Shown here piece after piece: positions 1 through 64,000 of a stretch of 64,000 nucleotides of DNA; position 1 is the stretch's first letter, and each line of letters begins with the position of its first letter. The stretch comes from Arenibacter sp. F20364. Lineage in GTDB: Bacteria > Bacteroidota > Bacteroidia > Flavobacteriales > Flavobacteriaceae. The stretch lies in assembly GCF_023015905.1 (NCBI RefSeq), contig NZ_JALKBD010000024.1:1-64000 (forward strand). Reading direction: 5' to 3'. Below the pieces are notes generated by a model. That model saw only the letters and a program-made list of their open reading frames with translations. It was not told the origin of the DNA and did no database searches. A program made the translations under genes and the position numbers.

Positions 1-93
1 ACCGAAATCCCTCAGGGAAGTGGCGCAGTTTGAACCGAAATCACTGGCGCAATGAAACCGAAAAGCCTGGCGCAATTTGGTCCGAAGTATCCA
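1..93. mobile_element. Terminal repeats of an IS21-family-like insertion sequence (one end only)
   Basis: The first ~93 bases hold a series of related short units. On the minus strand each has a TTCGG block followed by a TGCGCCA block: CCGAA cores (plus strand) lie near 2, 35, 58 and 82, and TGGCGCA cores lie at about 20, 44 and 69. Multiple short repeats inside each terminus are a known trait of IS21-family (IstA/IstB) elements. Read on the minus strand, the element would begin TGGATACTTCGG at about position 93, and the E2-domain gene reading frame runs straight into it. The transposase genes would lie left of the window, so the family call is by terminus structure only. Confidence 0.6.
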
Positions 94-753
94 CTCCTCT
101 GATTCCCAAAAATCATTATAGTTTGGAGGCAATAATGGATTCTCAAGAGGTATATAAATACAGTTCCTAAATAAAGCCTTATTTGGTCTTCGAGAAGTTT
201 TAAACCTTATGGCTGTTTCAACAATTGCATTATCATCAAGGCCAATAATTATTTTTCCACCGATTTTTGCTCTTCTTATTAATTGAACTTCTTCAGTTGG
301 TCTAAACGATGAAATTAGTGTAGTATCAAATTGTGCATGATTTCGATTCCAGTAATCTTCAAATTCCTCAAAAAAATCGTTAATATTAACTTTATTGTTT
401 CCTTTTTTTAAAGTATCTAAAACCAGGAGTGTTGTTTGCTCTAAAATTTCATTCGGAACTTGAGAATTAAGTATAATATTATCGTCAGTGTAACATATAT
501 ACCCATCATTTTCCACATGAGGAATAAAATCTAATGCATCATAGTCTTTAAGAAAGAAGATTGGCTTTTTATATGGGTAATGTTCATTAAATGCTATTAT
601 TATGGTAGTTTTAATACCATTAATTTCAACATTCCCACTAAATCCGTAATCAAGATTCCATTTTTTTGATGGAAATTCATCTTTTTTTAGCTCCTTCAAG
701 AAAGTAAAACCCTTAAGGGATTTGACGATATTTAACAATTCTCTAGTATCCAA
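94..753 (-). pseudogene. Cap2-like E2-domain protein of CBASS, truncated by an insertion sequence
   Basis: A reading frame of about 220 codons begins with TTG at 753, three bases after the CD-NTase stop codon, and stays open to the window edge. It carries an E2 (ubiquitin-conjugating-like) core: a YPYKKPIFFL strand segment at about residues 60-69 and GYICYTDDNIIL at about 84-95, with the likely catalytic cysteine at residue 87. A later FEEFEDYW segment resembles the linker of Cap2 E2-E1 fusions. The E1 (ThiF-like adenylating) half is absent: from about position 93 the frame continues into insertion-sequence termini. In type II CBASS, Cap2 conjugates the CD-NTase to cellular targets to prime it. 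Here the protein is probably cut off before its E1 domain. An E2-only short form is possible but less likely because residues continue well past the E2 fold. Confidence 0.7.
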
Positions 754-756
754 CCT

Positions 757-1788
757 CTATGCTTGGTCTGGAGAACTAACAATTGCTGGCGCAGTTCTAA
801 CTTGAGCAGATTCTTTTTTAGTTATTTCAGGGAAATCATTACCAAAAACCTTTATTAAAATTTTACTTGCCTTATTAGGATCAGTCTCGTTATCTGCCTC
901 ATTCAACTTATGTTTTAAATCATTTAATTTTTCCTTAAAATTTTCTTTTTGAATATCTTTCATTTTTTCAAAAAGATTATTGTAAGGTTTGACCGGTAAC
1001 CTTACTTCAATGTCATTTGCCCACGTAAATTGACTTAATATATAATCAACAAAATTTCTAAGAGCCTTTATATCATTTGCCTTATAAGTATTTGTAAATC
1101 CATTATAATCTAGTTCAGGCGAAAAACCATTCAAAGCTAATGCGGTAATACTTATTCCTGTAGGTCTTCCAGCTTCAGTATACTTAAATTTGAAATCTTT
1201 CCATCTTTTTAAGTAACGAATACATCTTTTAAACTGATGCCTTTCGTCAGTTACAGTAAATTTTCCATTTACAAGTTTTTTTAGCTCTTTAGGTTGAGCA
1301 TCTTCCCATTCTTCATTATCACTTGCATATTTTGGTTTTTTGGATAAATATTTGTTATCATCATTATTACCATTAGAATATACCGCTAAATCAACATGAT
1401 AAAGCGTTTCTCCAGATTGATGATATTGTACTCTTACACAAGGTTTTTTTATTGAAACTGTACGAGGATATTTATTTAAAGCATTATAAACCCATTGTTT
1501 TACTTCTTTTGCAGTATAATCTTCTTTTGCTATATTAAAAAGAAGCATAATATCAATGTCATAGTCTTCACCTACTAATGGTTCAATCCCTGTACTCATT
1601 GAGTAACTACCTTGATTTTCAAAAGTGAAACTAATTTTAACACCTTCATCCTCAGCCTTCTTTTTCAGGTAAACTCTTATTTCATCAATAATAATATCTC
1701 GTTTATCAACAAGTAACTGATTATTTTCAAAATCTAGCTTTATTTTTGAATGAAATTCTATAAACGCTTCTTGTATATTATTTGCCAT
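757..1788 (-). CDS. CD-NTase family cyclic-oligonucleotide synthase (CBASS)
   Basis: This 343-residue protein has the hallmarks of a CD-NTase/DncV-like nucleotidyltransferase. A GS dipeptide at 60-61 sits in a QGSYSMSTG segment, a DYDIDIML motif supplies metal-binding Asp77 and Asp79, and a third acidic residue, Asp133, lies in YHVDLAVY. The C-terminal half carries the helical lid domain (RCIRYLKRWKD). Such enzymes make cyclic di- or trinucleotide signals on phage infection, and these activate a toxic effector. It starts 2 bp after the LexA-like gene and ends 3 bp before the E2-domain gene, so the three form one operon. No effector gene is visible; it may lie beyond the left edge. The clade and product cannot be assigned by eye. 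Confidence 0.85.
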   Translation of the reverse strand: MANNIQEAFIEFHSKIKLDFENNQLLVDKRDIIIDEIRVYLKKKAEDEGVKISFTFENQGSYSMSTGIEPLVGEDYDIDIMLLFNIAKEDYTAKEVKQWVYNALNKYPRTVSIKKPCVRVQYHQSGETLYHVDLAVYSNGNNDDNKYLSKKPKYASDNEEWEDAQPKELKKLVNGKFTVTDERHQFKRCIRYLKRWKDFKFKYTEAGRPTGISITALALNGFSPELDYNGFTNTYKANDIKALRNFVDYILSQFTWANDIEVRLPVKPYNNLFEKMKDIQKENFKEKLNDLKHKLNEADNETDPNKASKILIKVFGNDFPEITKKESAQVRTAPAIVSSPDQA

Positions 1789-1790
1789 AA

Positions 1791-2414
1791 TTATATTTTT
1801 ATCACATTCTCAATAACACCTTGAATTCTAAAATTATCCGTAAGTATTATTGGTTGATGTATTTGGTTATTTGATTTTGGTTTTAGAATAACCATTCCGT
1901 TACTCTTATTATATTCTTTAACAGTGGCTTCATCATCAATTAAAGCTAATATTCTATCTCCGTTTTCCGCATCTTGTTGCTGTCTTATTAATAATAAATC
2001 ACCATTATTAATACCTGCTTTATCCATAGAATCTCCTTTAGCTCTTAATAAAAAATATTTATATCCTTTTTTTATCATTTCAATAGAAATTGAGATTTCT
2101 GCCTCAATATTCTCATCAGCAAAAATTGGAATTCCACAAGCAACATTTCCTAATAATGGAATTTTCACAGTTTGGGCTCTTGCTCCAAACTCTTCAAGAA
2201 TTTCAAAATCAACCATTTGAAAACTACCATCAGATTTCTTTTTCAGAATATCTTTTTCTTCTAGTAAATTAAAAAGAACTGAAGCAGATCGAGGTGATTT
2301 GTAATTCAGTCCTTTCATAAGCTCACGAACACTCGGTGTTCTACCTTGATGTAAAAGGAAATTCCGAATAAGCTTTACCGCTTCTACTTCTTTATCTGAT
2401 AAATTTGTATACAT
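1791..2414 (-). CDS. LexA-like S24-peptidase transcriptional regulator, first gene of the CBASS operon
   Basis: Residues 1-65 match the LexA winged helix (GRTPSVRELM followed by a KSPRSASVLFNLLEEK helix). The C-terminal part is an S24 autoprotease: a VACGIP cleavage site with probable scissile Cys93-Gly94 (UmuD-like rather than Ala-Gly), Ser129 in AKGDSM and Lys166 in ATVKEY. The ATG at 2414 is preferred to an in-frame TTG six bases upstream. Family members repress promoters until RecA-stimulated self-cleavage, so the gene likely represses its own CBASS operon and releases it on DNA damage. It could instead be the general SOS repressor displaced here, but its 2 bp spacing to the CD-NTase gene argues for a dedicated regulator. 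Confidence 0.85.
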   Translation of the reverse strand: MYTNLSDKEVEAVKLIRNFLLHQGRTPSVRELMKGLNYKSPRSASVLFNLLEEKDILKKKSDGSFQMVDFEILEEFGARAQTVKIPLLGNVACGIPIFADENIEAEISISIEMIKKGYKYFLLRAKGDSMDKAGINNGDLLLIRQQQDAENGDRILALIDDEATVKEYNKSNGMVILKPKSNNQIHQPIILTDNFRIQGVIENVIKI

Positions 2415-2439
2415 ACACAAATATACACTTTGAATACAC
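2412..2439 (-). promoter_or_regulatory. Promoter and phased operator repeats of the LexA-like/CBASS operon
   Basis: Three ATACAC copies (plus-strand reading) start at 2413, 2423 and 2434, that is, 10 and 11 bp apart, one helical turn each. A Bacteroidota -7 box TATATTTG lies on the minus strand at 2425-2418, overlapping the repeats and abutting the ATG at 2414. Helically phased repeats over a promoter fit autorepression by the encoded LexA-like protein, and the mRNA may be almost leaderless. The binding role is inference. Confidence 0.5.
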
Positions 2440-2696
2440 TGTTTTAGTTTTCATAAACAATTAGTTTTGAACTAGTTATTAACATTTATCAATTAATCTA
2501 TGTAAATGTAAGATAAGAGTCAATTACTTCTTTGCGGAATTCCGTAATGGAATAAAATTTGTCTAAATAATAGCATTCCACACACATTACACTCCCCTCC
2601 TACCTTGGGTCGCATAAAAAGTGTTCCATTCACATTGAAGAAGAATCTTTTGAGAAGAAATTTTTTCAGGAAATTGAAGTAGCATCTTTCGCTTTT

Positions 2697-2885
2697 ACCA
2701 AAGCTCAAGTTACATAACGCAAAACATTATAGAACATATTATAACCTTACACTTTTTAGGACAAATCTAATGTCAAAGAAAGTGTATTGGCCAATACACC
2801 AGGGCACCAACCTGCTCAAAAATAAAAAGCCTACCAGACCTTCCATTTTTATTCGATCCAAGCAAAGTTTCCCCTCGGGTGGGTA
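2697..2885. repeat. Degenerate repeat block R1, downstream of the tyrosinase-like gene
   Basis: Positions 2697-2720 (ACCAAAGC then TTACATAACGC) and 2800-2870 (CCAACCT, CTCAAA, an AATAAAAA/TTTTTATT stem at 2821-2828 and 2846-2853, then CAAGCAAAG) align in order with block R2 near 7985-8113 on the other side of the tyrosinase-like gene. A perfect 18-bp palindrome, GTGTATTGGCCAATACAC, lies at 2782-2799. The rest of the 2415-2984 gap shows no convincing gene; a short near-palindrome around CGGAATTCCG (2535-2544) is the only other structure seen. Confidence 0.4.
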
Positions 2886-2984
2886 GAGACATGCTCCACG
2901 CAAGACAGTATAGTACAGATTGACATATAAGTTTAATAGGTTCAAATCCCAACCTACAAGATATTTTTCCAAAAGACTTAATTG

Positions 2985-5900
2985 CTATCCAGCCTGTTCA
3001 ATTCGATACCATAGTTTCCATCCATCCATATCCATCGAATCAATGGGGTCTCCTGAAGGTGAATAATTTTTAAACCATGACACTGGATTTCCGTCATATT
3101 CTTGCTTATAATTAAGAAGATGATCATCCGGATCAAAGGTGTCCAACTCTACGCCGCCGATCTGGATCCTTAATTTGTCCTCAACCCAATTTTCAAATAT
3201 GGCGGCATTGAGAATAATTTCATTCGACCCTTTGATATCACTTAAATGGTAGTGCCCCTTTAAAGGAAATATGTTTTTTGTTAATATGCCGCCGTTGTTC
3301 GGCGTATATACTTTGGCAAAAAAACGAAACTCACCTTTGCCTTTAAAGAAAGGTTCCCTATCATCTGTGATTTGAATTTTCTCTATTACGACCCTCACTT
3401 TTTTACCCTTCTTAAATTCTGTGGGGTCCTTCCATTCTAATGGATCCATATCCGGGTTCTCCTCATTTGCCAAAGCTACCATATCTTTGGCACGTTTTCT
3501 TGCAAATTCAACTTGTCTGGCAACTATAGGATACCATCTATCGTCCGCTTTTTTCACACTAAGCCGCTTGTGAAACAATTCAAGTATGCGAAGATCGGCA
3601 TCTAGAATTTCTAACGCTTTTTCCACTTGAATATTTAGCTGAAACCCACCTAAGGTACGTGCTTCATCTGCACGCATTTGCAAAATATCAACTTTAAAAC
3701 GTTGTCCTTTTTTTATACCGGCCGGTAATTTTACTTTTATCAAGCCCGATATATTATCACCCCAGAATGGAGCAATTGGCAAATATGTAGTCCCTGTGGG
3801 GAAAAGTCTTAAGGTATGTGAATCAACTATTTTTACCGTAGAGGGTGCGTGTCTTAGGCTTCTGAAATTGAATATTTCCTCGACATTCACCCCTGGTAGG
3901 TAGAGTTCAACTTCTGAGGTTTTGGGAAGGTTATTCCAAAAAATTGCCAACTCATCCAGTCCTGTTGTGGGTTTCCATTTGTCAATACTAAAGGTCCACC
4001 TTTCCATTGCTTCATGCTTGGCATGCAACTTATCCTTAAAGCGCTTTAGCAATCCAGGAGATTGCGCCAACCAACTTTCCTCAAGATGTAATACTTCCGA
4101 TTTCAAGTCGCCATTATGGTGGTTCCCATCCACTATGGGTCGAGCTCGATTGATTTTTATTGGTGATAAACTATTGTTCAATAGTATATTGCCCTTATCG
4201 TGATTTTCATGATTATCAGTGTCAGCCACGGACAGACCGTGCCCGTCAACACTATGGGAATGATGCAAATGAATTGGATCTATTATTGGAGGAAGATCTT
4301 TTTGTGGTCTTTTTATACTCCTTGTTAAATCAATATTAAAAGCATGTTGTACAGTCCTGGTTATTTCCGAACCGGGGTTTGCTGTTTGAACGATCAGCAA
4401 GTTTCGCTGGGATAGATTATCTGAATTGCCAGGTGTAGATCCATTTATAGTGGGATCTGAAGGATGTAGCAATTCAACTACCATACACTGGTGATGATCT
4501 TCCAATAAATCCCGAATGCTCTGCAAAGCGCCAATAAAGGGTCCATCACCCGTGTACGTCTGCGGAAAGCGTGGCGTTGTCTGATTTATATCCAGATAAG
4601 CACCAAAATAACTTAGCGCTTCCGTTCCTCCGGTAGGGGCGAAATCAAATAAGTTGAAAGGATCGATCTGTGTGCCCATATCCACAGTGGTTGCCACCCG
4701 AGGTTCCGCAAAAAACGGAATGGATGCCAACTCGTTAGACGTGGTTTTCCCGAGCAAACCAATGGTTGATGCATCTGAGCGATATGCCAGTGTATTGTTA
4801 AACTCTACATTTGCCACTCCCCAACGAAAGAACCTGAATGTTACCCGAAGATCATCAAGAGGAACCGCACTCTGTAAATGCACTTGTGCCAAAGCAAAAT
4901 TATAAATATTAACGCCACCTATGCTAGTAGAATACTCCAATTTGGCATCTCCTTGATCAGCCTCCAAACCATCGAAGGTTTCCCCTCCTGCAGTGCCGTT
5001 CCCTGTTCTAAAATTAGAAATTACTTGTTGAATAAATGTATTTGGATCTGTCCATCCGGCTGGAACCCCAAAACGAGCCTGCCCTTCTGGAATTTGAAAT
5101 ACCCTTGTATCGGTGCTTAACCAATGCTTAGGACCATCCAACATATATGGATTTGGATTAAACTGTAATCTGATTTGAATACTATCATCAACTACTTGAT
5201 TTCCACAACGGTCTGTTGCAGTAACCACTACCTTTACCATAGTGAAATCGCCTGCTGCAATTAAGCCGGCAAACGCATCCTGCCCGGTAAATGTAACCTG
5301 GCAAGGACAAGTGACCCGTTGCTGAAATGTAGGATGTAATCCCGGGTCTTCCGGTTGTAAGGAGGTAACCAGCACCTCCACGCCCGGTATCACTGCATCC
5401 GTTATAGCATCCCGCAACTCAATGGTAGGACGATGTGCCAAATCTGTGTAAAGACCAGCTGAATATAATGGAGGAGCAATTAAGCCGTACAGGGCAGGCT
5501 CTACATCTGCGGGCCATGTAATTAAATACGGTCTAGTAGTTTGATCTTGTAAGACAACATAAAATGCATCGTCGAAAACGGTGGTTCCTACAGCGGCCAC
5601 CTGCTCAATACTAAAAGTACTTAGATCCAAATAAGTTGTGATATCAGGTGCCGATTTTTCCTGAATTAACGAGATCTCTACTTCCGATTTATGATCAAAA
5701 CCGTCCAATCGTTCATAGGTGGATCCGGCGGGTAAATCCGGGCTAAAAGGTTCAAGTAAAATTAAGCTGGTATTGTTGCTTATACTAGTAATCATCCTTA
5801 CCTGTCCGTTACTACGAATTAAATCACCCTGTCTTAAATCGGAAGAGAATGCTGACCCAACACCGGTTACATTTAAACCGGCACTTGAAATTGTTCCAGT

Positions 5901-7550
5901 TACAGTGGGCACAGTACCATCTGGCTTCGAAGTACAAGTTAGATAACCGCTAATTCGGATAGTGTGATTTTTAAAACCAACTGGAGTAGGTACAAAAAGT
6001 AAATTATCTGATTTAAAAGGCCCATCAAAATCTGTATCCTCGGTTCCGGCCGTTCCGTCAAAATCAAAATCTTCAAAAAAATCGATGTTCGCCAAACGTT
6101 GATTCCCCGATGGAACACCCACTGGAATTATTGTTAGATTTCGTGTTAATGCTATTACGGCAGTACTACCTAGTGCTCCGCGAAAAACCTCACATTTTAA
6201 TTCCAATTCTAAAGTGCGACCAAAAGGGTCTGGTTCTACATTCAATTCAATTCTTATTGCCCCTTGACCGTTTGTAATATCAATAGCGGCAACACCCAAG
6301 CTTGGTTCAACAGTATCAAGTGATGCATTAAGATCTCTTAAAATGGTCAATGTATTTGGCTGTGGAAAATCTGAATTGTCTGATTGCACCAATTTAAAAG
6401 TCTCAAATCTAGGCTCTCTTTTACGCCAAACACTATCATTAAAACCGTGCCATGCAAAAAAACGAGGCGAATGATTATTATCAACTGGTGGCGCTAGATC
6501 AGCATTAAGTACATGCCCTGTTCCATGATAACCGGTATCCGAAACTCCCGGTACATTTATAGTAGGAAACTGATTAAAGTCTGTGGCAAAACGTTGACCC
6601 ATTTCACCGATATTACTAAACTCATCCACATCACTTTCCCAATAAGTCGTATGAATATCGTTAAAGATAACATCCGGTGGATTATCGCTCCAATCTTCAA
6701 TATGTGGATAACCTGAGTAATCAGATTGCACTCCGGCAGGAGGTGGGTCATTGGGATCGGTATCGTGGGCACATGTATTTATGTCTTGTATTACATCCTG
6801 ACCTGTGCTTTTTAACCAGCGATCAAATAACTCCAAATGATCCCTATGAAAAGTGAAGAATTCCGCACCCACTTGGGTACGGCTTATTTCCTTTTTTCCT
6901 TGGTGCTGACCTACACTCGTATTGAAGAAAGGTGTTGCAGTTGTCCAGCCTCCACCTATTGGTCCATTAGGATGCCAAACATGATGCACCTGATGAAAAA
7001 TATCGGTGAAATCTTTTTCAGAAAGTATCGTACCATTTCTATCAAAAACCTTGTGAACATGTATTACCGGTTGCCCCAAAACTCGTTTTCTTAAATCGCT
7101 TGCCCATTTTACAAATGCCCAATATCGGTAACTATAGGGCGCCTTTACTTCATCAGCCATCTCTTCTGTAATTAGGCTACGATAATTGGTGTTGTAATAT
7201 AGTCGAATACTCGTTCCCAATGCATCTGTATTTCCAGGTAAGGGGCCGGCTCCAGGAACTGTAGCCGATTGCTCGCCTTCCATACTGCTTTGTCCATCCC
7301 ATGGTCTCACCGGAGGAAGGAAATATTTACTTCGCCATGATTCGTATAAGCTTAGCATATAATCTAGGTGATGCTCAAGAAAGGCATCACCAGTTACCGC
7401 GGTAGCACCTGATGAAGGAATATTATCTCGTGTCCAATGGATATGGTTTTTTGCTCCTATAGGGGCTACTGCTCCCAATTCCCCGGCTCCCAAATCACCG
7501 TAAATTAATTCTGAAACGAAATCGATATAATTGTTTCCTGTTGCAGCCAT
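2985..7550 (-). CDS. Giant tyrosinase/hemocyanin-fold copper protein (1521 residues)
   Basis: The N-terminal ~380 residues carry tyrosinase-type copper motifs. The CuA region has FFTFHRDHLELFDRW (His235, with His216 and others nearby). The CuB region has YHGTGH (His342, His346) and SPRFFAWHGFND (His368, Asp372), like the HxxxH and HHxxxD signatures of type-3 copper enzymes. The remaining ~1100 residues are beta-rich and unfamiliar, with a His-rich stretch near residues 1085-1110 (HLHHSHSVDGHG). Tyrosinases usually have 250-600 residues, so this is a large multidomain form. No N-terminal signal peptide is apparent. It stands alone, without operon partners, between blocks R1 and R2. Likely activity is oxidation of phenolic groups; the substrate is unknown. 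Confidence 0.7.
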   Translation of the reverse strand: MAATGNNYIDFVSELIYGDLGAGELGAVAPIGAKNHIHWTRDNIPSSGATAVTGDAFLEHHLDYMLSLYESWRSKYFLPPVRPWDGQSSMEGEQSATVPGAGPLPGNTDALGTSIRLYYNTNYRSLITEEMADEVKAPYSYRYWAFVKWASDLRKRVLGQPVIHVHKVFDRNGTILSEKDFTDIFHQVHHVWHPNGPIGGGWTTATPFFNTSVGQHQGKKEISRTQVGAEFFTFHRDHLELFDRWLKSTGQDVIQDINTCAHDTDPNDPPPAGVQSDYSGYPHIEDWSDNPPDVIFNDIHTTYWESDVDEFSNIGEMGQRFATDFNQFPTINVPGVSDTGYHGTGHVLNADLAPPVDNNHSPRFFAWHGFNDSVWRKREPRFETFKLVQSDNSDFPQPNTLTILRDLNASLDTVEPSLGVAAIDITNGQGAIRIELNVEPDPFGRTLELELKCEVFRGALGSTAVIALTRNLTIIPVGVPSGNQRLANIDFFEDFDFDGTAGTEDTDFDGPFKSDNLLFVPTPVGFKNHTIRISGYLTCTSKPDGTVPTVTGTISSAGLNVTGVGSAFSSDLRQGDLIRSNGQVRMITSISNNTSLILLEPFSPDLPAGSTYERLDGFDHKSEVEISLIQEKSAPDITTYLDLSTFSIEQVAAVGTTVFDDAFYVVLQDQTTRPYLITWPADVEPALYGLIAPPLYSAGLYTDLAHRPTIELRDAITDAVIPGVEVLVTSLQPEDPGLHPTFQQRVTCPCQVTFTGQDAFAGLIAAGDFTMVKVVVTATDRCGNQVVDDSIQIRLQFNPNPYMLDGPKHWLSTDTRVFQIPEGQARFGVPAGWTDPNTFIQQVISNFRTGNGTAGGETFDGLEADQGDAKLEYSTSIGGVNIYNFALAQVHLQSAVPLDDLRVTFRFFRWGVANVEFNNTLAYRSDASTIGLLGKTTSNELASIPFFAEPRVATTVDMGTQIDPFNLFDFAPTGGTEALSYFGAYLDINQTTPRFPQTYTGDGPFIGALQSIRDLLEDHHQCMVVELLHPSDPTINGSTPGNSDNLSQRNLLIVQTANPGSEITRTVQHAFNIDLTRSIKRPQKDLPPIIDPIHLHHSHSVDGHGLSVADTDNHENHDKGNILLNNSLSPIKINRARPIVDGNHHNGDLKSEVLHLEESWLAQSPGLLKRFKDKLHAKHEAMERWTFSIDKWKPTTGLDELAIFWNNLPKTSEVELYLPGVNVEEIFNFRSLRHAPSTVKIVDSHTLRLFPTGTTYLPIAPFWGDNISGLIKVKLPAGIKKGQRFKVDILQMRADEARTLGGFQLNIQVEKALEILDADLRILELFHKRLSVKKADDRWYPIVARQVEFARKRAKDMVALANEENPDMDPLEWKDPTEFKKGKKVRVVIEKIQITDDREPFFKGKGEFRFFAKVYTPNNGGILTKNIFPLKGHYHLSDIKGSNEIILNAAIFENWVEDKLRIQIGGVELDTFDPDDHLLNYKQEYDGNPVSWFKNYSPSGDPIDSMDMDGWKLWYRIEQAG

Positions 7551-7597
7551 AGCATTCGATTTAACTGTTAATATTTTCGTATTATAAATAAAGGAAT

Positions 7598-7614
7598 CTA
7601 AAACAAGGTTTTAG
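7598..7614 (-). promoter_or_regulatory. Inverted repeat upstream of the tyrosinase-like gene
   Basis: CTAAAAC and GTTTTAG are perfect 7-bp arms separated by AAG, centred about 56 bp upstream of the ATG at 7550. This position suits an operator for the adjacent gene. No regulator is encoded next to it, and the role is inference. Confidence 0.3.
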
Positions 7615-7984
7615 AACTGGAGGAAGGAAATCATGCCAAAAGTTCAATCGCTGTTGGCAAGTCGTGAGGTCTTTAAAAAAAGAATATATAGGAAGGTACT
7701 TCAAAAATGAATATCCCAAGAACAGATTGTATATCTAGTAGAGAATATTGTATATTTTGTAGGAATTTTATGTCAGTTATAATTTTTTCTATCATGTTAC
7801 CTTGCAAACAAAGCATTTTGGTCTATCCTGAAATGAGCGAGACTAAAGAATCAAAATACCGTAATATGTAAGAATTAAGTTCTATTCCTAAGGTGCAATT
7901 CGGTTGGAAAAGTTATACGGCGAAAAAAACTATCTATATTCTAAAAGAAAGGATTGGATTATTTACCATCCCGCTCACATTACG

Positions 7985-8113
7985 CTTGTAAATGAAACTT
8001 TTTAGAAGAAAAACATATACAAAGTGTGGTACAAAGTGCCAACCTCTCAAATATTAAAAGGTCTGCAAGCCCTTTTAATATCATACCGTACCAAAGCGAA
8101 ATTACATATCGCG
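7985..8113. repeat. Degenerate repeat block R2, upstream of the tyrosinase-like gene
   Basis: This block shares with R1 the ordered pieces AGTGT, CCAACCT, CTCAAA, an A/T-rich stem, ACCAAAGC and TTACATA-CGC. The stem here is a perfect 11-bp pair, ATATTAAAAGG (8051-8061) and CCTTTTAATAT (8071-8081), with a 9-base loop. The stem sequence differs from R1 while its position is conserved, as expected of a structured DNA or RNA element. No gene was found in the surrounding gap, 7551-8247. Confidence 0.4.
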
Positions 8114-8204
8114 GAATATTATAATACAAACAGCTCTAATTATAGAATTACCCTTTCTGCGACAGCCACTGTCGTTTTATGAAACCAATTGGATTTAAAA
8201 ATTT

Positions 8205-8239
8205 TGCAACCCAGTTGCACTAAAATTCAATTACCTTTG
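8205..8239 (+). promoter_or_regulatory. Fur-type box and promoter of the first metal-efflux operon
   Basis: TGCAACCCAGTTGCA (8205-8219) is a 6-3-6 perfect inverted repeat, followed by a -7 box TACCTTTG at 8232-8239 and the ATG at 8248, so the leader would be only a few bases. A related 15-mer lies at 15171-15185, just after the Fur-family gene of the same cluster. This makes that protein the probable ligand. Confidence 0.5.
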
Positions 8240-8247
8240 CAATTCAA

Positions 8248-8643
8248 ATGAATATATTTGTTTCCATATCAATGTCATTTATTTTTCTTCTTCAAGGAGT
8301 AGCTATGGATATGGACTTATGTGAACAAATTGAAAAAATTTCGCATTTCGTTGAACATTATCAAGATCACAGGGAGTACGATGGAGATTCATTTTTTGAG
8401 TATGTGGTCGAGGATTATTTTAATTCAGAAGGCGATAATGGATTCCACCATACGGGTTCGGAAGAGGACAAAATTCCATCACATACCCATAATCAGTGCT
8501 GCCATCCCATAGTATTTGTTGCTCCCGCTAATTCAGTTGAAATTAAGTCTATAAGATTTGAAAACAGCTTTGAGTATGGCAAATATTCATTCCTCTTCAA
8601 TTCCAGATTCCTGGAATCACTTTACCAACCCCCACGGGCATAA
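8248..8643 (+). CDS. Small periplasmic His/Cys protein heading a metal-efflux operon
   Basis: A 131-residue product starts with a hydrophobic export signal (residues 1-20), continues with an acidic His-containing region, and has a HTHNQCCHP metal-binding-like cluster near residue 90. It ends in LESLYQPPRA. Short proteins with a similar (Y/W)QPP tail (for example DUF6660) are commonly encoded in front of CusA-type pumps in Bacteroidota; membership here is by resemblance only. The start follows a promoter box by 8 bp. A role as a periplasmic metal binder or sensor feeding the pump is inference. Confidence 0.6.
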   Translation: MNIFVSISMSFIFLLQGVAMDMDLCEQIEKISHFVEHYQDHREYDGDSFFEYVVEDYFNSEGDNGFHHTGSEEDKIPSHTHNQCCHPIVFVAPANSVEIKSIRFENSFEYGKYSFLFNSRFLESLYQPPRA

Positions 8644-8761
8644 TTCAGTTTTCATAGGACAACTAGGATAACTCTGTCCTATTATGAAGCTTTCGTTTCG
8701 ATAAGTATCGGATTCAATTGCGCATACCATCATTTTTTTAACTGAATTAACGCTGTAATCC

Positions 8762-11700
8762 ATGATTAACAAAATCATTTCATTTTCCATTAATAATAAA
8801 TTTATTATTGGGCTATTTATAGTGGCACTTGTAGGCACGGGCATTTACTCTATGGCCACTATAAACCTTGGCTCTGTACCAGATATTACCAACAACCAAG
8901 TACAAGTTATAACAACTGCACCTAATCTGGGGACAGAGGATATTGAGCAATTTGTAACCTATCCGGTGGAATTGGCAATGGCCAATTTACCCGATGTTAT
9001 TGAGTTGCGCTCCGTTTCCCGTTTTGGGCTTTCCGTAGTTACCATTGTTTTCGATGATGAAGCAGGAACATATTTGCCCCGACAGTTGGTGCAAGAGAAA
9101 CTCGCAGAAGTGAGCGAAGAAATCCCCGCAGGATTTGGGAAGCCCTTTATGGCACCAATTACTACGGGATTGGGCGAAATTTACCAATACACGCTAAAAG
9201 TAAAGGAAGGCTACGAGGATAAATTTGATGCAATGGAGCTACGTACCATTCAGGATTGGATTGTAAAGCGTCAAATGGCATTAGTGCCCGGTGTTGTGGA
9301 GGTCAATGCTTTTGGAGGATTTGTAAAGCAATATGAAGTAGCCATTAACCCCGATAAATTGAAAAGTTTTGGCATTACAATGAATCAGGTTTTTGAAGCC
9401 CTGAAAGTTAATAATGCCAATACGGGCGGTGCTTATATCGAAAAAAACCATCAAGCCAATTTTATTCGAGGCGAAGGCTTGGCACGTAGCATCGCCGATT
9501 TAGAAAATATTGTTGTTACCTCACAGAACGGTAGTCCTGTTTTAGTTCGTGACGTTGCAGAAAAAGTAGGATATGGAAGTCAGGTGCGTTATGGTGCTTT
9601 TACCCAAGATGGACACGAATCCGTTGGTGGACAAATTTTGATGCTAAAAGGGCAAAGCCCGAGCAACGTGGTCAAAAATGTTGAGAAACGTATAATCGAA
9701 ATTCAAAAATCCCTTCCGGAGGGCGTTTACATTGATACTTTTTTAAGCCGAAGCGATCTCATTGACAGAACAACTAGTACCGTCGAAAAAAATCTTATAG
9801 AAGGGTCGTTGATCGTAATATTCGTTCTGGTGCTACTTTTGGGAAGTTTCCGTGGCGGATTGATAACAGCCTCGGTTATTCCACTATCCCTATTGTTCGC
9901 ATTTATCTTAATGAAACAATTTGGCGTTTGGGCCAACCTGATGTCATTGGGAGCTATTGATTTTGGAATTATTGTAGATGGAGCAGTAATTATTGTGGAA
10001 GGAATGGTATTCCATATTCATCAACGGATGAAAAAAACTACAACCGTTATCGAGCAATCTGAAATGGATGAAATAGCCTATGAATCGGCAAGTACGATGA
10101 TGAATTCCGCATTTTTTGGACAATTGATCATTCTAATAGTATTTACACCTATTCTATTCTTAACTGGAATTGAAGGAAAAATGTTCCGTCCGATGGCATT
10201 CACCTTTGGATTTGCCGTTTTGGGAGCGATAATTCTTTGTCTTACCTACGTACCAATGATTTCTGCATTATTTTTAAAACCCACCAAAAATCAAAATAGT
10301 TGGTTCGCCAAATTTGAAAACAAGATTGACAGGTTCAGTGATAAAATAATGTCCGGTTTAAACAAAGCGTATGTACCGTTGCTCAATTTTGCACTGCGCT
10401 TTAAGGCAGGTGTTGTAATTGGAGCCGTCGGGCTATTATTGATTGCAGGATTTATTTTCAGCAATATGGGTGGCGAATTTATTCCAAAATTTGATGAAGG
10501 CGATATTGCGATGCAGGCCCTTATAAAACCTGGTAGTAGCCTTACGGAATCCATTGAAGCTTCAAAAAAACTTCAAAATATCGTAAAACAATTCCCTGAA
10601 GTAAAAACAATGGTCTCACGTATTGGTGTTGCTGAAATCCCAACTGATCCGATGCCTATGGACATTGCCGACAGCTATATTATTCTGGAGAAAGATAAAA
10701 GCAAATGGACTTCGGCAGATAGTAAGGAAGAACTCATAGAAAAAATTCAAGAGAAAATTTCTGTGATTCCCGGTGTCAATTTTGTTTTTACACAACCCGT
10801 AGAACTTCGTTTTAATGAGTTGCTTACAGGTGTTCGGGAAGATGTCGCCATAAAATTATATGGCGAGGATCTGGGCGTATTGGCTAATAAAATTAAAGAA
10901 ATAGCAGCCGTCATTAGAACCGTTCCCGGAGCGGCCGACCTGAATGTGGAAGCCACCAGCGGTCTGCCTCAAATGACCGTGGTTTACAACCGTGCAAAGA
11001 TGGCACAATACGGTGTTACCGTTGATAAGTTGAACGATTATGTGAGCGCTGCTTTTGCGGGTGAAAAAGCCAGTGTCATTTTCGAAGGCGAAAAACGATT
11101 TGATGTGGTCATCCGTTTGGCCAAGGAATTTAGAAAAGACATCAATAGCCTAAAAAATCTTTATATCGATTTACCAAGTGGTGCACAAGTACCTTTAAAA
11201 GAAGTAGCTGATATCAGTTACAAACCTGGCCCGATGCAAATATCAAGGGACAATACCTACCGTCGTATTTCCATTGGCGTCAATGTCCGTGGGCGTGATG
11301 TAAAAACGATGGTGGAGGAAATTCAGCAGAAATTGGAAGCCGAAGTTAAATTACCAGCGGGTTATTATATCACATACGGCGGTTCTTTTGAGAATTTGCA
11401 ACGAGCCACAGACCGATTAATGATTGTTGTACCAATTGCATTGTTCTTAATTTTCATATTGCTCTATTTCGCACTCAACTCATTTTCTCAGTCCTTAATG
11501 ATTTATATGGCCGTACCCTTGGCTGCCATTGGTGGAGTTTTCGCCCTGTTGGTCCGTGGTATGCCTTTTAGTATATCTGCAGGTGTTGGGTTTATTGTAC
11601 TCTTTGGAGTTGCTGTATTGAATGGACTGGTACTCATAAATAAATTCAATGAACTAAAAGAAGGTGGAATGACAGATTTAAAAAAACGTATATACGAAGC

Positions 11701-13177
11701 TACGCACGAACGTTTACGTCCAATTTTGCTTACTGCAACTGCGGCTATTATGGGCTTTATCCCTATGGCGGTTTCTACCTCTGGTGGTGCTGAAGTTCAA
11801 CGGCCTCTTGCAACAGTGGTAATTGGTGGACTGCTTACGGCAACATTTTTAACCTTGGTAGTCATACCTGTTTTATACTATTGGCTCGAAACCCGAAAAG
11901 AAAAAAAGGGTAATAAAGGTGATGAAAGCTATGTCAATAAAAGCACCACGGTAATTATTGTTCTATTAGTATTGGGTACTGTATTCACTTCCGGAAATAG
12001 CTTTGCACAGGAAACAAAACAGGCCACTTCAGTTCTGAAGCCCATTACTTTGGAAGAAGCTATTGCAATGGCAAAGCAAAATTATCCATCCCTTAAAGAA
12101 AGTCAAGCCTTTATTGAACGCGAACAAGCAATGAAAGGTACAAGTTTCGACATGGGTAGCACGCAGGTTTTTACAGGAAAAGAAGAATATGGCAATAATC
12201 TTCCTGGAATACAGACTACTATTGGTGTACAGCAGGGCAATATCGATTTGCTTTCTGGCTTTTCAAAATCGAAGTTTTACAAACAGCGTGTGGCACTGGG
12301 CGAAAAATTCTATGCGGTAAACGAGCAACAATTGATAAGAAATGTAATGCAAGCGTATGACCAAATAAATTATAATAAAGCGCAACTTCTTTTTGCCGAA
12401 CAATTGGATAGTGTTTATGCCAATTTTAAGACCGCAGCACAATTGCGTTACGATACGGGCGAATCCGGAAAGTTGGAATTTATTTCTGCTTCCTCGGAAT
12501 ACCAGCAGATTCAAGTATTGCGACAACAGGCCTATGATGATATTGAAATTGCCAAACGGGCCCTAAAGCAGTATTTGGGAACGGAAGCACCTATTGAAAC
12601 GTTTTCGGTTTTATATGAGCCAATGAATTTGAGCAATATAATGGATTCAACGACCGTGGCAAATAACCCCATATTGCAATATTCGCTTCAAAATGTAGAA
12701 GTAAGCAAAGCCAATGTGGGTGTTGAAAAATCGGGGTTCCTGCCAAAATTCAGTCTTTCCTATGGACGGCAAGTGGTAGATGATGTTTCAGGCTTCAATA
12801 CCTATCAGGCAGGAATTAGTATTCCGTTATGGTTTTATCCTCAGAAATCAAGGGTAAAGGCAGCCAAGGCAGATGCGATGGTCGCAGAAAATCAATATTT
12901 GGAACAAAAAGCTATAACTGAAAGCCGTGTTTCCCAATTGCTCAAATCCCTTGAAAAAACACAAAAGATATTGCAATATTATGAGGATGGTGCATTGTTA
13001 TTGGCAGAAGAACAGATAGCCACGGCACAATTGGCATCCAAGGAAGGCGAGATAGAATATGTGAACTATATCACTATCCTAAATAGTGCCATCAGGATAA
13101 AACAAACACATTTACAATATATCAATCAATTTAACCAACAGGCCATCGAGGTACAATACCAGTTGGGCAATCTATAA
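8762..13177 (+). CDS. CusA/CzcA-type heavy-metal RND pump fused to a TolC-like outer-membrane channel
   Basis: Residues 1-1045 are a heavy-metal RND transporter. TM4 contains DFG-x3-DGA-x3-VEG, as in Zn/Co/Cd/Ni-type members, and periplasmic loops are in the usual order. After a short cytoplasmic linker (RKEKKG) comes a second hydrophobic signal at about 1058-1080 ending in NSFAQ, and then a full TolC/CusC-like outer-membrane factor to residue 1471. Pump-channel fusions of about 1450 residues are known in Bacteroidota. Because the internal signal looks cleavable, the two halves may be separated by signal peptidase. With the adaptor at 13193 this would form a complete tripartite efflux complex. 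Confidence 0.9.
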   Translation: MINKIISFSINNKFIIGLFIVALVGTGIYSMATINLGSVPDITNNQVQVITTAPNLGTEDIEQFVTYPVELAMANLPDVIELRSVSRFGLSVVTIVFDDEAGTYLPRQLVQEKLAEVSEEIPAGFGKPFMAPITTGLGEIYQYTLKVKEGYEDKFDAMELRTIQDWIVKRQMALVPGVVEVNAFGGFVKQYEVAINPDKLKSFGITMNQVFEALKVNNANTGGAYIEKNHQANFIRGEGLARSIADLENIVVTSQNGSPVLVRDVAEKVGYGSQVRYGAFTQDGHESVGGQILMLKGQSPSNVVKNVEKRIIEIQKSLPEGVYIDTFLSRSDLIDRTTSTVEKNLIEGSLIVIFVLVLLLGSFRGGLITASVIPLSLLFAFILMKQFGVWANLMSLGAIDFGIIVDGAVIIVEGMVFHIHQRMKKTTTVIEQSEMDEIAYESASTMMNSAFFGQLIILIVFTPILFLTGIEGKMFRPMAFTFGFAVLGAIILCLTYVPMISALFLKPTKNQNSWFAKFENKIDRFSDKIMSGLNKAYVPLLNFALRFKAGVVIGAVGLLLIAGFIFSNMGGEFIPKFDEGDIAMQALIKPGSSLTESIEASKKLQNIVKQFPEVKTMVSRIGVAEIPTDPMPMDIADSYIILEKDKSKWTSADSKEELIEKIQEKISVIPGVNFVFTQPVELRFNELLTGVREDVAIKLYGEDLGVLANKIKEIAAVIRTVPGAADLNVEATSGLPQMTVVYNRAKMAQYGVTVDKLNDYVSAAFAGEKASVIFEGEKRFDVVIRLAKEFRKDINSLKNLYIDLPSGAQVPLKEVADISYKPGPMQISRDNTYRRISIGVNVRGRDVKTMVEEIQQKLEAEVKLPAGYYITYGGSFENLQRATDRLMIVVPIALFLIFILLYFALNSFSQSLMIYMAVPLAAIGGVFALLVRGMPFSISAGVGFIVLFGVAVLNGLVLINKFNELKEGGMTDLKKRIYEATHERLRPILLTATAAIMGFIPMAVSTSGGAEVQRPLATVVIGGLLTATFLTLVVIPVLYYWLETRKEKKGNKGDESYVNKSTTVIIVLLVLGTVFTSGNSFAQETKQATSVLKPITLEEAIAMAKQNYPSLKESQAFIEREQAMKGTSFDMGSTQVFTGKEEYGNNLPGIQTTIGVQQGNIDLLSGFSKSKFYKQRVALGEKFYAVNEQQLIRNVMQAYDQINYNKAQLLFAEQLDSVYANFKTAAQLRYDTGESGKLEFISASSEYQQIQVLRQQAYDDIEIAKRALKQYLGTEAPIETFSVLYEPMNLSNIMDSTTVANNPILQYSLQNVEVSKANVGVEKSGFLPKFSLSYGRQVVDDVSGFNTYQAGISIPLWFYPQKSRVKAAKADAMVAENQYLEQKAITESRVSQLLKSLEKTQKILQYYEDGALLLAEEQIATAQLASKEGEIEYVNYITILNSAIRIKQTHLQYINQFNQQAIEVQYQLGNL

Positions 13178-13192
13178 CATTAAAGAAAAAAA

Positions 13193-14389
13193 ATGAAATA
13201 TATATCTATAATCAGTATAGCACTAGTAACCTTTTTGATGATAGGTTGCAATAACAAAGTAGATTCAGGTTCGGGACATAATGAGGAAAATACAGAGCAC
13301 AGCGAAGAAAAGCATGAAGAGGGTGTGGTAGAACTTACAAAGGAGCAGGCTGAAACTATTGGTCTTGAAATGAATACCCTGGAAAGAAAGAGTTTAGGCA
13401 ATACCATTAAAGTTACTGGTCAATTGGAACTATTTCCGCAAGACAGGGCAAACATAAGTCCTTTTGTGGGTGGAAACGTGCGATCCATAAAGGTCATTGA
13501 AGGTGATAAGGTAAACAAGGGTCAAGTATTGGCATATTTGGAACATCCCGATATTATAACGATGCAACAGGAATATCAAGAAAAAAATGATGAACTTGTA
13601 TTTTTAAAACAGGATTTTGAACGTAAGCAAACTTTGTACGATAAGGGAGTTTCGTCTGGCAAGGAATTTCAAATGGCACAATCCAAGTTCCGTTCCACCA
13701 GTTCTTCTGTAAACGGACTTCGTTCTAAATTGAGATTGTTAGGCATAAACACCGACCAAGTACTTAAAGGGCAGATTTACTCCGCAGTTCCCATAACAAC
13801 CCCTATAAGCGGATACGTGGATGAAGTAATGATAAGTCTTGGCGATTATGTAGCACCCCAGACCAAAATGTTCACAGTAAGCGATAATTCTGAAATTCAC
13901 GTGGATTTTAAAGTGTACGAAAAGGACATCCGAAAAGTTAAGGTAGGTCAGGAAATATATTTTACGGTTGCAGCCAAACCAGACGAGCTTTTAAAGGCAA
14001 AAATTCACGCCATCGGTAAAACTTTTGAAACTGACCCTAAAGCATTGCACGTCCACGCAGACGTTCATAATGAAGATAAAGAATTGCTTCCCGGAATGTA
14101 TGTGGAAGGAAGAATAGTCCAAGACCAAAAAATGGCGTTTGCAGTACCCGAAGATGCCATCATAAAAGAGGGCGAACAGTCCTTTATATTCATATTGGAT
14201 GCAGATGACGAAAAAGGAGATAACAAAATGAAATTTAAAATGATTCCAGTGAACGTTGGAATTATAGATTTAGGATATGTTGAAATCAATCTTCCTACAG
14301 AAATTGTACAAGATGTAAAAGTGGTTACCAAAGGTGCGTATACATTATCATCAGAAATGATAAAGGGCGAATTGGGACACGATGATTAA
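13193..14389 (+). CDS. RND periplasmic adaptor (membrane-fusion) lipoprotein, CusB/CzcB type
   Basis: The product has a lipoprotein signal ending in MIGCNNK, an acidic His-containing spacer (HNEENTEHSEEKHEE), and then the lipoyl/hairpin/beta-barrel order of adaptors: PFVGGNVRSIKVIEGDKV, a coiled-coil hairpin near residues 120-170, and ITTPISGYVDEVMISLGDYV. It links the inner-membrane pump to the channel and may hand over metal. It begins 15 bp after the pump-channel gene, so the genes are co-transcribed. Confidence 0.9.
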   Translation: MKYISIISIALVTFLMIGCNNKVDSGSGHNEENTEHSEEKHEEGVVELTKEQAETIGLEMNTLERKSLGNTIKVTGQLELFPQDRANISPFVGGNVRSIKVIEGDKVNKGQVLAYLEHPDIITMQQEYQEKNDELVFLKQDFERKQTLYDKGVSSGKEFQMAQSKFRSTSSSVNGLRSKLRLLGINTDQVLKGQIYSAVPITTPISGYVDEVMISLGDYVAPQTKMFTVSDNSEIHVDFKVYEKDIRKVKVGQEIYFTVAAKPDELLKAKIHAIGKTFETDPKALHVHADVHNEDKELLPGMYVEGRIVQDQKMAFAVPEDAIIKEGEQSFIFILDADDEKGDNKMKFKMIPVNVGIIDLGYVEINLPTEIVQDVKVVTKGAYTLSSEMIKGELGHDD

Positions 14390-14413
14390 TTCATAATTAA
14401 ATAATTGGAAAAG

Positions 14414-14749
14414 ATGAAAGAAATAAAAGCATTTATAAAACCAAACAGGATTCAAAAAGTAATAGATGCCCTTACTGATAATGGCTTTAAAAGTATGACC
14501 CTTTCACAAGCAGAAGGTACAGGCGCATTCAAGTCAAAAGGTTCAAGACCATCCTTGGATTTTCACCTTACAGACAGCCCAGTGATTAAATTGGAACTGG
14601 TCTGCCAAACTGAAGTATCCCTAAACACTATTGAAATAATTACGAAGAATAGTAAAACTGACGAACCAGGAGACGGAATTATTTATGTTTCCAATGTTGA
14701 AGATGCCTTTCAGATTAAAACGGGCGAATCATTAAAACGTATAAATTAA
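14414..14749 (+). CDS. PII-like signalling protein of the metal-efflux type (PII-NG)
   Basis: The product starts KEIKAFIKPNRIQKVIDAL, the ferredoxin-like beta-alpha opening of the GlnB/PII family, and has a C-terminal DGIIYVSNVEDAFQIKTGE matching the PII end. The T-loop region lacks the usual uridylylation tyrosine context. A PII subgroup (PII-NG) is known to be encoded beside CusABC-type pumps. The ATG at 14414 gives the standard PII N-terminus and is preferred to an upstream in-frame TTG at 14405. A role in sensing metal or nucleotides to tune efflux is inferred. Confidence 0.8.
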   Translation: MKEIKAFIKPNRIQKVIDALTDNGFKSMTLSQAEGTGAFKSKGSRPSLDFHLTDSPVIKLELVCQTEVSLNTIEIITKNSKTDEPGDGIIYVSNVEDAFQIKTGESLKRIN

Positions 14750-14752
14750 ATA

Positions 14753-15169
14753 ATGACCGAAATAGAAAAAAAATTGGAAAACAATGGAATACGACCAACA
14801 GCGATGCGTATTCTCATATATAAATTTATGGCTCAAAAAGAAGTAGCCATAGCACTTACAGATATTGAGGATGCCTTTGTTAAAGCTGAAAGAACGACAT
14901 TATACAGGACACTAAAAACCTTTGAGGACAAGGGGATTGTTCATCATATTGATGATGGTACAGGTATCTCAAAATATGCCTTATGCGAACAAGGGTGTAA
15001 TTGCGAGCTGGATCAAGACCTACATTTACATTTTCATTGTAGTAATTGCGATAAAACAGTTTGCTTAACAGATCATAAAATTCCTCATATCAACTTACCC
15101 GACGGTTACATCGCCGAGGATGCAAACCTGGTAATAACGGGAATTTGTGAGAAGTGTAGCGGCCATTAA
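14753..15169 (+). CDS. Fur-family metal-responsive repressor
   Basis: A 138-residue protein has the Fur winged helix (NGIRPTAMRILIYKF, then ERTTLYRTLKTFEDKGIV). The dimerisation half has a His-rich loop (DLHLHFHCSNCDK) and structural CxxC pairs (CSNC and CEKC). Such regulators sense Fe, Zn, Mn or peroxide; a Zur-like role fits the surrounding zinc/heavy-metal exporters, although repression of exporters by a Zur-type protein would be unusual. It starts 3 bp after the PII-like gene. Box-like sites at 8205 and 15171 suggest it controls this cluster. Confidence 0.85.
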   Translation: MTEIEKKLENNGIRPTAMRILIYKFMAQKEVAIALTDIEDAFVKAERTTLYRTLKTFEDKGIVHHIDDGTGISKYALCEQGCNCELDQDLHLHFHCSNCDKTVCLTDHKIPHINLPDGYIAEDANLVITGICEKCSGH

Positions 15170-15170
15170 A

Positions 15171-15185
15171 TGCACTTCCGTTGCA
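15171..15185 (+). promoter_or_regulatory. Second Fur-type box, between the fur-like gene and the STAS gene
   Basis: TGCACTTCCGTTGCA shares the outer TGCA...GTTGCA frame and 6-3-6 geometry with the box at 8205-8219, matching at 11 of 15 positions. It is extended to AATGCA...TGCATT by flanking bases. It begins two bases after the fur-like stop codon and 37 bp before the STAS gene start, so it may regulate an internal promoter for the STAS and ATPase genes. Confidence 0.4.
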
Positions 15186-15221
15186 TTCTTTATTTCAATA
15201 CATTGAATAAAAATTAAAATT

Positions 15222-15563
15222 ATGATACAGTTAATAAATTCAAAAAATGAAAATTTGATAGCAGTAAAATTGGAAGGTAAAATCTCAAAAGAAGATGTTG
15301 AACAAGTCCATCCGCTAATCCACAAAATTCTTAAAACCAATAATAAAGTGGATTTCTATTTTGAAATGCACGATTTCCACGGATATGAGCTGCAAGGTCT
15401 TTGGGCTGATATTAAAGTCGATGTTTCCCACCTTTCAGATTATGGAAAAATGGCTTTTGTAGGAGAAAAGAAATGGCAGGAATGGGCTGCAAAAGCAACT
15501 AATTTTTTCACAAGTTCTGAAGTGAAATATTTCGATTTAAAGAACAAGGAACAAGCTAAGTAA
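15222..15563 (+). CDS. STAS/SpoIIAA-like domain protein
   Basis: A 113-residue soluble protein with the alternating beta-alpha pattern of the SpoIIAA-like family (formerly DUF3478): an opening strand LIAVKLEGKISKEDVEQV, a central VDFYFEMHDFHGYE, and an acidic C-terminal end. Family members occur beside ion transporters, but no enzymatic function is known. It lies between the Fur-type box and the P-type ATPase, probably in one operon with the ATPase. Confidence 0.75.
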   Translation: MIQLINSKNENLIAVKLEGKISKEDVEQVHPLIHKILKTNNKVDFYFEMHDFHGYELQGLWADIKVDVSHLSDYGKMAFVGEKKWQEWAAKATNFFTSSEVKYFDLKNKEQAK

Positions 15564-15587
15564 TGGATAAATTTTCAATAATATAAA

Positions 15588-17558
15588 ATGAGCAAGAAAA
15601 AACGTAATCTTCGTGATATCAATATCGAAGAACATAAAGGAGAACATGCTCACGACGATGGTCATAAGCACAGCAGTTCAGAAAGGATAAGTAAATTTAA
15701 AACCTACCTACCTGCTATTTTTAGTTTTGTGATGCTGATAGTCGGTATTACCATAGACTATTTTGATGCATTACCTTATTTTAAAGACTGGATACGTATT
15801 GTTTATTACACAGCAGCATACCTTCCTGTAGGCTTCCCTGTGATAAAAGAAGGCTGGAACAGTATTAAAAATGGCGATTTCTTTACAGAATTCTTCTTGA
15901 TGTCCATTGCAACTTTGGGGGCATTTGCCATAGGCGAATATCCGGAAGGTGTGGCCGTGATGTTATTCTATGCTGTAGGCGAACTGTTCCAGAATGCCGC
16001 TGTCAACCGTGCTAAAGGAAACATCAAAGCTTTGCTGGACGTACGCCCCAATGAAGCACTGGTATTTCGCGATGGCGAGTTTATTTCCGTCAATCCAGAA
16101 ACGGTTGCTATAGGTGAGAAGATTCAGGTACGAGTGGGGGAGAAAGTACCGCTTGATGGTATGCTACTTTCTGAAAAAGGTTCGTTTAATACGGCAGCCT
16201 TGACAGGAGAAAGCAAACCCGATACCATTGCAAAGGATGAAAAGGTATTTGCCGGTAGCATCAACCTCGATGGTGTTATAGAAGTGGAAACGACAAAGGA
16301 ATTTAAGGACAGTTCCATAGCACGAATTTTGGATATGGTACAGAACGCCACCGCCCGAAAGTCCAAAACGGAGCTTTTTATCAGAAAGTTTGCAAGGATT
16401 TATACCCCCATCGTTGTTTTCCTAGCTATCGGGCTAACATTCCTGCCCTACTTTTTTGTAGATGGTTACGTGTTCCGTGAATGGCTCTACCGTGCGCTGA
16501 TATTCTTAGTGATTTCATGTCCCTGTGCCCTAGTAATTTCTATTCCCTTGGGTTATTTCGGCGGCCTGGGTGCGGCATCCAGAAATGGAATACTGTTCAA
16601 GGGTGCATCCTTTTTAGATACGATGACAAAAGTAAATACCGTGGTAATGGATAAAACTGGGACGGTAACCAAAGGGGTCTTTAAAATCAAAGGAGTTGTA
16701 AACAGCTCGGCTTTTACCGAAGCGGAATTTATGCAGTACCTAATGTCGATGGAAGAACAATCCACCCATCCCATTGCAAAGGCAATTTTGGAATACAAGG
16801 CAGAGGGTGCTGATTTTGAAGCGACCGAGGTTTCCGAAGTCGCCGGGAAAGGATTAAAAGGAACGGTCAATGGAAAAACCGTGTTGGTAGGAAATAAAGC
16901 CTTAATGACCTCGAACAAAATAGAAGTCAATTCACAAACAGATGGCATCGTAGAATCAATTGTAATGGTTGCCATTGATGGAAAATTTGCAGGTTATGTG
17001 ACCATAGCGGATGAATTAAAGGCCGATGCGCATCAAGCCATAAAGCAAATTAGGGAATCAGGGATTTCCAAAATCATCATGCTTTCTGGCGATAAGGATT
17101 CCATTACCCAACAGATAGCAAAAGAATTGAAAATCGATTGGGCGAAGGGTGGTCTATTACCCGAAGATAAACTTAACGAAGTCGAAAAACTAAAAAAGCA
17201 GCTCGATACCAAAGTTGCATTTATTGGCGATGGTATTAACGATGCCCCTGTCTTGGCTGCAAGTGATGTAGGAATTGCAATGGGAGGTCTTGGCAGTGAT
17301 GTCGCTATCGAGACTGCCGATGTCATTATCCAAAACGACCAACCGAGTAAGATTGCACGTGCTATTCAAATAGGGCGTTCTACACGTCGAATTGTTTGGC
17401 AAAACATTGGTCTTGCCTTTGGCGTAAAAGTGTTGGTAATGGCCCTAGGAGCGTTCGGAATGGCGACAATGTGGGAAGCCGTATTTGCGGATGTAGGCGT
17501 GGCACTTTTGGCAATACTCAATGCCATACGGCTCCAAAAAATGGTTTGGCACTCATAA
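15588..17558 (+). CDS. P1B-type heavy-metal-exporting ATPase (Zn/Cd/Pb/Co class)
   Basis: A 656-residue ATPase with all core motifs: TGES at 206-209, the metal-binding CPC in transmembrane helix 6 at 311-313, phosphorylation site DKTGT with Asp355, HP locus near STHPIAKA, and GDGINDAP near the C-terminus. Instead of an N-terminal CxxC metal domain it has a His-rich tail (EHKGEHAHDDGHKHSS) at residues 15-30. This suits divalent cations rather than copper. It pumps metal from cytoplasm to periplasm, where the RND systems could take over. Confidence 0.9.
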   Translation: MSKKKRNLRDINIEEHKGEHAHDDGHKHSSSERISKFKTYLPAIFSFVMLIVGITIDYFDALPYFKDWIRIVYYTAAYLPVGFPVIKEGWNSIKNGDFFTEFFLMSIATLGAFAIGEYPEGVAVMLFYAVGELFQNAAVNRAKGNIKALLDVRPNEALVFRDGEFISVNPETVAIGEKIQVRVGEKVPLDGMLLSEKGSFNTAALTGESKPDTIAKDEKVFAGSINLDGVIEVETTKEFKDSSIARILDMVQNATARKSKTELFIRKFARIYTPIVVFLAIGLTFLPYFFVDGYVFREWLYRALIFLVISCPCALVISIPLGYFGGLGAASRNGILFKGASFLDTMTKVNTVVMDKTGTVTKGVFKIKGVVNSSAFTEAEFMQYLMSMEEQSTHPIAKAILEYKAEGADFEATEVSEVAGKGLKGTVNGKTVLVGNKALMTSNKIEVNSQTDGIVESIVMVAIDGKFAGYVTIADELKADAHQAIKQIRESGISKIIMLSGDKDSITQQIAKELKIDWAKGGLLPEDKLNEVEKLKKQLDTKVAFIGDGINDAPVLAASDVGIAMGGLGSDVAIETADVIIQNDQPSKIARAIQIGRSTRRIVWQNIGLAFGVKVLVMALGAFGMATMWEAVFADVGVALLAILNAIRLQKMVWHS

Positions 17559-17590
17559 AAAGTGAATATATATATAAATATACCTATGAA

Positions 17591-17776
17591 ATGTCTCAAA
17601 GTCGGAGAAAGAGAAGAGAAAATAACAAACTTGAAGAACCTAAAGGACGGACGGTGACCAAGAAGGATAGATTATGTGGCACCCTTGTAATCACTGGAAT
17701 ATTTATTGTAGGATTAATAATTTATTTTTTTGAGGCTATTTTTTATTTCTTTTACCTGCTTTTCTCCGATAAGTAA
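17591..17776 (+). CDS. Small basic membrane protein
   Basis: A 61-codon frame starts 32 bp after the ATPase stop codon. It has a strongly basic N-terminus (SQSRRKRRENNK) and one long or two short hydrophobic helices (LVITGIFIVGLIIYFF and AIFYFFYLLF). The positive-inside charge pattern supports a real membrane protein. I recognise no family. A longer upstream reading in the same frame overlaps the ATPase gene and is unlikely. Confidence 0.45.
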   Translation: MSQSRRKRRENNKLEEPKGRTVTKKDRLCGTLVITGIFIVGLIIYFFEAIFYFFYLLFSDK

Positions 17777-17947
17777 AATCGTGAAATGGGTATAGTGTAA
17801 ATAACAGGATATATATAATATAGCGATAGTTTGGGAAAAAGAAATGCTCACGCATGCATAACATATCTTCTAACGTCACATAGCCAACAATTGAGCTTGC
17901 TAATTTTTCTAACTTGGTTGTCTACTATACTTGCAATATTAAATCCT

Positions 17948-18085
17948 TTATGTTTCAAAAAATGAAAAGTAGCAAAAATTTGCCTCGTACATTGAATTAG
18001 TATCTAAAAGTACATGTTGTGCAAAACTTTCATTGCAATAATCGCAAAATGGTTTAAAACATACCTTTTTAGGCACATTCCCCAT
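17948..18085 (-). other. Possible 45-residue reading frame with a CxxC motif, in a gene-poor gap
   Basis: On the minus strand an ATG at 18085 opens a 45-residue frame containing KPFCDYCNESFAQH, which looks protein-like, but no family is recognised. It may be a remnant. The gap 17777-18181 otherwise shows only A/T-rich sequence. Confidence 0.2.
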
Positions 18086-18181
18086 ACTAAAAACTAGTTT
18101 CTTGGGGCTGCTTGAGTTTATATTTCAACGGAAAAACCCTTTTTTACCGTAGCCCATTCAAAATTTTAAAAAAGCTTTAGA

Positions 18182-18215
18182 TCCGTTTAAAATTAAATCG
18201 GAAAAGTTATCTTTG
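18182..18215 (+). promoter_or_regulatory. Operator-like dyad and promoter of the second efflux operon
   Basis: TCCG...CGGA arms bound a 21-bp imperfect palindrome (18182-18202, 8 of 10 pairs matching), followed by a -7 box TATCTTTG at 18208-18215. The ATG at 18222 is six bases further on, so the transcript may be leaderless. The dyad differs from the Fur-type boxes of the first operon, implying a different regulator. Confidence 0.45.
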
Positions 18216-18221
18216 TTTTTG

Positions 18222-18662
18222 ATGCAAAAGTACAATCACATAAAAGCATTTTTCTTTTTAGGCCTGTTCAGCTTTATGATGCTGCATCAAGCCTTTCCTC
18301 ATTTGCATCATCAACATGAGGAAACACATTCACATTCAGAAATTGCACATACTAGCGAACACCATCACAATGATGACCATTCCCAAGAAGACGAAAATTC
18401 ACCTTTAGGTTTCTTTGGATTCTTTTTGGATATGCACGTCCATTCTACGGTGTCGAGTGATATTGGCCTATTTAACAGAGACATTGTTGAAAAGCAGACC
18501 ATTATTGGTAAAGAGATTGCTAATGGTGTTTTTGACATTCAAGGTCTTTTTTTAATTGATGATGGGCAAAATAGAACATCTCCTATTTATCATCCACCGA
18601 ATACTTATTTTAATTCTTTTCTCTCATGCCTCGATACACGAGGTCCCCCATCTTTAGGTTAA
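18222..18662 (+). CDS. His-rich periplasmic protein heading the second efflux operon
   Basis: The N-terminus is an export signal (KAFFFLGLFSFMMLHQAFP), followed by about 40 residues with many histidines (HLHHQHEETHSHSE, EHHHNDDHSQED), and then an ordinary region ending DTRGPPSLG. The ATG at 18222 is chosen over in-frame TTG codons at 18213 and 18219 because of the promoter position. Family unknown. Probably a periplasmic metal buffer for the following pump, by analogy with the small protein at 8248. Confidence 0.6.
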   Translation: MQKYNHIKAFFFLGLFSFMMLHQAFPHLHHQHEETHSHSEIAHTSEHHHNDDHSQEDENSPLGFFGFFLDMHVHSTVSSDIGLFNRDIVEKQTIIGKEIANGVFDIQGLFLIDDGQNRTSPIYHPPNTYFNSFLSCLDTRGPPSLG

Positions 18663-18734
18663 TCGTTTAGGAGCAATTACCGCTATGGTAGTAATCCTTT
18701 TATAAATTTAGATTAAACCTAAAATTCACAAACA

Positions 18735-19919
18735 ATGAATAAACATATAGTATTCGCTATTTGCGGATGCCTGTCTTTTGTTAGTGGTTTCTCTCAAAAT
18801 AGAAATTTGGAGGAATTACTTCTTGAAATAGAACAGAATAATACCGAGTTACAAGGCTATCAATCCTATATTGAAAGTCAACAGCTCGAAAACAAGAGCA
18901 CCAACAATTTGCCAGACCCACAGCTCTCTGGGTATTATCTGCCCTTTGGCGATAATACCACAGATACTTATACGGAATATCAAATATCACAATCGTTTGA
19001 GTTCCCAACGGTTTATGCTGCAAGGGGTAAGTGGAACCATTTAAAGTCGGCGCAACTACAAACTGCCTATACAAAAAGGAGACAGTTGGTGCTATTAAAT
19101 GCGAAGGAGCTTCTTATAGAGCTTGCTTTCTTAAGGAGGCAAAAAGGAATTGAGGCCGAAAGAAGAGCTCAGGGCAAACAGGTATTTGATCAGCTTAAGG
19201 AGCTCTATGACAAGGAGCAAGTAGGTATTTTAGATTTGAATAAAGCCAAAATTGCATGGATTCAGGAACAATTTGTGCTTGGACAGATCGAAAATGACAT
19301 CCAAATCCTGGTATCCAAACTAAAAACCTTAAATGGCAACAAACCTTTGGATGTACTTTCATTGCTAATTGATTTGCCCGTAGAAATAGGAAGTAAGGAC
19401 AACCTTTGGCAGGAAAAATTAGTGCAAGACCCTGCCCTCCTGGAATTAAAGACCAATGAGGTTGCTTCCTTGCAAAAAATGAAATTGGAGCATAACAAGG
19501 TACTTCCAAATGTCGCTCTAGGCTACAACCATCAGGGTGTAAATGGCAATAATTATTCGGGATTTTACGGTGGACTATCCATTCCCTTATGGGGCAGTAA
19601 GAACAAAGTTAAAGCTGCGCAAGCAAGCCATGAGTATCAGCAATCCAATTCGCAAGTAATCTCAACTACGCTCTACGCCCAATTTCAAGAATCTTTTAAT
19701 CGCTACCAATTAATGCGTTCAAAGTACCATGAGTATCAAACTACGATGGGCAATTTGGAAAGTGAGAAATTACTTTTTAAGGCCTATATGCTGGGTGAGT
19801 ATTCTTTTATGGATTACTATGTAGAGCTTCAGTTTTACCGAAATGCCTTCGATAAAATGCTGCAAATGGAAAAAGATTTGCATTTGCTTCAAGCAGAATT
19901 ATTAAAACATCAATTATAA
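18735..19919 (+). CDS. TolC-family outer-membrane efflux protein (CusC/CzcC type)
   Basis: A 394-residue protein with a signal peptide (FAICGCLSFVSGFSQ) and two long coiled-coil halves typical of outer-membrane efflux factors: NRNLEELLLEIEQNNTELQG at the start and the repeated feature SGFYGGLSIPLWGSKNKVKA in the second half, where family members have an IPLF-like segment. It supplies the channel for the pump at 21718, whose polypeptide has no fused channel. Confidence 0.85.
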   Translation: MNKHIVFAICGCLSFVSGFSQNRNLEELLLEIEQNNTELQGYQSYIESQQLENKSTNNLPDPQLSGYYLPFGDNTTDTYTEYQISQSFEFPTVYAARGKWNHLKSAQLQTAYTKRRQLVLLNAKELLIELAFLRRQKGIEAERRAQGKQVFDQLKELYDKEQVGILDLNKAKIAWIQEQFVLGQIENDIQILVSKLKTLNGNKPLDVLSLLIDLPVEIGSKDNLWQEKLVQDPALLELKTNEVASLQKMKLEHNKVLPNVALGYNHQGVNGNNYSGFYGGLSIPLWGSKNKVKAAQASHEYQQSNSQVISTTLYAQFQESFNRYQLMRSKYHEYQTTMGNLESEKLLFKAYMLGEYSFMDYYVELQFYRNAFDKMLQMEKDLHLLQAELLKHQL

Positions 19920-19937
19920 ATTTTAAAACAAAACATT

Positions 19938-20180
19938 ATGAAAATTTCAAAAATAGTATTCGCGGTAGCCTTAGTTTCAACTGTGGCCTTAACTTCTTGT
20001 AGAGACACAAAATCAAAGCCAGAAAGCACAGAAGAGCACGGTCATGAACACGATGCTGACGGTGGTCATATGCACGAGGAAACTATAGAACAAGAAGAGT
20101 TCCATGTTGATAAGGATTCTATGGAAATTAAACCTGAAACCCATAAACATGATGATGGTTCTGAGCACCACAATCATTAA
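19938..20180 (+). CDS. Small His-rich lipoprotein
   Basis: An 80-residue product with lipobox TSC near residue 21 and a mature part rich in His, Asp and Glu (EHGHEHDADGGHMHEE, HKHDDGSEHHNH). It sits between the channel and adaptor genes (18 and 20 bp gaps) and probably binds metal ions in the periplasm or at the membrane. No named family is recognised. Confidence 0.7.
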   Translation: MKISKIVFAVALVSTVALTSCRDTKSKPESTEEHGHEHDADGGHMHEETIEQEEFHVDKDSMEIKPETHKHDDGSEHHNH

Positions 20181-20200
20181 TATATAAATAGTTGTAGCAA

Positions 20201-21703
20201 ATGAAATATATAATTATAGTGCTTGCCTTTTTGGCAATGTCTTGTAATGACAAGACAGAAGATGCACACGCACATAATGCAGATGGTAGTCATGTTGGAG
20301 AAGAAATTCCCCGTTTGGACCATACGATTTGGACGGACAAAACAGAACTATTTGTTGAGTTTCCGGTACTAATAGTAGGCCAAGGAAGTAGATTCGCTGC
20401 TCATTTTACCGAAATGGATAAACACCAGCCTGTTAGGGAAGGTTCGGTAACCGTAAGCCTGATAAAAGATGGTAAGGGCATCAGGAATACGGCGGATGCA
20501 CCCACATCACCTGGGATATTTTCACCTGCAATTCAGCCCAAAGAAGTAGGGAACTATCAGTTGGTCTTTGAATTAACTACGCCCGGATATTCAGATAAGA
20601 TCGTTATTGATAGTGTTACCGTATTTGCCAATGCGGATGAAGCCATAAAGGCCTTGGGTGCAGCTAAAGATGATGGGAGCATTTCATTTTTGAAGGAACA
20701 AGCTTGGAAAATAGACTTTCAGACAGCGGCTGCGATCAATGGTAAAATCTATGATGTTATAAATACCTCAGGTGTTTGGATGCCTTCGCCAGGCTCCGTT
20801 AAGACAATGGTAGCAAAATCTAACGGGGTGGTGGATTTTGCAGAAAGCAATCTTACCGAGGGTACGCCAGTTAAAAAAGGCCAATTATTGATCAATATAA
20901 GCAGTCAAGGTTTGGCATCCAATAATTTGAGTACAGAAATTGCAAAGGCACGTTCCAGTTTTGAACAGGCTAAGTCCGAATATGAACGTAAAAAGCAATT
21001 GTACGAATCGAAAATTGTTCCTAAAGCAGAGTTTGAAAAAGTAGAAAGCAATTTCAATATCGCCCGATCCAATTATCAAGGCCTTGCGGCAGGAGTTGCT
21101 GGTGACGGAAAGCAAATTCGGGCACCATTCGATGGTTATATCACAGCGATAAATGTTGCCAACGGAGATTATGTAGACCAAGGCGCCGCAATGTTAACGT
21201 TGGGAACGCTTCGATCCAGGGTTTTAAAGACCCAAATTGCACCTTCTTATGGACTCACCATGGAGAATGCACAAAGCATTTGGTATCAAACCAAGGATGC
21301 CCAATGGCGCAATGTGGCATCTTCTGGAGGTTCGATCCTTTCCATTGCTAAAGATGTAGATAACAACAGACCGCTAATTTCTGTTTTTGCCCAGGTCAAT
21401 GACGATATTGAAATGCCGGAAGGGAGCTTGACCCAGGTTCAAATTGCAATGGGCAACGCAACCCAAAACACAATGATTCCTGTAAATGCTTTGTTGGAAG
21501 ATTATGGTAGTTATTCCGTTATGGTACAACTTTCAGGAGAAAGTTTTGAAAGAAGGCCTGTAAAAATTGGAAAGCGCAATGGGGAAAATGTAGAAATACT
21601 CCAAGGTCTAGAGATTGGGGAAGTAGTAGTAACCACAGGAGCATATCAGGTTAAAATGGCTTCAATGTCCGGTTCAACACCTGCACACGGTCACGAACAT
21701 TAA
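20201..21703 (+). CDS. RND periplasmic adaptor lipoprotein with an N-terminal extra domain (CusB/CzcB type)
   Basis: The lipobox is at MSCNDK, followed by a His-containing linker. An N-terminal beta domain of about 120 residues (LDHTIWTDKTELFVEFPVLI onwards) precedes the adaptor core. The core contains the hairpin (SFEQAKSEYERKKQLYESKI) and lipoyl segments (GVVDFAESNLTEGTPVKKGQ, IRAPFDGYITAINVANGDYV), and the C-terminus is His-containing (AHGHEH). It bridges the pump at 21718 and the channel at 18735; the genes are 15 bp apart. Confidence 0.88.
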   Translation: MKYIIIVLAFLAMSCNDKTEDAHAHNADGSHVGEEIPRLDHTIWTDKTELFVEFPVLIVGQGSRFAAHFTEMDKHQPVREGSVTVSLIKDGKGIRNTADAPTSPGIFSPAIQPKEVGNYQLVFELTTPGYSDKIVIDSVTVFANADEAIKALGAAKDDGSISFLKEQAWKIDFQTAAAINGKIYDVINTSGVWMPSPGSVKTMVAKSNGVVDFAESNLTEGTPVKKGQLLINISSQGLASNNLSTEIAKARSSFEQAKSEYERKKQLYESKIVPKAEFEKVESNFNIARSNYQGLAAGVAGDGKQIRAPFDGYITAINVANGDYVDQGAAMLTLGTLRSRVLKTQIAPSYGLTMENAQSIWYQTKDAQWRNVASSGGSILSIAKDVDNNRPLISVFAQVNDDIEMPEGSLTQVQIAMGNATQNTMIPVNALLEDYGSYSVMVQLSGESFERRPVKIGKRNGENVEILQGLEIGEVVVTTGAYQVKMASMSGSTPAHGHEH

Positions 21704-21717
21704 AAAATCGAAGAGAA

Positions 21718-24700
21718 ATGTTAAACAAAATATTATCAATTTCACTTCAAAATAGATTGCTCATTCTATTGGGAGCGGTTGCATTGAGCGTGTTGGGTAT
21801 TTACTATGCCAGGACAATGAACGTCGATGTATTCCCAGATCTTACGGCACCTACGGTAACCATTCTTACCGAAGCCCATGGAATGGAATCTGAAGAAGTC
21901 GAAAAATTAGTAACCTATCAACTGGAAACAGCCTTGAACGGCTCGCCAAATGTTCGAAGAATCCGTTCTTCATCGGCAGCAGGCATATCCATTGTTTGGG
22001 TAGAATTTGATTGGGGAACCGATATCTATCGAGCACGACAAATTGTGAGCGAACGGATCCCAATGGTAAGGGAAAATTTACCGGAAGGAATAGGTGCGCC
22101 GACTATGGCTCCTATTTCATCCATTATGGGCGAAATAATGCTACTGGGAGTTACGTCGGATAGCCTTTCGGCAATGGAATTACGAACTCTTTCCGATTGG
22201 ACCATTAGACCACGTATAAAAGCTATTGGCGGTATTGCAAATGTGGTGGTCATAGGTGGCGATTATAAGCAATACCAAGTATTTGCAAACCCTGAAAAGA
22301 TGAAGTATTACAACCTAAGTCTTTCAGAATTGGTCGAAAAGGTTAAAGAGGCCAATGCCAATGCGCCAGGTGGTGTTATCAACCAATATGGCAATCAATA
22401 CATTATCAAAGGGAGTGGTAGAGCTTATGCTTTGGAGGATTTACGGGAAGCAGTTTTAAAACAGGTCAATGGTCAAACCATCAAAATTAAGGATGTGGCC
22501 ACGGTTCAAATTGGAGCTGCCGATAAGATTGGGGATGGTTCATTGAATGCGAATCCGGCGGTGATCTTAACCATTTCAAAGCAACCGGATGTAAATACAT
22601 TGGAACTTACAGACCGTTTGGATGAAGCTATTGCTGATTTACAAGCAACTTTGCCTAAAGGTGTAAACATTAAAAGTCAAATCTTTAGACAATCCGATTT
22701 TATTGATGCCTCGATCAGCAATTTGAATCAAACCTTAATGGAAGGTGCATTCTTTGTAATGATTATCCTTTTCATCTTTTTAATGAATTGGAGAACAACG
22801 GTAATTTCATTGCTTGCCATTCCTATTTCCTTATTGGTGTCCATTATCATCTTAAAATGGCTGGGTTATACCATTAACACAATGAGTTTAGGTGGGATGG
22901 CAATCGCTATTGGCGCCTTGGTGGATGATGCTATTATTGATGTGGAAAATGTGTATAAGCGCCTGCGCGAAAATATCAGAAAACCAAAGTCTGATCGGCA
23001 ATCGACAATTACGGTCGTGCGGGACGCTTCCGTAGAAATACGAAGTTCTATTATTATCGCCACCTTGATTATCATTGTCTCATTTATACCGCTGTTCTTT
23101 TTGAGCGGGATGGAAGGTAGATTATTGCAACCGTTGGGCATTGCATTTGTAACATCTGTTCTAACCTCTTTGATCGTTGCTGTAACTGTAACCCCAATAT
23201 TGTGTTCCTATTTGTTGGATAACGAAAAGCTTTTGAACAAACAAGCAGAGGGCACACGGGTGGAACGTTGGTTACAGAAACATTATGGAAATATATTGGA
23301 ACGCGCCACAAAAATTCCAAAAGCTGTCATTGGTGTAACGGTCATTGCCTTCTTTGTAAGTCTTTTGGTTTTAACGCAATTGGGAAGAAGTTTTCTTCCA
23401 GAATTTAATGAAGGTTCTTTGGTAATTAGTGTGGTAGGACCACCGGGAATGTCTTTGGAAGAGAGCAACAAAACAGGAAAATTGATAGAGACGATATTAT
23501 TGGACCTGCCCGAAGTTGAAGTGGTTACCCGACGACAAGGACGAGCAGAACTGGATGAACACGCACAAGGTGTAAATGCTTCAGAAATTGATGTCCCATT
23601 TATTCTAAAAGACAAAACCAAGGAAGAATTTTTTGAAGAAGTCCGAACCAAATTAAGCATTGCCCCAGGGGTAAATATTACTTTGGGGCAACCCATCGCA
23701 CACCGGATAGATCATATGCTATCAGGTACACGTGCCAATATTGCGATCAAGATTTATGGCTTCGATCTACAACGTTTGTTTGAAGTAGGCAAGAGTGTAG
23801 AGCAGAACATCAAAGATATTGATGGCTTGGCGGATGTAGCGGTAGACCAACAAATAGAAGTTCCGCAGATACGCATCAAACCTAAACGTCAAATTTTGGC
23901 GGCCTATGGAATGACAGTTGGAAATTTGATGGAGCAGGTAGATATTGCTTTTGCCGGGGAAGAGGCAGGCGAAATTTATGAAGGTCAACAATATTTCGAT
24001 CTGGTTGTGCGCTACGAAAAACCATTTAGGAATGACATTGAGAACATCAACAATACATTAGTAAGTCTTCCTAATGGCGGATACACAATAATAGGTGAAT
24101 TGGCCACCGTTCAATCCGTGAGCAGTCCAAATACTATTAACCGAGAGGATGTGCAACGTAAAATTGTAGTAGCTGCCAATGTACAGGGCAGGGATTTACG
24201 AAGTGCCGTCAACGAAATAAAGGATGTTGTTGCCAGTAATGTAGCAATGCCTGAAGGTTATCGGGTGGAATATGGCGGACAGTTTGAAAGCGAGTCCAAA
24301 GCATCACAATTACTTATGTTCACTGCAATCATTGCAATAGCTATCATTTTCCTGCTATTGTATTATGAATTTAAAGATGTAAAACTGGCATTTGTAGTAT
24401 TGATCAATCTGCCTTTGGCTTTAATCGGTGGTATTTTGATAGTGTACTTCACTTCCGGAATTATCAGTATCGCAGTGACCATAGGTTTTATTAGCCTTTT
24501 CGGTATCGCAACCCGAAATGGAATCCTATTGGTTTCCAGATATGAGGATTTGAGAAAGGAAGGAATGAAAGGTTTTGAATTGATAAAAACAGGAGCTTTA
24601 GATCGCCTAAACCCGATCTTAATGACAGCCTTTACAACAGGCCTGGCCTTGATTCCCTTGGCCCTAAAAGGAGGCGAGCCTGGCAGTGAAATACAAAGCC

Positions 24701-24828
24701 CCATGGCGGTGGTTATTTTGGGGGGATTGTTATCTGCTACCATTTTAAATTTGGTCGTGATTCCTTGTGTTTATCAGTTGGTATTGAAAAGCCCGACCAG
24801 TGCTGCTGACGCCCCGGAATTAGTGTAA
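21718..24828 (+). CDS. CzcA/CusA-family heavy-metal RND pump
   Basis: A 1036-residue transporter of normal family length, with the RND start (LSISLQNRLLILLGAVAL) and a TM4 motif GALVDDAIIDVEN rather than the DFG-DGA form in the pump at 8762. This suggests a different metal range. Twelve hydrophobic helices and two large periplasmic loops are evident. It ends the operon; the convergent gap to 25095 (266 bp) shows no clear terminator. Monovalent versus divalent metal specificity cannot be decided by eye. Confidence 0.9.
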   Translation: MLNKILSISLQNRLLILLGAVALSVLGIYYARTMNVDVFPDLTAPTVTILTEAHGMESEEVEKLVTYQLETALNGSPNVRRIRSSSAAGISIVWVEFDWGTDIYRARQIVSERIPMVRENLPEGIGAPTMAPISSIMGEIMLLGVTSDSLSAMELRTLSDWTIRPRIKAIGGIANVVVIGGDYKQYQVFANPEKMKYYNLSLSELVEKVKEANANAPGGVINQYGNQYIIKGSGRAYALEDLREAVLKQVNGQTIKIKDVATVQIGAADKIGDGSLNANPAVILTISKQPDVNTLELTDRLDEAIADLQATLPKGVNIKSQIFRQSDFIDASISNLNQTLMEGAFFVMIILFIFLMNWRTTVISLLAIPISLLVSIIILKWLGYTINTMSLGGMAIAIGALVDDAIIDVENVYKRLRENIRKPKSDRQSTITVVRDASVEIRSSIIIATLIIIVSFIPLFFLSGMEGRLLQPLGIAFVTSVLTSLIVAVTVTPILCSYLLDNEKLLNKQAEGTRVERWLQKHYGNILERATKIPKAVIGVTVIAFFVSLLVLTQLGRSFLPEFNEGSLVISVVGPPGMSLEESNKTGKLIETILLDLPEVEVVTRRQGRAELDEHAQGVNASEIDVPFILKDKTKEEFFEEVRTKLSIAPGVNITLGQPIAHRIDHMLSGTRANIAIKIYGFDLQRLFEVGKSVEQNIKDIDGLADVAVDQQIEVPQIRIKPKRQILAAYGMTVGNLMEQVDIAFAGEEAGEIYEGQQYFDLVVRYEKPFRNDIENINNTLVSLPNGGYTIIGELATVQSVSSPNTINREDVQRKIVVAANVQGRDLRSAVNEIKDVVASNVAMPEGYRVEYGGQFESESKASQLLMFTAIIAIAIIFLLLYYEFKDVKLAFVVLINLPLALIGGILIVYFTSGIISIAVTIGFISLFGIATRNGILLVSRYEDLRKEGMKGFELIKTGALDRLNPILMTAFTTGLALIPLALKGGEPGSEIQSPMAVVILGGLLSATILNLVVIPCVYQLVLKSPTSAADAPELV

Positions 24829-25094
24829 ATAAAAAATCTTCGGATATATAACTGAACCATTTCAGGCCTTGAGTAACAAATTGTTTGCCAAGGTCTATTT
24901 GGCTCGGATTATTAGTTCAATTTAAGATTCACAATAGGCATTGAATTGATACATTTAGAATTTTTGGATTTAGAACCTTCTATGATTTGGATTTAATTAA
25001 TGAATGAGTAATAAATCTAAGTAATTCAGTAAACTGAATGTTTAATGGAACAGATTAAAATTTATTATTATAATGTATAATATTGCCTTATTAT

Positions 25095-25856
25095 TCAATT
25101 CCCTTGCTCAAGATACAACTCCTTACCCCACTCGGTTAACTCCTTTTCCAAGTAGTTTTCATTATGGAACAAGGCATCAAATTCACCTACCAATTCTTTA
25201 ATAGCTTTTCTGTCCTCAATTCGGATCCTGGTTTCATAGTTATTCTTGGTCCCATTACCAGTGAAATTCAATGAGCCCAAATAGGCAATCCCATCATCGA
25301 TCAAGTACAATTTTCCATGTATAAAAGGATGTGAGTAGGAATGGGAATCGGCAGTTGTAAACACCTTGAAAGGAAATAACTGTCGGTAAGAATATTTGTA
25401 GATTTTGGCGTTCCTAATTTTCGAAGTGTAATTCCGAATCAACAGCCAAGCTAGGAGTAAAGGAATACCTCCCCATAAAACCATACGATCCTGAATATTA
25501 TATGCAATAACAACAAGCTCTAGAATCATTACCATCAAAAAAAAGTAAAGCCATCTTTTTATGTTGATCCATTTTAATCGGAGGGCCTTTGCATCTATAT
25601 CAATACTTTTGTCCTGAATAATAAGTTGACAGATATTCTTTTGTCTATCCCCGTAAAAGTCCTCTATGGTATCCATAGTGATCAACTGTACCTCAACACC
25701 CCTATAATGCAGGTCGATCAATTTCTTGACCAGAAAGGGAGAAAGAAACGGCGATACTATTTTTACAGATCGTTTTGCATTCTCAATTTCTTCCATCAAT
25801 TTTTTGCCGGCTCCAGTACCGATATATACATTGCAGATGGCCTGATTAAAATACAT
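25095..25856 (-). CDS. Phospholipase D-like membrane protein
   Basis: Residues 1-75 form a PLD-like first half (KRSVKIVSPFLSPFLVKKLI). Two membrane helices lie at about 100-140 (WLYFFLMVMILELVVIAY and a second one), and the second half holds an HKD motif, HGKLYLIDDGIAYLGSLN, with His, Lys and downstream Asn/Glu residues. Only one full HKD motif is visible, so it may act as a dimer. Such genes recur next to traG-like genes in Bacteroidota mobile elements. The function (nuclease or lipase) is unproven. Confidence 0.7.
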   Translation of the reverse strand: MYFNQAICNVYIGTGAGKKLMEEIENAKRSVKIVSPFLSPFLVKKLIDLHYRGVEVQLITMDTIEDFYGDRQKNICQLIIQDKSIDIDAKALRLKWINIKRWLYFFLMVMILELVVIAYNIQDRMVLWGGIPLLLAWLLIRNYTSKIRNAKIYKYSYRQLFPFKVFTTADSHSYSHPFIHGKLYLIDDGIAYLGSLNFTGNGTKNNYETRIRIEDRKAIKELVGEFDALFHNENYLEKELTEWGKELYLEQGN

Positions 25857-25953
25857 GGTTTCCTTATTATTGTTGACCTATTAAATTACAAAATCCGATG
25901 CTCTTATTAAAACGAATATAAACCCAAATCCATTAGTTATCAACAAATTAAGA

Positions 25954-27555
25954 CTATTTCAGCTTTAACGGCAGAAATTTTCGAACGTCCATATGGATCC
26001 GCTCAAAGTTTTCCGTTATCGCTCCATCTCTAATTCGAAATTTGGGTTTTGGAAGCCCCTTCTCAATATTGGGTTTTGGAAATCTTACTTTTTTATCCTT
26101 GCCATCCGCGAAGGCAATAAACTCCCCTTCCTTCAATCTAAAAAATTCCTCTGCCCGGATCTTGCTTACCTCCCTCTCTCCCTTTGTTATCCTGGTATCA
26201 AAATTCAACGTATTCTCCCCCTTACTAACACTCTTCGTCGGCCGCTTTACAAGTTCAAAAAAACGTTCGTAATATCTGGCGGTATCGGGATCATTCGCCT
26301 TTCCAAAAAACTGGTAGGATAGATTACTTAAAATGGCCCGGCTGGCTTTGTCCCCATACATCATATCGTTTTGAATTTTATCCTGGAGCACATAGATCGT
26401 GGCAACGTCATAACTTCTTAAAGTCGCTGGAATTCTATGCATATTAAGCAATCGTATCGTAGGCGCTTCTTCCATCAAAACGAAAGAACGGTGGCGGCCA
26501 CGTTTGCTCATTTGCTTGGTAATGGTATGGATTATTGTGGCTATCACTGGGGAATAGGCCGTTTCAAATTTAGGATTGTTCACTATGGAAACTACGGAGG
26601 GATGTTCGGGATTATTTATATCCAAAGGCACTTCATCGGCGGACAGTGCCATAAATATGCGTTGGGTACTGATCTTTTTAAGGGCATTGGCCAGCGTGCT
26701 CATTACCCCGGCTGTTTGACGTTCGGAATCCTTTCCTGAAATAAAGGCATCCGCCATAGCCTTGGATGTAAAGTCGGAACTTAAAAATTGTATCAGATTT
26801 TCCGTATCCAAATATTGGTAGGCAGCAATCAAGTGTGGTAGGGTACAATATTTCCCATGGCTGGTCTTCAGCTTCCAAATAAGGCCACCCAAAAGTCCTT
26901 CCACGGCATCGTTAAAGAACTTTGAGGAACCCATGGCAATTGTCTCGCGTTGCTCCAAAAGGTTCTCCAAAAGTACCCTGGAAACCTCATTAACGCTTTC
27001 TTCGTCCTCCATATAGCGAGGTGCGATAGGATTAACACGCTGATGAATATCGTCAAAGGAAATAATATGAAACGGTATTTCGGTATTGTTAAATAAGGGA
27101 TAGGCCATTTCTGTAATCTCAAAATCCTTGTAATCATGGATGACCCCTGCAAATTGATGCTCGTTGAAGTGTTTCAAAAAATTATAGACCACGCTTTCCG
27201 TTTTGCCACTTCCCGCCGATCCAATTATGGAAGCCCCTCGCCTAATGTTCTTCAGGACCAGGTTCCCGTTCAATAAATCGAACTTCACCTTATATCTTTT
27301 TGGTTCTATAGCAGTTCCAAAATTATAATTGAAGTATATAAATAATACCAAGTTTGTCACCTGAAAAGGTATTAACCAAAACAATACTATTTTGATAAAA
27401 ACTGGCCACCCAAATAAGGTTAGTAATGCGCCTCCTAGAACAAGCAACAATATAAAGTTGATAGCAAATGGATACTTGTTTTTCTTAAAGGACAGATATT
27501 GCAAAGCCATGGCCGCCACATAGATAAATACAGAAAGTAAAACCGTAATTTTCAT
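25954..27555 (-). CDS. TraG/VirD4-like type IV coupling protein
   Basis: Three N-terminal membrane helices (residues 1-75) are followed by an ATPase domain with Walker A GSAGSGKTE at 112-120 and a Walker B-type FVLMEEAP further on. Coupling proteins carry relaxase-DNA complexes to the conjugation channel. At 533 residues it is shorter than TraG of complete systems and resembles the MobC-type coupling proteins of mobilisable Bacteroidota elements. It follows the relaxase-like gene with a 40 bp gap. Confidence 0.85.
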   Translation of the reverse strand: MKITVLLSVFIYVAAMALQYLSFKKNKYPFAINFILLLVLGGALLTLFGWPVFIKIVLFWLIPFQVTNLVLFIYFNYNFGTAIEPKRYKVKFDLLNGNLVLKNIRRGASIIGSAGSGKTESVVYNFLKHFNEHQFAGVIHDYKDFEITEMAYPLFNNTEIPFHIISFDDIHQRVNPIAPRYMEDEESVNEVSRVLLENLLEQRETIAMGSSKFFNDAVEGLLGGLIWKLKTSHGKYCTLPHLIAAYQYLDTENLIQFLSSDFTSKAMADAFISGKDSERQTAGVMSTLANALKKISTQRIFMALSADEVPLDINNPEHPSVVSIVNNPKFETAYSPVIATIIHTITKQMSKRGRHRSFVLMEEAPTIRLLNMHRIPATLRSYDVATIYVLQDKIQNDMMYGDKASRAILSNLSYQFFGKANDPDTARYYERFFELVKRPTKSVSKGENTLNFDTRITKGEREVSKIRAEEFFRLKEGEFIAFADGKDKKVRFPKPNIEKGLPKPKFRIRDGAITENFERIHMDVRKFLPLKLK

Positions 27556-27595
27556 CTTGGATTATTTTAGAAACATCTAATAATTCCTGGCATTC

Positions 27596-28621
27596 TTAAA
27601 TAGCTATGGAACTTGAGGATTTGGCCACGTCTATTACCTTTTTAAATTGTTTAATGGCCTGTAGGGCTGCTTCCACCTTATTGGTGGGAATATTAAGTTT
27701 TGGAATATGTACCCCGGCAGTACCCATAAGTTTAAATGCAGCGCTACGTTCATTGGTCGGAAGTCCCAAGAGATGGGCGAAATAAATTTTAGGGTCATGG
27801 ATATAAGTCTTACGGGCTTGGTACGACTCCACAAAATTTCGTTTGTATTTAAATAGGGTATCAAACCTCTTTTCCGCATTGTCATAAAACTGATCTCTCC
27901 TAAACCCACGTTTGACCATTTTGCCGTTAAGTTTGGACTCTGACGCCATGTATTTGCTCCCTGGGGAAAGACTAAATCTATTGGAAACATCCTTTCTACT
28001 GACAATGATATGGACATGGGTCTGTGGTCCTGGCTTTTTCATCCCCTGAACAACGACCTTGCCATCGATACGATGTGGGATTTGAGCATTGAGCATGGCG
28101 ATGTCATTTTGCATAGTTTTGGCATTGCCGGCAACCTCCCCCCGTTCCACTTTACGGATTTCATTTTCAAGTTTTACGATCTGTGCTCTGTACACCTGAT
28201 TTTCTTTCACCTGCCTATCAAACCCTTTAAAAGTGCGTTCATATTCCAGCTTCGCATAGTATTTGATACTGTCTACAGATACAGGATTATCACGATGGAA
28301 AGAAGCCGCATAGTCCTTCATGACCTCTCTCACATATTCCTTTAAAAGTTTTGGGTCATTGTTGATATGATTAAGTTCCCGCTGACTTGGGTTAATGGTG
28401 ATGGAATAAAACTTGGGTTCCTGCTTTTTCAGTTTGGCGGTATTGCCGTCGATCTCCTTGACCACCTGTTCCGGGGGGATACGGTCATGGTTTTGATCAA
28501 AGAACTGTTCTTGCTGATCCAATCCTTTTCCCTCGTTCTCCTTTTCCAAATAGTCGACAAAATCCGAAGAGCTCTGGGAAAAGGTCGTGTCCAAATGTTG
28601 TTTGGTGATACTGATATACAT
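27596..28621 (-). CDS. Relaxase-like mobilisation protein (DUF5712 type)
   Basis: A 341-residue protein with a FYSITINPSQ strand near 71-80, a helical hairpin at 130-160, and a QTHVHIIVSRKD motif at 200-211 where His202 and His204 make the metal-binding HxH pair of relaxases. Tyr122/Tyr123 are possible nucleophiles but cannot be confirmed by eye. Its place between a BfmA-like gene and the coupling protein gene supports a nicking role at oriT. The DUF5712 assignment is from remembered family features. Confidence 0.7.
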   Translation of the reverse strand: MYISITKQHLDTTFSQSSSDFVDYLEKENEGKGLDQQEQFFDQNHDRIPPEQVVKEIDGNTAKLKKQEPKFYSITINPSQRELNHINNDPKLLKEYVREVMKDYAASFHRDNPVSVDSIKYYAKLEYERTFKGFDRQVKENQVYRAQIVKLENEIRKVERGEVAGNAKTMQNDIAMLNAQIPHRIDGKVVVQGMKKPGPQTHVHIIVSRKDVSNRFSLSPGSKYMASESKLNGKMVKRGFRRDQFYDNAEKRFDTLFKYKRNFVESYQARKTYIHDPKIYFAHLLGLPTNERSAAFKLMGTAGVHIPKLNIPTNKVEAALQAIKQFKKVIDVAKSSSSIAI

Positions 28622-28625
28622 AACG

Positions 28626-29192
28626 CTATTCTGTTTTTAATTTCATTTTCAATTGTTCGAACTCTTCAGTGGTCATATCCAATTGCAGTTTGGGTTTACC
28701 AAAATTGCTTTTCACCAAGTTTACCTTATTGACCAGCGCCATCAATTCCGACTTTTTTTGGTTTAGGTCGCGTTGAAGATTGGTATGCTCCCTTTTTAGG
28801 ACTATAGCTTCCTCTATCTTCTGAAAAAAAGCATCTCTTTCCGGGTTGTCCTCCTGACCTTCCATTAACAATGGTGCTTGTCGGTACTTCTTTCTGGGCG
28901 AGTGTTCGAATAGAAGTTCCAGCATGGCAGTTGTGGGTTTGGTCTGATGCTTTTCTATATCCTTTATGATCCCGATCATAGAATTGATACGCCTTTTGAT
29001 ATTAGCCTCCATGTCCCACAAATTGGGACCAAAATCTTGAAAAGGGGATAACTGATATTTCTCAAAAAAATCCATCATTCCTTCCAGAACATCGCTATGT
29101 GTTCTTTCATGTTTATTTGAAAAAATCCGGAACCGATTCACAGTTTCCAGCAGAAAGTTGATACGTGCAAATTGTACTTTCATGACTTTCAT
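28626..29192 (-). CDS. BfmA/BtgA-like mobilisation accessory protein
   Basis: A 188-residue protein whose first 60 residues (NRFRIFSNKHERTHSDVLEGMMDFF) resemble the ribbon-helix-helix-like start of BfmA/BtgA accessory proteins, followed by a long coiled coil (KREHTNLQRDLNQKKSEL). These proteins bind oriT and help the relaxase. It lies 4 bp upstream of the relaxase-like gene. Confidence 0.7.
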   Translation of the reverse strand: MKVMKVQFARINFLLETVNRFRIFSNKHERTHSDVLEGMMDFFEKYQLSPFQDFGPNLWDMEANIKRRINSMIGIIKDIEKHQTKPTTAMLELLFEHSPRKKYRQAPLLMEGQEDNPERDAFFQKIEEAIVLKREHTNLQRDLNQKKSELMALVNKVNLVKSNFGKPKLQLDMTTEEFEQLKMKLKTE

Positions 29193-29334
29193 ATTTACTG
29201 GGACAGTGCTGCCCAGCTATAGTGGGACTTCCCAAGGCCTCTATCCTATTACGCTTCTTTTTCAACAGGTTTAAAATTCAATTTATATATTTTAAATAGC
29301 TGATAATCAATTATTTAAAAACAAATTAAACTCC

Positions 29335-29356
29335 ACAACATCGCAACGCGTGTTGT
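29335..29356. other. Hairpin in a 458-bp gap upstream of the mobilisation genes, candidate oriT core
   Basis: ACAACA-T-CGC / AAC / GCG-TGTTGT forms a stem of nine pairs with one bulged T and a three-base loop. It lies 143 bp upstream of the BfmA-like gene in an otherwise A/T-rich, gene-free stretch (29193-29650). Relaxases often recognise such a hairpin beside the nick site. No other support is available. Confidence 0.35.
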
Positions 29357-29650
29357 CCTCTTGCTCTTCCTTTTTTCCCGCAGGGTCAAATTTTTAGACT
29401 TCCTCACAATTTAGTGTTGACCTGGCTTTCTGAATTCTTCTTGAAAAATTTTAAGAGTTTTGAAGATGGATTTTTGAGGAATTATCAACTAATGTTTAAA
29501 AACGCTTCGAATCCCGCAAAAAAAAGGCAGCTCTTGGCTACCCTTTTACTTTTGGATTAAATATTTTTAAACTTTATCTATAAATTTATAGGTATAGCGT
29601 TTTTTAAATGATTCCTCCTTGATGATTTTTCATAATCGATTCTGTTCAGC

Positions 29651-30100
29651 TTACAATATTCCTTGATCTGAAAAACTGAAATATTTCCCATTGGGCACAA
29701 GAATCAAATGATCTAAAACCTTTATATCGAAAAGAACGGCGGCATTTTTTATCTTCTCGGTCAAATCCGTATCCGCTCTACTTGGTTTCAAAGTTCCTGA
29801 CGGATGGTTATGGACCAAAATTACGGCCGTAGATAAGGTTTTTAAGATTACGGCAAAGAGTATTCGCAAATCCACCAAAGTGCCCGTAATTCCCCCAGTA
29901 GATACCTGATAGGTTCCTTTAACCCTATTGGAGTTGTTCAAAAGAAGAACTTTAAAGGTTTCCTGTAATCCTATAGTGTCCTTATTCCATGTTTCGTATA
30001 ATAGTTTGGCAACATGCCTGGAATTGCAAAGGGAGGCAGAGTCAAAAGTCCCTAATTTGTCGCAATAACTTATCTTAATTTCGTTAACTTCGCTTTTCAT
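29651..30100 (-). CDS. RadC-family JAB/MPN-domain protein
   Basis: A 149-residue protein with a JAMM metal-binding motif, HNHPSGTLKPSRADTD, in a fold that opens with SCNSRHVAKLLYETW-like helices. It is the short RadC form common on mobile elements, lacking the N-terminal helix-hairpin-helix of chromosomal RadC. The biological role is unclear; a DNA-repair link is not established for this form. Confidence 0.85.
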   Translation of the reverse strand: MKSEVNEIKISYCDKLGTFDSASLCNSRHVAKLLYETWNKDTIGLQETFKVLLLNNSNRVKGTYQVSTGGITGTLVDLRILFAVILKTLSTAVILVHNHPSGTLKPSRADTDLTEKIKNAAVLFDIKVLDHLILVPNGKYFSFSDQGIL

Positions 30101-30168
30101 TGTTTTTCTTATTTAAGGTTAATAATGAAAAGAGGGCGGTACTATGGTCAGTTCGCCCTCTATTATTT

Positions 30169-30549
30169 TTAATATTCGCTGGGCAGCATCAATGTATTGT
30201 CCACAAAGAACAACCTGAGTTCGTCCAACGGAAAATCTGTAATATGATATTTATGGCTTTCGAAGATGTGGCCATTGCCATCACTGTAATCAATGCTGGC
30301 TTCATATCCCAGCACCTCTTTTTCTTCCTCTGAAAACCTTCTGAAATCGATTGTAATAAATCGACTTCTGTTCATCAAACTTTTGGCAATTACGGAGGTA
30401 TCCGTTACCAGCCAAAAGCATTCGGCTGCATTGGCAAGGAATTTTACGCCATTGGTAAACCGAGTCTTCAAAAGGGGTATTTGAAAAAACATTTCAGAAC
30501 CGTTAAAATGTTGTAACCCTTCCCTTATTTCCTTAGTTTTGCAGTTCAT
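30169..30549 (-). CDS. DUF6876-like protein of Bacteroidota mobile elements
   Basis: A 126-residue soluble protein. The segment LQHFNGSEMFFQIPLLKTRF followed by NGVKFLANAAECFWLVTD matches the pattern of DUF6876, small proteins found on conjugative elements of Bacteroidota. The function is unknown. It lies between the RadC and SSB genes, and short A/T-rich gaps (about 70-80 bp) suggest separate translation signals in one transcript. Confidence 0.6.
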   Translation of the reverse strand: MNCKTKEIREGLQHFNGSEMFFQIPLLKTRFTNGVKFLANAAECFWLVTDTSVIAKSLMNRSRFITIDFRRFSEEEKEVLGYEASIDYSDGNGHIFESHKYHITDFPLDELRLFFVDNTLMLPSEY

Positions 30550-30632
30550 TATTGATAGATTTATAGTTAATAATGATAAGATTTAGAGGGCGTTTAATTT
30601 CGGGAACGTCCTCTTTTGTTTTCTTGAATCTG

Positions 30633-30971
30633 CTATGACTTGTTTCCAAGCAACAAGATCTCATCTGCTACCACTTCGGTAACATAGCGCGTATTACCAT
30701 CGTCCGCGATATAAGTCCGGCTTTTTAGTTTACCTGTTATACCCACTTCTTTGCCCTTTCCGGCGTACTTCTCCACGATCTCGGCAGTCTTCCCCCAAGC
30801 TACAATGGTGTGCCAGTCGGTACTTTGGACCTTCTCTCCATTGGCATTTTTGTAATGCTCATTGGTTGCCAGTTGAAAACGTGCCACCTTTTTACCACTT
30901 TCAAGATTCGTAATCGCTGGAACATCCCCGATGTTCCCGATCAACTGTACATGGTTTCTTAATTTGCTCAT
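30633..30971 (-). CDS. ssb: Single-stranded DNA-binding protein (mobile-element copy)
   Basis: A 112-residue OB-fold SSB: LRNHVQLIGNIGDVPAI, KVARFQLATNEHY, TDWHTIVAWGKTAEIVEKY and GKEVGITGKLKSRTYI are the family's strands in order. It lacks the long acidic tail of chromosomal SSB. It probably protects the transferred single strand during conjugation. Confidence 0.9.
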   Translation of the reverse strand: MSKLRNHVQLIGNIGDVPAITNLESGKKVARFQLATNEHYKNANGEKVQSTDWHTIVAWGKTAEIVEKYAGKGKEVGITGKLKSRTYIADDGNTRYVTEVVADEILLLGNKS

Positions 30972-31177
30972 AATTGAAAATATTTATGTCCACATCGATG
31001 CAGACGGTTAATAATTGATTTAAAAATGATTTACTTTTCATATCTCGAGCGTTTTCCTTTTTTTGATTTTTTTGTACGGTTTCATTTTTAGGATTTGGAT
31101 ACGCTTTCATGATTTCCTGTTTTAGACTTACTTCCCATAGTGCTCTCACTGTTACCTTTTTTGATGCTATACAGTGC

Positions 31178-31283
31178 ACAACATTCGAACTTGGCAAGAC
31201 GTATAAATAAGAGCGAGTGGAGCCTGCCCAGAGCGCAGACGAAGGGAGCCTGGTTTATGCCGTCGAACAAGACCGAATGTTGT
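31178..31283. repeat. Long-range 10-bp inverted repeat enclosing a GC-richer segment
   Basis: ACAACATTCG (31178-31187) and CGAATGTTGT (31274-31283) are perfect inverted copies 86 bp apart. The enclosed stretch is richer in G and C than its surroundings and has a GGAGCCTG direct repeat. No persuasive gene covers it. It could be a structured RNA, a second transfer-origin component or the edge of a small mobile unit; none is proven. Confidence 0.35.
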
Positions 31284-31362
31284 TATTTCGCTATCGAAAA
31301 AAGGTTAGAGGGACTGAGGAAGAGGTGGGTATAGAACATCCAATAAAAAGAAAACAGAACCT

Positions 31363-31575
31363 ATGAAACGGTACAAAATGAACTTTAAAGATTCCGATCA
31401 GTTCTTACCACCAAATGCAGCTCTTTTATTCATTTTCACAACGATTAATTTCTTGGATGAAGTCGGCAAAGCGGACTTGAGCTATTTTTTTATGGATGGG
31501 GAGAGGCTGGGGCCCATAAAACAATGGCTCGTGTCCAAGATGGGCATGAGGCTTATTGCCCGAAATGTAATGTAG
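31363..31575 (+). CDS. Possible small protein, divergent from the surrounding genes
   Basis: A 70-codon frame on the opposite strand to its neighbours (ALLFIFTTINFLDEVGKADL in the middle). No family is recognised and no strong promoter is visible, so this is only a tentative gene in the gap 30972-31622. Confidence 0.25.
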   Translation: MKRYKMNFKDSDQFLPPNAALLFIFTTINFLDEVGKADLSYFFMDGERLGPIKQWLVSKMGMRLIARNVM

Positions 31576-31622
31576 GAGCAATGTGCCGAAGAGTTGGTAG
31601 CCTTAAATAGAATTACCAATAT

Positions 31623-32771
31623 TTATTCCAATATGGGAAAGTATGTTCTTGATTGCCATTTGGCATTATCGAACTCTCCCCATATCAAGGGATGGGAACT
31701 AGCGGCATGCACCTTATTTTTTAATGTAGGATATACTTCCCAATTTGAATTTCTCTCCGGCCACATCCCCTTGCGATTAAGTCCACAAGCAATAAGCTTT
31801 TGGGTCATCTCAAAGGAAAGTAACATATAGTCCTTCTGTTTAATGTTAACTCCCATACGATAGGCACCCATTCGGAAATATCCTGCATCTTCGCCCTTGT
31901 CCTTGTCCGCCCTACACCTTGGATTTCTGGACACATCTTCCAGATCGGTCTCCCGAAGGAGCGGAGAAAGACAGTCACTATATGACACATCGTTCAGGGT
32001 GCCACAGACGAGAATCAATTCCTTTCCTTCTGCTTTCATTTTATCATAGATGGCGGCAACCTTCCTGGCTTGTATTTTTCTTTTGGATTCATTGTCCGAT
32101 GAAAACTGACTGGATAGGATATACAGCGTTTCCCCTTCAGGTGTGGTTATAGTATATTCTTGGCAATCAATATCAAAAATGGGATCTACCCTATCCACAA
32201 AATCCAATCCATGACTTTTTAAGGCATCCAATCGATAACCGTTTTTGGTCAATATTCCCATACTTAATCCGCGGCCATCATTCCCTTCCAAGACCAAGAC
32301 CTGGTCATAGGGAACTATATCAAATTCCTTTAAAAATATACTATTGAAATCCATTAACGATGCCTTGTCTTCAACCTCCTGTAGTATTAAAATATCCGGG
32401 TCAATTTCCGAGACCAACCTCGCCTTATTTAGGATTGCTTTATGATCGATTGCCACTGAATGTAGGGCTATCCATCCGTTCCAATCGGTAAGCTGCGAAG
32501 CCCTGTTTTCATTGGTATAGCCTCTTTGTTTTAAAAATAGCTCCCCCTGTCTTTTTCTAAGTACCCCATAAGGGTGGTTATCGATATTTTCAAATCCTAA
32601 TAAAAAGGTAAGTTCCCGAATGCGTTCCATATCATTTACACTTTTTTGCATTCTTGGCATTAGGGCATCCAATTCCGAAATCCAATTGGTCACACATTTG
32701 GTCAGGCCGTTTCTTATCAAGCTTTTGTCACGATGAAAGAGATTTTCAATATTCAAGGTTGCTATTTTCAT
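31623..32771 (-). CDS. Endonuclease/exonuclease/phosphatase-fold protein with altered active-site residues
   Basis: The start (ATG at 32771, giving KIATLNIENLF) and LILQEVEDKAS in the first half match the exonuclease III-like fold. In active members a GDxN motif and an SDH motif provide catalytic aspartates. Here the corresponding segments read LVCGTLNDVS and ASSHPLIW, with Thr and Ser in place of Asp. The fold is retained, but catalysis may be lost or changed. It begins 10 bp after the DnaC-like gene ends; an earlier in-frame ATG would overlap that gene. Confidence 0.7.
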   Translation of the reverse strand: MKIATLNIENLFHRDKSLIRNGLTKCVTNWISELDALMPRMQKSVNDMERIRELTFLLGFENIDNHPYGVLRKRQGELFLKQRGYTNENRASQLTDWNGWIALHSVAIDHKAILNKARLVSEIDPDILILQEVEDKASLMDFNSIFLKEFDIVPYDQVLVLEGNDGRGLSMGILTKNGYRLDALKSHGLDFVDRVDPIFDIDCQEYTITTPEGETLYILSSQFSSDNESKRKIQARKVAAIYDKMKAEGKELILVCGTLNDVSYSDCLSPLLRETDLEDVSRNPRCRADKDKGEDAGYFRMGAYRMGVNIKQKDYMLLSFEMTQKLIACGLNRKGMWPERNSNWEVYPTLKNKVHAASSHPLIWGEFDNAKWQSRTYFPILE

Positions 32772-32781
32772 TGTTTTAGTT

Positions 32782-33444
32782 TTAGATTCTTTTATCCTTA
32801 GTGTTATTTTCAAATGCAATTAAGTTGAACATTTGGCGCATCCGGCTTCGGACCCTTTTCCCGTAACGCTCCTCTAATTCCTCGGCATTCAGATTGGTGG
32901 TAACGTGAGTGCATATTTTGGTTTTCTGGAACAGTTCGAACCGCGATATCAACACCTCGCCCAATACATTGCAATCCTTTCCAAAATATGTTCCCAAGGG
33001 TTCCACACCCAGATCATCGAAGCAATAAAACCTACCTTTTCCATAATCCTCGATGATTTTATATCCAATATGGTTGAAGGCAAAAGTGATGTTGCGGGCG
33101 GGAATAATTTCGTAAGGTCTTTGATGAGGAACGATATGGCGTATCAACTTCATCATGCTCGTCTTTCCACATCCCACCGGACCAGATAACAATATCCCTT
33201 TAAATGGATCCATCCCCAGCTTTCTACAACCATCCAAATCCCGGACGAAGTAGTTGCTTAGCTTGAAAAAAGTTCCTTTGTCCTCTTCATGAATCTCAAA
33301 GTTTTTCCCAAACATTGACCTGCCCTTTGCATCCAGATAAGCGAGTACTTTGGAAAAATTGTAATCGACACGCTTCCCATCAAAATTCCCTAAGGAATAT
33401 TCCATGCCGCCCTCCAGGATAATATGTGGATGCATCTCTTTCAT
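32782..33444 (-). CDS. DnaC/IstB-like AAA ATPase
   Basis: A 220-residue protein with Walker A GPVGCGKTSMM near residue 90 and Walker B RFYCFDDLG near 142, plus a C-terminal arginine-rich region (GKRVRSRMRQMFN) typical of helicase loaders. It is probably an element-encoded replication helper that loads helicase during element replication or transfer. It sits 3 bp after the replication-type gene at 33448, indicating co-transcription. Confidence 0.8.
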   Translation of the reverse strand: MKEMHPHIILEGGMEYSLGNFDGKRVDYNFSKVLAYLDAKGRSMFGKNFEIHEEDKGTFFKLSNYFVRDLDGCRKLGMDPFKGILLSGPVGCGKTSMMKLIRHIVPHQRPYEIIPARNITFAFNHIGYKIIEDYGKGRFYCFDDLGVEPLGTYFGKDCNVLGEVLISRFELFQKTKICTHVTTNLNAEELEERYGKRVRSRMRQMFNLIAFENNTKDKRI

Positions 33445-33447
33445 TTC

Positions 33448-34122
33448 CTAAAGGGGTTCCCCATAATTTTTATCGGTAGAAATTTTTAGGTAATCAACTT
33501 TTGGTTTTTTGTTGGAACTTCCAACAAATCCAGTTTCCTCTTTTAGTTCCTTCGCCTTGAGCATCCAATTTCTTGCTGTGGCTTGCCAGTCTTCAATTGC
33601 AGATATACCGCCGACCTTCCATCCTACTCCCTGATAATGGTTATAAAATTTAATACCCTCTGTAGGCGACCAATTGCTTTTTTTAAAAAATTCAATAACA
33701 ACAAGTTCATTTTTTGGTCGGCTCTCTCTAGAGAGTTTATTTTCTGTTTTATTTTGTTTATTAATGTTTATATATGATACCACCGCCGGTCCAGCACTAG
33801 TTTCATGCTGGTCCACCACTTGTTCATCAGTTGTCCCAAAAATGGGCATCATGATACGGCTCCCCTTAAACCGATTATGAGAGGGCAGATAAACGATATA
33901 TTTCCAATCGTTCAAATTGGTCATACAACGATGGTACGTAGTCCTAGATCCTATTTTGGAAAAAGACATGGTTTCCTCCCTGTCCACTAAAAAACTTTTG
34001 GGAAATCGATTCATATTCCAATATTGAAATAAGGCCATATACAAACTTACATGGGAGGGATTGAGCCTCGAATCTTTTGAAAATTGCTGAAATACCGCAT
34101 TGAGGTGTTTTATATAGTTCAT
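33448..34122 (-). CDS. Probable replication initiation or transcription protein of the mobile element
   Basis: A 224-residue protein with an N-terminal winged-helix-like start (LNPSHVSLYMALFQYWN, SKIGSRTTYHRCM) and a basic C-terminal region containing IEDWQATARNWMLKAKEL. This layout is seen in small replication proteins paired with DnaC-like ATPases in Bacteroidota elements. It overlaps the upstream HTH gene by 4 bp (ATGA). Exact family not recognised. Confidence 0.5.
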   Translation of the reverse strand: MNYIKHLNAVFQQFSKDSRLNPSHVSLYMALFQYWNMNRFPKSFLVDREETMSFSKIGSRTTYHRCMTNLNDWKYIVYLPSHNRFKGSRIMMPIFGTTDEQVVDQHETSAGPAVVSYININKQNKTENKLSRESRPKNELVVIEFFKKSNWSPTEGIKFYNHYQGVGWKVGGISAIEDWQATARNWMLKAKELKEETGFVGSSNKKPKVDYLKISTDKNYGEPL

Positions 34123-34409
34123 TTTTTTTGATTTGAGTGCTTAACAAGGTTATCCATAAGAATTTTTTCAATTTGCTCTGCATCGTAAAATATTAGTCCC
34201 CCTATTTTTGTAAAGGATAAAATGCCGCTGCGGCGCAGACTCCGCAAGGTTCCAGAACTAATGTTGAGCATGTTCATAACCTGGGTGCTCTTGAGCCATT
34301 CCTTTTTAATGACCTTGGCCTGGTTTTCGTTCAAAAGTTCCTTGATTTCCCCCAGAAGTTCGGTTTTAAATTCCCAGAGGTCCTCCGTAGTGATAATAGC
34401 CGTTGGCAT
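34119..34409 (-). CDS. Small helix-turn-helix protein, excisionase-like
   Basis: A 96-residue protein (ATG at 34409) with a long helix (LWEFKTELLGEIKELL) followed by a MerR/excisionase-like HTH: EWLKSTQVMNMLNISSGTLR, then SGILSFTKIGGLIFYDAEQI. Such proteins bend DNA at excision sites or control operons. It heads the unit that includes the replication-type, DnaC-like and exonuclease-fold genes, next to rteC, and is likely controlled from the dyad at 34499-34635. Confidence 0.6.
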   Translation of the reverse strand: MPTAIITTEDLWEFKTELLGEIKELLNENQAKVIKKEWLKSTQVMNMLNISSGTLRSLRRSGILSFTKIGGLIFYDAEQIEKILMDNLVKHSNQKK

Positions 34410-34498
34410 ATCGATTGATTTAATACAGAACCTACCTAATTGTAGTAGTCTGTGATTCGGACACAAAAATGAAAAAGAGTTTTGGAATAAATAGCCAA

Positions 34499-34635
34499 GT
34501 CATAGTCAGTTGACATAAATTATTATTGCATTAAATTCGAAGAAATTGATAGGAAAATACCCTGAATTCAAGACAAATTTTGGCATAATTTGATTTATTC
34601 CGTTTGAAAATGCTAAACAGTCAATTGACTATGAC
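34499..34635 (-). promoter_or_regulatory. 16-bp inverted repeat between rteC and the HTH gene, likely operator
   Basis: GTCATAGTCAGTTGAC (34499-34514) and GTCAATTGACTATGAC (34620-34635) are inverted copies with 15 of 16 matching, separated by 105 bp. Each arm contains a near-perfect GTCA-ATTGAC palindrome. The arm at 34499 lies about 90 bp upstream of the HTH gene, just above a -7-like CATTTTTG box. In CTnDOT, RteC binds inverted half-sites upstream of the excision operon, so this is a good candidate for the local RteC target. Confidence 0.5.
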
Positions 34636-34645
34636 CTGACATTTT

Positions 34646-35461
34646 TTAATCGTCCAGATCAGTAATCCAATACTGTAGGGAATTTTTTAGTTTATCCAGA
34701 AACTTGGTAGGGTGGGTTCGGTTTCTTATTCGGACCGAGGTATGGTGATAATCCCCCAGATCCACCCCTGTAACCTGTTCTAGGAATAGCATTACAGATT
34801 TTAAACTGGCGTTGCCATGGTTTATAATACCGCTATAAAATAAAGCGAACCCCAGCTCAGTAAGGGCAATCTTTGATCCGGTCCAGTTGATTTTCGGAAT
34901 AGGTATTTTGGGAAAAGGCATAGAAGTACTCGATTTTTGTTGAAGAAATTGCAAGAATCCTTGGTAACCCAATATCTGGGCAACCAATACATCATGGGAA
35001 GCACTAAATTCCGAATCAAAACTATGTCCATTTCGACCCGTACGGACAAATAAATTTCTATTCTTTCTTAAAAAATACTGTGAATCCAATGCACTGTTTT
35101 CCAGTTCAAGATATAACACCATATCTTTATGGCTAGCCAAAAAAGCATTTACTTCCCGGATCTTTCTTCCTATAATTTCGTTGTTCATACCATAAGCTAT
35201 ATTAGGGAAGTCCAACTCAAATGTAAGTTGATGGGAATATTGCAAAAGGAGACCAAAAAGCAAGGGCTTGTCCTTTTTAAAGAATCGAATTTCTGAAGTT
35301 TCATCAGGGAAACCATGGACTATCACTGCTTTACGATAATCTTCCAATATCTTTTGGCAAAAAGAAATGGCCTTATCAAATGAGGCAATTGGGTTGCTGA
35401 ACGATTGTTCAATCTGGAGCAGTTCCGATTCAATTTCACTTAGTGACCTTATCCAATCCAT
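34646..35461 (-). CDS. rteC: RteC-domain regulator of element excision
   Basis: A 271-residue protein matching the RteC family: an N-terminal helical half with IRFFKKDKPLLFGLLLQYSH, and a C-terminal half with WTGSKIALTELGFALFYSG, INHGNASLKSVMLFLEQVTG and RNRTHPTKFLDKLKNSL. In CTnDOT RteC activates the excision genes. Its upstream region has the paired 13-bp motif (35535-35573) and a hairpin (35480-35503). The gene is separated from the HTH unit by the dyad at 34499-34635. Confidence 0.85.
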   Translation of the reverse strand: MDWIRSLSEIESELLQIEQSFSNPIASFDKAISFCQKILEDYRKAVIVHGFPDETSEIRFFKKDKPLLFGLLLQYSHQLTFELDFPNIAYGMNNEIIGRKIREVNAFLASHKDMVLYLELENSALDSQYFLRKNRNLFVRTGRNGHSFDSEFSASHDVLVAQILGYQGFLQFLQQKSSTSMPFPKIPIPKINWTGSKIALTELGFALFYSGIINHGNASLKSVMLFLEQVTGVDLGDYHHTSVRIRNRTHPTKFLDKLKNSLQYWITDLDD

Positions 35462-35479
35462 CTTTTCTCTTTTTAACCT

Positions 35480-35503
35480 CTTGACATTATCTCTAATATC
35501 AAG
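35480..35503 (-). promoter_or_regulatory. Hairpin in the rteC leader
   Basis: CTTGACATTA and TAATATCAAG are near-perfect 10-bp arms with a TCTC loop, placed 19-42 bp upstream of the rteC ATG. It could be an operator or a leader structure affecting translation. Confidence 0.35.
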
Positions 35504-35534
35504 AAAAAAGTACGTCGAAAAAAGTCGGAGCCAC

Positions 35535-35573
35535 CGTCATTTATAAACGAAGACGGTGCATTTATAAATGACG
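35535..35573 (-). promoter_or_regulatory. Paired copies of the 13-bp motif upstream of rteC
   Basis: CGTCATTTATAAA (35535-35547) and TTTATAAATGACG (35561-35573) are exact 13-bp inverted copies separated by 13 bp, about 75-112 bp upstream of rteC. The same 13-mer lies at 38219-38231 and 43506-43518, upstream of other minus-strand units. The rest of the gap 35462-35773 shows no gene. Confidence 0.5.
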
Positions 35574-35773
35574 GGCTAATAACTAGAAATTTTCTGAGAT
35601 CATGAAAATTTAAACTATAATTATTCTAAACACCTAGTTCAGATTAAGGTCAAGGTAATAAAATAGAGAACTTTTATTGATATCAAGTAAATTGGGCTTT
35701 TAAGTTGAACGCTCTTATGAATTCCAATAAATTATAATAACCAATACAGCATCCAAAAGGGAGAAGAAATTGT

Positions 35774-37933
35774 CTAGTACTTCATATTAGACTTGGCAAA
35801 ACTAAAAATTCGTGCATTCAGGTCTATGGTAGCGTCATAACCTTGTGGATTCTCATGACCAGAATGATAATCGATATCCATCAATATCGGAGTTTCAGCC
35901 TGATTGTATTTTTGAAGCTTGGCAATATATTTACCGCTATCCCATAAGGGGATCCTGTCATCGTTATTGCTTGGCATAATCAAGGTAGCGGGATAATTTT
36001 TTTTGGACCTCAAGTTTAAGTAAGGGTCCATTTGTACTAGCCCGAGACATTCCAAGCTATCTTTTACTGTACCATACTCTATATAACTGGTACTGCTGGA
36101 CATCGTGGAGGATTCGAGTCCAAACGGGTGCATTCTAGGCACTTCGGCAATAAAGGAAGAATATAATTCAGGACATTCATTGACAGCCATACCTGCCGTA
36201 ATACCACCAGCACTATTAGTATAAAGAGAGACCAATCCTTTTCGGGTGTACCCCTTTTCAATTAAAGATTTCGAGCAAGCGATAAGATCTTTCCATGAAT
36301 TATATTTTAAGGCTTTCATTCCTTGAATATGCCATTCTTCTCCCTTTTCCCCTCCACCGCGAACATGCGGGAAGGCAAGAATACCCCCTTGACTTACCCA
36401 ATCCAGATAAGTGGGCGAAAAGAATGGGCTCATACTTTCCCCATAAGCGCCGTATACATATATAAAAACTTCGTTATTGGAATCAAGTTTCATATCTTTT
36501 TCATAGACCAAGGAAAGAGGTACTTCTACCCCATCATGGGAAGTGACCATAATCTGTTTGGAGGCTATATTGCGGAATTCAGGAAAGTTGGCAGAATCCA
36601 AAAGTCCTTCGTTGATAAATTTTCCCTGTGGACCTATATCATATCGAACGTAATTTGAAGTCCAACCATCCATACCAATGCCAATTTTGTTGTGAGTAAC
36701 CGATTCCCCTAAAAATGAAGCATAGCCCGGTGCAAAGGGCGGTTTTAGTTGAATAGTATTTTGTAAACTGTCAATTCGAAAAATAGATATCTCAACCCCA
36801 TATTTTTCCCGAATAAAATATATGTTGTCTTTAGTAATCTCAAATTGGGTAATGGGATCTTCACGACTACCGGTAGCAAGAATTAATGGTTTATCAAATT
36901 TGGGATGTTCTATATCTACTTGACAAAGTTGATTTCCGTTTGGAGTAGCTCTACGATATATAAAATGTTGACCTCTAATTTCGCCCTGATTATAATAAAT
37001 CTTATCTATAGTCTTAAAGAACGGCTTCCACTGGGGATTTCCATTCATTACATCACTTAATTTGGCAATAAAACTATCGTAAAACACGCCTGATTTAGCA
37101 GAATATCCTATTATGTAGGAATCCCAACTAGAGCCTATCTTTACCTTGGGGAAATAATCAGAGGCAATTCCCAAGGAACTATCATCACCAAAAATAGGAG
37201 TTCGTTTTTGAGGATTATCCCCAAAAAAATGGATAGCTGAAAAAGATTTCTTTTTGTACCTGGCGTCCGACTGTTCAACAAAAGGAAAGTAAAGATATAT
37301 TATCCCTGAGTTATCAGGCAACCACTGTATTCCTCCAAAATCCGGATTAATTTGTGTTATTTGGTCCTTTAAAATTTTTTTAGTTTCCAAATCATAAAAG
37401 ATAATGGTAGAGGTAAATTCCTCCCTTGGATCCAACCCAATAGCTATCTTACTTCCGTCAAAAGAGGGCTCTAAATAGCTTATATTTTTACTCTTGATAC
37501 CATAGGTACTTGGATCAAAAAGTACAGTTTCCTGATTGGACAGTTTTTCCTTATAATATAGCAGGTCAATATCCTTAGTTTCGTCATAGCGCAAATAGAA
37601 GTAATTCCCTTTTTCATCTATACGTATATTACTGATATTACCTCTGCTCCTACCTTCTAATTCATGGAAACGCTTTTGAAACTGCCTAAAAAGTTGATTG
37701 TTTAAAAAATAAGTTTCGGCCAAAGAATCCTGTGCTTTCAACCAATTTTGGACTTTGGGGTCTTTCAAATTCGTTAAATTATGGTAACTATCCACCACTG
37801 TCATTCCAAAAAGCACATTGGATATAGGATCTTCGGCAATTTCTGGATAAGTCCAATAATCCGCTTCCTGCCTATTGTTACAGGAAGTAATAAGGCAAAA
37901 AAGACCAGAATATAATAAGATGTACCTTATCAT
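35774..37933 (-). CDS. S9 prolyl-oligopeptidase-family lipoprotein
   Basis: A 719-residue protein with a lipobox (LITSCNNRQ) near residue 18 and the family's N-terminal DSYHNLTNLKDPKVQNWLK segment, followed by a seven-bladed propeller and an alpha/beta-hydrolase domain. Ser574 lies in TNSAGG; the usual first Gly of GGSAGG is Asn. Asp in NNDDRIPLWDSG and His in DYHSGHENPQG complete the triad. It is likely anchored in the cell envelope facing the periplasm and cleaves after proline in small peptides. It is encoded 73 bp after the precursor-peptide gene and could mature, degrade or recycle the exported peptide. Confidence 0.8.
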   Translation of the reverse strand: MIRYILLYSGLFCLITSCNNRQEADYWTYPEIAEDPISNVLFGMTVVDSYHNLTNLKDPKVQNWLKAQDSLAETYFLNNQLFRQFQKRFHELEGRSRGNISNIRIDEKGNYFYLRYDETKDIDLLYYKEKLSNQETVLFDPSTYGIKSKNISYLEPSFDGSKIAIGLDPREEFTSTIIFYDLETKKILKDQITQINPDFGGIQWLPDNSGIIYLYFPFVEQSDARYKKKSFSAIHFFGDNPQKRTPIFGDDSSLGIASDYFPKVKIGSSWDSYIIGYSAKSGVFYDSFIAKLSDVMNGNPQWKPFFKTIDKIYYNQGEIRGQHFIYRRATPNGNQLCQVDIEHPKFDKPLILATGSREDPITQFEITKDNIYFIREKYGVEISIFRIDSLQNTIQLKPPFAPGYASFLGESVTHNKIGIGMDGWTSNYVRYDIGPQGKFINEGLLDSANFPEFRNIASKQIMVTSHDGVEVPLSLVYEKDMKLDSNNEVFIYVYGAYGESMSPFFSPTYLDWVSQGGILAFPHVRGGGEKGEEWHIQGMKALKYNSWKDLIACSKSLIEKGYTRKGLVSLYTNSAGGITAGMAVNECPELYSSFIAEVPRMHPFGLESSTMSSSTSYIEYGTVKDSLECLGLVQMDPYLNLRSKKNYPATLIMPSNNDDRIPLWDSGKYIAKLQKYNQAETPILMDIDYHSGHENPQGYDATIDLNARIFSFAKSNMKY

Positions 37934-38006
37934 TGTTTTTTAATTTTAAAACGTAGAAATCTAAGACCAGCCGAAGCGATCGCTGAATTTATAGTAACTT
38001 AAAGTA

Positions 38007-38132
38007 TTAGTCTCTGTGTCCCCTTTTCGGCCTTTTAATTTTATCAGTATCGATAGGTCCATCTCCACCGCCCTTAATTTTCGTCAAGTTCTTTAATGCT
38101 CTTTTTTTGAAGTCTTCCATTTTTTTTCTCAT
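38007..38132 (-). CDS. 41-residue double-glycine-leader precursor peptide
   Basis: An ATG at 38132 (plus an in-frame Met at residue 5) opens a 41-residue frame. Residues 1-22 form a basic amphipathic leader ending LKNLTKIKGG, the double-glycine signal cut by C39 peptidases. The remaining 19 residues, GDGPIDTDKIKRPKRGHRD, are a small, basic, Pro-containing core without Cys. It lies between the exporter/sensor operon and the S9 peptidase gene, which strongly supports its role as the exported substrate. No modification enzymes are nearby, so the core may be unmodified. Leader cleavage could fall one residue later because three glycines occur. Confidence 0.7.
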   Translation of the reverse strand: MRKKMEDFKKRALKNLTKIKGGGDGPIDTDKIKRPKRGHRD

Positions 38133-38218
38133 GATTTCCGGTTTTAATAGTTAATAAATTAAAGGTTTATCCCAAGATAGCCCGTGTTGTAAAAAACTAC
38201 AAATAATATATCCTACCA

Positions 38219-38231
38219 TTTATAAATGACG
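38219..38231 (-). promoter_or_regulatory. 13-bp motif upstream of the precursor-peptide gene
   Basis: TTTATAAATGACG lies 87-99 bp upstream of the precursor ATG and overlaps the last codons of the TPR-AraC gene, in the same orientation as the copies upstream of rteC (distal copy) and of the exporter operon. It may be a binding site of the TPR-AraC protein. Confidence 0.45.
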
Positions 38232-39956
38232 TCCAATTTGTCTTTGCTTAAGCTCCTTCAATACCTTGGAAGGATACACTCCGGTCTTGGAATAAAATGC
38301 TCTGGAAAAGGATTCCCCTGTTTTAAAACCAAAGGTGTCCGCTAACCCCTGATAGTTGTATTTTAACAATTCAGGCTCACTGGAAAGCCTATCAATTGCC
38401 GTTGTGATTTTTAAATCCTTCAAGTAGTTCGGGAAACTCATTTCTTTGTAATGGTTAATAACAGTGGACAAATAGGAGGTGTTCGTATCCATTTCCTGTG
38501 CCAATTGAGCCATATCCAATTCTTTGCTCAAATAGTGGTCAGACTTTTCAAAAGCCTCCAATTTCATCAAAATATCATCTCTTATTTCTTTAGGTACAGA
38601 TGTTGGATATTCCTCGACTTTGGGTGAAGGAGGTTTAGGCCGCTTAGATCCTGCCAATAATTCCTTTACTTTGGTTCTAGTCTTTTGGGCCTTAATATAT
38701 AAGTATACACCTATCAGGATTGCAAGGCCTGCCATTGACCCTAATACAAATATCCAAATGCCTTTTGCCTTAAGTTGTTCCTCTGCTTTGCTTTTTTGAC
38801 GCTTCAGATAAGGAATATCATAGGCAACAGTGGCCTGTTCTATAATTCCTTTTTGTTCCGATGTCATCAAGCTATCAAAAAATATAAGTTTTTCAATGGC
38901 ATCGATTTCACGTTTTTGATTCTCCTCCAAACTGTAATACATAACCAGCTGTTGATAAACCTCTTTAATATTGTCAAAGGGTTCCCGGGACGCGCCCACG
39001 ATGGAATCGATTTGTTGAAAATAAGTTATGGCCTGTTTATTGTTACCTGAGTATTGAGCTATCTTGGCCAAATAATAAAGTTTGATCGCCTTGCTTTTTC
39101 CTTCCAATTGAAAGACATATTTTAGAAGAGTATCCCTCGCTATTTGATAGTCCCCTTCATAATAATCCAATTGAGCGCCCACCAGAACAAAATCACGGTA
39201 TTCCATTTTGTCATTATTGGACAATGCCTTATCAATGCCGGCTTTGTAATATTGCCGTGAGGAGTCCAATTGTGAAAGCCTTAGGTGAGCCAATGCAAGA
39301 TTGTACATCAAGATCATATAGTCATTATAATACGTGTTTTCAAAATCCTTTTCCTTTTTCAGCACCTTTAATGACCTGGTGTAAATATCTGCTGCAGCAT
39401 GAGGCTGGCCATTAAGGTTGCGAATTGCAGCAATGGCCATGGAACATGTAAGTTGATCGTTAAGATTGTTTTTCTCTACCGCTAGATTATAAGCGGTAAT
39501 GTAATTCTGCAGGGAAAGTTGATAATCTCCTTTGTCATAGTAAATAATAGCCTTGAGTATGTAACCGAAAGTGGGATAGTCGAGATGGTCACTTTGAGCG
39601 GTAACCAAAATAATTGAATCGGAATAGGAAATTGCTAATTCCGGTTCTTCAATAATAGTTCGGTAATAATAACCACTGGCAAGCTCCATTACGTTGGATT
39701 CGCTTTTAGCTTTATTGATATGGACCTCGGTTAGATATCTTAGCTTTTGTAAATCACCATTTTCATAGGCTTCATCCTCCAAGTCCATAATGCTTTGATA
39801 GGTCGTATCCGATAAGTAATCCGTAGTCAATAAAAGAGTATCCTTGAGAAAGTTGGGTTCTTGAGCAAAGCAGACGCTCAATGTAGCAAACAACAAAACT
39901 AATATTGCCAAAGGGCTAAATCTATAGACTCTATATTTGATTACGGTCCTAGTCAT
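38220..39956 (-). CDS. Membrane sensor-regulator: periplasmic TPR domain, TM helix, cytoplasmic AraC HTH
   Basis: Residues 1-31 are a signal/anchor (LAILVLLFATLSVCFAQ). Residues ~55-335 consist of TPR-like helix pairs (SYSDSIILVTAQ, GDYQLSLQNYITAYNLAV, DSSRQYYKAGI). A membrane helix lies at about 398-420 (IWIFVLGSMAGLAILIGVYL). The C-terminal ~100 residues are an AraC-type double HTH (LDMAQLAQEMDTNTSYLSTV, then YQGLADTFGFKTGESFSRAF). TPRs bind peptides in several signalling families, so it may sense the exported peptide outside and act on DNA inside. It overlaps the HlyD-like gene by 1 bp (TAATG). Confidence 0.8.
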   Translation of the reverse strand: MTRTVIKYRVYRFSPLAILVLLFATLSVCFAQEPNFLKDTLLLTTDYLSDTTYQSIMDLEDEAYENGDLQKLRYLTEVHINKAKSESNVMELASGYYYRTIIEEPELAISYSDSIILVTAQSDHLDYPTFGYILKAIIYYDKGDYQLSLQNYITAYNLAVEKNNLNDQLTCSMAIAAIRNLNGQPHAAADIYTRSLKVLKKEKDFENTYYNDYMILMYNLALAHLRLSQLDSSRQYYKAGIDKALSNNDKMEYRDFVLVGAQLDYYEGDYQIARDTLLKYVFQLEGKSKAIKLYYLAKIAQYSGNNKQAITYFQQIDSIVGASREPFDNIKEVYQQLVMYYSLEENQKREIDAIEKLIFFDSLMTSEQKGIIEQATVAYDIPYLKRQKSKAEEQLKAKGIWIFVLGSMAGLAILIGVYLYIKAQKTRTKVKELLAGSKRPKPPSPKVEEYPTSVPKEIRDDILMKLEAFEKSDHYLSKELDMAQLAQEMDTNTSYLSTVINHYKEMSFPNYLKDLKITTAIDRLSSEPELLKYNYQGLADTFGFKTGESFSRAFYSKTGVYPSKVLKELKQRQIGRHL

Positions 39957-41251
39957 TATTGTGTATTTGACCAGAGATTTCTAAACTGATAAAAAATACG
40001 CTGTAGTAACGTTACCTCCTCTAAAATGATTTCGGCGCTGCCGATCATTTCCTGTTTAAATTCCAAAGTTCTACCGTATGAAGTCACTAAGTCCTTGATC
40101 TTTACATATACCACATAACCTTCATTTTCGCCCGTTCTGGGGACTTCGGAAATTGTTTTTACTTCTCCCTTAAGGGACCCCCATTCGCGATAGGGATAGT
40201 TTTCCAATTTAATGATGACACGCTGACCCGGCCTTATCTTTCCTGAGTTTAGGATGGGTACCTGGCACCTTCCTAATAACCCTTGGTTTCTTAATGGAAC
40301 CACCGTAAAAACTACCTGATTTTCCTTAACATTTTGATGTTTTCCCCAAACATCGAAAAAAGAGATCCGTCCGGCAATAGGGCTCGTTAATAAATATTGT
40401 TCCTCCCACTCGGTCAATGCAGATATGAGTTCTTCTTGCTCCAATTCTAAAATGGAACCATGCGTATTCTCGTTTTTTAGTCGAGAATTATCGAACTGCA
40501 TTTGAGTGTTCCGAATACTCGTTTCCACCATGCGTAATTGATTTAGTTCCTGTTCTAGATTCCCATATTCACGTTGGACTTTCAAATATTCCTTTTCCTT
40601 TTTTTCTAAATCACCAAGTGATATGACTCCCTTTTTTAAAAGCTCTTGATATCGATCAAAATCAATTTGGGCTATTTCAAGGTCACGTTGAAGAACAATA
40701 ATTTCTTCCTTTTTGTTTTTAATGGCAGTGGATTGTCCAAGAAGTTGTTGTTTAAGTTCAGTTTCTTTCAACGCTTCGTTGTCCAGGGATCGATAAAATA
40801 TAAGATTGCGATAGGCATTTAGAAATCTATTATAAAAAGGTCGAATCTGCCCGCTAAGCCTCAATTGGTTTGGGAATTGATATGATAAGGTCTGCGGTTT
40901 TAATACCAAAGGATATCCAGATGTCAGTTTTTGTTTTAGCATGACCATATCCTTGGCTTCCCCAGTGTTTTCCAACACTCCTAAAATGTCACCTTTGGAA
41001 ACTGTATCCCCTGGATTATAATTTACCTCGATTAATTTACCAGTCTGTTTTGCCCTTAAATGTACAGGTGGATCGGATGTGGTCAATACCACCGATGCTT
41101 TAATGCTCTCGTTAAAGGAGAAAAAAGAGGCAAACACTACAACAAGGACAAAAAAAGAAATCACCAATACTATTCCCCATTTAAGCATCCAATTGGATTC
41201 CCTACTTATATAGGCCTCTTTCTCATATATGTAAATACCCTGGTCTTCCAT
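39956..41251 (-). CDS. HlyD-type membrane-fusion protein of the peptide exporter
   Basis: A 431-residue protein with one N-terminal membrane helix (LKWGIVLVISFFVLVVVFAS), a lipoyl half (AKQTGKLIEVNYNPGDTVSK), a long coiled coil (residues ~130-260) and a C-terminal beta barrel. It connects the ABC exporter to the outer membrane. It begins 5 bp after the exporter stop codon, so translation is coupled. Confidence 0.85.
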   Translation of the reverse strand: MEDQGIYIYEKEAYISRESNWMLKWGIVLVISFFVLVVVFASFFSFNESIKASVVLTTSDPPVHLRAKQTGKLIEVNYNPGDTVSKGDILGVLENTGEAKDMVMLKQKLTSGYPLVLKPQTLSYQFPNQLRLSGQIRPFYNRFLNAYRNLIFYRSLDNEALKETELKQQLLGQSTAIKNKKEEIIVLQRDLEIAQIDFDRYQELLKKGVISLGDLEKKEKEYLKVQREYGNLEQELNQLRMVETSIRNTQMQFDNSRLKNENTHGSILELEQEELISALTEWEEQYLLTSPIAGRISFFDVWGKHQNVKENQVVFTVVPLRNQGLLGRCQVPILNSGKIRPGQRVIIKLENYPYREWGSLKGEVKTISEVPRTGENEGYVVYVKIKDLVTSYGRTLEFKQEMIGSAEIILEEVTLLQRIFYQFRNLWSNTQ

Positions 41252-41256
41252 GTGTT

Positions 41257-43443
41257 CTATAATTGATTAAGGATTAGTTGATGATAAAAACCATTTAGTT
41301 CTACCAATTCCTTATGGCTGCCCTTTTCCACAATCTTTCCCTTGTCCATGACCAATATCTGATCTGCATTGCGCACCGTGGACAACCTATGGGCAACTAA
41401 GATTACCGTTTTGTCGACATAAAAAGACTTTAGGTTTTCAGAAATGACCTTCTCATTTTTGGCATCAAGGGCACTGGTCGCCTCATCAAAAAAGAGATAG
41501 TCTGGATTTTTATAGATGGCCCTTGCAATTAGCAGGCGCTGTTTTTCACCACCACTAAGGAGATTGCCATGTTCGCCTATCAAGGTGTCCAAGCCCAAGG
41601 GAAGATTCTCCACTAATTCGCTAAGATTGGCCATGACGACCACCTCGAACAATCTGTTCCGATCCGTAGGTCGGTTTGCCCTCGATTCCGTAATATTTCG
41701 TCCCAAAGTATCATTGAACAAGGAACTATCTTGAAGAACGGCACCACAATGTTCTCTCCATTTTTTCGTGTTCATAAATCTCAGGTTATCCTTTCCTATA
41801 TTTATTTTACCCTTTACAGGTTCATATAATTTGAGCAATAATTTTAGAAGAGTTGTCTTTCCAGAACCACTAGAACCAACAATAGCCGTAATTTTCCCTT
41901 TGGGAATGGTTAGCGTAATATTGTCCAACACCTTATGTGAAGTACTTTCTCCATAAACAAAATCGAGATTTGTAATGCCAATGTGTCCTGGTTCAATGAT
42001 TTCGGTCTTGGCAATTGGCAAAGACCCATTTTTTTCAGAATGGACTTCGGACAAACGCTTTAGGGAAAGGGTTGCACGTTGTAATCCTACTATAAAATCC
42101 AAAGTATTAGAAATTGGAATGGAAAGACTGCCTACAATAAATTGTATGGCCAACATAGTTCCGAGTGTAATTTCGCCATATACCACCGCTTTTGCGGACC
42201 AAAAAATTATGAAAATGCTGGTCATTTCATTAAGAAAGGAACCTCCTTTGAGCTGGATCTGATCTAGTTTCAAGATATCTATCTTTAACCTGTACAACCT
42301 TCCTTGGACTTTCTTCCATTCCATTTTGCGCCGACGTTCGGAACCATTCAGCCTTATATCACGAATAGCTGTTATCAGTTGGATCAAAAGCGACTGTTCC
42401 GAGCGGTTCAGATTGAATAGCTTATGGTCAAGTAGAGCTTTACGTTTTAGAAACAATACGGTCCAACCCATAAAGAGCAAAGTGCCCAACATAAAAATTA
42501 CCAAAATGTCAATATTGAAGTAACCCAGTACAATTCCAAAGACCAAGATGCTGAACATATCAAACACAATGGAAAGGGAACGACCGCCCAAAAATTCGTC
42601 AATGCGATGGTGGTCATAGATTCGTTGCATAAAATCTCCCGTGGTCTTAGAATCAAAATAGGCAAAGGGCATAAGCAGCAATTTGTCCAAAAAATCGGAA
42701 ATCATGGAAATGTTGATTTGAGTGGACATATGTAGTAACAGCCAGTCTCTAATAATCTCGGAGGCCAATCGTGTCAAAAAAAGAAAAATCTGGGCGATTA
42801 CAACAAGGTGGATAAAACCAATATTTTCAAAATCAATTCCATAATCCACAAGGCTCTGTGTCAAGAATGGAAGAAGCAATTGAATTGTGGTGGCAAGTAA
42901 AAGTCCAAGGCACAATTGGCCAATATAAACCTTAAATGGCATTAAATATTTAATCAGGAAGCCTAACCCCGTGTGAGAGGTATCCTCTCCTGGGATGTTG
43001 GTAAAACTGTGGTTGGGTTCCACTAGTAAAAGAATGCCTTTTTCATTGTCCGGGGATGCCCATTTCTGAATAAATTCCTTATGACCATATTTTGCTATCC
43101 CAATTGCGGGATCTGAAACATATACATACCCCTTAGTTGCCTTGTAGACCACGAGAAAATGATTGTTCTCCCAATGTGCAATAGCTGGCAATGGAACGTC
43201 ATTCACCAATTCCTCGATATCAGATCGTATTCCTATGGCGTCGATCCCGATGGTTTCCAAAGCCTCTGAAAGTCCTGCTAGCGATGCACCTCCCCTTCTA
43301 AGGTTGGAAATTTGTCTTAGATACTCCAAATTATAATCCTTTCCGTAATGTTTGGTGATGATTTTTAGACATGCGGGACCACAATCCATTTGATCGAGCT
43401 GGCGGTAATTCGGAAAATGGCTGGTACCAAACTTCATCTGCAT
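41257..43443 (-). CDS. Peptidase-containing ABC exporter (C39 bacteriocin-type, PCAT)
   Basis: A 728-residue protein. The C39 peptidase domain (residues ~10-140) has the catalytic triad Cys21 in QLDQMDCGPAC, His95 in HWENNHFLVV and Asp111 in YVSDPAIG. A six-helix membrane domain (~170-440) and an ATPase domain follow: Walker A GSSGSGKTT at about 521, signature LSGGEKQR at about 627, Walker B LFFDEATSALD and the H-loop VAHRLSTVRNAD. It cleaves double-glycine leaders and exports the mature peptide. The matching substrate is the gene at 38007. It is first in the operon with the HlyD-like and TPR-AraC genes. Confidence 0.9.
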   Translation of the reverse strand: MQMKFGTSHFPNYRQLDQMDCGPACLKIITKHYGKDYNLEYLRQISNLRRGGASLAGLSEALETIGIDAIGIRSDIEELVNDVPLPAIAHWENNHFLVVYKATKGYVYVSDPAIGIAKYGHKEFIQKWASPDNEKGILLLVEPNHSFTNIPGEDTSHTGLGFLIKYLMPFKVYIGQLCLGLLLATTIQLLLPFLTQSLVDYGIDFENIGFIHLVVIAQIFLFLTRLASEIIRDWLLLHMSTQINISMISDFLDKLLLMPFAYFDSKTTGDFMQRIYDHHRIDEFLGGRSLSIVFDMFSILVFGIVLGYFNIDILVIFMLGTLLFMGWTVLFLKRKALLDHKLFNLNRSEQSLLIQLITAIRDIRLNGSERRRKMEWKKVQGRLYRLKIDILKLDQIQLKGGSFLNEMTSIFIIFWSAKAVVYGEITLGTMLAIQFIVGSLSIPISNTLDFIVGLQRATLSLKRLSEVHSEKNGSLPIAKTEIIEPGHIGITNLDFVYGESTSHKVLDNITLTIPKGKITAIVGSSGSGKTTLLKLLLKLYEPVKGKINIGKDNLRFMNTKKWREHCGAVLQDSSLFNDTLGRNITESRANRPTDRNRLFEVVVMANLSELVENLPLGLDTLIGEHGNLLSGGEKQRLLIARAIYKNPDYLFFDEATSALDAKNEKVISENLKSFYVDKTVILVAHRLSTVRNADQILVMDKGKIVEKGSHKELVELNGFYHQLILNQL

Positions 43444-43505
43444 TCCAATTACAATATCTCAAAATAACCCAAAAATTCAGATGAACCTTTAGACTTTGAA
43501 GATGG

Positions 43506-43518
43506 TTTATAAATGACG
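43506..43518 (-). promoter_or_regulatory. 13-bp motif upstream of the exporter operon
   Basis: An exact TTTATAAATGACG copy lies 63-75 bp upstream of the exporter ATG. Upstream of it are two ATCGTAC direct repeats (43553-43559 and 43569-43575, 16 bp apart), another possible AraC-type site. The gap 43444-44006 holds no clear gene. Confidence 0.45.
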
Positions 43519-43591
43519 ACCGATTAGTCTTGAATAACTTTTACAGATAAAAATCGTACGAACTACTTATCGTACTCAAAAACCTATGCAA

Positions 43592-43616
43592 TTCCTGCAT
43601 GGAATTCTTGCAGGAA
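43592..43616. repeat. 8-bp-arm inverted repeat upstream of the exporter operon
   Basis: TTCCTGCA (43592-43599) and TGCAGGAA (43609-43616) are perfect inverted arms around TGGAATTCT. It could be an operator; it lacks a T-tract and so is not a typical terminator. Confidence 0.35.
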
Positions 43617-44006
43617 AAGTTGATTGGGCGAACTAGCTAAATGAATTTATTCATTAAAATGTATTGTTCCAATTAGAAAAGGATACAAACTACTCAACGT
43701 ATCCAATATCTATAAATCACTAGGATAATCTTTAAAAATGACTTCACTTACATTTAACTCCCAAAAAGATACAATAAATGTAGGAATTAACACAAGTAAA
43801 TAATATTCAAAATTCAGATCGATGCTAAAAATGTAAGGGTTAATAAAATTAGACTCCATCCGTCGCGAACATGTCGGAGGTCCAAATACTCAGACTAAGT
43901 ACTACAAATGAACTCAAATGAGGTCATTTGGGTTCAAAATATATTAAAGTTTTGTTAAAAGTAAAAGTGAGCGTAAAGTGAGCGTAAAGATGTAATTTGT
44001 AAAACC

Positions 44007-44036
44007 AAAAAAGGCTCCCAATTTCTTGGAAGCCTT
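44007..44036 (-). terminator. Rho-independent terminator of tRNA-Val
   Basis: On the minus strand AAGGCTTCC and GGGAGCCTT pair (one G-T) around an 8-base loop, followed by a run of T. It lies 14 bp after the tRNA 3' end. Confidence 0.75.
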
Positions 44037-44049
44037 GTCTTTGTTACCG

Positions 44050-44124
44050 TGGGCCCTACTGGGTTCGAACCAGTGACCCCCTGCTTGTAAGGCAGGTGCT
44101 CTGAACCAGCTGAGCTAAGAGCCC
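44050..44124 (-). tRNA. tRNA-Val (anticodon TAC)
   Basis: A 75-base cloverleaf: acceptor GGGCTCT pairs with AGGGCCC, the D arm contains AGCTCAGCTGGTTCAGAGC, the anticodon stem CTGCC/GGCAG... encloses CTTACAA (TAC, valine), and the T arm has GGTTCGAACC. No CCA is encoded. It marks the start of probable core chromosome on its right. Its 3' end faces the mobile region on the left, the usual side for tRNA-targeting integrases. Confidence 0.9.
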
Positions 44125-44221
44125 TAATAAATCAGTATTTAAAATCACTTCCTAATTTTCCCAGAAGCGAGTGCAAATATAGAATAGTTTTTAATTTCCC
44201 CAAAGGAAAAAATAGAAAAAT

Positions 44222-45433
44222 TTATACTATTTCTGCAACAACAAAAGTACTTCCCCCAACGAACACAAAATCCGTTGTATCCGCTACGCCCAAAGCAGCA
44301 TTAACCGCTTCATTTACAGAAGAATAAGTATCACCCTTCAAACCAAACTCCAAGGCCCTAGTTTTTAGGACAAGTTCATCCAAACCTCTCTGAATGTTTG
44401 GTCTGCAAAAATAATAATGTGCATTTTTTGGGAAAAGAGGTAAAATTTGTTCCAAATTCTTGTCTTTTACAAATCCAATTACCAAATGAAGATCGGTATA
44501 TTTTTGTTGTTCTATTTGATCCAAAACAATGGACAAACCTTCCGTATTGTGGGCCGTATCACAAACAACTGTTGGATTTTCGCCAATATATTGCCATCTG
44601 CCCAGCAATCCCGTATTCGCGGAAACATTCAACAGGCCATCAACAATATGTTCCTCCCTAATATCAAAACCCTTCAATTCCTTAATGGTGGCAACAACGC
44701 CCTTAACGTTTTTGGCCTGGTAACTCCCCAACAAGGAGGTTTTATAATTTCCAGGGATTATTTCCCCTGCAAATACTATTTTAGAGTTTCTTTCCTTTGC
44801 CATATTGTTGAAAACAGTCGCTGTCTCTTCCTGCAGTTCACTGATGACCACCGGTATCCCTGGCTTAATGATTCCCGCCTTCTCAAAGGCTATTTTGGCA
44901 ATGGTATCGCCCAACATCTCCACATGATCATAACCTATATTGGTAATCAAGGACACTTCGGGGATAATTATATTGGTAGAATCCAAACGACCTCCAAGTC
45001 CAACCTCCACAATGGCTATATCTATTTTCTCCTTTTCAAAGTACTGAAAGGCCATTCCCACTGTCATTTCAAAAAACGAAAGGTCGTGTGCCTCAAAAAA
45101 AAGTTTATTTTTTTTTATAAAATCGACTACAAATTTTTTACTGACCGGTATTCCGTTAATCCTGATCCGCTCCCTAAAATCCTTTAAATGTGGAGACGTA
45201 TACAATCCGACCTTATAACCAGCCTCTTGCAAAATTGAGGCCAGCATATGACTACAGGACCCTTTCCCGTTGGTTCCTGCCACATGTATGCTTTTAAATT
45301 TTCGTTCGGGATGCCCTAAATAAGCGGAGAGAGCCAATATATTGTCCAACTTACCCTTAAATGCAGAAATTCCCTTTTGCTGGTACATGGGCAGTTGCCC
45401 GAACATCCATTCCAAAGTTTCCTGATAAGTCAT
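44222..45433 (-). CDS. folC: Folylpolyglutamate/dihydrofolate synthase
   Basis: A 403-residue Mur-ligase-fold enzyme: HVAGTNGKGSCSHMLA (ATP-binding P-loop), YTSPHLKDFRERIRING, VEVGLGGRLDSTN and CDTAHNTEGL are family motifs in order. It adds glutamate to folates and to dihydropteroate. Normal length and housekeeping context. Confidence 0.93.
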   Translation of the reverse strand: MTYQETLEWMFGQLPMYQQKGISAFKGKLDNILALSAYLGHPERKFKSIHVAGTNGKGSCSHMLASILQEAGYKVGLYTSPHLKDFRERIRINGIPVSKKFVVDFIKKNKLFFEAHDLSFFEMTVGMAFQYFEKEKIDIAIVEVGLGGRLDSTNIIIPEVSLITNIGYDHVEMLGDTIAKIAFEKAGIIKPGIPVVISELQEETATVFNNMAKERNSKIVFAGEIIPGNYKTSLLGSYQAKNVKGVVATIKELKGFDIREEHIVDGLLNVSANTGLLGRWQYIGENPTVVCDTAHNTEGLSIVLDQIEQQKYTDLHLVIGFVKDKNLEQILPLFPKNAHYYFCRPNIQRGLDELVLKTRALEFGLKGDTYSSVNEAVNAALGVADTTDFVFVGGSTFVVAEIV

Positions 45434-45558
45434 TTATAGTCGTCTGTTGAAGTTAGAACACAATGCCTTTGCGATACCTTCAATTAATCTAATTAAAAAA
45501 GTAAATGAAATTGTAAAATTACTTTAGGATAATTGATTTTGGGCAATGCGGGAAAACT

Positions 45559-46458
45559 TTATTCCCCCAATTTAAAATTCACCACTACAAAACCAACTTG
45601 TTGACTAGGTGCATTGGAATCCAAGTTCCATTGATGCAAAAAAGCTGTTTTCTTGGCAGGCTCCAATAAACAGGGATGAGTATTGGTGGTCCCTCTTTGC
45701 CCAGGGGTAGCACTAACCACTTTTCCATTTCGGTCCACAACAATTTTAACAACAACCCTACCTTCTTCGTTGCATTCTTGCTGTACCTTGCCTTTATTCA
45801 CCAAAGATCTTCCATTGAGTCCATAACCTCCAATACCACTGCCCGACCCGGGACTTCCGTAATAACTGGTTGCATATGGATCTCCGTCCGGTTGTCCTTT
45901 ATCCCCGGCCTTACTATCATCACCTTCTCCCCCTGCAGCAGTTCCTTCGGATTTATTTATACCTCCGATCAGCTCATCCAGCTTATTCTTTTTCGCCTGT
46001 TGCTCCTTCCTAACCTTTTCTTCGGCCTCCCGCTTTTCGCGAGCTACCCGTTCCGCCTCGACCTGGGCCTTTTTGGCAGCCTCATCAGCCTTTCGTTTCG
46101 CTTCTTGCTGCTGCTTTATTTTTATGGATTCCTCGTTTTCCTGGGTAAGTAACTTTTCGGCAGGTTTTTCCTTGGCCACCTTTTCCTCCGGCACCTGCTC
46201 TACCACCTCTTCTACCTTTTCCTCCACAACCTTTGGCTCTTTAATGGGAGTATTGAGAGGTTCTGATTTTATCTTTTCTTTGGGCTGTACCCTACCACTA
46301 CCAAAATCAGTAGTTCCAAAATTGACGGAAATACCATTTTCAATTGGCGGATCCATATAGGTGAGTCCTATATAAAAAAGCAATAGTAATAGCACACTCA
46401 ACAGAATAGTGGTAAGTGTAAAAGATTTTTTTTCGTGTCTCGTGTTAAGTAATGACAT
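45559..46458 (-). CDS. TonB-like energy transducer
   Basis: A 299-residue protein with one N-terminal membrane helix (TLTTILLSVLLLLLFYIGLT), a long charged Pro/Glu/Lys/Ala-rich periplasmic linker (residues ~50-165), and a C-terminal TonB-like globular domain (EGRVVVKIVVDRNGKVVSAT, QQVGFVVVNFKLGE). It couples the proton gradient to outer-membrane receptors with ExbD and ExbB encoded directly upstream (1 bp overlap with exbD). Confidence 0.85.
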   Translation of the reverse strand: MSLLNTRHEKKSFTLTTILLSVLLLLLFYIGLTYMDPPIENGISVNFGTTDFGSGRVQPKEKIKSEPLNTPIKEPKVVEEKVEEVVEQVPEEKVAKEKPAEKLLTQENEESIKIKQQQEAKRKADEAAKKAQVEAERVAREKREAEEKVRKEQQAKKNKLDELIGGINKSEGTAAGGEGDDSKAGDKGQPDGDPYATSYYGSPGSGSGIGGYGLNGRSLVNKGKVQQECNEEGRVVVKIVVDRNGKVVSATPGQRGTTNTHPCLLEPAKKTAFLHQWNLDSNAPSQQVGFVVVNFKLGE

Positions 46459-46844
46459 TAATTTGGTCGCACCGCCAAAATAACCTTGTAATTATTTCTA
46501 TTGGCAATATCCATTACGTTTACCGCCTCTTTGATGGCAACGCTCTCTTCTGCCCTAAGAATAATAGTAGGTTTCTCTTGCCCTTTTAGTGCCTTTTTTA
46601 ATTCAATTTCTATATACTGTCCGTTTATCTTCTCGTTGTTCACAAAATATTCCAAGTTCTTATTGATGCTTACCGATACATTTTGGGTATTTGTAGATTT
46701 ACCCTTTGCTTTGGGCAACAACAAGTCCAATGCATTGGGCGAATTTGCAGTTAGCATAAAGAAAATAAGCAATAGGAACACTATGTCCGTCATAGAGGAC
46801 ATGCTAAAATCTGGACTAACTTTATTTCTACCTTTTAGTTTCAT
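46458..46844 (-). CDS. exbD: ExbD/TolR-type biopolymer transport protein
   Basis: A 128-residue protein with the family start RNKVSPDFSMSSMTDIVFLL (the Asp in the membrane helix is conserved) and a periplasmic domain ending NRNNYKVILAVRPN. It works with ExbB and the TonB-like protein. Confidence 0.9.
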   Translation of the reverse strand: MKLKGRNKVSPDFSMSSMTDIVFLLLIFFMLTANSPNALDLLLPKAKGKSTNTQNVSVSINKNLEYFVNNEKINGQYIEIELKKALKGQEKPTIILRAEESVAIKEAVNVMDIANRNNYKVILAVRPN

Positions 46845-46854
46845 GTGTTATGTT

Positions 46855-47547
46855 CTAAAGAGGTTCGTTCAATAAATCTAAAAACTCCACCGCATTGGCT
46901 TCCATTTTATGCACCACTTTATCCGTTCTGTTCACCAAATGATTATAACCTATATAGGCTATAATACCCACAATAAGTCCGGCAACAGTAGTGGTCATGG
47001 CCGTATATATTCCAGACGCCAAAGAACCCATTTCCGCCTGCCCACCACTGGTAGCCATTTGATGGAATGCCAAAATCATACCAATAACGGTACCTAAAAA
47101 CCCAATCATGGGTGCCGCTCCGGCAACGGTGGCCAAGACGGTCACATTTTTTTCCAATTTATAAACCTCAAGGGTACCTGCATTTTCTATTGCGGTATTA
47201 ATATCATCCAAGGGCTTCCCAATTCTGGAGATTCCTTTTTCCGTTAACCTCGCCACCGGCGAATCTGTTTGGGCACACAATAATTTGGCCGCTTCCAACT
47301 TACCATTGGTAACATGATCCCGTATCTGGTTCATAAAATTACTATCTATCTTTGACGCAGCTTTTATCGCAAAAATCCGTTCAAAATAAATATACAGTGC
47401 CACAAAAAGCATTACGAACAAAACACTTATTATCAAGATACTTCCTGTACCGCCATTTACTATTAAATCAATCACGGAAAGTGTCTTTTCCTCAGACACA
47501 ACGCCCTCTAATCCTGCCTCTTGAGCCAGATCTTGTATCAATAACAT
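46855..47547 (-). CDS. exbB: ExbB/TolQ/MotA-type proton channel
   Basis: A 230-residue protein with three membrane helices. The ones at about 35-55 (ILIISVLFVMLFVALYIYFE), 135-160 (VATVAGAAPMIGFLGTVIGM) and 180-205 (SGIYTAMTTTVAGLIVGIIA) contain the conserved GFLGTVIGM and TAMTTTVAGL motifs. First gene of the transducer operon. Confidence 0.9.
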   Translation of the reverse strand: MLLIQDLAQEAGLEGVVSEEKTLSVIDLIVNGGTGSILIISVLFVMLFVALYIYFERIFAIKAASKIDSNFMNQIRDHVTNGKLEAAKLLCAQTDSPVARLTEKGISRIGKPLDDINTAIENAGTLEVYKLEKNVTVLATVAGAAPMIGFLGTVIGMILAFHQMATSGGQAEMGSLASGIYTAMTTTVAGLIVGIIAYIGYNHLVNRTDKVVHKMEANAVEFLDLLNEPL

Positions 47548-47596
47548 ATATTTTCTTTATTTAAGTTGCCTTAATAACGGTCTTTTGTCGATTAAA

Positions 47597-48961
47597 TTAT
47601 GCGTTCAACACTAAATTTCTAATTAATATAAATCCTACGGCACCGGCAGCAAATCCAATGAATGCCAACCATGCTATTTTCTTCAAATACCAGAAGAAGT
47701 CTATTTTTTCCATTCCCATGGCCACAACACCTGCTGCAGACCCAATAATCAACATACTACCTCCAGTTCCAGCGGAATATGCAATGAAATGCCAAACTGG
47801 ATCATCCATACCTACAGAGAACATTCCTATACTTGCCGCGACCAGTGGCACGTTATCTATTACAGCAGAGCCCACACCTAAAAAGAGTACCACCAAATCG
47901 GATACCAATTCACCACCGGACTCCGTACCCAACATAGGCATTACCTCATCCAAGGTTCCGGCAAAATGGAACAACATTCCTAAAGATTCCAAAGCTGCCA
48001 CTGCCATTAAAATACCCAAAAAGAAAAGAATACTTGGCAATTCAATTTTGGAAAGTGATTTATGTACTGGGCTGTGATGCGATTCTGCCTCACTTTCCCC
48101 GTCGATATTGGAAATACTAAATTTGGCGCTACTGTATATTTCAGCGAACGTGGCTACCAATGCCAAAGAAAGCATCATCCCAACGTAGGGAGGCAAATGG
48201 GTTATGGTTTTGAAAAAGGGAACAAATATAATGGCACCCAATCCCAAATAAAGCATAGTTGACCCATATTTGGATTTAGTAGGTTCCTCATCGTCCATAT
48301 CGGTGTCAATATTACCGGAAAAGGCCTTGTACCTACTTGCAATAAAGGTAGGAACCACCATACATATAATAGAAGGCAAAAGAACGTGTTCTATCAATTG
48401 TGCCGCCGACACTTTGTTGGCGATCCACAACATGGTTGTGGTAACATCACCAATTGGAGACCAAGCTCCACCAGCATTGGCCGCAATGATTATCATACCG
48501 GCAAACCAAAGTCTGGTCTCCCTGTCGTTGATCACCTTCTGCAGGATAGTTATCAAGACTATAGTCGCTGTAAGGTTATCTATTATGGCAGAAAGTATAA
48601 AGGCCAGTATAGCAAACAACCAAAGTAACTTTCTTTTGCTCCTTGTTTTTATAAACCCTTTTATTGTGGCAAAGCCATCGAAATAATCTATTATTTCCAC
48701 AATGGTCATAGCCCCCAAAAGGAAGACCAGTATTTCTGCGGTTTTCCCGAGATGATGGAGCAAAATCTCATCTATATGGGTCGCCTCCAACTCCCGGAGC
48801 TCGGCATTGACCTCAAAAACTGGCATATGTGCCAAAGCTATAACCGCCCATAACAGAGCCATCATCGCCAAAGCGGGGATTAATTTGTCTATCTTAAGAT
48901 TGTGCTCCAAAGTTATTGCCAAGTAACCGGCAACGAATAAAATAATAATAATGGTCTCCAT
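47597..48961 (-). CDS. nhaD: NhaD-type sodium/proton antiporter
   Basis: A 454-residue membrane protein with about 12 helices. The segments AFILSAIIDNLTATIVLITIL, ANAGGAWSPIGDVTTTMLW and SAVIDNVPLVAASIGM are the family's paired ion-binding motifs. NhaD exports sodium in exchange for protons, fitting a marine bacterium. It lies 12 bp after the dehydrogenase gene. Confidence 0.9.
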   Translation of the reverse strand: METIIIILFVAGYLAITLEHNLKIDKLIPALAMMALLWAVIALAHMPVFEVNAELRELEATHIDEILLHHLGKTAEILVFLLGAMTIVEIIDYFDGFATIKGFIKTRSKRKLLWLFAILAFILSAIIDNLTATIVLITILQKVINDRETRLWFAGMIIIAANAGGAWSPIGDVTTTMLWIANKVSAAQLIEHVLLPSIICMVVPTFIASRYKAFSGNIDTDMDDEEPTKSKYGSTMLYLGLGAIIFVPFFKTITHLPPYVGMMLSLALVATFAEIYSSAKFSISNIDGESEAESHHSPVHKSLSKIELPSILFFLGILMAVAALESLGMLFHFAGTLDEVMPMLGTESGGELVSDLVVLFLGVGSAVIDNVPLVAASIGMFSVGMDDPVWHFIAYSAGTGGSMLIIGSAAGVVAMGMEKIDFFWYLKKIAWLAFIGFAAGAVGFILIRNLVLNA

Positions 48962-48973
48962 GCTATTATTGGT

Positions 48974-50200
48974 TTAAATTAATTGTTTCAAAGCAATCTC
49001 AAATCCGGTTTTACTGAGATTAACTTTTGATTTATTTTGGTCAAATATATTTAAAATTGCGTTTCTAATGGTATTTGAAGTGTCATTAAAAATAAGTTCG
49101 TCATCCATTGCCACCCTTCCCTCCATAAAATAGGCAAAGACACGGGCCATTCCGCAATTGGAAATAAAATCGGGAATTAGACTTACACGCTCATCGGTAT
49201 ACTCCATAATTGGCCCAAAAAATATTTCCTTATCCGCAAAGGGCACATTGGCCCCACAGCTGATCACTTCCAACCCAGCATCTATCATTTTAGCTATCTG
49301 CTCCTCTGTCACCAAGCGGGAAGCCGCACAGGGGACAAATATTTCTGCGGGCAAACTCCATATTCTATTGTTCATTTCGGAAAAAGGAATAATGTCATCT
49401 GCAAAAAGTTCATTTCCCTTTTTATTTAAAAAGAATGACCTTATTTCCTCCAAAGTATACCCTTCCTCATTAATTATCCCTCCGGCCCGATCGATAATCC
49501 CGACCACTTTCGCCCCCATTTTTGCCAAATAAAAGGCAGCTGCAGATCCTACATTGCCAAATCCCTGCACAATGGCCCTTTTACCCTCAACCGAACCTGC
49601 GTGTATTTCATAAAAGTGTTTAACGGCTTCGGCTACCCCAAAACCGGTTATCATATCCGCCACCGTAAATTTCCTAACAACGGACGGTGAGTATTCATTT
49701 GACTCCAAAACCTTAACGACACCCAATCTCAATTGACCGATCCTATTGATCTTATCAGCTTCGGTCGGTTTAAAATGTCCGTTAAAAACACCCTCTTGTG
49801 GATGCCACACCCCAGCGTCCTCTGTAATAGGGATAACCTCATGGATCTCATCAACATTTAAATCCCCGCCGGTACCATAGTAACTTTTTAACAATGGCGC
49901 TACCGCATGGTACCACCGTTTAAGTACGCCGGATTTCCTGGGATCGCTGGGATTAAAATTAATTCCGGATTTAGCACCTCCGATCGGAGGTCCTGAAACC
50001 GTAAATTTCACCTCCATCGTTTTTGCCAAAGATAAGACTTCGTTCATATCCAATCCCTCCCTCATTCTGGTACCGCCACCGGCCGCCCCACCACGAAGAG
50101 AATTAATTACAGCCCATCCTTCCGCTTCTGTCTCTGGATCTTTCCAGTTGAAAATGATTTCCGGGGCTCTATTTTCATATATTTTTAATAACTCTTTCAT
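48974..50200 (-). CDS. Glu/Leu/Phe/Val dehydrogenase
   Basis: A 408-residue NAD(P)-dependent amino-acid dehydrogenase. The catalytic-side segment GGAKSGINFNP carries the active-site lysine, preceded by LRGGAAGGGTRMREGL, and the coenzyme-binding segment is VQGFGNVGSAAAFYLAKMGA. It interconverts glutamate or branched amino acids and their 2-oxo acids. Glutamate specificity cannot be separated from the broader family by eye. The start is preceded by a small reading frame at 50221-50325. Confidence 0.88.
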   Translation of the reverse strand: MKELLKIYENRAPEIIFNWKDPETEAEGWAVINSLRGGAAGGGTRMREGLDMNEVLSLAKTMEVKFTVSGPPIGGAKSGINFNPSDPRKSGVLKRWYHAVAPLLKSYYGTGGDLNVDEIHEVIPITEDAGVWHPQEGVFNGHFKPTEADKINRIGQLRLGVVKVLESNEYSPSVVRKFTVADMITGFGVAEAVKHFYEIHAGSVEGKRAIVQGFGNVGSAAAFYLAKMGAKVVGIIDRAGGIINEEGYTLEEIRSFFLNKKGNELFADDIIPFSEMNNRIWSLPAEIFVPCAASRLVTEEQIAKMIDAGLEVISCGANVPFADKEIFFGPIMEYTDERVSLIPDFISNCGMARVFAYFMEGRVAMDDELIFNDTSNTIRNAILNIFDQNKSKVNLSKTGFEIALKQLI

Positions 50201-50220
50201 TGTACCTTACAATTTAACTA

Positions 50221-50325
50221 TTAGACTTCATTTGCCATTAAGGGAATTTTACCTCCTTTGGTTAATTTCACCAGCCTTGCTAATGTTGTCTCATAATTGT
50301 TAGGTCTTTTTTCAGCAAAAAATAT
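50221..50325 (-). other. 34-codon reading frame without a usual start, in the dehydrogenase leader
   Basis: The frame runs from just after a TGA to a TAA 20 bp upstream of the dehydrogenase ATG. It reads like protein (KRPNNYETTLARLVKL, then GGKIPLMANEV), but has no ATG; a GTG at codon 19 or an ATG at codon 30 are the only options. An AAAGGAGGT sequence, a perfect anti-16S match rare in this phylum, lies at 50251-50259. It may be a leader peptide or a gene remnant. Confidence 0.3.
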
Positions 50326-50425
50326 TCAGCCGAACAAATATAAAAATTAGATTATGTTTTAATGTTTTATTCACCATTAATATTCCATTCTCAAATCGTA
50401 TATTTATTATTCCGTTCTATACTCG

Positions 50426-50433
50426 TATATTTG
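50426..50433 (+). promoter_or_regulatory. Promoter -7 box of the acyl-CoA dehydrogenase gene
   Basis: TATATTTG matches the Bacteroidota TAnnTTTG consensus and lies 27 bp upstream of the ATG at 50461. Confidence 0.5.
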
Positions 50434-50460
50434 CAATATTCTCATAATTTTTTCTAACAC

Positions 50461-51603
50461 ATGGATTTTACGCTTTCGGAAGAACAGTTGATGATACAAC
50501 AGGCAGCACGGGATTTTGCCCAAAACGAATTACTTCCCGAAGTCATAGAAAGAGACGACGCTCAAAAATTCCCTACCGAACAGGTAAAAAAAATGGGGGA
50601 ATTGGGATTTATGGGAATGATGGTGGACCCAAAATACGGGGGAAGCGGACTGGACACCATTTCCTATGTAGTGGTTATGGAGGAACTTTCCAAAATTGAT
50701 GCCTCGGCTTCGGTAATTGTATCCGTCAATAATTCTTTGGTATGCTGGGGACTTGAAACCTTTGGCAGCGAAGCACAGAAAGAAAAGTATTTGACCCGTT
50801 TGTCCACTGGACAAAGTATTGGGGCGTTCTGTCTTTCCGAGCCCGAGGCCGGTAGCGATGCCACTTCACAAAAAACCACAGCTCTGGACAAGGGAGACCA
50901 CTATGTAGTGAACGGCACCAAGAACTGGATTACAAATGGAAATTCTGCTGAAATCTATTTGGTAATTGCACAGACCGATATTTCCAAAGGATATAAAGGA
51001 ATAAATGCAATAATTGTAGAAAAGGACACACCTGGTTTTATAATAGGGCCTAAGGAAAATAAATTGGGGATAAGGGGCAGTGACACCCATTCATTGATCT
51101 TTAACGATGTAAAAGTCCCCAAAGAAAATAGAATTGGCGAAGATGGATTTGGCTTTAAATTTGCCATGAAGACCTTGGCAGGGGGACGCATAGGAATAGC
51201 TGCCCAAGCCTTGGGTATTGCCGCCGGTGCGTATGAATTGGCCAAAAAGTATTCTAAAGAAAGAAAGGCTTTTGGCACGGAAATAAGCAATCATCAGGCA
51301 ATAGCCTTTAAACTTGCCGATATGCACACCCAAATTGAAGCCGCGAGACATTTGGTTTATAAGGCGGCATGGGACAAGGACCAAGGAAACGACTACGATC
51401 TTTCTGGGGCAATGGCAAAACTATACGCTTCCCAGGTGGCCATGGATACCGCCGTAGAAGCGGTACAAATTCACGGTGGTAATGGTTTTGTGAAGGACTA
51501 CCACGTGGAAAGAATGATGCGGGACGCCAAGATAACCCAGATCTATGAAGGCACTTCGGAGATCCAGAAAATCGTGATTTCGAGGAGTATTTTAAAAAAA
51601 TAA
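50461..51603 (+). CDS. Acyl-CoA dehydrogenase
   Basis: A 380-residue FAD enzyme of usual length: GAFCLSEPEAGSDA and VNGTKNWITNG are flavin-binding motifs, and IYEGTSEIQKIVISR at the C-terminus carries the catalytic-base glutamate. It oxidises short- or medium-chain acyl-CoA; the chain length is not decidable from sequence alone. It is divergent from the dehydrogenase gene at 50200. Confidence 0.93.
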   Translation: MDFTLSEEQLMIQQAARDFAQNELLPEVIERDDAQKFPTEQVKKMGELGFMGMMVDPKYGGSGLDTISYVVVMEELSKIDASASVIVSVNNSLVCWGLETFGSEAQKEKYLTRLSTGQSIGAFCLSEPEAGSDATSQKTTALDKGDHYVVNGTKNWITNGNSAEIYLVIAQTDISKGYKGINAIIVEKDTPGFIIGPKENKLGIRGSDTHSLIFNDVKVPKENRIGEDGFGFKFAMKTLAGGRIGIAAQALGIAAGAYELAKKYSKERKAFGTEISNHQAIAFKLADMHTQIEAARHLVYKAAWDKDQGNDYDLSGAMAKLYASQVAMDTAVEAVQIHGGNGFVKDYHVERMMRDAKITQIYEGTSEIQKIVISRSILKK

Positions 51604-51739
51604 CAGCAACACCCCTTATTTTTGCATGGGGAACCAACTAAAAACAATTAATTATAACCAAACACCCCTAACTTAAATAAGGGTATTGACCAATAAAAAC
51701 CAATTTTACATTATTAACCCCCTATTAATAGGAAAAACA

Positions 51740-51892
51740 TCAATATTCAAACCTTAATATTGAGGAAATCCCAATTTAATGGGCTCAAATATCAGAATAT
51801 ACATTTTTTTTAACGTTGAATTATAAACGTTGAATTTCTTTCGCACTATTTAATATTGCATTGCATTAAATGTAAATATTTTGATATTTTTG
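51740..51892 (+). promoter_or_regulatory. Regulatory region of gltBD
   Basis: TCAATATT and AATATTGA form an inverted repeat at 51740-51763. Two exact AACGTTGAATT direct repeats lie at 51812-51822 and 51826-51836. A -7 box TATTTTTG lies at 51885-51892, 17 bp before the gltB ATG, with TTG at 51861 as -33. The repeats are candidate nitrogen-control sites. The rest of the 306-bp gap is A/T-rich and shows a CCTATTAATAGG palindrome at 51721-51732. Confidence 0.4.
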
Positions 51893-51909
51893 AAGAAATA
51901 TGATAATTT

Positions 51910-54900
51910 ATGAAGCTGAGAAAACAAGGAATGTACCTACCGGAGTTTGAACATGACAACTGTGGCGCCGGATTTATATGTAGTTTGAAAGGAAAAAAGT
52001 CGAATGATATAATTCATAAGGCTTTAGAGATATTGGAAAAACTGGAGCACAGAGGAGCTGTAAGTTCTGATGGAAAAACAGGTGATGGTGCTGGAATTCT
52101 AATAGATATCCCACATGATTTTTTTCAGGACGTTTGCAACTTTGAACTACCTGAACCTGGCAGTTATGCCGTAGGTAATGTCTTTTTGCCCCAAAAAGAA
52201 AACCAACGGGACTACTGTATCGATGTTTTTGAATCCAACATTAAAAAACAAGGGCTAAAATTATTGGGATGGAGAGATGTTCCCGTGAACAAATCCATAC
52301 CTGGACGAATAGCCACGGAGACCGAGCCTTTCGTTAAACAAATATTTGTTGCACGTGAGAACGACGAACAAGATTTCTTCCACTTTAATTTAAAATTATT
52401 TATAGCCAGAAAGGTTACTGAACATACTGTAAATGCTTCCAAATTGTCGGAAAGCAAATTTTTCTATGTACCCAGTCTTTCCACCAAAATTATAATCTTC
52501 AAAGGGCTATTGATGCCGGAAGATATTAGCCTATACTATAAAGACCTTATGGACCCAAGGGTAGTAACACGATTGGCCCTTGTTCATCAACGTTTTTCAA
52601 CCAACACTTTCCCAACTTGGGATTTGGCACAGCCTTTCCGTTATATGTGTCACAATGGGGAAATAAACACTCTTAGAGGCAATGTCTCAAGAATGCGTTC
52701 CAGGGAAGAATTAATGAAAAGCGATTGGTTTGGGGACGAAATCAAAAATATTATCCCGATCATATTACCTGGAAAATCGGATTCCGCCACCATGGACATG
52801 GTTGTTGAACTATTGTTAATGACAGGAAGATCTCTCCCTGAGGTAATGATGATATTGGTACCTGAGGCCTGGGAAAAAAATGAGGAGATGTCCGAAGCTA
52901 AAAAAGCATTTTATGAGTACCACTCCTGTTTAATGGAGCCATGGGACGGACCTGCTTCCATTCCCTTCACCGATGGAAACTACATAGGTGCCGTATTGGA
53001 CAGAAATGGATTACGCCCATCGCGATATTCAGTGACCAAGGACGGTTATGTAATTATGTCTTCCGAAGTTGGGGTTGTGGACCTTGAGCCGGAAAATATT
53101 GAAATGCACGGAAGATTGGAGCCGGGAAAAATGTTCTTGGTAAACATGGAAGAAGGACGCATAGTTAATGATGAGGAAATTAAGGAAGCAATTGCCGTTA
53201 AGTATCCCTATCAAAAATGGCTGAACAAGAATTTGGTTCACCTTAAGGATATCCCTTACAACGACTGCCCACTATTCCTAAATGAGGCTTCGGTACAAAA
53301 GAGAAAAGCGGTTTTTGGATACACTTTGGAAGATATAAATACCATTATACTTCCTATGGGAAAAACGGCCAAAGAACCACTTGGATCAATGGGATCGGAC
53401 ACTCCTATCGCTATTTTATCCGATCGACCACAACTAATATACAATTACTTTAAGCAATTGTTCGCACAGGTTACCAACCCGCCATTGGATGGTATTCGCG
53501 AAGAGCTTATTACAGATATCAGCCTAACCTTGGGCAGCGATCACAATATTTTTGAATTTTCTGAACTTCATTGTAGAAAATTAAAGATTAAAAATCCCGT
53601 TATATCCAAGGAGGATTTGGATAAAATAAAAAACTACGATGCAAGTCCAGACTATAAGGTAGTTTCCATTCCCATGCTTTACGACATTGAAAAGGGGCAT
53701 AATGGCCTTGAAGATGCCTTGGAGTCGATTTTGCACCAAGCCGAACAAGCTATTGATGAGGGCGCCAATATCATTATACTATCGGATAGAAACGTAAGTA
53801 AGGAAAAAGCCCCTATCCCAGCTTTATTGGCATGTTCATACGTTAATAGTGGACTACAAAGGTTGGGGAAACGCTCCAAACTAAGTGTAATTATTGAATC
53901 CGCGGAACCCAGGGAAGTGCATCACTTTGCCCTCCTATTTGGATTTGGTGCCAGCGCAATAAACCCTTATTTGGTAAACGAAATTATAGCGGAACAAATT
54001 GAAGAACAAGATATTACCCAATATTCTTTTGAAGAAGCCATTGGCAACTACAATAAAGCGGTCGGCAAGGGCATACTTAAGGTAATGAACAAAATTGGAA
54101 TCTCTACCCTTAATTCGTATAGAGGGTCCCAATTGTTCGAATGTATTGGAATAAACACCAAGGCAGTAGACAAATACTTCCCTAATACACCCACTAGAAT
54201 TCAAGGCATAGGGCTTTATGAAATAGAGAAGGAAATTGCAAAGCGCCATCACAAAGCATACACCGATAAAGATATAGCCGCAAATTTAGATTTGGAAATC
54301 GGTGGACAATATCGCTGGAGAAGGGATGGTGAAAAGCATCTTTTCAATCCATTAAGTATTGCCAAACTTCAAAAATCGGTAAGAAACAACGAACCGGAAT
54401 CCTATAAGGAGTTTGCACAAATGGTGAACGAGCAGTCCAAAGATTTAATGACCATTCGCGGTCTTTTTGAATTCTCAAATTACGACCCTATTCCTTTGGA
54501 GGAGGTTGAACCTTGGACAGAAATAGTAAAACGCTTTAAAACTGGCGCAATGTCCTATGGTTCCATCAGTAAGGAGGCCCATGAAAATTTGGCCATCGCC
54601 ATGAATAGGATTGGCGGAAAAAGTAATTCAGGTGAAGGTGGCGAGGATGCTGAACGCTTTTACAAGAACCAAACTGGGGATTGGAAAAACAGTGCCATAA
54701 AACAAGTCGCTTCCGGAAGATTTGGGGTTACCTCCAATTATTTGACAAGCGCCAAAGAAATCCAGATTAAAATGGCCCAAGGTGCCAAACCAGGTGAAGG
54801 AGGGCAATTACCTGGTCCAAAAGTAAATCCGTCCATTGCCAAAACAAGAAACTCCACTCCTTATGTTGGATTAATTTCACCTCCACCGCATCATGATATA

Positions 54901-56418
54901 TACTCTATTGAGGATTTATCACAGTTGATTTTCGATTTAAAATCCGCCAATCGCGACGCTAGGATCAACGTCAAATTGGTTTCTGAGGTCGGTGTTGGTA
55001 CGGTAGCCGCAGGTGTCTCCAAGGCCAAAGCGGACGTTATTTTGATATCCGGCCATGATGGCGGTACCGGGGCATCTCCATTAACATCATTAAAGCATGC
55101 CGGACTTCCATGGGAATTGGGAATTGCCGAAGCGCAACAAACCTTGGTTCTAAACGACTTAAGGAACAGGATCGTATTGGAATGTGATGGTCAGTTAAAA
55201 ACTGGACGCGATGTAGCAGTAGCTTGTTTACTGGGAGCAGAAGAGTTTGGATTTGCAACTGCCCCCCTTGTAGCATCAGGATGTATCATGATGCGAGTAT
55301 GCCATCTAAATACGTGCCCGGTAGGGATTGCGACGCAAAATCCTGAACTGCGTAAGAAGTTTGAAGGCAAACCAGAGCACGTTGTAAACTATATGTACTT
55401 TGTAGCCCAGGAACTAAGGGAAATAATGGCCCAATTAGGGTTTAGGACCATTGATGAAATGGTAGGACAGGTACAGAAATTGGACCGTAAAAAAGCCTTG
55501 GAACATTACAAAGCCGCAGGAATAGACCTTACGCCAATTCTATATCAAGTTGACGTACCAAAAGGAACCAAATTCTACAATACCCAAAAGCAGCAACACG
55601 ATGTTGACAAGTCTATTGAGTTTGAAATTTTGGAAAAAGCGCATCCCGCATTGTTCAGAAAAGAAAAAATTTCTTTAGATTTCCCAATACATAATACGGA
55701 CAGGGCCGTTGGAGCTATTACCAGTAATGAAATTTCAAAGATTTATGGTGTTGAAGGCCTACCCGAAAACACACTAAAACTTAATTTCACCGGTTCTGCA
55801 GGGCAAAGTTTTGGTGCCTTTGCAACCAAAGGCCTTACAATGATCGTCAATGGAAACACCAACGATTATCTAGGAAAGGGATTGTCCGGAGCAAAGCTCA
55901 TTATAAAAGTACCGTATAAGTCAACCTTAAAACCAGAGGACAACGTAATAACCGGAAATGTTACGCTTTATGGCGCAACATCGGGCGAAGCCTATATAAA
56001 TGGAAAAGCCGGAGAACGTTTTTGCGTAAGAAATTCGGGAGCACAGGCTGTTGTAGAAGGTATTGGAGATCATGGTTGTGAGTATATGACCGGTGGTACT
56101 GCAGTTATCCTTGGAGAAGTAGGAAGAAACTTTGGGGCCGGAATGAGCGGTGGTATTGCGTACATCTTTGATGAAAAAAATACCTTCAGGAAAAACTGTA
56201 ATACTGAAACCCTAAACCTATTAAAAGTAGAGGACGATAATGATATTGCAGAATTAAAAGGCCTAATAGAAAATCACTATAATGCCACCCTTAGTCCTAT
56301 AGCACAAAGGATTTTGGAAAAATGGGAAGAGTGCCTACCAAAGTTCATCAGGGTTTTCCCTGAAGAATACAAACAGGCATTGATACGTTTAGAAAAAGAA
56401 AAATTAGAAACGATATAA
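51910..56418 (+). CDS. gltB: Glutamate synthase large subunit
   Basis: A 1502-residue enzyme. Cys18 in DNCGAGF is the expected N-terminal nucleophile of the glutaminase domain after propeptide removal. Then come the central domain, the FMN/iron-sulphur synthase domain with GGKSNSGEGGEDAERF and LVSEVGVGTVAAGVSKAKAD, the CxxxxxC cluster region CHLNTCPVGIATQ, and the C-terminal beta-helix (GATSGEAYINGKAGERF). It makes two glutamates from glutamine and 2-oxoglutarate. Confidence 0.96.
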   Translation: MKLRKQGMYLPEFEHDNCGAGFICSLKGKKSNDIIHKALEILEKLEHRGAVSSDGKTGDGAGILIDIPHDFFQDVCNFELPEPGSYAVGNVFLPQKENQRDYCIDVFESNIKKQGLKLLGWRDVPVNKSIPGRIATETEPFVKQIFVARENDEQDFFHFNLKLFIARKVTEHTVNASKLSESKFFYVPSLSTKIIIFKGLLMPEDISLYYKDLMDPRVVTRLALVHQRFSTNTFPTWDLAQPFRYMCHNGEINTLRGNVSRMRSREELMKSDWFGDEIKNIIPIILPGKSDSATMDMVVELLLMTGRSLPEVMMILVPEAWEKNEEMSEAKKAFYEYHSCLMEPWDGPASIPFTDGNYIGAVLDRNGLRPSRYSVTKDGYVIMSSEVGVVDLEPENIEMHGRLEPGKMFLVNMEEGRIVNDEEIKEAIAVKYPYQKWLNKNLVHLKDIPYNDCPLFLNEASVQKRKAVFGYTLEDINTIILPMGKTAKEPLGSMGSDTPIAILSDRPQLIYNYFKQLFAQVTNPPLDGIREELITDISLTLGSDHNIFEFSELHCRKLKIKNPVISKEDLDKIKNYDASPDYKVVSIPMLYDIEKGHNGLEDALESILHQAEQAIDEGANIIILSDRNVSKEKAPIPALLACSYVNSGLQRLGKRSKLSVIIESAEPREVHHFALLFGFGASAINPYLVNEIIAEQIEEQDITQYSFEEAIGNYNKAVGKGILKVMNKIGISTLNSYRGSQLFECIGINTKAVDKYFPNTPTRIQGIGLYEIEKEIAKRHHKAYTDKDIAANLDLEIGGQYRWRRDGEKHLFNPLSIAKLQKSVRNNEPESYKEFAQMVNEQSKDLMTIRGLFEFSNYDPIPLEEVEPWTEIVKRFKTGAMSYGSISKEAHENLAIAMNRIGGKSNSGEGGEDAERFYKNQTGDWKNSAIKQVASGRFGVTSNYLTSAKEIQIKMAQGAKPGEGGQLPGPKVNPSIAKTRNSTPYVGLISPPPHHDIYSIEDLSQLIFDLKSANRDARINVKLVSEVGVGTVAAGVSKAKADVILISGHDGGTGASPLTSLKHAGLPWELGIAEAQQTLVLNDLRNRIVLECDGQLKTGRDVAVACLLGAEEFGFATAPLVASGCIMMRVCHLNTCPVGIATQNPELRKKFEGKPEHVVNYMYFVAQELREIMAQLGFRTIDEMVGQVQKLDRKKALEHYKAAGIDLTPILYQVDVPKGTKFYNTQKQQHDVDKSIEFEILEKAHPALFRKEKISLDFPIHNTDRAVGAITSNEISKIYGVEGLPENTLKLNFTGSAGQSFGAFATKGLTMIVNGNTNDYLGKGLSGAKLIIKVPYKSTLKPEDNVITGNVTLYGATSGEAYINGKAGERFCVRNSGAQAVVEGIGDHGCEYMTGGTAVILGEVGRNFGAGMSGGIAYIFDEKNTFRKNCNTETLNLLKVEDDNDIAELKGLIENHYNATLSPIAQRILEKWEECLPKFIRVFPEEYKQALIRLEKEKLETI

Positions 56419-56425
56419 TCGAAAT

Positions 56426-57892
56426 ATGGGAAAGATAACAGGATTTTTGGAATTCGATAGAAAGGTGGAAGCATACGCCCCTGTAGAGGATAGAATAAAA
56501 AACTATAAGGAGTTTACGGTCCCCATGAAAGAAAAGGAGCTTAGGGATCAAGGTGCCAGATGTATGGACTGTGGTATTCCATTTTGTCATAGTGGGTGTC
56601 CGTTAGGGAATTTAATACCCGATTTCAACGACGCAGTTTACCTTGGCAAATGGGAAAAAGCTGCAGAAATTTTACATGCCACCAACAACTTCCCGGAATT
56701 CACCGGAAGATTATGTCCCGCTCCCTGTGAGGAGGCTTGCGTTTTGGGCATTAATGAAGATCCGGTAACTATTGAGAACATAGAAAAGAACATCGTTGAA
56801 ACGGCTTTCAAAAATGGCTGGGTAGTAGCAGAACCACCCACTAGCAGAACCGGAAAAACGGTTGCGGTTATAGGATCGGGACCTGCCGGACTTGCAGCCG
56901 CTCAGCAGCTCAACAGAGCCGGACACTTGGTCACCCTTTATGAAAGGGATGAAAAAGTTGGAGGTCTTCTACGATATGGTATTCCTGATTTTAAGATGGA
57001 AAAAAATATCATTGATAGAAGGGTGAAAATTTTAGAAGAAGAAGGTATTATATTTAAGACCGGTGTTCATGTGGGCGTTGATGTATTGGCTACGGAACTT
57101 CAAGATCAATTTGATGCCATTGTTCTGTCCGGTGGTGCCACTGTGAGAAGAGGATTGCCCATTGAAGGAGCTGACCTAAACGGAGTGGTACAGGCCATGG
57201 ATTTCTTAAAACAAAACAACAAGCGCGTAGACGGCATTAAAGATCTGGGCAAAGAAATAAAGGCTACGGATAAGAATGTAGTGGTTATTGGTGGAGGAGA
57301 TACTGGATCTGATTGTATAGGAACCTCCATAAGACATGGAGCAAAATCCGTATCCAACTTTGAAATATTAGGAAAACCTCCTGTAGGACGTCCGGAGGAT
57401 CAACCTTGGCCATTTTGGCCAATGCGTTTGAGAACCAGTTCCTCTCACAAAGAAGGTGTAGAGCGATTTTTCAGCATTTCCACCAAAAAATTCCTTGGTG
57501 ATAAAAATGGTAATTTAAAAGGACTGATTACTTCTGAAGTAGAGTGGATTACACAACCAGGGCAACGACCAATTCTTAAGGAAGTTCCTGGCACGGAAAA
57601 GGAATGGAAATGCGAATTGGCACTTTTGGCCATGGGTTTTACCGGTTCGGAAATGACTATTGCCGAGCAATTGGGGCTTGAAGCAGATCCACGTACCAAC
57701 ATTAAAGCTAGTGAAGCAGATTATAAGACCAACGTTCCCGGTGTTTTTGTTGCCGGTGACCAAAGAAGAGGACAATCCTTAATAGTTTGGGCCATTTCCG
57801 AAGGTAGACAAGCGGCTTATCATGTAGATACATACCTCATGGGAACATCCTATTTACCGTTAAAAGGAGAGGGAGACCTACCAAGGGTTTAA
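56426..57892 (+). CDS. gltD: Glutamate synthase small subunit
   Basis: A 488-residue NADPH/FAD subunit with two iron-sulphur-binding segments, CMDCGIPFCHSGCPLGNLIP and CPAPCEEACVLG, and two Rossmann motifs, IGSGPAGLAAAQQL and IGGGDTGSDC. It passes electrons to GltB. It starts 7 bp after gltB and is followed by a strong terminator. Confidence 0.96.
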   Translation: MGKITGFLEFDRKVEAYAPVEDRIKNYKEFTVPMKEKELRDQGARCMDCGIPFCHSGCPLGNLIPDFNDAVYLGKWEKAAEILHATNNFPEFTGRLCPAPCEEACVLGINEDPVTIENIEKNIVETAFKNGWVVAEPPTSRTGKTVAVIGSGPAGLAAAQQLNRAGHLVTLYERDEKVGGLLRYGIPDFKMEKNIIDRRVKILEEEGIIFKTGVHVGVDVLATELQDQFDAIVLSGGATVRRGLPIEGADLNGVVQAMDFLKQNNKRVDGIKDLGKEIKATDKNVVVIGGGDTGSDCIGTSIRHGAKSVSNFEILGKPPVGRPEDQPWPFWPMRLRTSSSHKEGVERFFSISTKKFLGDKNGNLKGLITSEVEWITQPGQRPILKEVPGTEKEWKCELALLAMGFTGSEMTIAEQLGLEADPRTNIKASEADYKTNVPGVFVAGDQRRGQSLIVWAISEGRQAAYHVDTYLMGTSYLPLKGEGDLPRV

Positions 57893-57922
57893 TATATTTA
57901 CCGAATATCGGAATAGATCAAG

Positions 57923-57957
57923 AAAATCCAACCCAATAAATGGGTTGGATTTTTTTT
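57923..57957 (+). terminator. Rho-independent terminator of gltBD
   Basis: AAAATCCAACCCA and TGGGTTGGATTTT form a 13-bp perfect stem with a 5-base loop, followed by a T-tract. Confidence 0.9.
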
Positions 57958-58040
57958 GGCCAAGTCAAAAGTTAAGACAAAACATTGCCCAAACATTTCA
58001 AAAATATCTAAAGTGATAAAGACAATTTGCCTTGATCAAA

Positions 58041-59435
58041 CTAGGAAGCCTCTTCTCCTATGTTGATCTCCAAATCGGGACGCTTTGCCTTGAGGTTTTC
58101 TACTTTTTCCTTGGTAACCTCGGTATTCCATAAGTAAATTCGACTTAATTTATGTAGCACTTCCAAACCTTCTAGACCATTATCCCCTATTCGCGTACCA
58201 TACAGGTTTAAGGCTTCCAAATTTTGAAGTTTCGCCAAAAAGGATAGCCCGTCATTGGTAATAGGGTTAGAATGAATATTTAATCTAACCATGTTTTCGA
58301 ACTGTCCAATAGTTTTAAGATCTTCATCCCTTAGGTTTAGGTTACTCAAATTTAAATACACAATTTGATCCTTTAAAGGCAACAGCTCAACCACATTTAC
58401 ACTTTCCTTTGTTTTATTTGGTAAAAAGCTGACATCCAATAAATAACTCCCTTCACTTATTGTCCTTATAACAAAACCCTTGGCATTCAAGGAAGCCACA
58501 ATCAAAGAATCGGCCGGTTCCACTTTCCTTGCCAAAGAATTCCCCCCATGCCCTTCCAATCCAAGAACCTTGTTCGCTGCCGACAAATAATCGCCCTCGA
58601 TTTGAAAATCACCCATTTGCCCCTTTTCCGGAGCACCGCTCATTATCCATAATTCCAATAATTTTATCTGCTCCCCGGAAAGTGGTTTTTTGCCATCTGG
58701 CGGCATAAAATCATCGTGATGCTCCGGAAGGCTTACCCTTCTATAAAGTTCACTTCCTTTCAAATCCCCTATAACAACACCTTGTCCGTTCTCCCCACCT
58801 TTTATAATGCGGTCATAAGAGGAAAGAACCAGATCACCTTTAGTCTTTCCTGGGTTATGACAACTTACGCAATAGTCCGAAAGCATTGGGGAAACAACAT
58901 CCAGAAATATATCGGCAGAATCCAAGACTGTAACAGGGGGTCTTTTTTCGGGCTTAGGTGGAAGTCCCACCAACTTTCGCAACGGATCAGGGGAGTACTG
59001 TGTAAGATAGGAAGCACCATGGGTTAAATTACCCCCCATATGACCGGTATATCCCAGTCCTACTAATAGAAATACCATAAGTCCGGACTGTAGCACCACA
59101 ATCCGTTTTGTTTTTTCCCATACCATAAAAACAAAGGCCAATACGGCAAAAACCGCCAGTGCCACCCCCATCCACTGATGGGAACTTAAGGCCTCCGCGT
59201 CATAGCCCCCCTGAAAGGAAAGCATATAACCAAATACGCATGACAAAATAGCGCTAGCTGCTCCTGCACCCATCAAGAAAGGCACCGCTCCCTTCAATTG
59301 TGAAAACTTCTTTTTTTTGGCCAGAAAATACATAGAAATACCAACCAAAATAATCCCAATGGGAAGATGGACTATTAAGGGATGAAACCTTCCTATAAAA
59401 ATAACCCAATCCGATACTTCTGTAATCTGATCCAT
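58041..59435 (-). CDS. Membrane protein with DUF2231-like helices, c-type cytochrome and leucine-rich repeats
   Basis: Residues ~10-145 contain four membrane helices (LIVHLPIGIILVGISMYFLA is the DUF2231-like start). A haem-binding CVSCH follows near residue 190, of the planctomycete-cytochrome type (SDYCVSCHNPGKTKGDLVL). The C-terminal ~100 residues are leucine-rich repeats (NLRDEDLKTIGQFENMVRL and NLEALNLYGTRIGDNGLEGL). The cluster context with DUF1501/DUF1553 genes suggests a role in polysaccharide or organic sulphate catabolism seen in marine bacteria; this is inference. Confidence 0.8.
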   Translation of the reverse strand: MDQITEVSDWVIFIGRFHPLIVHLPIGIILVGISMYFLAKKKKFSQLKGAVPFLMGAGAASAILSCVFGYMLSFQGGYDAEALSSHQWMGVALAVFAVLAFVFMVWEKTKRIVVLQSGLMVFLLVGLGYTGHMGGNLTHGASYLTQYSPDPLRKLVGLPPKPEKRPPVTVLDSADIFLDVVSPMLSDYCVSCHNPGKTKGDLVLSSYDRIIKGGENGQGVVIGDLKGSELYRRVSLPEHHDDFMPPDGKKPLSGEQIKLLELWIMSGAPEKGQMGDFQIEGDYLSAANKVLGLEGHGGNSLARKVEPADSLIVASLNAKGFVIRTISEGSYLLDVSFLPNKTKESVNVVELLPLKDQIVYLNLSNLNLRDEDLKTIGQFENMVRLNIHSNPITNDGLSFLAKLQNLEALNLYGTRIGDNGLEGLEVLHKLSRIYLWNTEVTKEKVENLKAKRPDLEINIGEEAS

Positions 59436-59437
59436 AA

Positions 59438-60514
59438 TTAAATCCTATGTAATTTATAAGGGTAAACTCCATTGGCATTCCATTGACAGACATATAAATT
59501 TTTATCCCCATCCACACAAACGTCATGACAGTTCTTGAATACCGTTTGATCTTGCAACATCAACTTAAGTTTTCCATTTTTATATTTCGGTTTGGTCCCG
59601 CCTGGATTGGACACTACCTTGTTTTCCCTATCCAAAATAGTAACAAACCCTTTGTTTAAGGCCAAATTATAGTTCCCCTTTTCCATTCCGAAACAGACCC
59701 CTGAGTAAATATTATTCCCATCTATGACAGGCCTACTTACAAAGGCGCCTGGCAAATAAAATGTTTCTAAATATTTTCCGTCCAGACTAAATCTCTTAAA
59801 GGAATTTTTTATTCGGGCAGTACACAACAAGCTTGGGTTATTGGGATCTCTGGTATCCAAGGTCACCCCATGCACTTGCTTAAACTTATCCGGCTGTAAA
59901 AAACTATCACCTCCAAATTTTCTGATAAATTCACCCTCTGAGTTATACTGCAAAATATATTGTGAACCATATCCGTCCGCAACATAAATATCCCCATTGG
60001 GACCAATAGCGGTTTCTGTAGGCCTAAAGAACATCTTCCCATCATATTCCCCTATTTTATCTGGAGCATCCAGTTCAAAAACAACATCGCCCTCAAGTGT
60101 ACTTTTTAATACCCTTCCACTCCTTGGATCGGTAATATAAAGGTATTCTTCCCCACCTGCCCCATGAATGGTCAGGCCGTGTGCACTGGACAAATTCAAT
60201 GTCCAACTCCCCAACAACTTCCCAGATCTATCATAAATCAATACATTATTCTTAGGGTGATCAGTCAACATAAAAAGTCTCCCCTTTCTGTCCATGACCA
60301 TTTCATGACAGTTATTTACAGGGAAGGCCTTGGGATCCAAATTGCCCCATTGGGTTTCCACTTTATATCTAAAATCGCCATGTCCCAAAATTTGTTCCCC
60401 AAGTTTGGGTTTTGACGGCAATATATAAAAGGGCACCACTGCTGATGCCAATAACGCACTCCCTCCCATAGAGGACTTTTTGACAAATTTTCTCCGCGTA
60501 ATCATCGGGGCCAA
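59438..60514 (-). CDS. Tat-exported NHL/six-bladed beta-propeller protein
   Basis: A 358-residue protein whose N-terminus carries a twin-arginine signal (TRRKFVKKSSMGGSALLASA). It then has repeating NHL-type segments (HEMVMDRKGRLFMLTDHP, NVLIYDRSGKLLGSW, ETAIGPNGDIYVADGYG). It is exported folded and probably binds substrate or a partner in the same cluster. It overlaps no neighbour; gaps are 2 bp on each side. Confidence 0.8.
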   Translation of the reverse strand: MAPMITRRKFVKKSSMGGSALLASAVVPFYILPSKPKLGEQILGHGDFRYKVETQWGNLDPKAFPVNNCHEMVMDRKGRLFMLTDHPKNNVLIYDRSGKLLGSWTLNLSSAHGLTIHGAGGEEYLYITDPRSGRVLKSTLEGDVVFELDAPDKIGEYDGKMFFRPTETAIGPNGDIYVADGYGSQYILQYNSEGEFIRKFGGDSFLQPDKFKQVHGVTLDTRDPNNPSLLCTARIKNSFKRFSLDGKYLETFYLPGAFVSRPVIDGNNIYSGVCFGMEKGNYNLALNKGFVTILDRENKVVSNPGGTKPKYKNGKLKLMLQDQTVFKNCHDVCVDGDKNLYVCQWNANGVYPYKLHRI

Positions 60515-60516
60515 TT

Positions 60517-61986
60517 TTATGAAAGAATGTCTTTGACTACATGTCCGTGAACATCTGTTAATCTAAATCTTCTCCCTTGGTGTTTAAAAGTAAGTCGCTC
60601 ATGGTCTATCCCCAGTAGATGTAGCAAGGTGGCTTGAAAGTCATGAACATGAACTTCATTCTGTACCACGTTATAGCTAAATTCGTCGGTTTTACCATAG
60701 ACCATACCTGCCTTGACACCTGCCCCGGCCATCCACATTGTAAAACAACCAGGATGATGGTCCCTACCGTAATTATCGGCCGTTAATCTACCTTGGGAAA
60801 AACTGGTCCGGCCAAATTCTCCGCCCCAGACCACCAGGGTATCTTCCAACAAACCTCTTTGTTTTAAATCCTTGATCAGGCCGGCAGTTGCTTGATCGGT
60901 ACCTAGTGCCTGTTTTTTTATCCCCCCGGGAAGGCCACCATGTTGATCCCAACCCATATGGTACAATTGTATAAATTTCACATCCCTTTCCGCCAAGCGT
61001 CTAGCTTGCAAACAATTGGCAGCGTATGTACCAGGTATTTTGGCATCTTCCCCGTATAATTTATAAATATGATCGGGCTCCTCCCTGGTGTCGACGGCAT
61101 CAGGAATCGAATTTTGCATCTTATAGGCCATTTCATACTGATTGATTTTGGACTGTATCTCTGGATCCTTCCAAACATCAAATTGATGGTTATTCAATTG
61201 TGAAACGTAATCCAAAGCCCTTCTTCGATCTTCATCATGCACACCGTGGGGGTTGTTCAAATATAGTACCGGATCCTTGCCCGACCTAAATTGTACCCCT
61301 TGGTGATGGGATGGCAAAAAACCATTTCCCCATGCAGCCGAACTCAAAGGTTGGGCACCTCCACCTTTGGACAATAGGACTACAAAATTCGGAAGGTTTT
61401 TATTGTCACTGGCCAATCCGTAACTAAGCCAAGAACCTATGGACGGCCGTCCACTCTGCTGACTACCTGTTTGCAGAAACATTACGGCAGGTTCATGGTT
61501 TATAGCATCGGTACGCATGGAGTTAATAATGCATAGATCATCCACTACTTGGGCGGTATAGGGAAAAATCTCACTAACCCATGCACCCGATTGTCCGTAT
61601 TGCTTAAAGTCGTATATAGATTTAACCAAAGGAAAAGTAGATTGGCTGGAGACCATACCGGAATTACGTTGGGTTCCTTGTACAGATGGAGGTATTTCTT
61701 TCCCGTGCCATTTTGCCAATTCCGGTTTATAATCAAAAGTCTCCAATTGTGAGGGGCCTCCGCTTTGAAACAGATAAATTACCCGTTTTGCCTTGGCCGG
61801 GAAATGCGTGCTGCCCAAAGAGCCGCCCAATAGGTTTTGCGCACCGCCTCCCAAAGGATTATTCCCATATAAGGATGATGGCCCCATTAAGCTGGCAAGG
61901 GCTACAGAGCCGAACCCAAGTGCCGATTTCTTTAAAAATCCCCTACGGGTCTCCATAAATTCCATGTGCTTTTTAAAATCTTCCAT
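60517..61986 (-). CDS. DUF1501 protein, Tat-exported
   Basis: A 489-residue protein with a Tat-like signal (TRRGFLKKSALGFGSVALAS) and DUF1501 hallmarks: AKRVIYLFQSGGPSQLETFD, RPSIGSWLSYGLAS, and a C-terminal RDHHPGCFTMWMAGAGVKAG region reminiscent of sulfatase/alkaline-phosphatase folds. DUF1501 genes are usually paired with a DUF1553 gene, as here. Confidence 0.9.
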   Translation of the reverse strand: MEDFKKHMEFMETRRGFLKKSALGFGSVALASLMGPSSLYGNNPLGGGAQNLLGGSLGSTHFPAKAKRVIYLFQSGGPSQLETFDYKPELAKWHGKEIPPSVQGTQRNSGMVSSQSTFPLVKSIYDFKQYGQSGAWVSEIFPYTAQVVDDLCIINSMRTDAINHEPAVMFLQTGSQQSGRPSIGSWLSYGLASDNKNLPNFVVLLSKGGGAQPLSSAAWGNGFLPSHHQGVQFRSGKDPVLYLNNPHGVHDEDRRRALDYVSQLNNHQFDVWKDPEIQSKINQYEMAYKMQNSIPDAVDTREEPDHIYKLYGEDAKIPGTYAANCLQARRLAERDVKFIQLYHMGWDQHGGLPGGIKKQALGTDQATAGLIKDLKQRGLLEDTLVVWGGEFGRTSFSQGRLTADNYGRDHHPGCFTMWMAGAGVKAGMVYGKTDEFSYNVVQNEVHVHDFQATLLHLLGIDHERLTFKHQGRRFRLTDVHGHVVKDILS

Positions 61987-61995
61987 ATTAAATAT

Positions 61996-64000
61996 CTATC
62001 TAATCGTATAACCTTCATATGTATTCATCACCCCGTTTACTACCGTAGCCAATGCGGCCAACTTCACCGGGTCTATACCTGCCCTTACTTCAGAGCTTCC
62101 TATATTGGTATACCCTATGGCGTCTTCCTTGGCTTTGGAAAAACGCTCCAATTCCTCCTTATGGAATTTGCTTAAAACCCCTAGTTCACTATCATTGGGA
62201 TTTCTGCCGGTACACATAACAAATGCTTTTTGCAATTGGGCATCTACATCCCCACTATAATTTTCAATTAAATTTTCTGCCACTACCCTAGAAGCTTCCA
62301 AATACTGGGGATCATTAAGAAGAACCAATGCCTGTAACGGGGTACTCGTCTGCCTCCGTTTTACAGTACAGACCCCTCTTTCGCCAACATCAAAAATCAA
62401 CATGGATGGCGGAGCCGATGTTCTTTTCCATATGGTATACAGACTCCTCCTATATAACCCTTCCCCGGGTTCCTGTAGATATTTATACCGCCATGGTTTG
62501 TTGCTTATTTCGTCCCAAAGTCCCTCCGGTTGATACGGATAAACACTTGGACCACCTATTTTGGGGGATAAAAGACCACTCATGGCCAACGCATTGTCCC
62601 GAACCATTTCGGCAGTCATCCGAAAACTCGGCCCCCGTGCCAGCAATGCATTTACTTTATCCCTTTCTATAAGCTCCTGGGTTAATTTGGAGCTTTGCTG
62701 ATAGGTTGCCGACATCACAATTAATTTGTTCATAGCCTTTATGTCCCATCCCGATTCCACAAATTTAACCGCCAACCAATCCAACAATTTTGGATGCGAC
62801 GGCAAATTGCCCTGATTTCCAAAATCATCCGATGACGATACCAATCCCGTCCCAAAATGCATCTGCCACAATCTATTTACATAGACCCGGGCAGTTAGGG
62901 GATTATTTTCATCAAACAACCATTTAACAAGGCCCAGTCTATTCTTGGGCAGACTATCGCTAAAAGGGAGTACAACTTCAGGCACATTTGGATACACCTC
63001 CGCTCCATGGGAATCGTAAACCCCTCTATCCAAGACATAAGTGGGGCGAGGTTCAGGCAAATCTCCCATGACCATAATTTCCGAAATAGTATCGATCACC
63101 TTATTTTTCTTCCTGTTTAACTCGCGAATATTTTCCTTTACCTTCTCAAGTACACTATTCTCCCGCAAGGAATAATGGGATTTTAAAAGGGACCTATTCC
63201 TAGTGCTGGAACTATTATTAATAATTTCTGATAGGGCACTGGAATCATAACCATAACTTACTTCCAATGCAGAAAGTTCGGCATTGTGAATTTTAAGCTC
63301 ATCGATACCTCCATTGATAAAGGTCTTCATATGATTCCTGACTCCCATTCCGAAACCATTGAACCCATAGGTATGCAGATCCGGCTTAAACAATATGGAC
63401 TTATAAAGATGGTCTATTTCTACCTCTACCGGTATTTCTTTGCCGTTGAGATACATATGAAGTCCGTTTGCTTTCCCCAGTCCATCGTAGGTCACTGCAA
63501 TATTTGTCCATTCCTTTACCGGTATTTCCTCTTTGGCCTTAATCTGGATGGCATTGGTTGGCCAAGAAAATGCCATAATAAACTTTGGGCGGTTGTTTTC
63601 CAAGAACATAGAGTACCCTTTTAAGCCCAATCGTAAGTCTTCACAATGATAAAATAAGGCAGCGTCGTCGTATTGGGTATCCGGATACACACTCAAGGAA
63701 ATAGAAAAGGGATCGGTCTGGTCAAACCATCCTACCTTCTCCGGCAAGCTAATAGATGTAAAATCATTCAAGAATATACCATTGTTCTTGGCAGCTTTTT
63801 TTATATTTGGTTCATTGATAACCGCAGGACCAGAACCAAGTACCCTATTTGGACTGACGTACTTTTTATTTCCTTTTTCCACGAAAGAATCAAAAGGATA
63901 ATAGGCCCCGAGACTTTTGGAATAATTATTTTCAATTGAATTTCTTATTTCAGACGGATTTGCCGACCACTTTTTGAACCCCTCCGGTTCCGAGGATTTC
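61996..64000 (-). CDS. DUF1549/DUF1553 protein with an internal LamG-like domain (partial, runs off the right edge)
   Basis: The frame is open to the window end, so the N-terminus is missing and an apparent GTG near 63882 is not the real start. The visible C-terminal part has a LamG-like domain (residues with DPFSISLSVYPDTQYDDAALFYH and WTNIAVTYDGLGKANGLHMY), then the DUF1553 part: NPLTARVYVNRLWQMHFGTG, LPSHPKLLDWLAVKFVESGW and RRSLYTIWKRTSAPPSMLIF. The insertion of a carbohydrate-binding fold suggests polysaccharide substrates. The full protein would also carry a cytochrome c-type N-terminal domain in most relatives. Confidence 0.85.
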   Translation of the reverse strand, partial: KSSEPEGFKKWSANPSEIRNSIENNYSKSLGAYYPFDSFVEKGNKKYVSPNRVLGSGPAVINEPNIKKAAKNNGIFLNDFTSISLPEKVGWFDQTDPFSISLSVYPDTQYDDAALFYHCEDLRLGLKGYSMFLENNRPKFIMAFSWPTNAIQIKAKEEIPVKEWTNIAVTYDGLGKANGLHMYLNGKEIPVEVEIDHLYKSILFKPDLHTYGFNGFGMGVRNHMKTFINGGIDELKIHNAELSALEVSYGYDSSALSEIINNSSSTRNRSLLKSHYSLRENSVLEKVKENIRELNRKKNKVIDTISEIMVMGDLPEPRPTYVLDRGVYDSHGAEVYPNVPEVVLPFSDSLPKNRLGLVKWLFDENNPLTARVYVNRLWQMHFGTGLVSSSDDFGNQGNLPSHPKLLDWLAVKFVESGWDIKAMNKLIVMSATYQQSSKLTQELIERDKVNALLARGPSFRMTAEMVRDNALAMSGLLSPKIGGPSVYPYQPEGLWDEISNKPWRYKYLQEPGEGLYRRSLYTIWKRTSAPPSMLIFDVGERGVCTVKRRQTSTPLQALVLLNDPQYLEASRVVAENLIENYSGDVDAQLQKAFVMCTGRNPNDSELGVLSKFHKEELERFSKAKEDAIGYTNIGSSEVRAGIDPVKLAALATVVNGVMNTYEGYTIR

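Follow-up and report, generated by a model that had tools for sequence, protein, structure and literature searches.

What connects a peptide exporter, a small precursor peptide and the conjugation regulator gene rteC in the genome of Arenibacter sp. F20364? In the window, the whole 64,000-nucleotide stretch analyzed here, a first-pass annotation had found an exact 13-bp motif upstream of all three and suggested from it a secreted-peptide circuit acting through a TPR-AraC sensor. Our re-scan placed the four copies identically (35535-35547 on the minus strand; 35561-35573, 38219-38231, and 43506-43518 on the plus strand), and the spacings of 63 bp to the exporter start and 87 bp to the peptide start were correct. 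The annotation had held such a recurrence unlikely by chance and had suggested a genome-wide scan as a check. The scan bears this out: the 13-mer is not common at unrelated places, since the whole genome (5,735,699 bases in 181 contigs) carries five exact copies, four of them here. Taking one copy per 5.74 Mb as the background, the Poisson probability of four copies within 8 kb is about 1.6e-13. The fifth copy (C65:117129) sits within a LacI-type coding sequence; we considered it as the far end of the mobile element and rejected it as a coding coincidence. A search of the window alone with two mismatches allowed gave 7 matches, a number reached by 8 of 100 shuffles and thus non-significant, indicating that the signal is carried by the exact, longer form.

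This longer form is a palindrome of about 30 bp, ATTGGTCGTCATTTATAAATGACGACCAAT, of which the 13-mer is one half and the part CATTTATAAATG is self-complementary. The copies at 35535 and 35561 make up one double site, and both of its members hold TTTATAAA cores. The three outer copies had been described as sharing one orientation relative to transcription. This is partly trivial because the 13-mer belongs to a self-complementary palindrome, and what stands is that the stronger CGTC half is on the upstream side in all three. A 26-nt repeat (D8), examined as a duplicated C-terminus of the sensor, was discarded, as the operator accounts for it. The genus-wide 15-mer CRTTTATAAATGAMG has 26 matches in 18 Arenibacter genomes, 25 of them within the module, and the reversed pattern has 0. 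A position weight matrix (PWM) built from 27 Arenibacter sites found, at 12 bits or more, four sites in the 119.5 kb holding the A. echinorum integrative and conjugative element (ICE); 118 kb of G004 gave three, and all of these sites are within the module; on reversed sequence, single matches run as high as 19.0 bits. A loose pattern showed no excess across the genome (67 matches, 73 in the reversed control). The features are collected in the table.

Table. Features of the regulatory cassette and its host element (window positions).
Feature	Position	Strand	Evidence and remarks
Operator 1	43495..43524	-	25.8 bits; palindromic segment of 30 bp that precedes the exporter/sensor operon, centred at -67 relative to ABC start
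Operator 2	38208..38237	-	26.4 bits; includes the 38219 copy, which shares bases with the sensor (TPR-AraC) stop codon; centre 90 bp upstream of peptide start
Operator 3a	35550..35579	-	23.7 bits; distal member of rteC pair
Operator 3b	35529..35558	-	25.5 bits; proximal; centre 21 bp from 3a, 83 bp from rteC start
Peptidase-containing ABC exporter	41257..43443	-	PF03412 6.9e-35 (C39), PF00664 (ABC membrane), PF00005 (ABC ATPase)
HlyD-type adaptor of exporter	39956..41251	-	PF13437 1.2e-12; starts 5 bases past ABC gene
TPR-AraC membrane sensor-regulator	38220..39956	-	TPR_12 4.5e-10, HTH_18 3.7e-8
GG-leader precursor peptide, 41 aa	38007..38132	-	MRKKMEDFKKRALKNLTKIKGG / GDGPIDTDKIKRPKRGHRD; homologues in other genera
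S9 prolyl-oligopeptidase family peptidase	35774..37933	-	PF00326 2.7e-34, PF02897 1.8e-19
rteC (by family, an excision and transfer regulator)	34646..35461	-	PF09357 9e-46
Second palindrome, arm 1	34620..34633	-	GTCAATTGACTATG on + strand; conserved, arms co-varying in relatives
Second palindrome, arm 2	34501..34514	-	CATAGTCAGTTGAC on + strand; upstream of HTH_17 gene
HTH_17 (excisionase-like) gene	34119..34400	-	PF12728 2.6e-8; next gene downstream of rteC
MobB-family relaxase of ICE	27596..28621	-	NF041495 5.6e-115, above cut-off
Coupling protein (VirD4/TraG type) of ICE	25954..27555	-	PF10412 3.2e-17, PF02534 8.8e-12
tRNA-Val	44049..44124	-	3' end = ICE attachment site; 19-mer 44049-44067 repeated at far ICE end

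The exporter has the architecture of a peptidase-containing ABC transporter, with an N-terminal C39 peptidase followed by the membrane and ATPase domains in Pfam. The start of the sensor gene overlaps the HlyD stop codon by one base. The sensor is laid out as a signal-like N-terminal segment, a TPR domain, one hydrophobic helix (about residues 401-421; both segments judged by eye) and an AraC-type HTH_18 domain, which at 34.0 bits against a cut-off of 33.6 falls within AraC/XylS. Its Pfam TPR_12 match and predicted TPR superhelix agree with an RRNPP(A) receptor domain; the segments judged by eye do not agree with the soluble cytoplasmic receptor of that family. In the structure model, blocks across residues 51-320 reach pLDDT values of 62-92, while the mean for the whole protein is 61.2 and residues 320-403 and 422-511 are below 50; the interpretation draws on neither of these two parts. 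Many TPR proteins align with the TPR model, RapI (Z 20.7, rmsd 4.5, 265 residues) and NprR (Z 19.1, rmsd 4.6, 269 residues) included; the best matches are eukaryotic LGN (Z 23.0, rmsd 4.1, 280 residues). Against PHROGs, the sensor gave weak regulator matches and RteC gave no match. RteC scores 156.7 bits against its family cut-off of 25.3, and its structure model is poor (mean pLDDT 53.9).

A GG-leader peptide gene is located near the exporter in eight of the 12 Arenibacter loci and in five other genomes. It lies between the sensor and S9 genes in eight Arenibacter loci and in G300, G332, G186, G292, and G220. Most homologues from other genera have a GPID.DK-like core, and the only NCBIfam match was that of the G292 peptide alone to ComC (E 0.026, below the cut-off). 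The S9 peptidase has a lipoprotein-like N-terminus (by eye) and a prolyl endopeptidase as its best PDB match. The Ser, Asp, and His that we take to be its catalytic triad are conserved throughout the 12 sequences aligned, the window included. The position presumed to hold the S1-pocket Trp for proline is occupied by Ser in nine of these sequences and by Asn in the other three, which makes cleavage after proline uncertain. A reading suggested by the Arenibacter peptides, in which the peptidase cuts at two prolines to give a nonapeptide, was rejected, since the second proline is absent in G300, G186, and G292, the first is absent in G332, and the S1 tryptophan is missing.

The cassette had been placed beside a mobile element. 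It is in fact inside one, an ICE of about 118 kb, with rteC on one side and the tRNA-Val attachment site on the other. In A. echinorum, the 19-mer of the tRNA-Val 3' end occurs at C5:394561 and C5:512287, with a tyrosine integrase adjoining the left copy, and contig C102 of the F20364 genome carries the same repeat and an integrase. Integrase and flanking direct repeats are thus both present, and the predicted transfer genes include the MobB relaxase, the coupling protein, a TraG P-loop protein, TraM, and DUF4138.

Homologous loci, 12 in total, were found in 10 of the 18 Arenibacter genomes. In A. echinorum DSM 23522, the exporter, adaptor, and sensor share 98.6-100% identity with their counterparts in the window. 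The annotation had proposed looking for the motif upstream of rteC and exporter genes in related elements, and across these diverged loci its placement is conserved: it precedes the exporter operon, in some loci in degenerate form, it lies between the sensor stop codon and the gene for the GG-leader peptide, and it stands twice ahead of rteC, the two copies 20-21 bp apart. Where the exporter has been lost, the palindrome stands before the sensor gene. The TTATAA cores of the rteC pair keep their 20-21 bp spacing in 14 of 14 compared loci, and the peptide site is at -81 to -93 in all 10 compared loci with a peptide gene. The exporter site is looser. Its best match is centred at -65 to -67 in nine of 10 exporter-bearing loci, only six of the 10 reach at least 17 bits, and it is at background in G004 (5.1), G001 (0.6), and G300 (3.9). 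The conserved candidate operators and their fixed positions are thus direct observations, as are the gene order, the ICE boundaries, and the recurrence in several genera. Four of the 12 loci (G010, G005 C28, G012, G013 C4) lack a recognized peptide gene, an exporter gene, and an intact S9 gene and retain the sensor, the sites, and rteC. Since such sensor-only loci exist, the sensor may function in the absence of this peptide or answer the peptide of neighbours.

Outside the genus, two genera with sensors 49-52% identical have the gene order and the sites in common with Arenibacter, and two further genera (30-33% identical) have part of the module. G186 and G292 showed no rteC pair of at least 9 bits; in the 20 kb of G220, the cassette is accompanied by neither rteC nor any 11-bit site. 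Close sensors are rare: of 395 genomes searched across the order at E 1e-68, two had a match (F20364 and G332). Sites of at least 13 bits, a threshold chosen after the scores were known, occur at 11 of 35 TPR-AraC loci outside the genus, at 0 of 20 distant RteC loci, which are somewhat shorter, and in 1 of 35 reversed controls (Mann-Whitney p 3e-4 against RteC loci and 2e-4 against reversed controls; 0.0014 and 0.0015 without the four module loci). One of the 11 matches (L019) is 1.26 kb from its gene and is probably due to chance. The remaining 24 of the 35 loci have no 13-bit site, including a genome with a tandem TPR-AraC array (L163). These comparisons point to the membrane TPR-AraC protein as the likely binder of the palindrome.

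The secreted-peptide circuit suggested earlier gains support from the conserved placement of the motif across diverged loci, from the module in other genera, and from the motif near TPR-AraC genes in genomes without RteC. We consider it probable that an autoinducing peptide circuit of the ICE switches on rteC and hence excision and transfer. The C39 ABC/HlyD exporter would cleave and secrete the GG-leader peptide, which the S9 peptidase may trim or degrade outside the cytoplasm. The membrane protein would then respond to the peptide through its TPR domain in the periplasm, and its AraC domains in the cytoplasm are expected to bind the palindrome as a dimer. The bound regulator would activate, rather than repress, its own exporter/sensor operon. 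It would likewise activate the peptide/peptidase operon, and also rteC, there from a pair of adjacent sites spaced by two helical turns. In turn, RteC may switch on excision and transfer, as known for CTnDOT. The fuller claim of element-encoded peptide quorum sensing in Bacteroidota, in which a TPR-AraC one-component receptor senses a new peptide family with a GPID.DK core outside the inner membrane, binds ATTTATAAAT palindromes and drives rteC, we put only a little above even. If the circuit is true, ICE transfer would track the density of peptide makers, and sensor-only ICEs would listen without producing the signal.

Other explanations were weighed, with probabilities that overlap and do not sum to one. 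RteC itself might bind the palindrome (TTTATAAATGACG sites), regulating its own gene and the peptide cassette, with TPR-AraC regulating something else. A close rteC and a TPR-AraC gene occur together in all 12 Arenibacter loci, so the binder is not distinguishable within the genus, and rteC has two sites. However, five genomes with the palindrome near distant TPR-AraC homologues (G154, G056, G274, G362, G299) lack any RteC match at E 0.001, and the best score near the 20 distant rteC genes is 12.6 bits. Moreover, a different conserved palindrome pair (GTCAATTGAC sites) between rteC and the HTH_17 gene would be a better candidate RteC operator. We regard RteC as a quite improbable binder. It is scarcely credible that the repeats are att-like recombination sites or boundaries of a mobile cassette, even though two gene blocks lie between three direct copies, one copy overlaps a gene 3' end, and the core is symmetric. 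The ICE ends are tRNA-Val repeats and the sites are position-locked to start codons, so a role as att sites or transposon ends was dropped. Similar sites also lie near TPR-AraC genes outside such cassettes, and no recombinase gene was seen in the cassette in the window's ORF list.

The peptide may instead be a bacteriocin or toxin, with TPR-AraC controlling its production, S9 conferring immunity, and rteC co-regulated so that transfer and killing coincide. Bacteriocins change fast, whereas the GPID.DK core is retained at sensor identities of about 30%; the sensor-only loci retain the sites, within the ICE the PWM sites are confined to the circuit and rteC, and no obvious further immunity gene was seen in the window's ORF list. 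The exporter is nevertheless nearest to bacteriocin exporters in NCBIfam (below the cut-off), and C39 exporters and GG leaders serve both antimicrobial and signalling peptides (PMC6363468). We judge a toxin unlikely. Slightly less so, though still doubtful, is a TPR-AraC protein that binds the palindrome but represses, or senses envelope stress or another ligand, with the peptide as output rather than input. The four sensor-only loci would fit, as would the frequency of TPR-AraC genes (50 of 299 family genomes at 1e-36, F20364 and G010 included) and the lack of such a cassette in 10 of 15 stretches around the best of them. Against this, all 13 loci in which an intact S9 gene follows the sensor have a GG-leader peptide gene between the two, and the whole gene set accompanies the sensors of G300 and G332, the closest ones outside Arenibacter.

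Firmicutes are known to control conjugation with peptides, and Bacteroidota ICEs spread resistance genes. Rap-Phr receptors are TPR proteins whose peptide is imported into the cell, and PrgX is a soluble Firmicutes regulator without a membrane span or an AraC domain. Streptococcal double-glycine peptide signalling through PCAT exporters (ComC, Rtg) has the GG leader, the C39 ABC exporter, and the autoinduction logic in common with the cassette, but no peptide family; its sensor differs, and the host here is Gram-negative. The proposed circuit would work like the RRNPP system Rap-Phr of ICEBs1 and pLS20 and is not of that family. PMC9765709 describes secreted-peptide control of excision or conjugation by Rap-Phr in these two elements and of pCF10 conjugation by the RRNPP regulator PrgX with cCF10. 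Receptors of the Rap-Phr kind are cytoplasmic, whereas here the TPR domain is predicted outside the inner membrane, with a hydrophobic helix as its link to the DNA-binding AraC domain, a dedicated C39 ABC exporter and rteC as the target. In CTnDOT, RteC activates excision-operon genes (PMC10865816). Tetracycline and rteA/rteB drive RteC there; here, a membrane one-component TPR-AraC protein and its palindrome appear to take over this role. If the reading is right, rteC has an input other than tetracycline, and a Gram-negative form of peptide-controlled conjugation has been assembled from unrelated parts. The receptor family, DNA site, and peptide family are named, and each is directly testable. 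Our literature search, with most subscription journals outside its reach, found no described Bacteroidota example. The nearest published hint found is a remark in PMC10352776 that in Bacteroidales putative RiPP precursors have TPR-like and signalling genes as neighbours, possibly pheromone-related.

The 13-mer that the first-pass annotation placed ahead of the exporter, the precursor peptide gene and rteC is present in the window as all four exact copies. Its proposed rarity also holds, since the strain's own genome (5.74 Mb) contains five exact copies with one outside the window, and against a background of one copy the Poisson probability of finding four within 8 kb is ~1.6e-13. The fifth copy, which encodes part of KFINDGRK in a gene of LacI type, is coincidental and lies outside the module (exporter, HlyD, sensor, GG-leader peptide, S9 peptidase and rteC). 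Looser matching was not significant in the window alone, and a loose pattern gave 67 matches across the own genome versus 73 in the reversed control; the information thus lies in the full site alone.

We searched the sensor, a predicted membrane TPR-AraC protein, in 149 related genomes at E 1e-40. It matched in 19, of which ten belong to the same genus and together carry 12 loci (63-100% identity); five named records among the sensor-bearing relatives are Arenibacter. Comparison of intergenic regions in the annotated loci showed the 13-mer to be one half of a palindrome with the best form ATTGGTCGTCATTTATAAATGACGACCAAT. The palindrome recurs in Arenibacter loci upstream of both the exporter operon (the sensor gene in four exporter-less loci) and rteC, where it stands in two copies; a further copy spans the sensor stop codon, upstream of the peptide gene. 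The pattern CRTTTATAAATGAMG matched 26 times in 18 Arenibacter genomes, 25 times within the module (exception, contig C16 of G016), and its reversed form matched nowhere in the same 18. The module is present in 10 of the 11 genomes having CRTTTATAAATGAMG matches.

The shared sites on the ICE are a real, conserved set. Their positions were surveyed in 14 loci, namely the 12 of Arenibacter, with G000, G002 and G005 C22 so nearly identical that they do not count as independent, and those of G300 and G332 from other genera. Upstream of rteC, two TTATAA centres lie 20 or 21 bp apart at 75-160 bp in 14/14 loci, with both sites scoring at least 10 bits in 13 (the exception is the second G332 site, at -2.7). 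In all ten peptide-bearing loci the centre of the peptide site is at -81 to -93 (22.9-33.5 bits). The best match for the exporter site is at -65 to -67 in nine of ten exporter-bearing loci and scores at least 17 in six of the ten and 10.9 in G008; the scores of G300 (3.9) and G001 (0.6) are no better than background, and the best match in the G004 exporter region lies elsewhere, scoring 5.1. Eight aligned Arenibacter rteC upstream regions share two invariant TTTATAAA blocks; a T-rich stretch, conserved in part, and TGA.ATTT come next, which agrees with the sites lying 5' of a putative rteC promoter.

Sensor homologues were found at 1e-36 in 50 of 299 family genomes (own genome and G010 counted), and 15 stretches around the best homologues were fetched. 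G300 (sensor 52%, exporter 63%, S9 56%, rteC 38% identity) and G332 (49%, 56%, 53% and 32%) have the full order exporter-HlyD-sensor-peptide-S9-rteC, sites included. In G186 and G292, sensor-peptide-S9 lies near rteC but in orientations differing from these, with one strong site 3' of the sensor (23.4 and 19.5 bits); the exporter query gave no match in the G292 stretch. G220 has the cassette, with no rteC and no site of 11 bits within its stretch. In the other ten stretches the queries found sensors and not the cassette. Nine more distant stretches (L046-L054) include an exporter homologue in five and rteC in none. Past the GG, the peptides read QDGPIDRDKVLRKGRRQG (G300), GSSVIDRDKVRRPKPGKK (G332), GDGPIDRDKIRTSERR (G186), DLGPIDKRKLNDKKKR (G292) and FADKGPIRRDKLKRPKHGF (G220). 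Six peptides tried against Pfam had no match, and NCBIfam gave one sub-threshold match (ComC, E 0.026, G292 peptide).

Either the sensor or RteC might bind the site, and the sensor gene and the close rteC homologue are found together in 12/12 Arenibacter loci. Outside Arenibacter, a site of at least 13 bits, a threshold set afterwards, is present in 11 of 35 sensor loci, versus 1 of 35 reversed sensor loci and none of 20 distant, somewhat shorter rteC loci (best 12.6). Rank tests of sensor loci against rteC loci and reversed controls gave p 3e-4 and 2e-4, and 0.0014 and 0.0015 without the four module loci. Position was checked in 14 loci, three of which reach no more than 10.1-10.7 bits. In 11 of the 14 the site lies at most 230 bp ahead of the sensor start or at most 40 bp from the sensor stop; L148 (-363, counted from a start called late), L019 and L136 depart from this. 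RteC matched in 7 of 14 genomes searched, and of the 20 matches one, the module copy L187, has a 13-bit site nearby. Five genomes without an RteC match (G154, G056, G274, G362 and G299) carry a site of at least 13 bits by a sensor gene. This distribution favours the TPR-AraC protein as the putative binder. The genome of L054, with a CATTTATAAATG palindrome by its TPR-AraC gene, has no RteC match, which suggests that operators of this type extend beyond the ICE cassette. The L163 stretch, with tandem TPR-AraC matches, has no palindrome of at least 11 bits.

The secreted-peptide circuit of the first-pass annotation is the best explanation, its biochemical links being putative. The exporter has a C39 domain. 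Its gene is 5 bases from HlyD, which overlaps the sensor gene by one base, so the sensor sits in the operon that it would control. The sensor combines HTH_18 with a hydrophobic helix, a TPR domain and, at its N-terminus, a signal-like segment, a layout that could let a peptide be sensed outside the inner membrane without being imported. In the structural model of the TPR domain, block pLDDT is at least 64 over residues 51-280 and 63 at 281-290; the model aligns with RapI (Z 20.7), NprR (19.1), Rap of pLS20 (18.2) and also LGN (23.0); the predicted fold allows peptide binding and is no proof of it. The S9 catalytic residues are kept in 12/12 sequences and the proline-pocket Trp is absent, so the peptide might be either trimmed or degraded. 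RteC would then turn on excision, a step taken from CTnDOT, where RteC activates excision (PMC10865816). Four loci (L035, L036, L037 and L040) keep sensor, sites and rteC with no recognised peptide, exporter or intact S9; two genomes of such loci, G005 and G013, also hold the full module. A gene that reads as a tyrosine integrase is directly upstream of the sensor in G010 and G005 C28. In the open-access literature searched, we recognised no report of a peptide-controlled ICE or of this TPR-AraC/peptide cassette in Bacteroidota and found nothing joining Arenibacter with a conjugative element; signalling roles are suggested for some Bacteroidales RiPP clusters in PMC10352776.

A second inverted-repeat pair, whose arms co-vary across relatives, is a candidate for the RteC operator, or alternatively for a structured element of RNA or DNA. 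Its rteC-side arm reads, on the coding strand, GTCAATTGAC in 9/12 Arenibacter loci, GCCAATTGGC in G010 and G005 C28, and GCCAGTTGGC in G004; the G300 arms are GCCCAGTGGGC and GCCCACTGGGC. In some loci (e.g. G012, G001, G008) the palindrome of the far arm is imperfect, and the pair was not found in G332 or G186.

Coordinates of features in the window and in related genomes
Feature	Location	Details
Second inverted-repeat pair, rteC to HTH_17 gene	window 34501-34633	arms 119 bp start to start
CBASS-like set on the ICE (PADLOC)	window 757-1788; A. echinorum L122:11681-16024	oligonucleotide cyclase (4.4e-112), E1-E2 (E1 part), JAB, SAVED-HNH effector
1521-aa protein	window 2985-7550	no PADLOC match
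Large heavy-metal-efflux-like cargo	window 8762-24828	two RND pumps, adaptor proteins, P-type ATPase (translations read)
tRNA-Val 3'-end 19-mer, A. echinorum (G002)	C5:394561; C5:512287	interval 117.7 kb
tRNA-Val 19-mer, G005 C22	403244; 416592; 551084	three times in one contig
rteC with in-frame TAA near start	G010 C44:54698-55519	
CATTTATAAATG palindrome	L054 10112-10141	13.4 bits; centre 46 bp before TPR-AraC gene (27% identity)
Tandem TPR-AraC matches, L163	G153 C1:1052000-1071900	seven within ~12 kb

In A. echinorum, a tyrosine integrase adjoins the left 19-mer copy, TraG, TraM and DUF4138 lie inside the interval, and the relaxase and coupling-protein genes are counterparts of the ones typed in the window; contig C102 of the own genome carries the far tRNA-Val repeat and the same integrase. 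This makes the cassette the tRNA-proximal end of the ICE. At 12 bits or more, a PWM trained on 27 Arenibacter sites found four sites in the A. echinorum stretch and three in 118 kb of G004, all of them inside the module; those of A. echinorum are almost identical to sites used in training. Reversed sequences gave single matches up to 19.0 bits, so one weak match elsewhere would mean little. The three 19-mer copies of G005 C22 suggest that a second element, of 13 kb, lies in tandem with the ICE. The start of the 1521-aa protein presumably resembles a tyrosinase-like copper protein.
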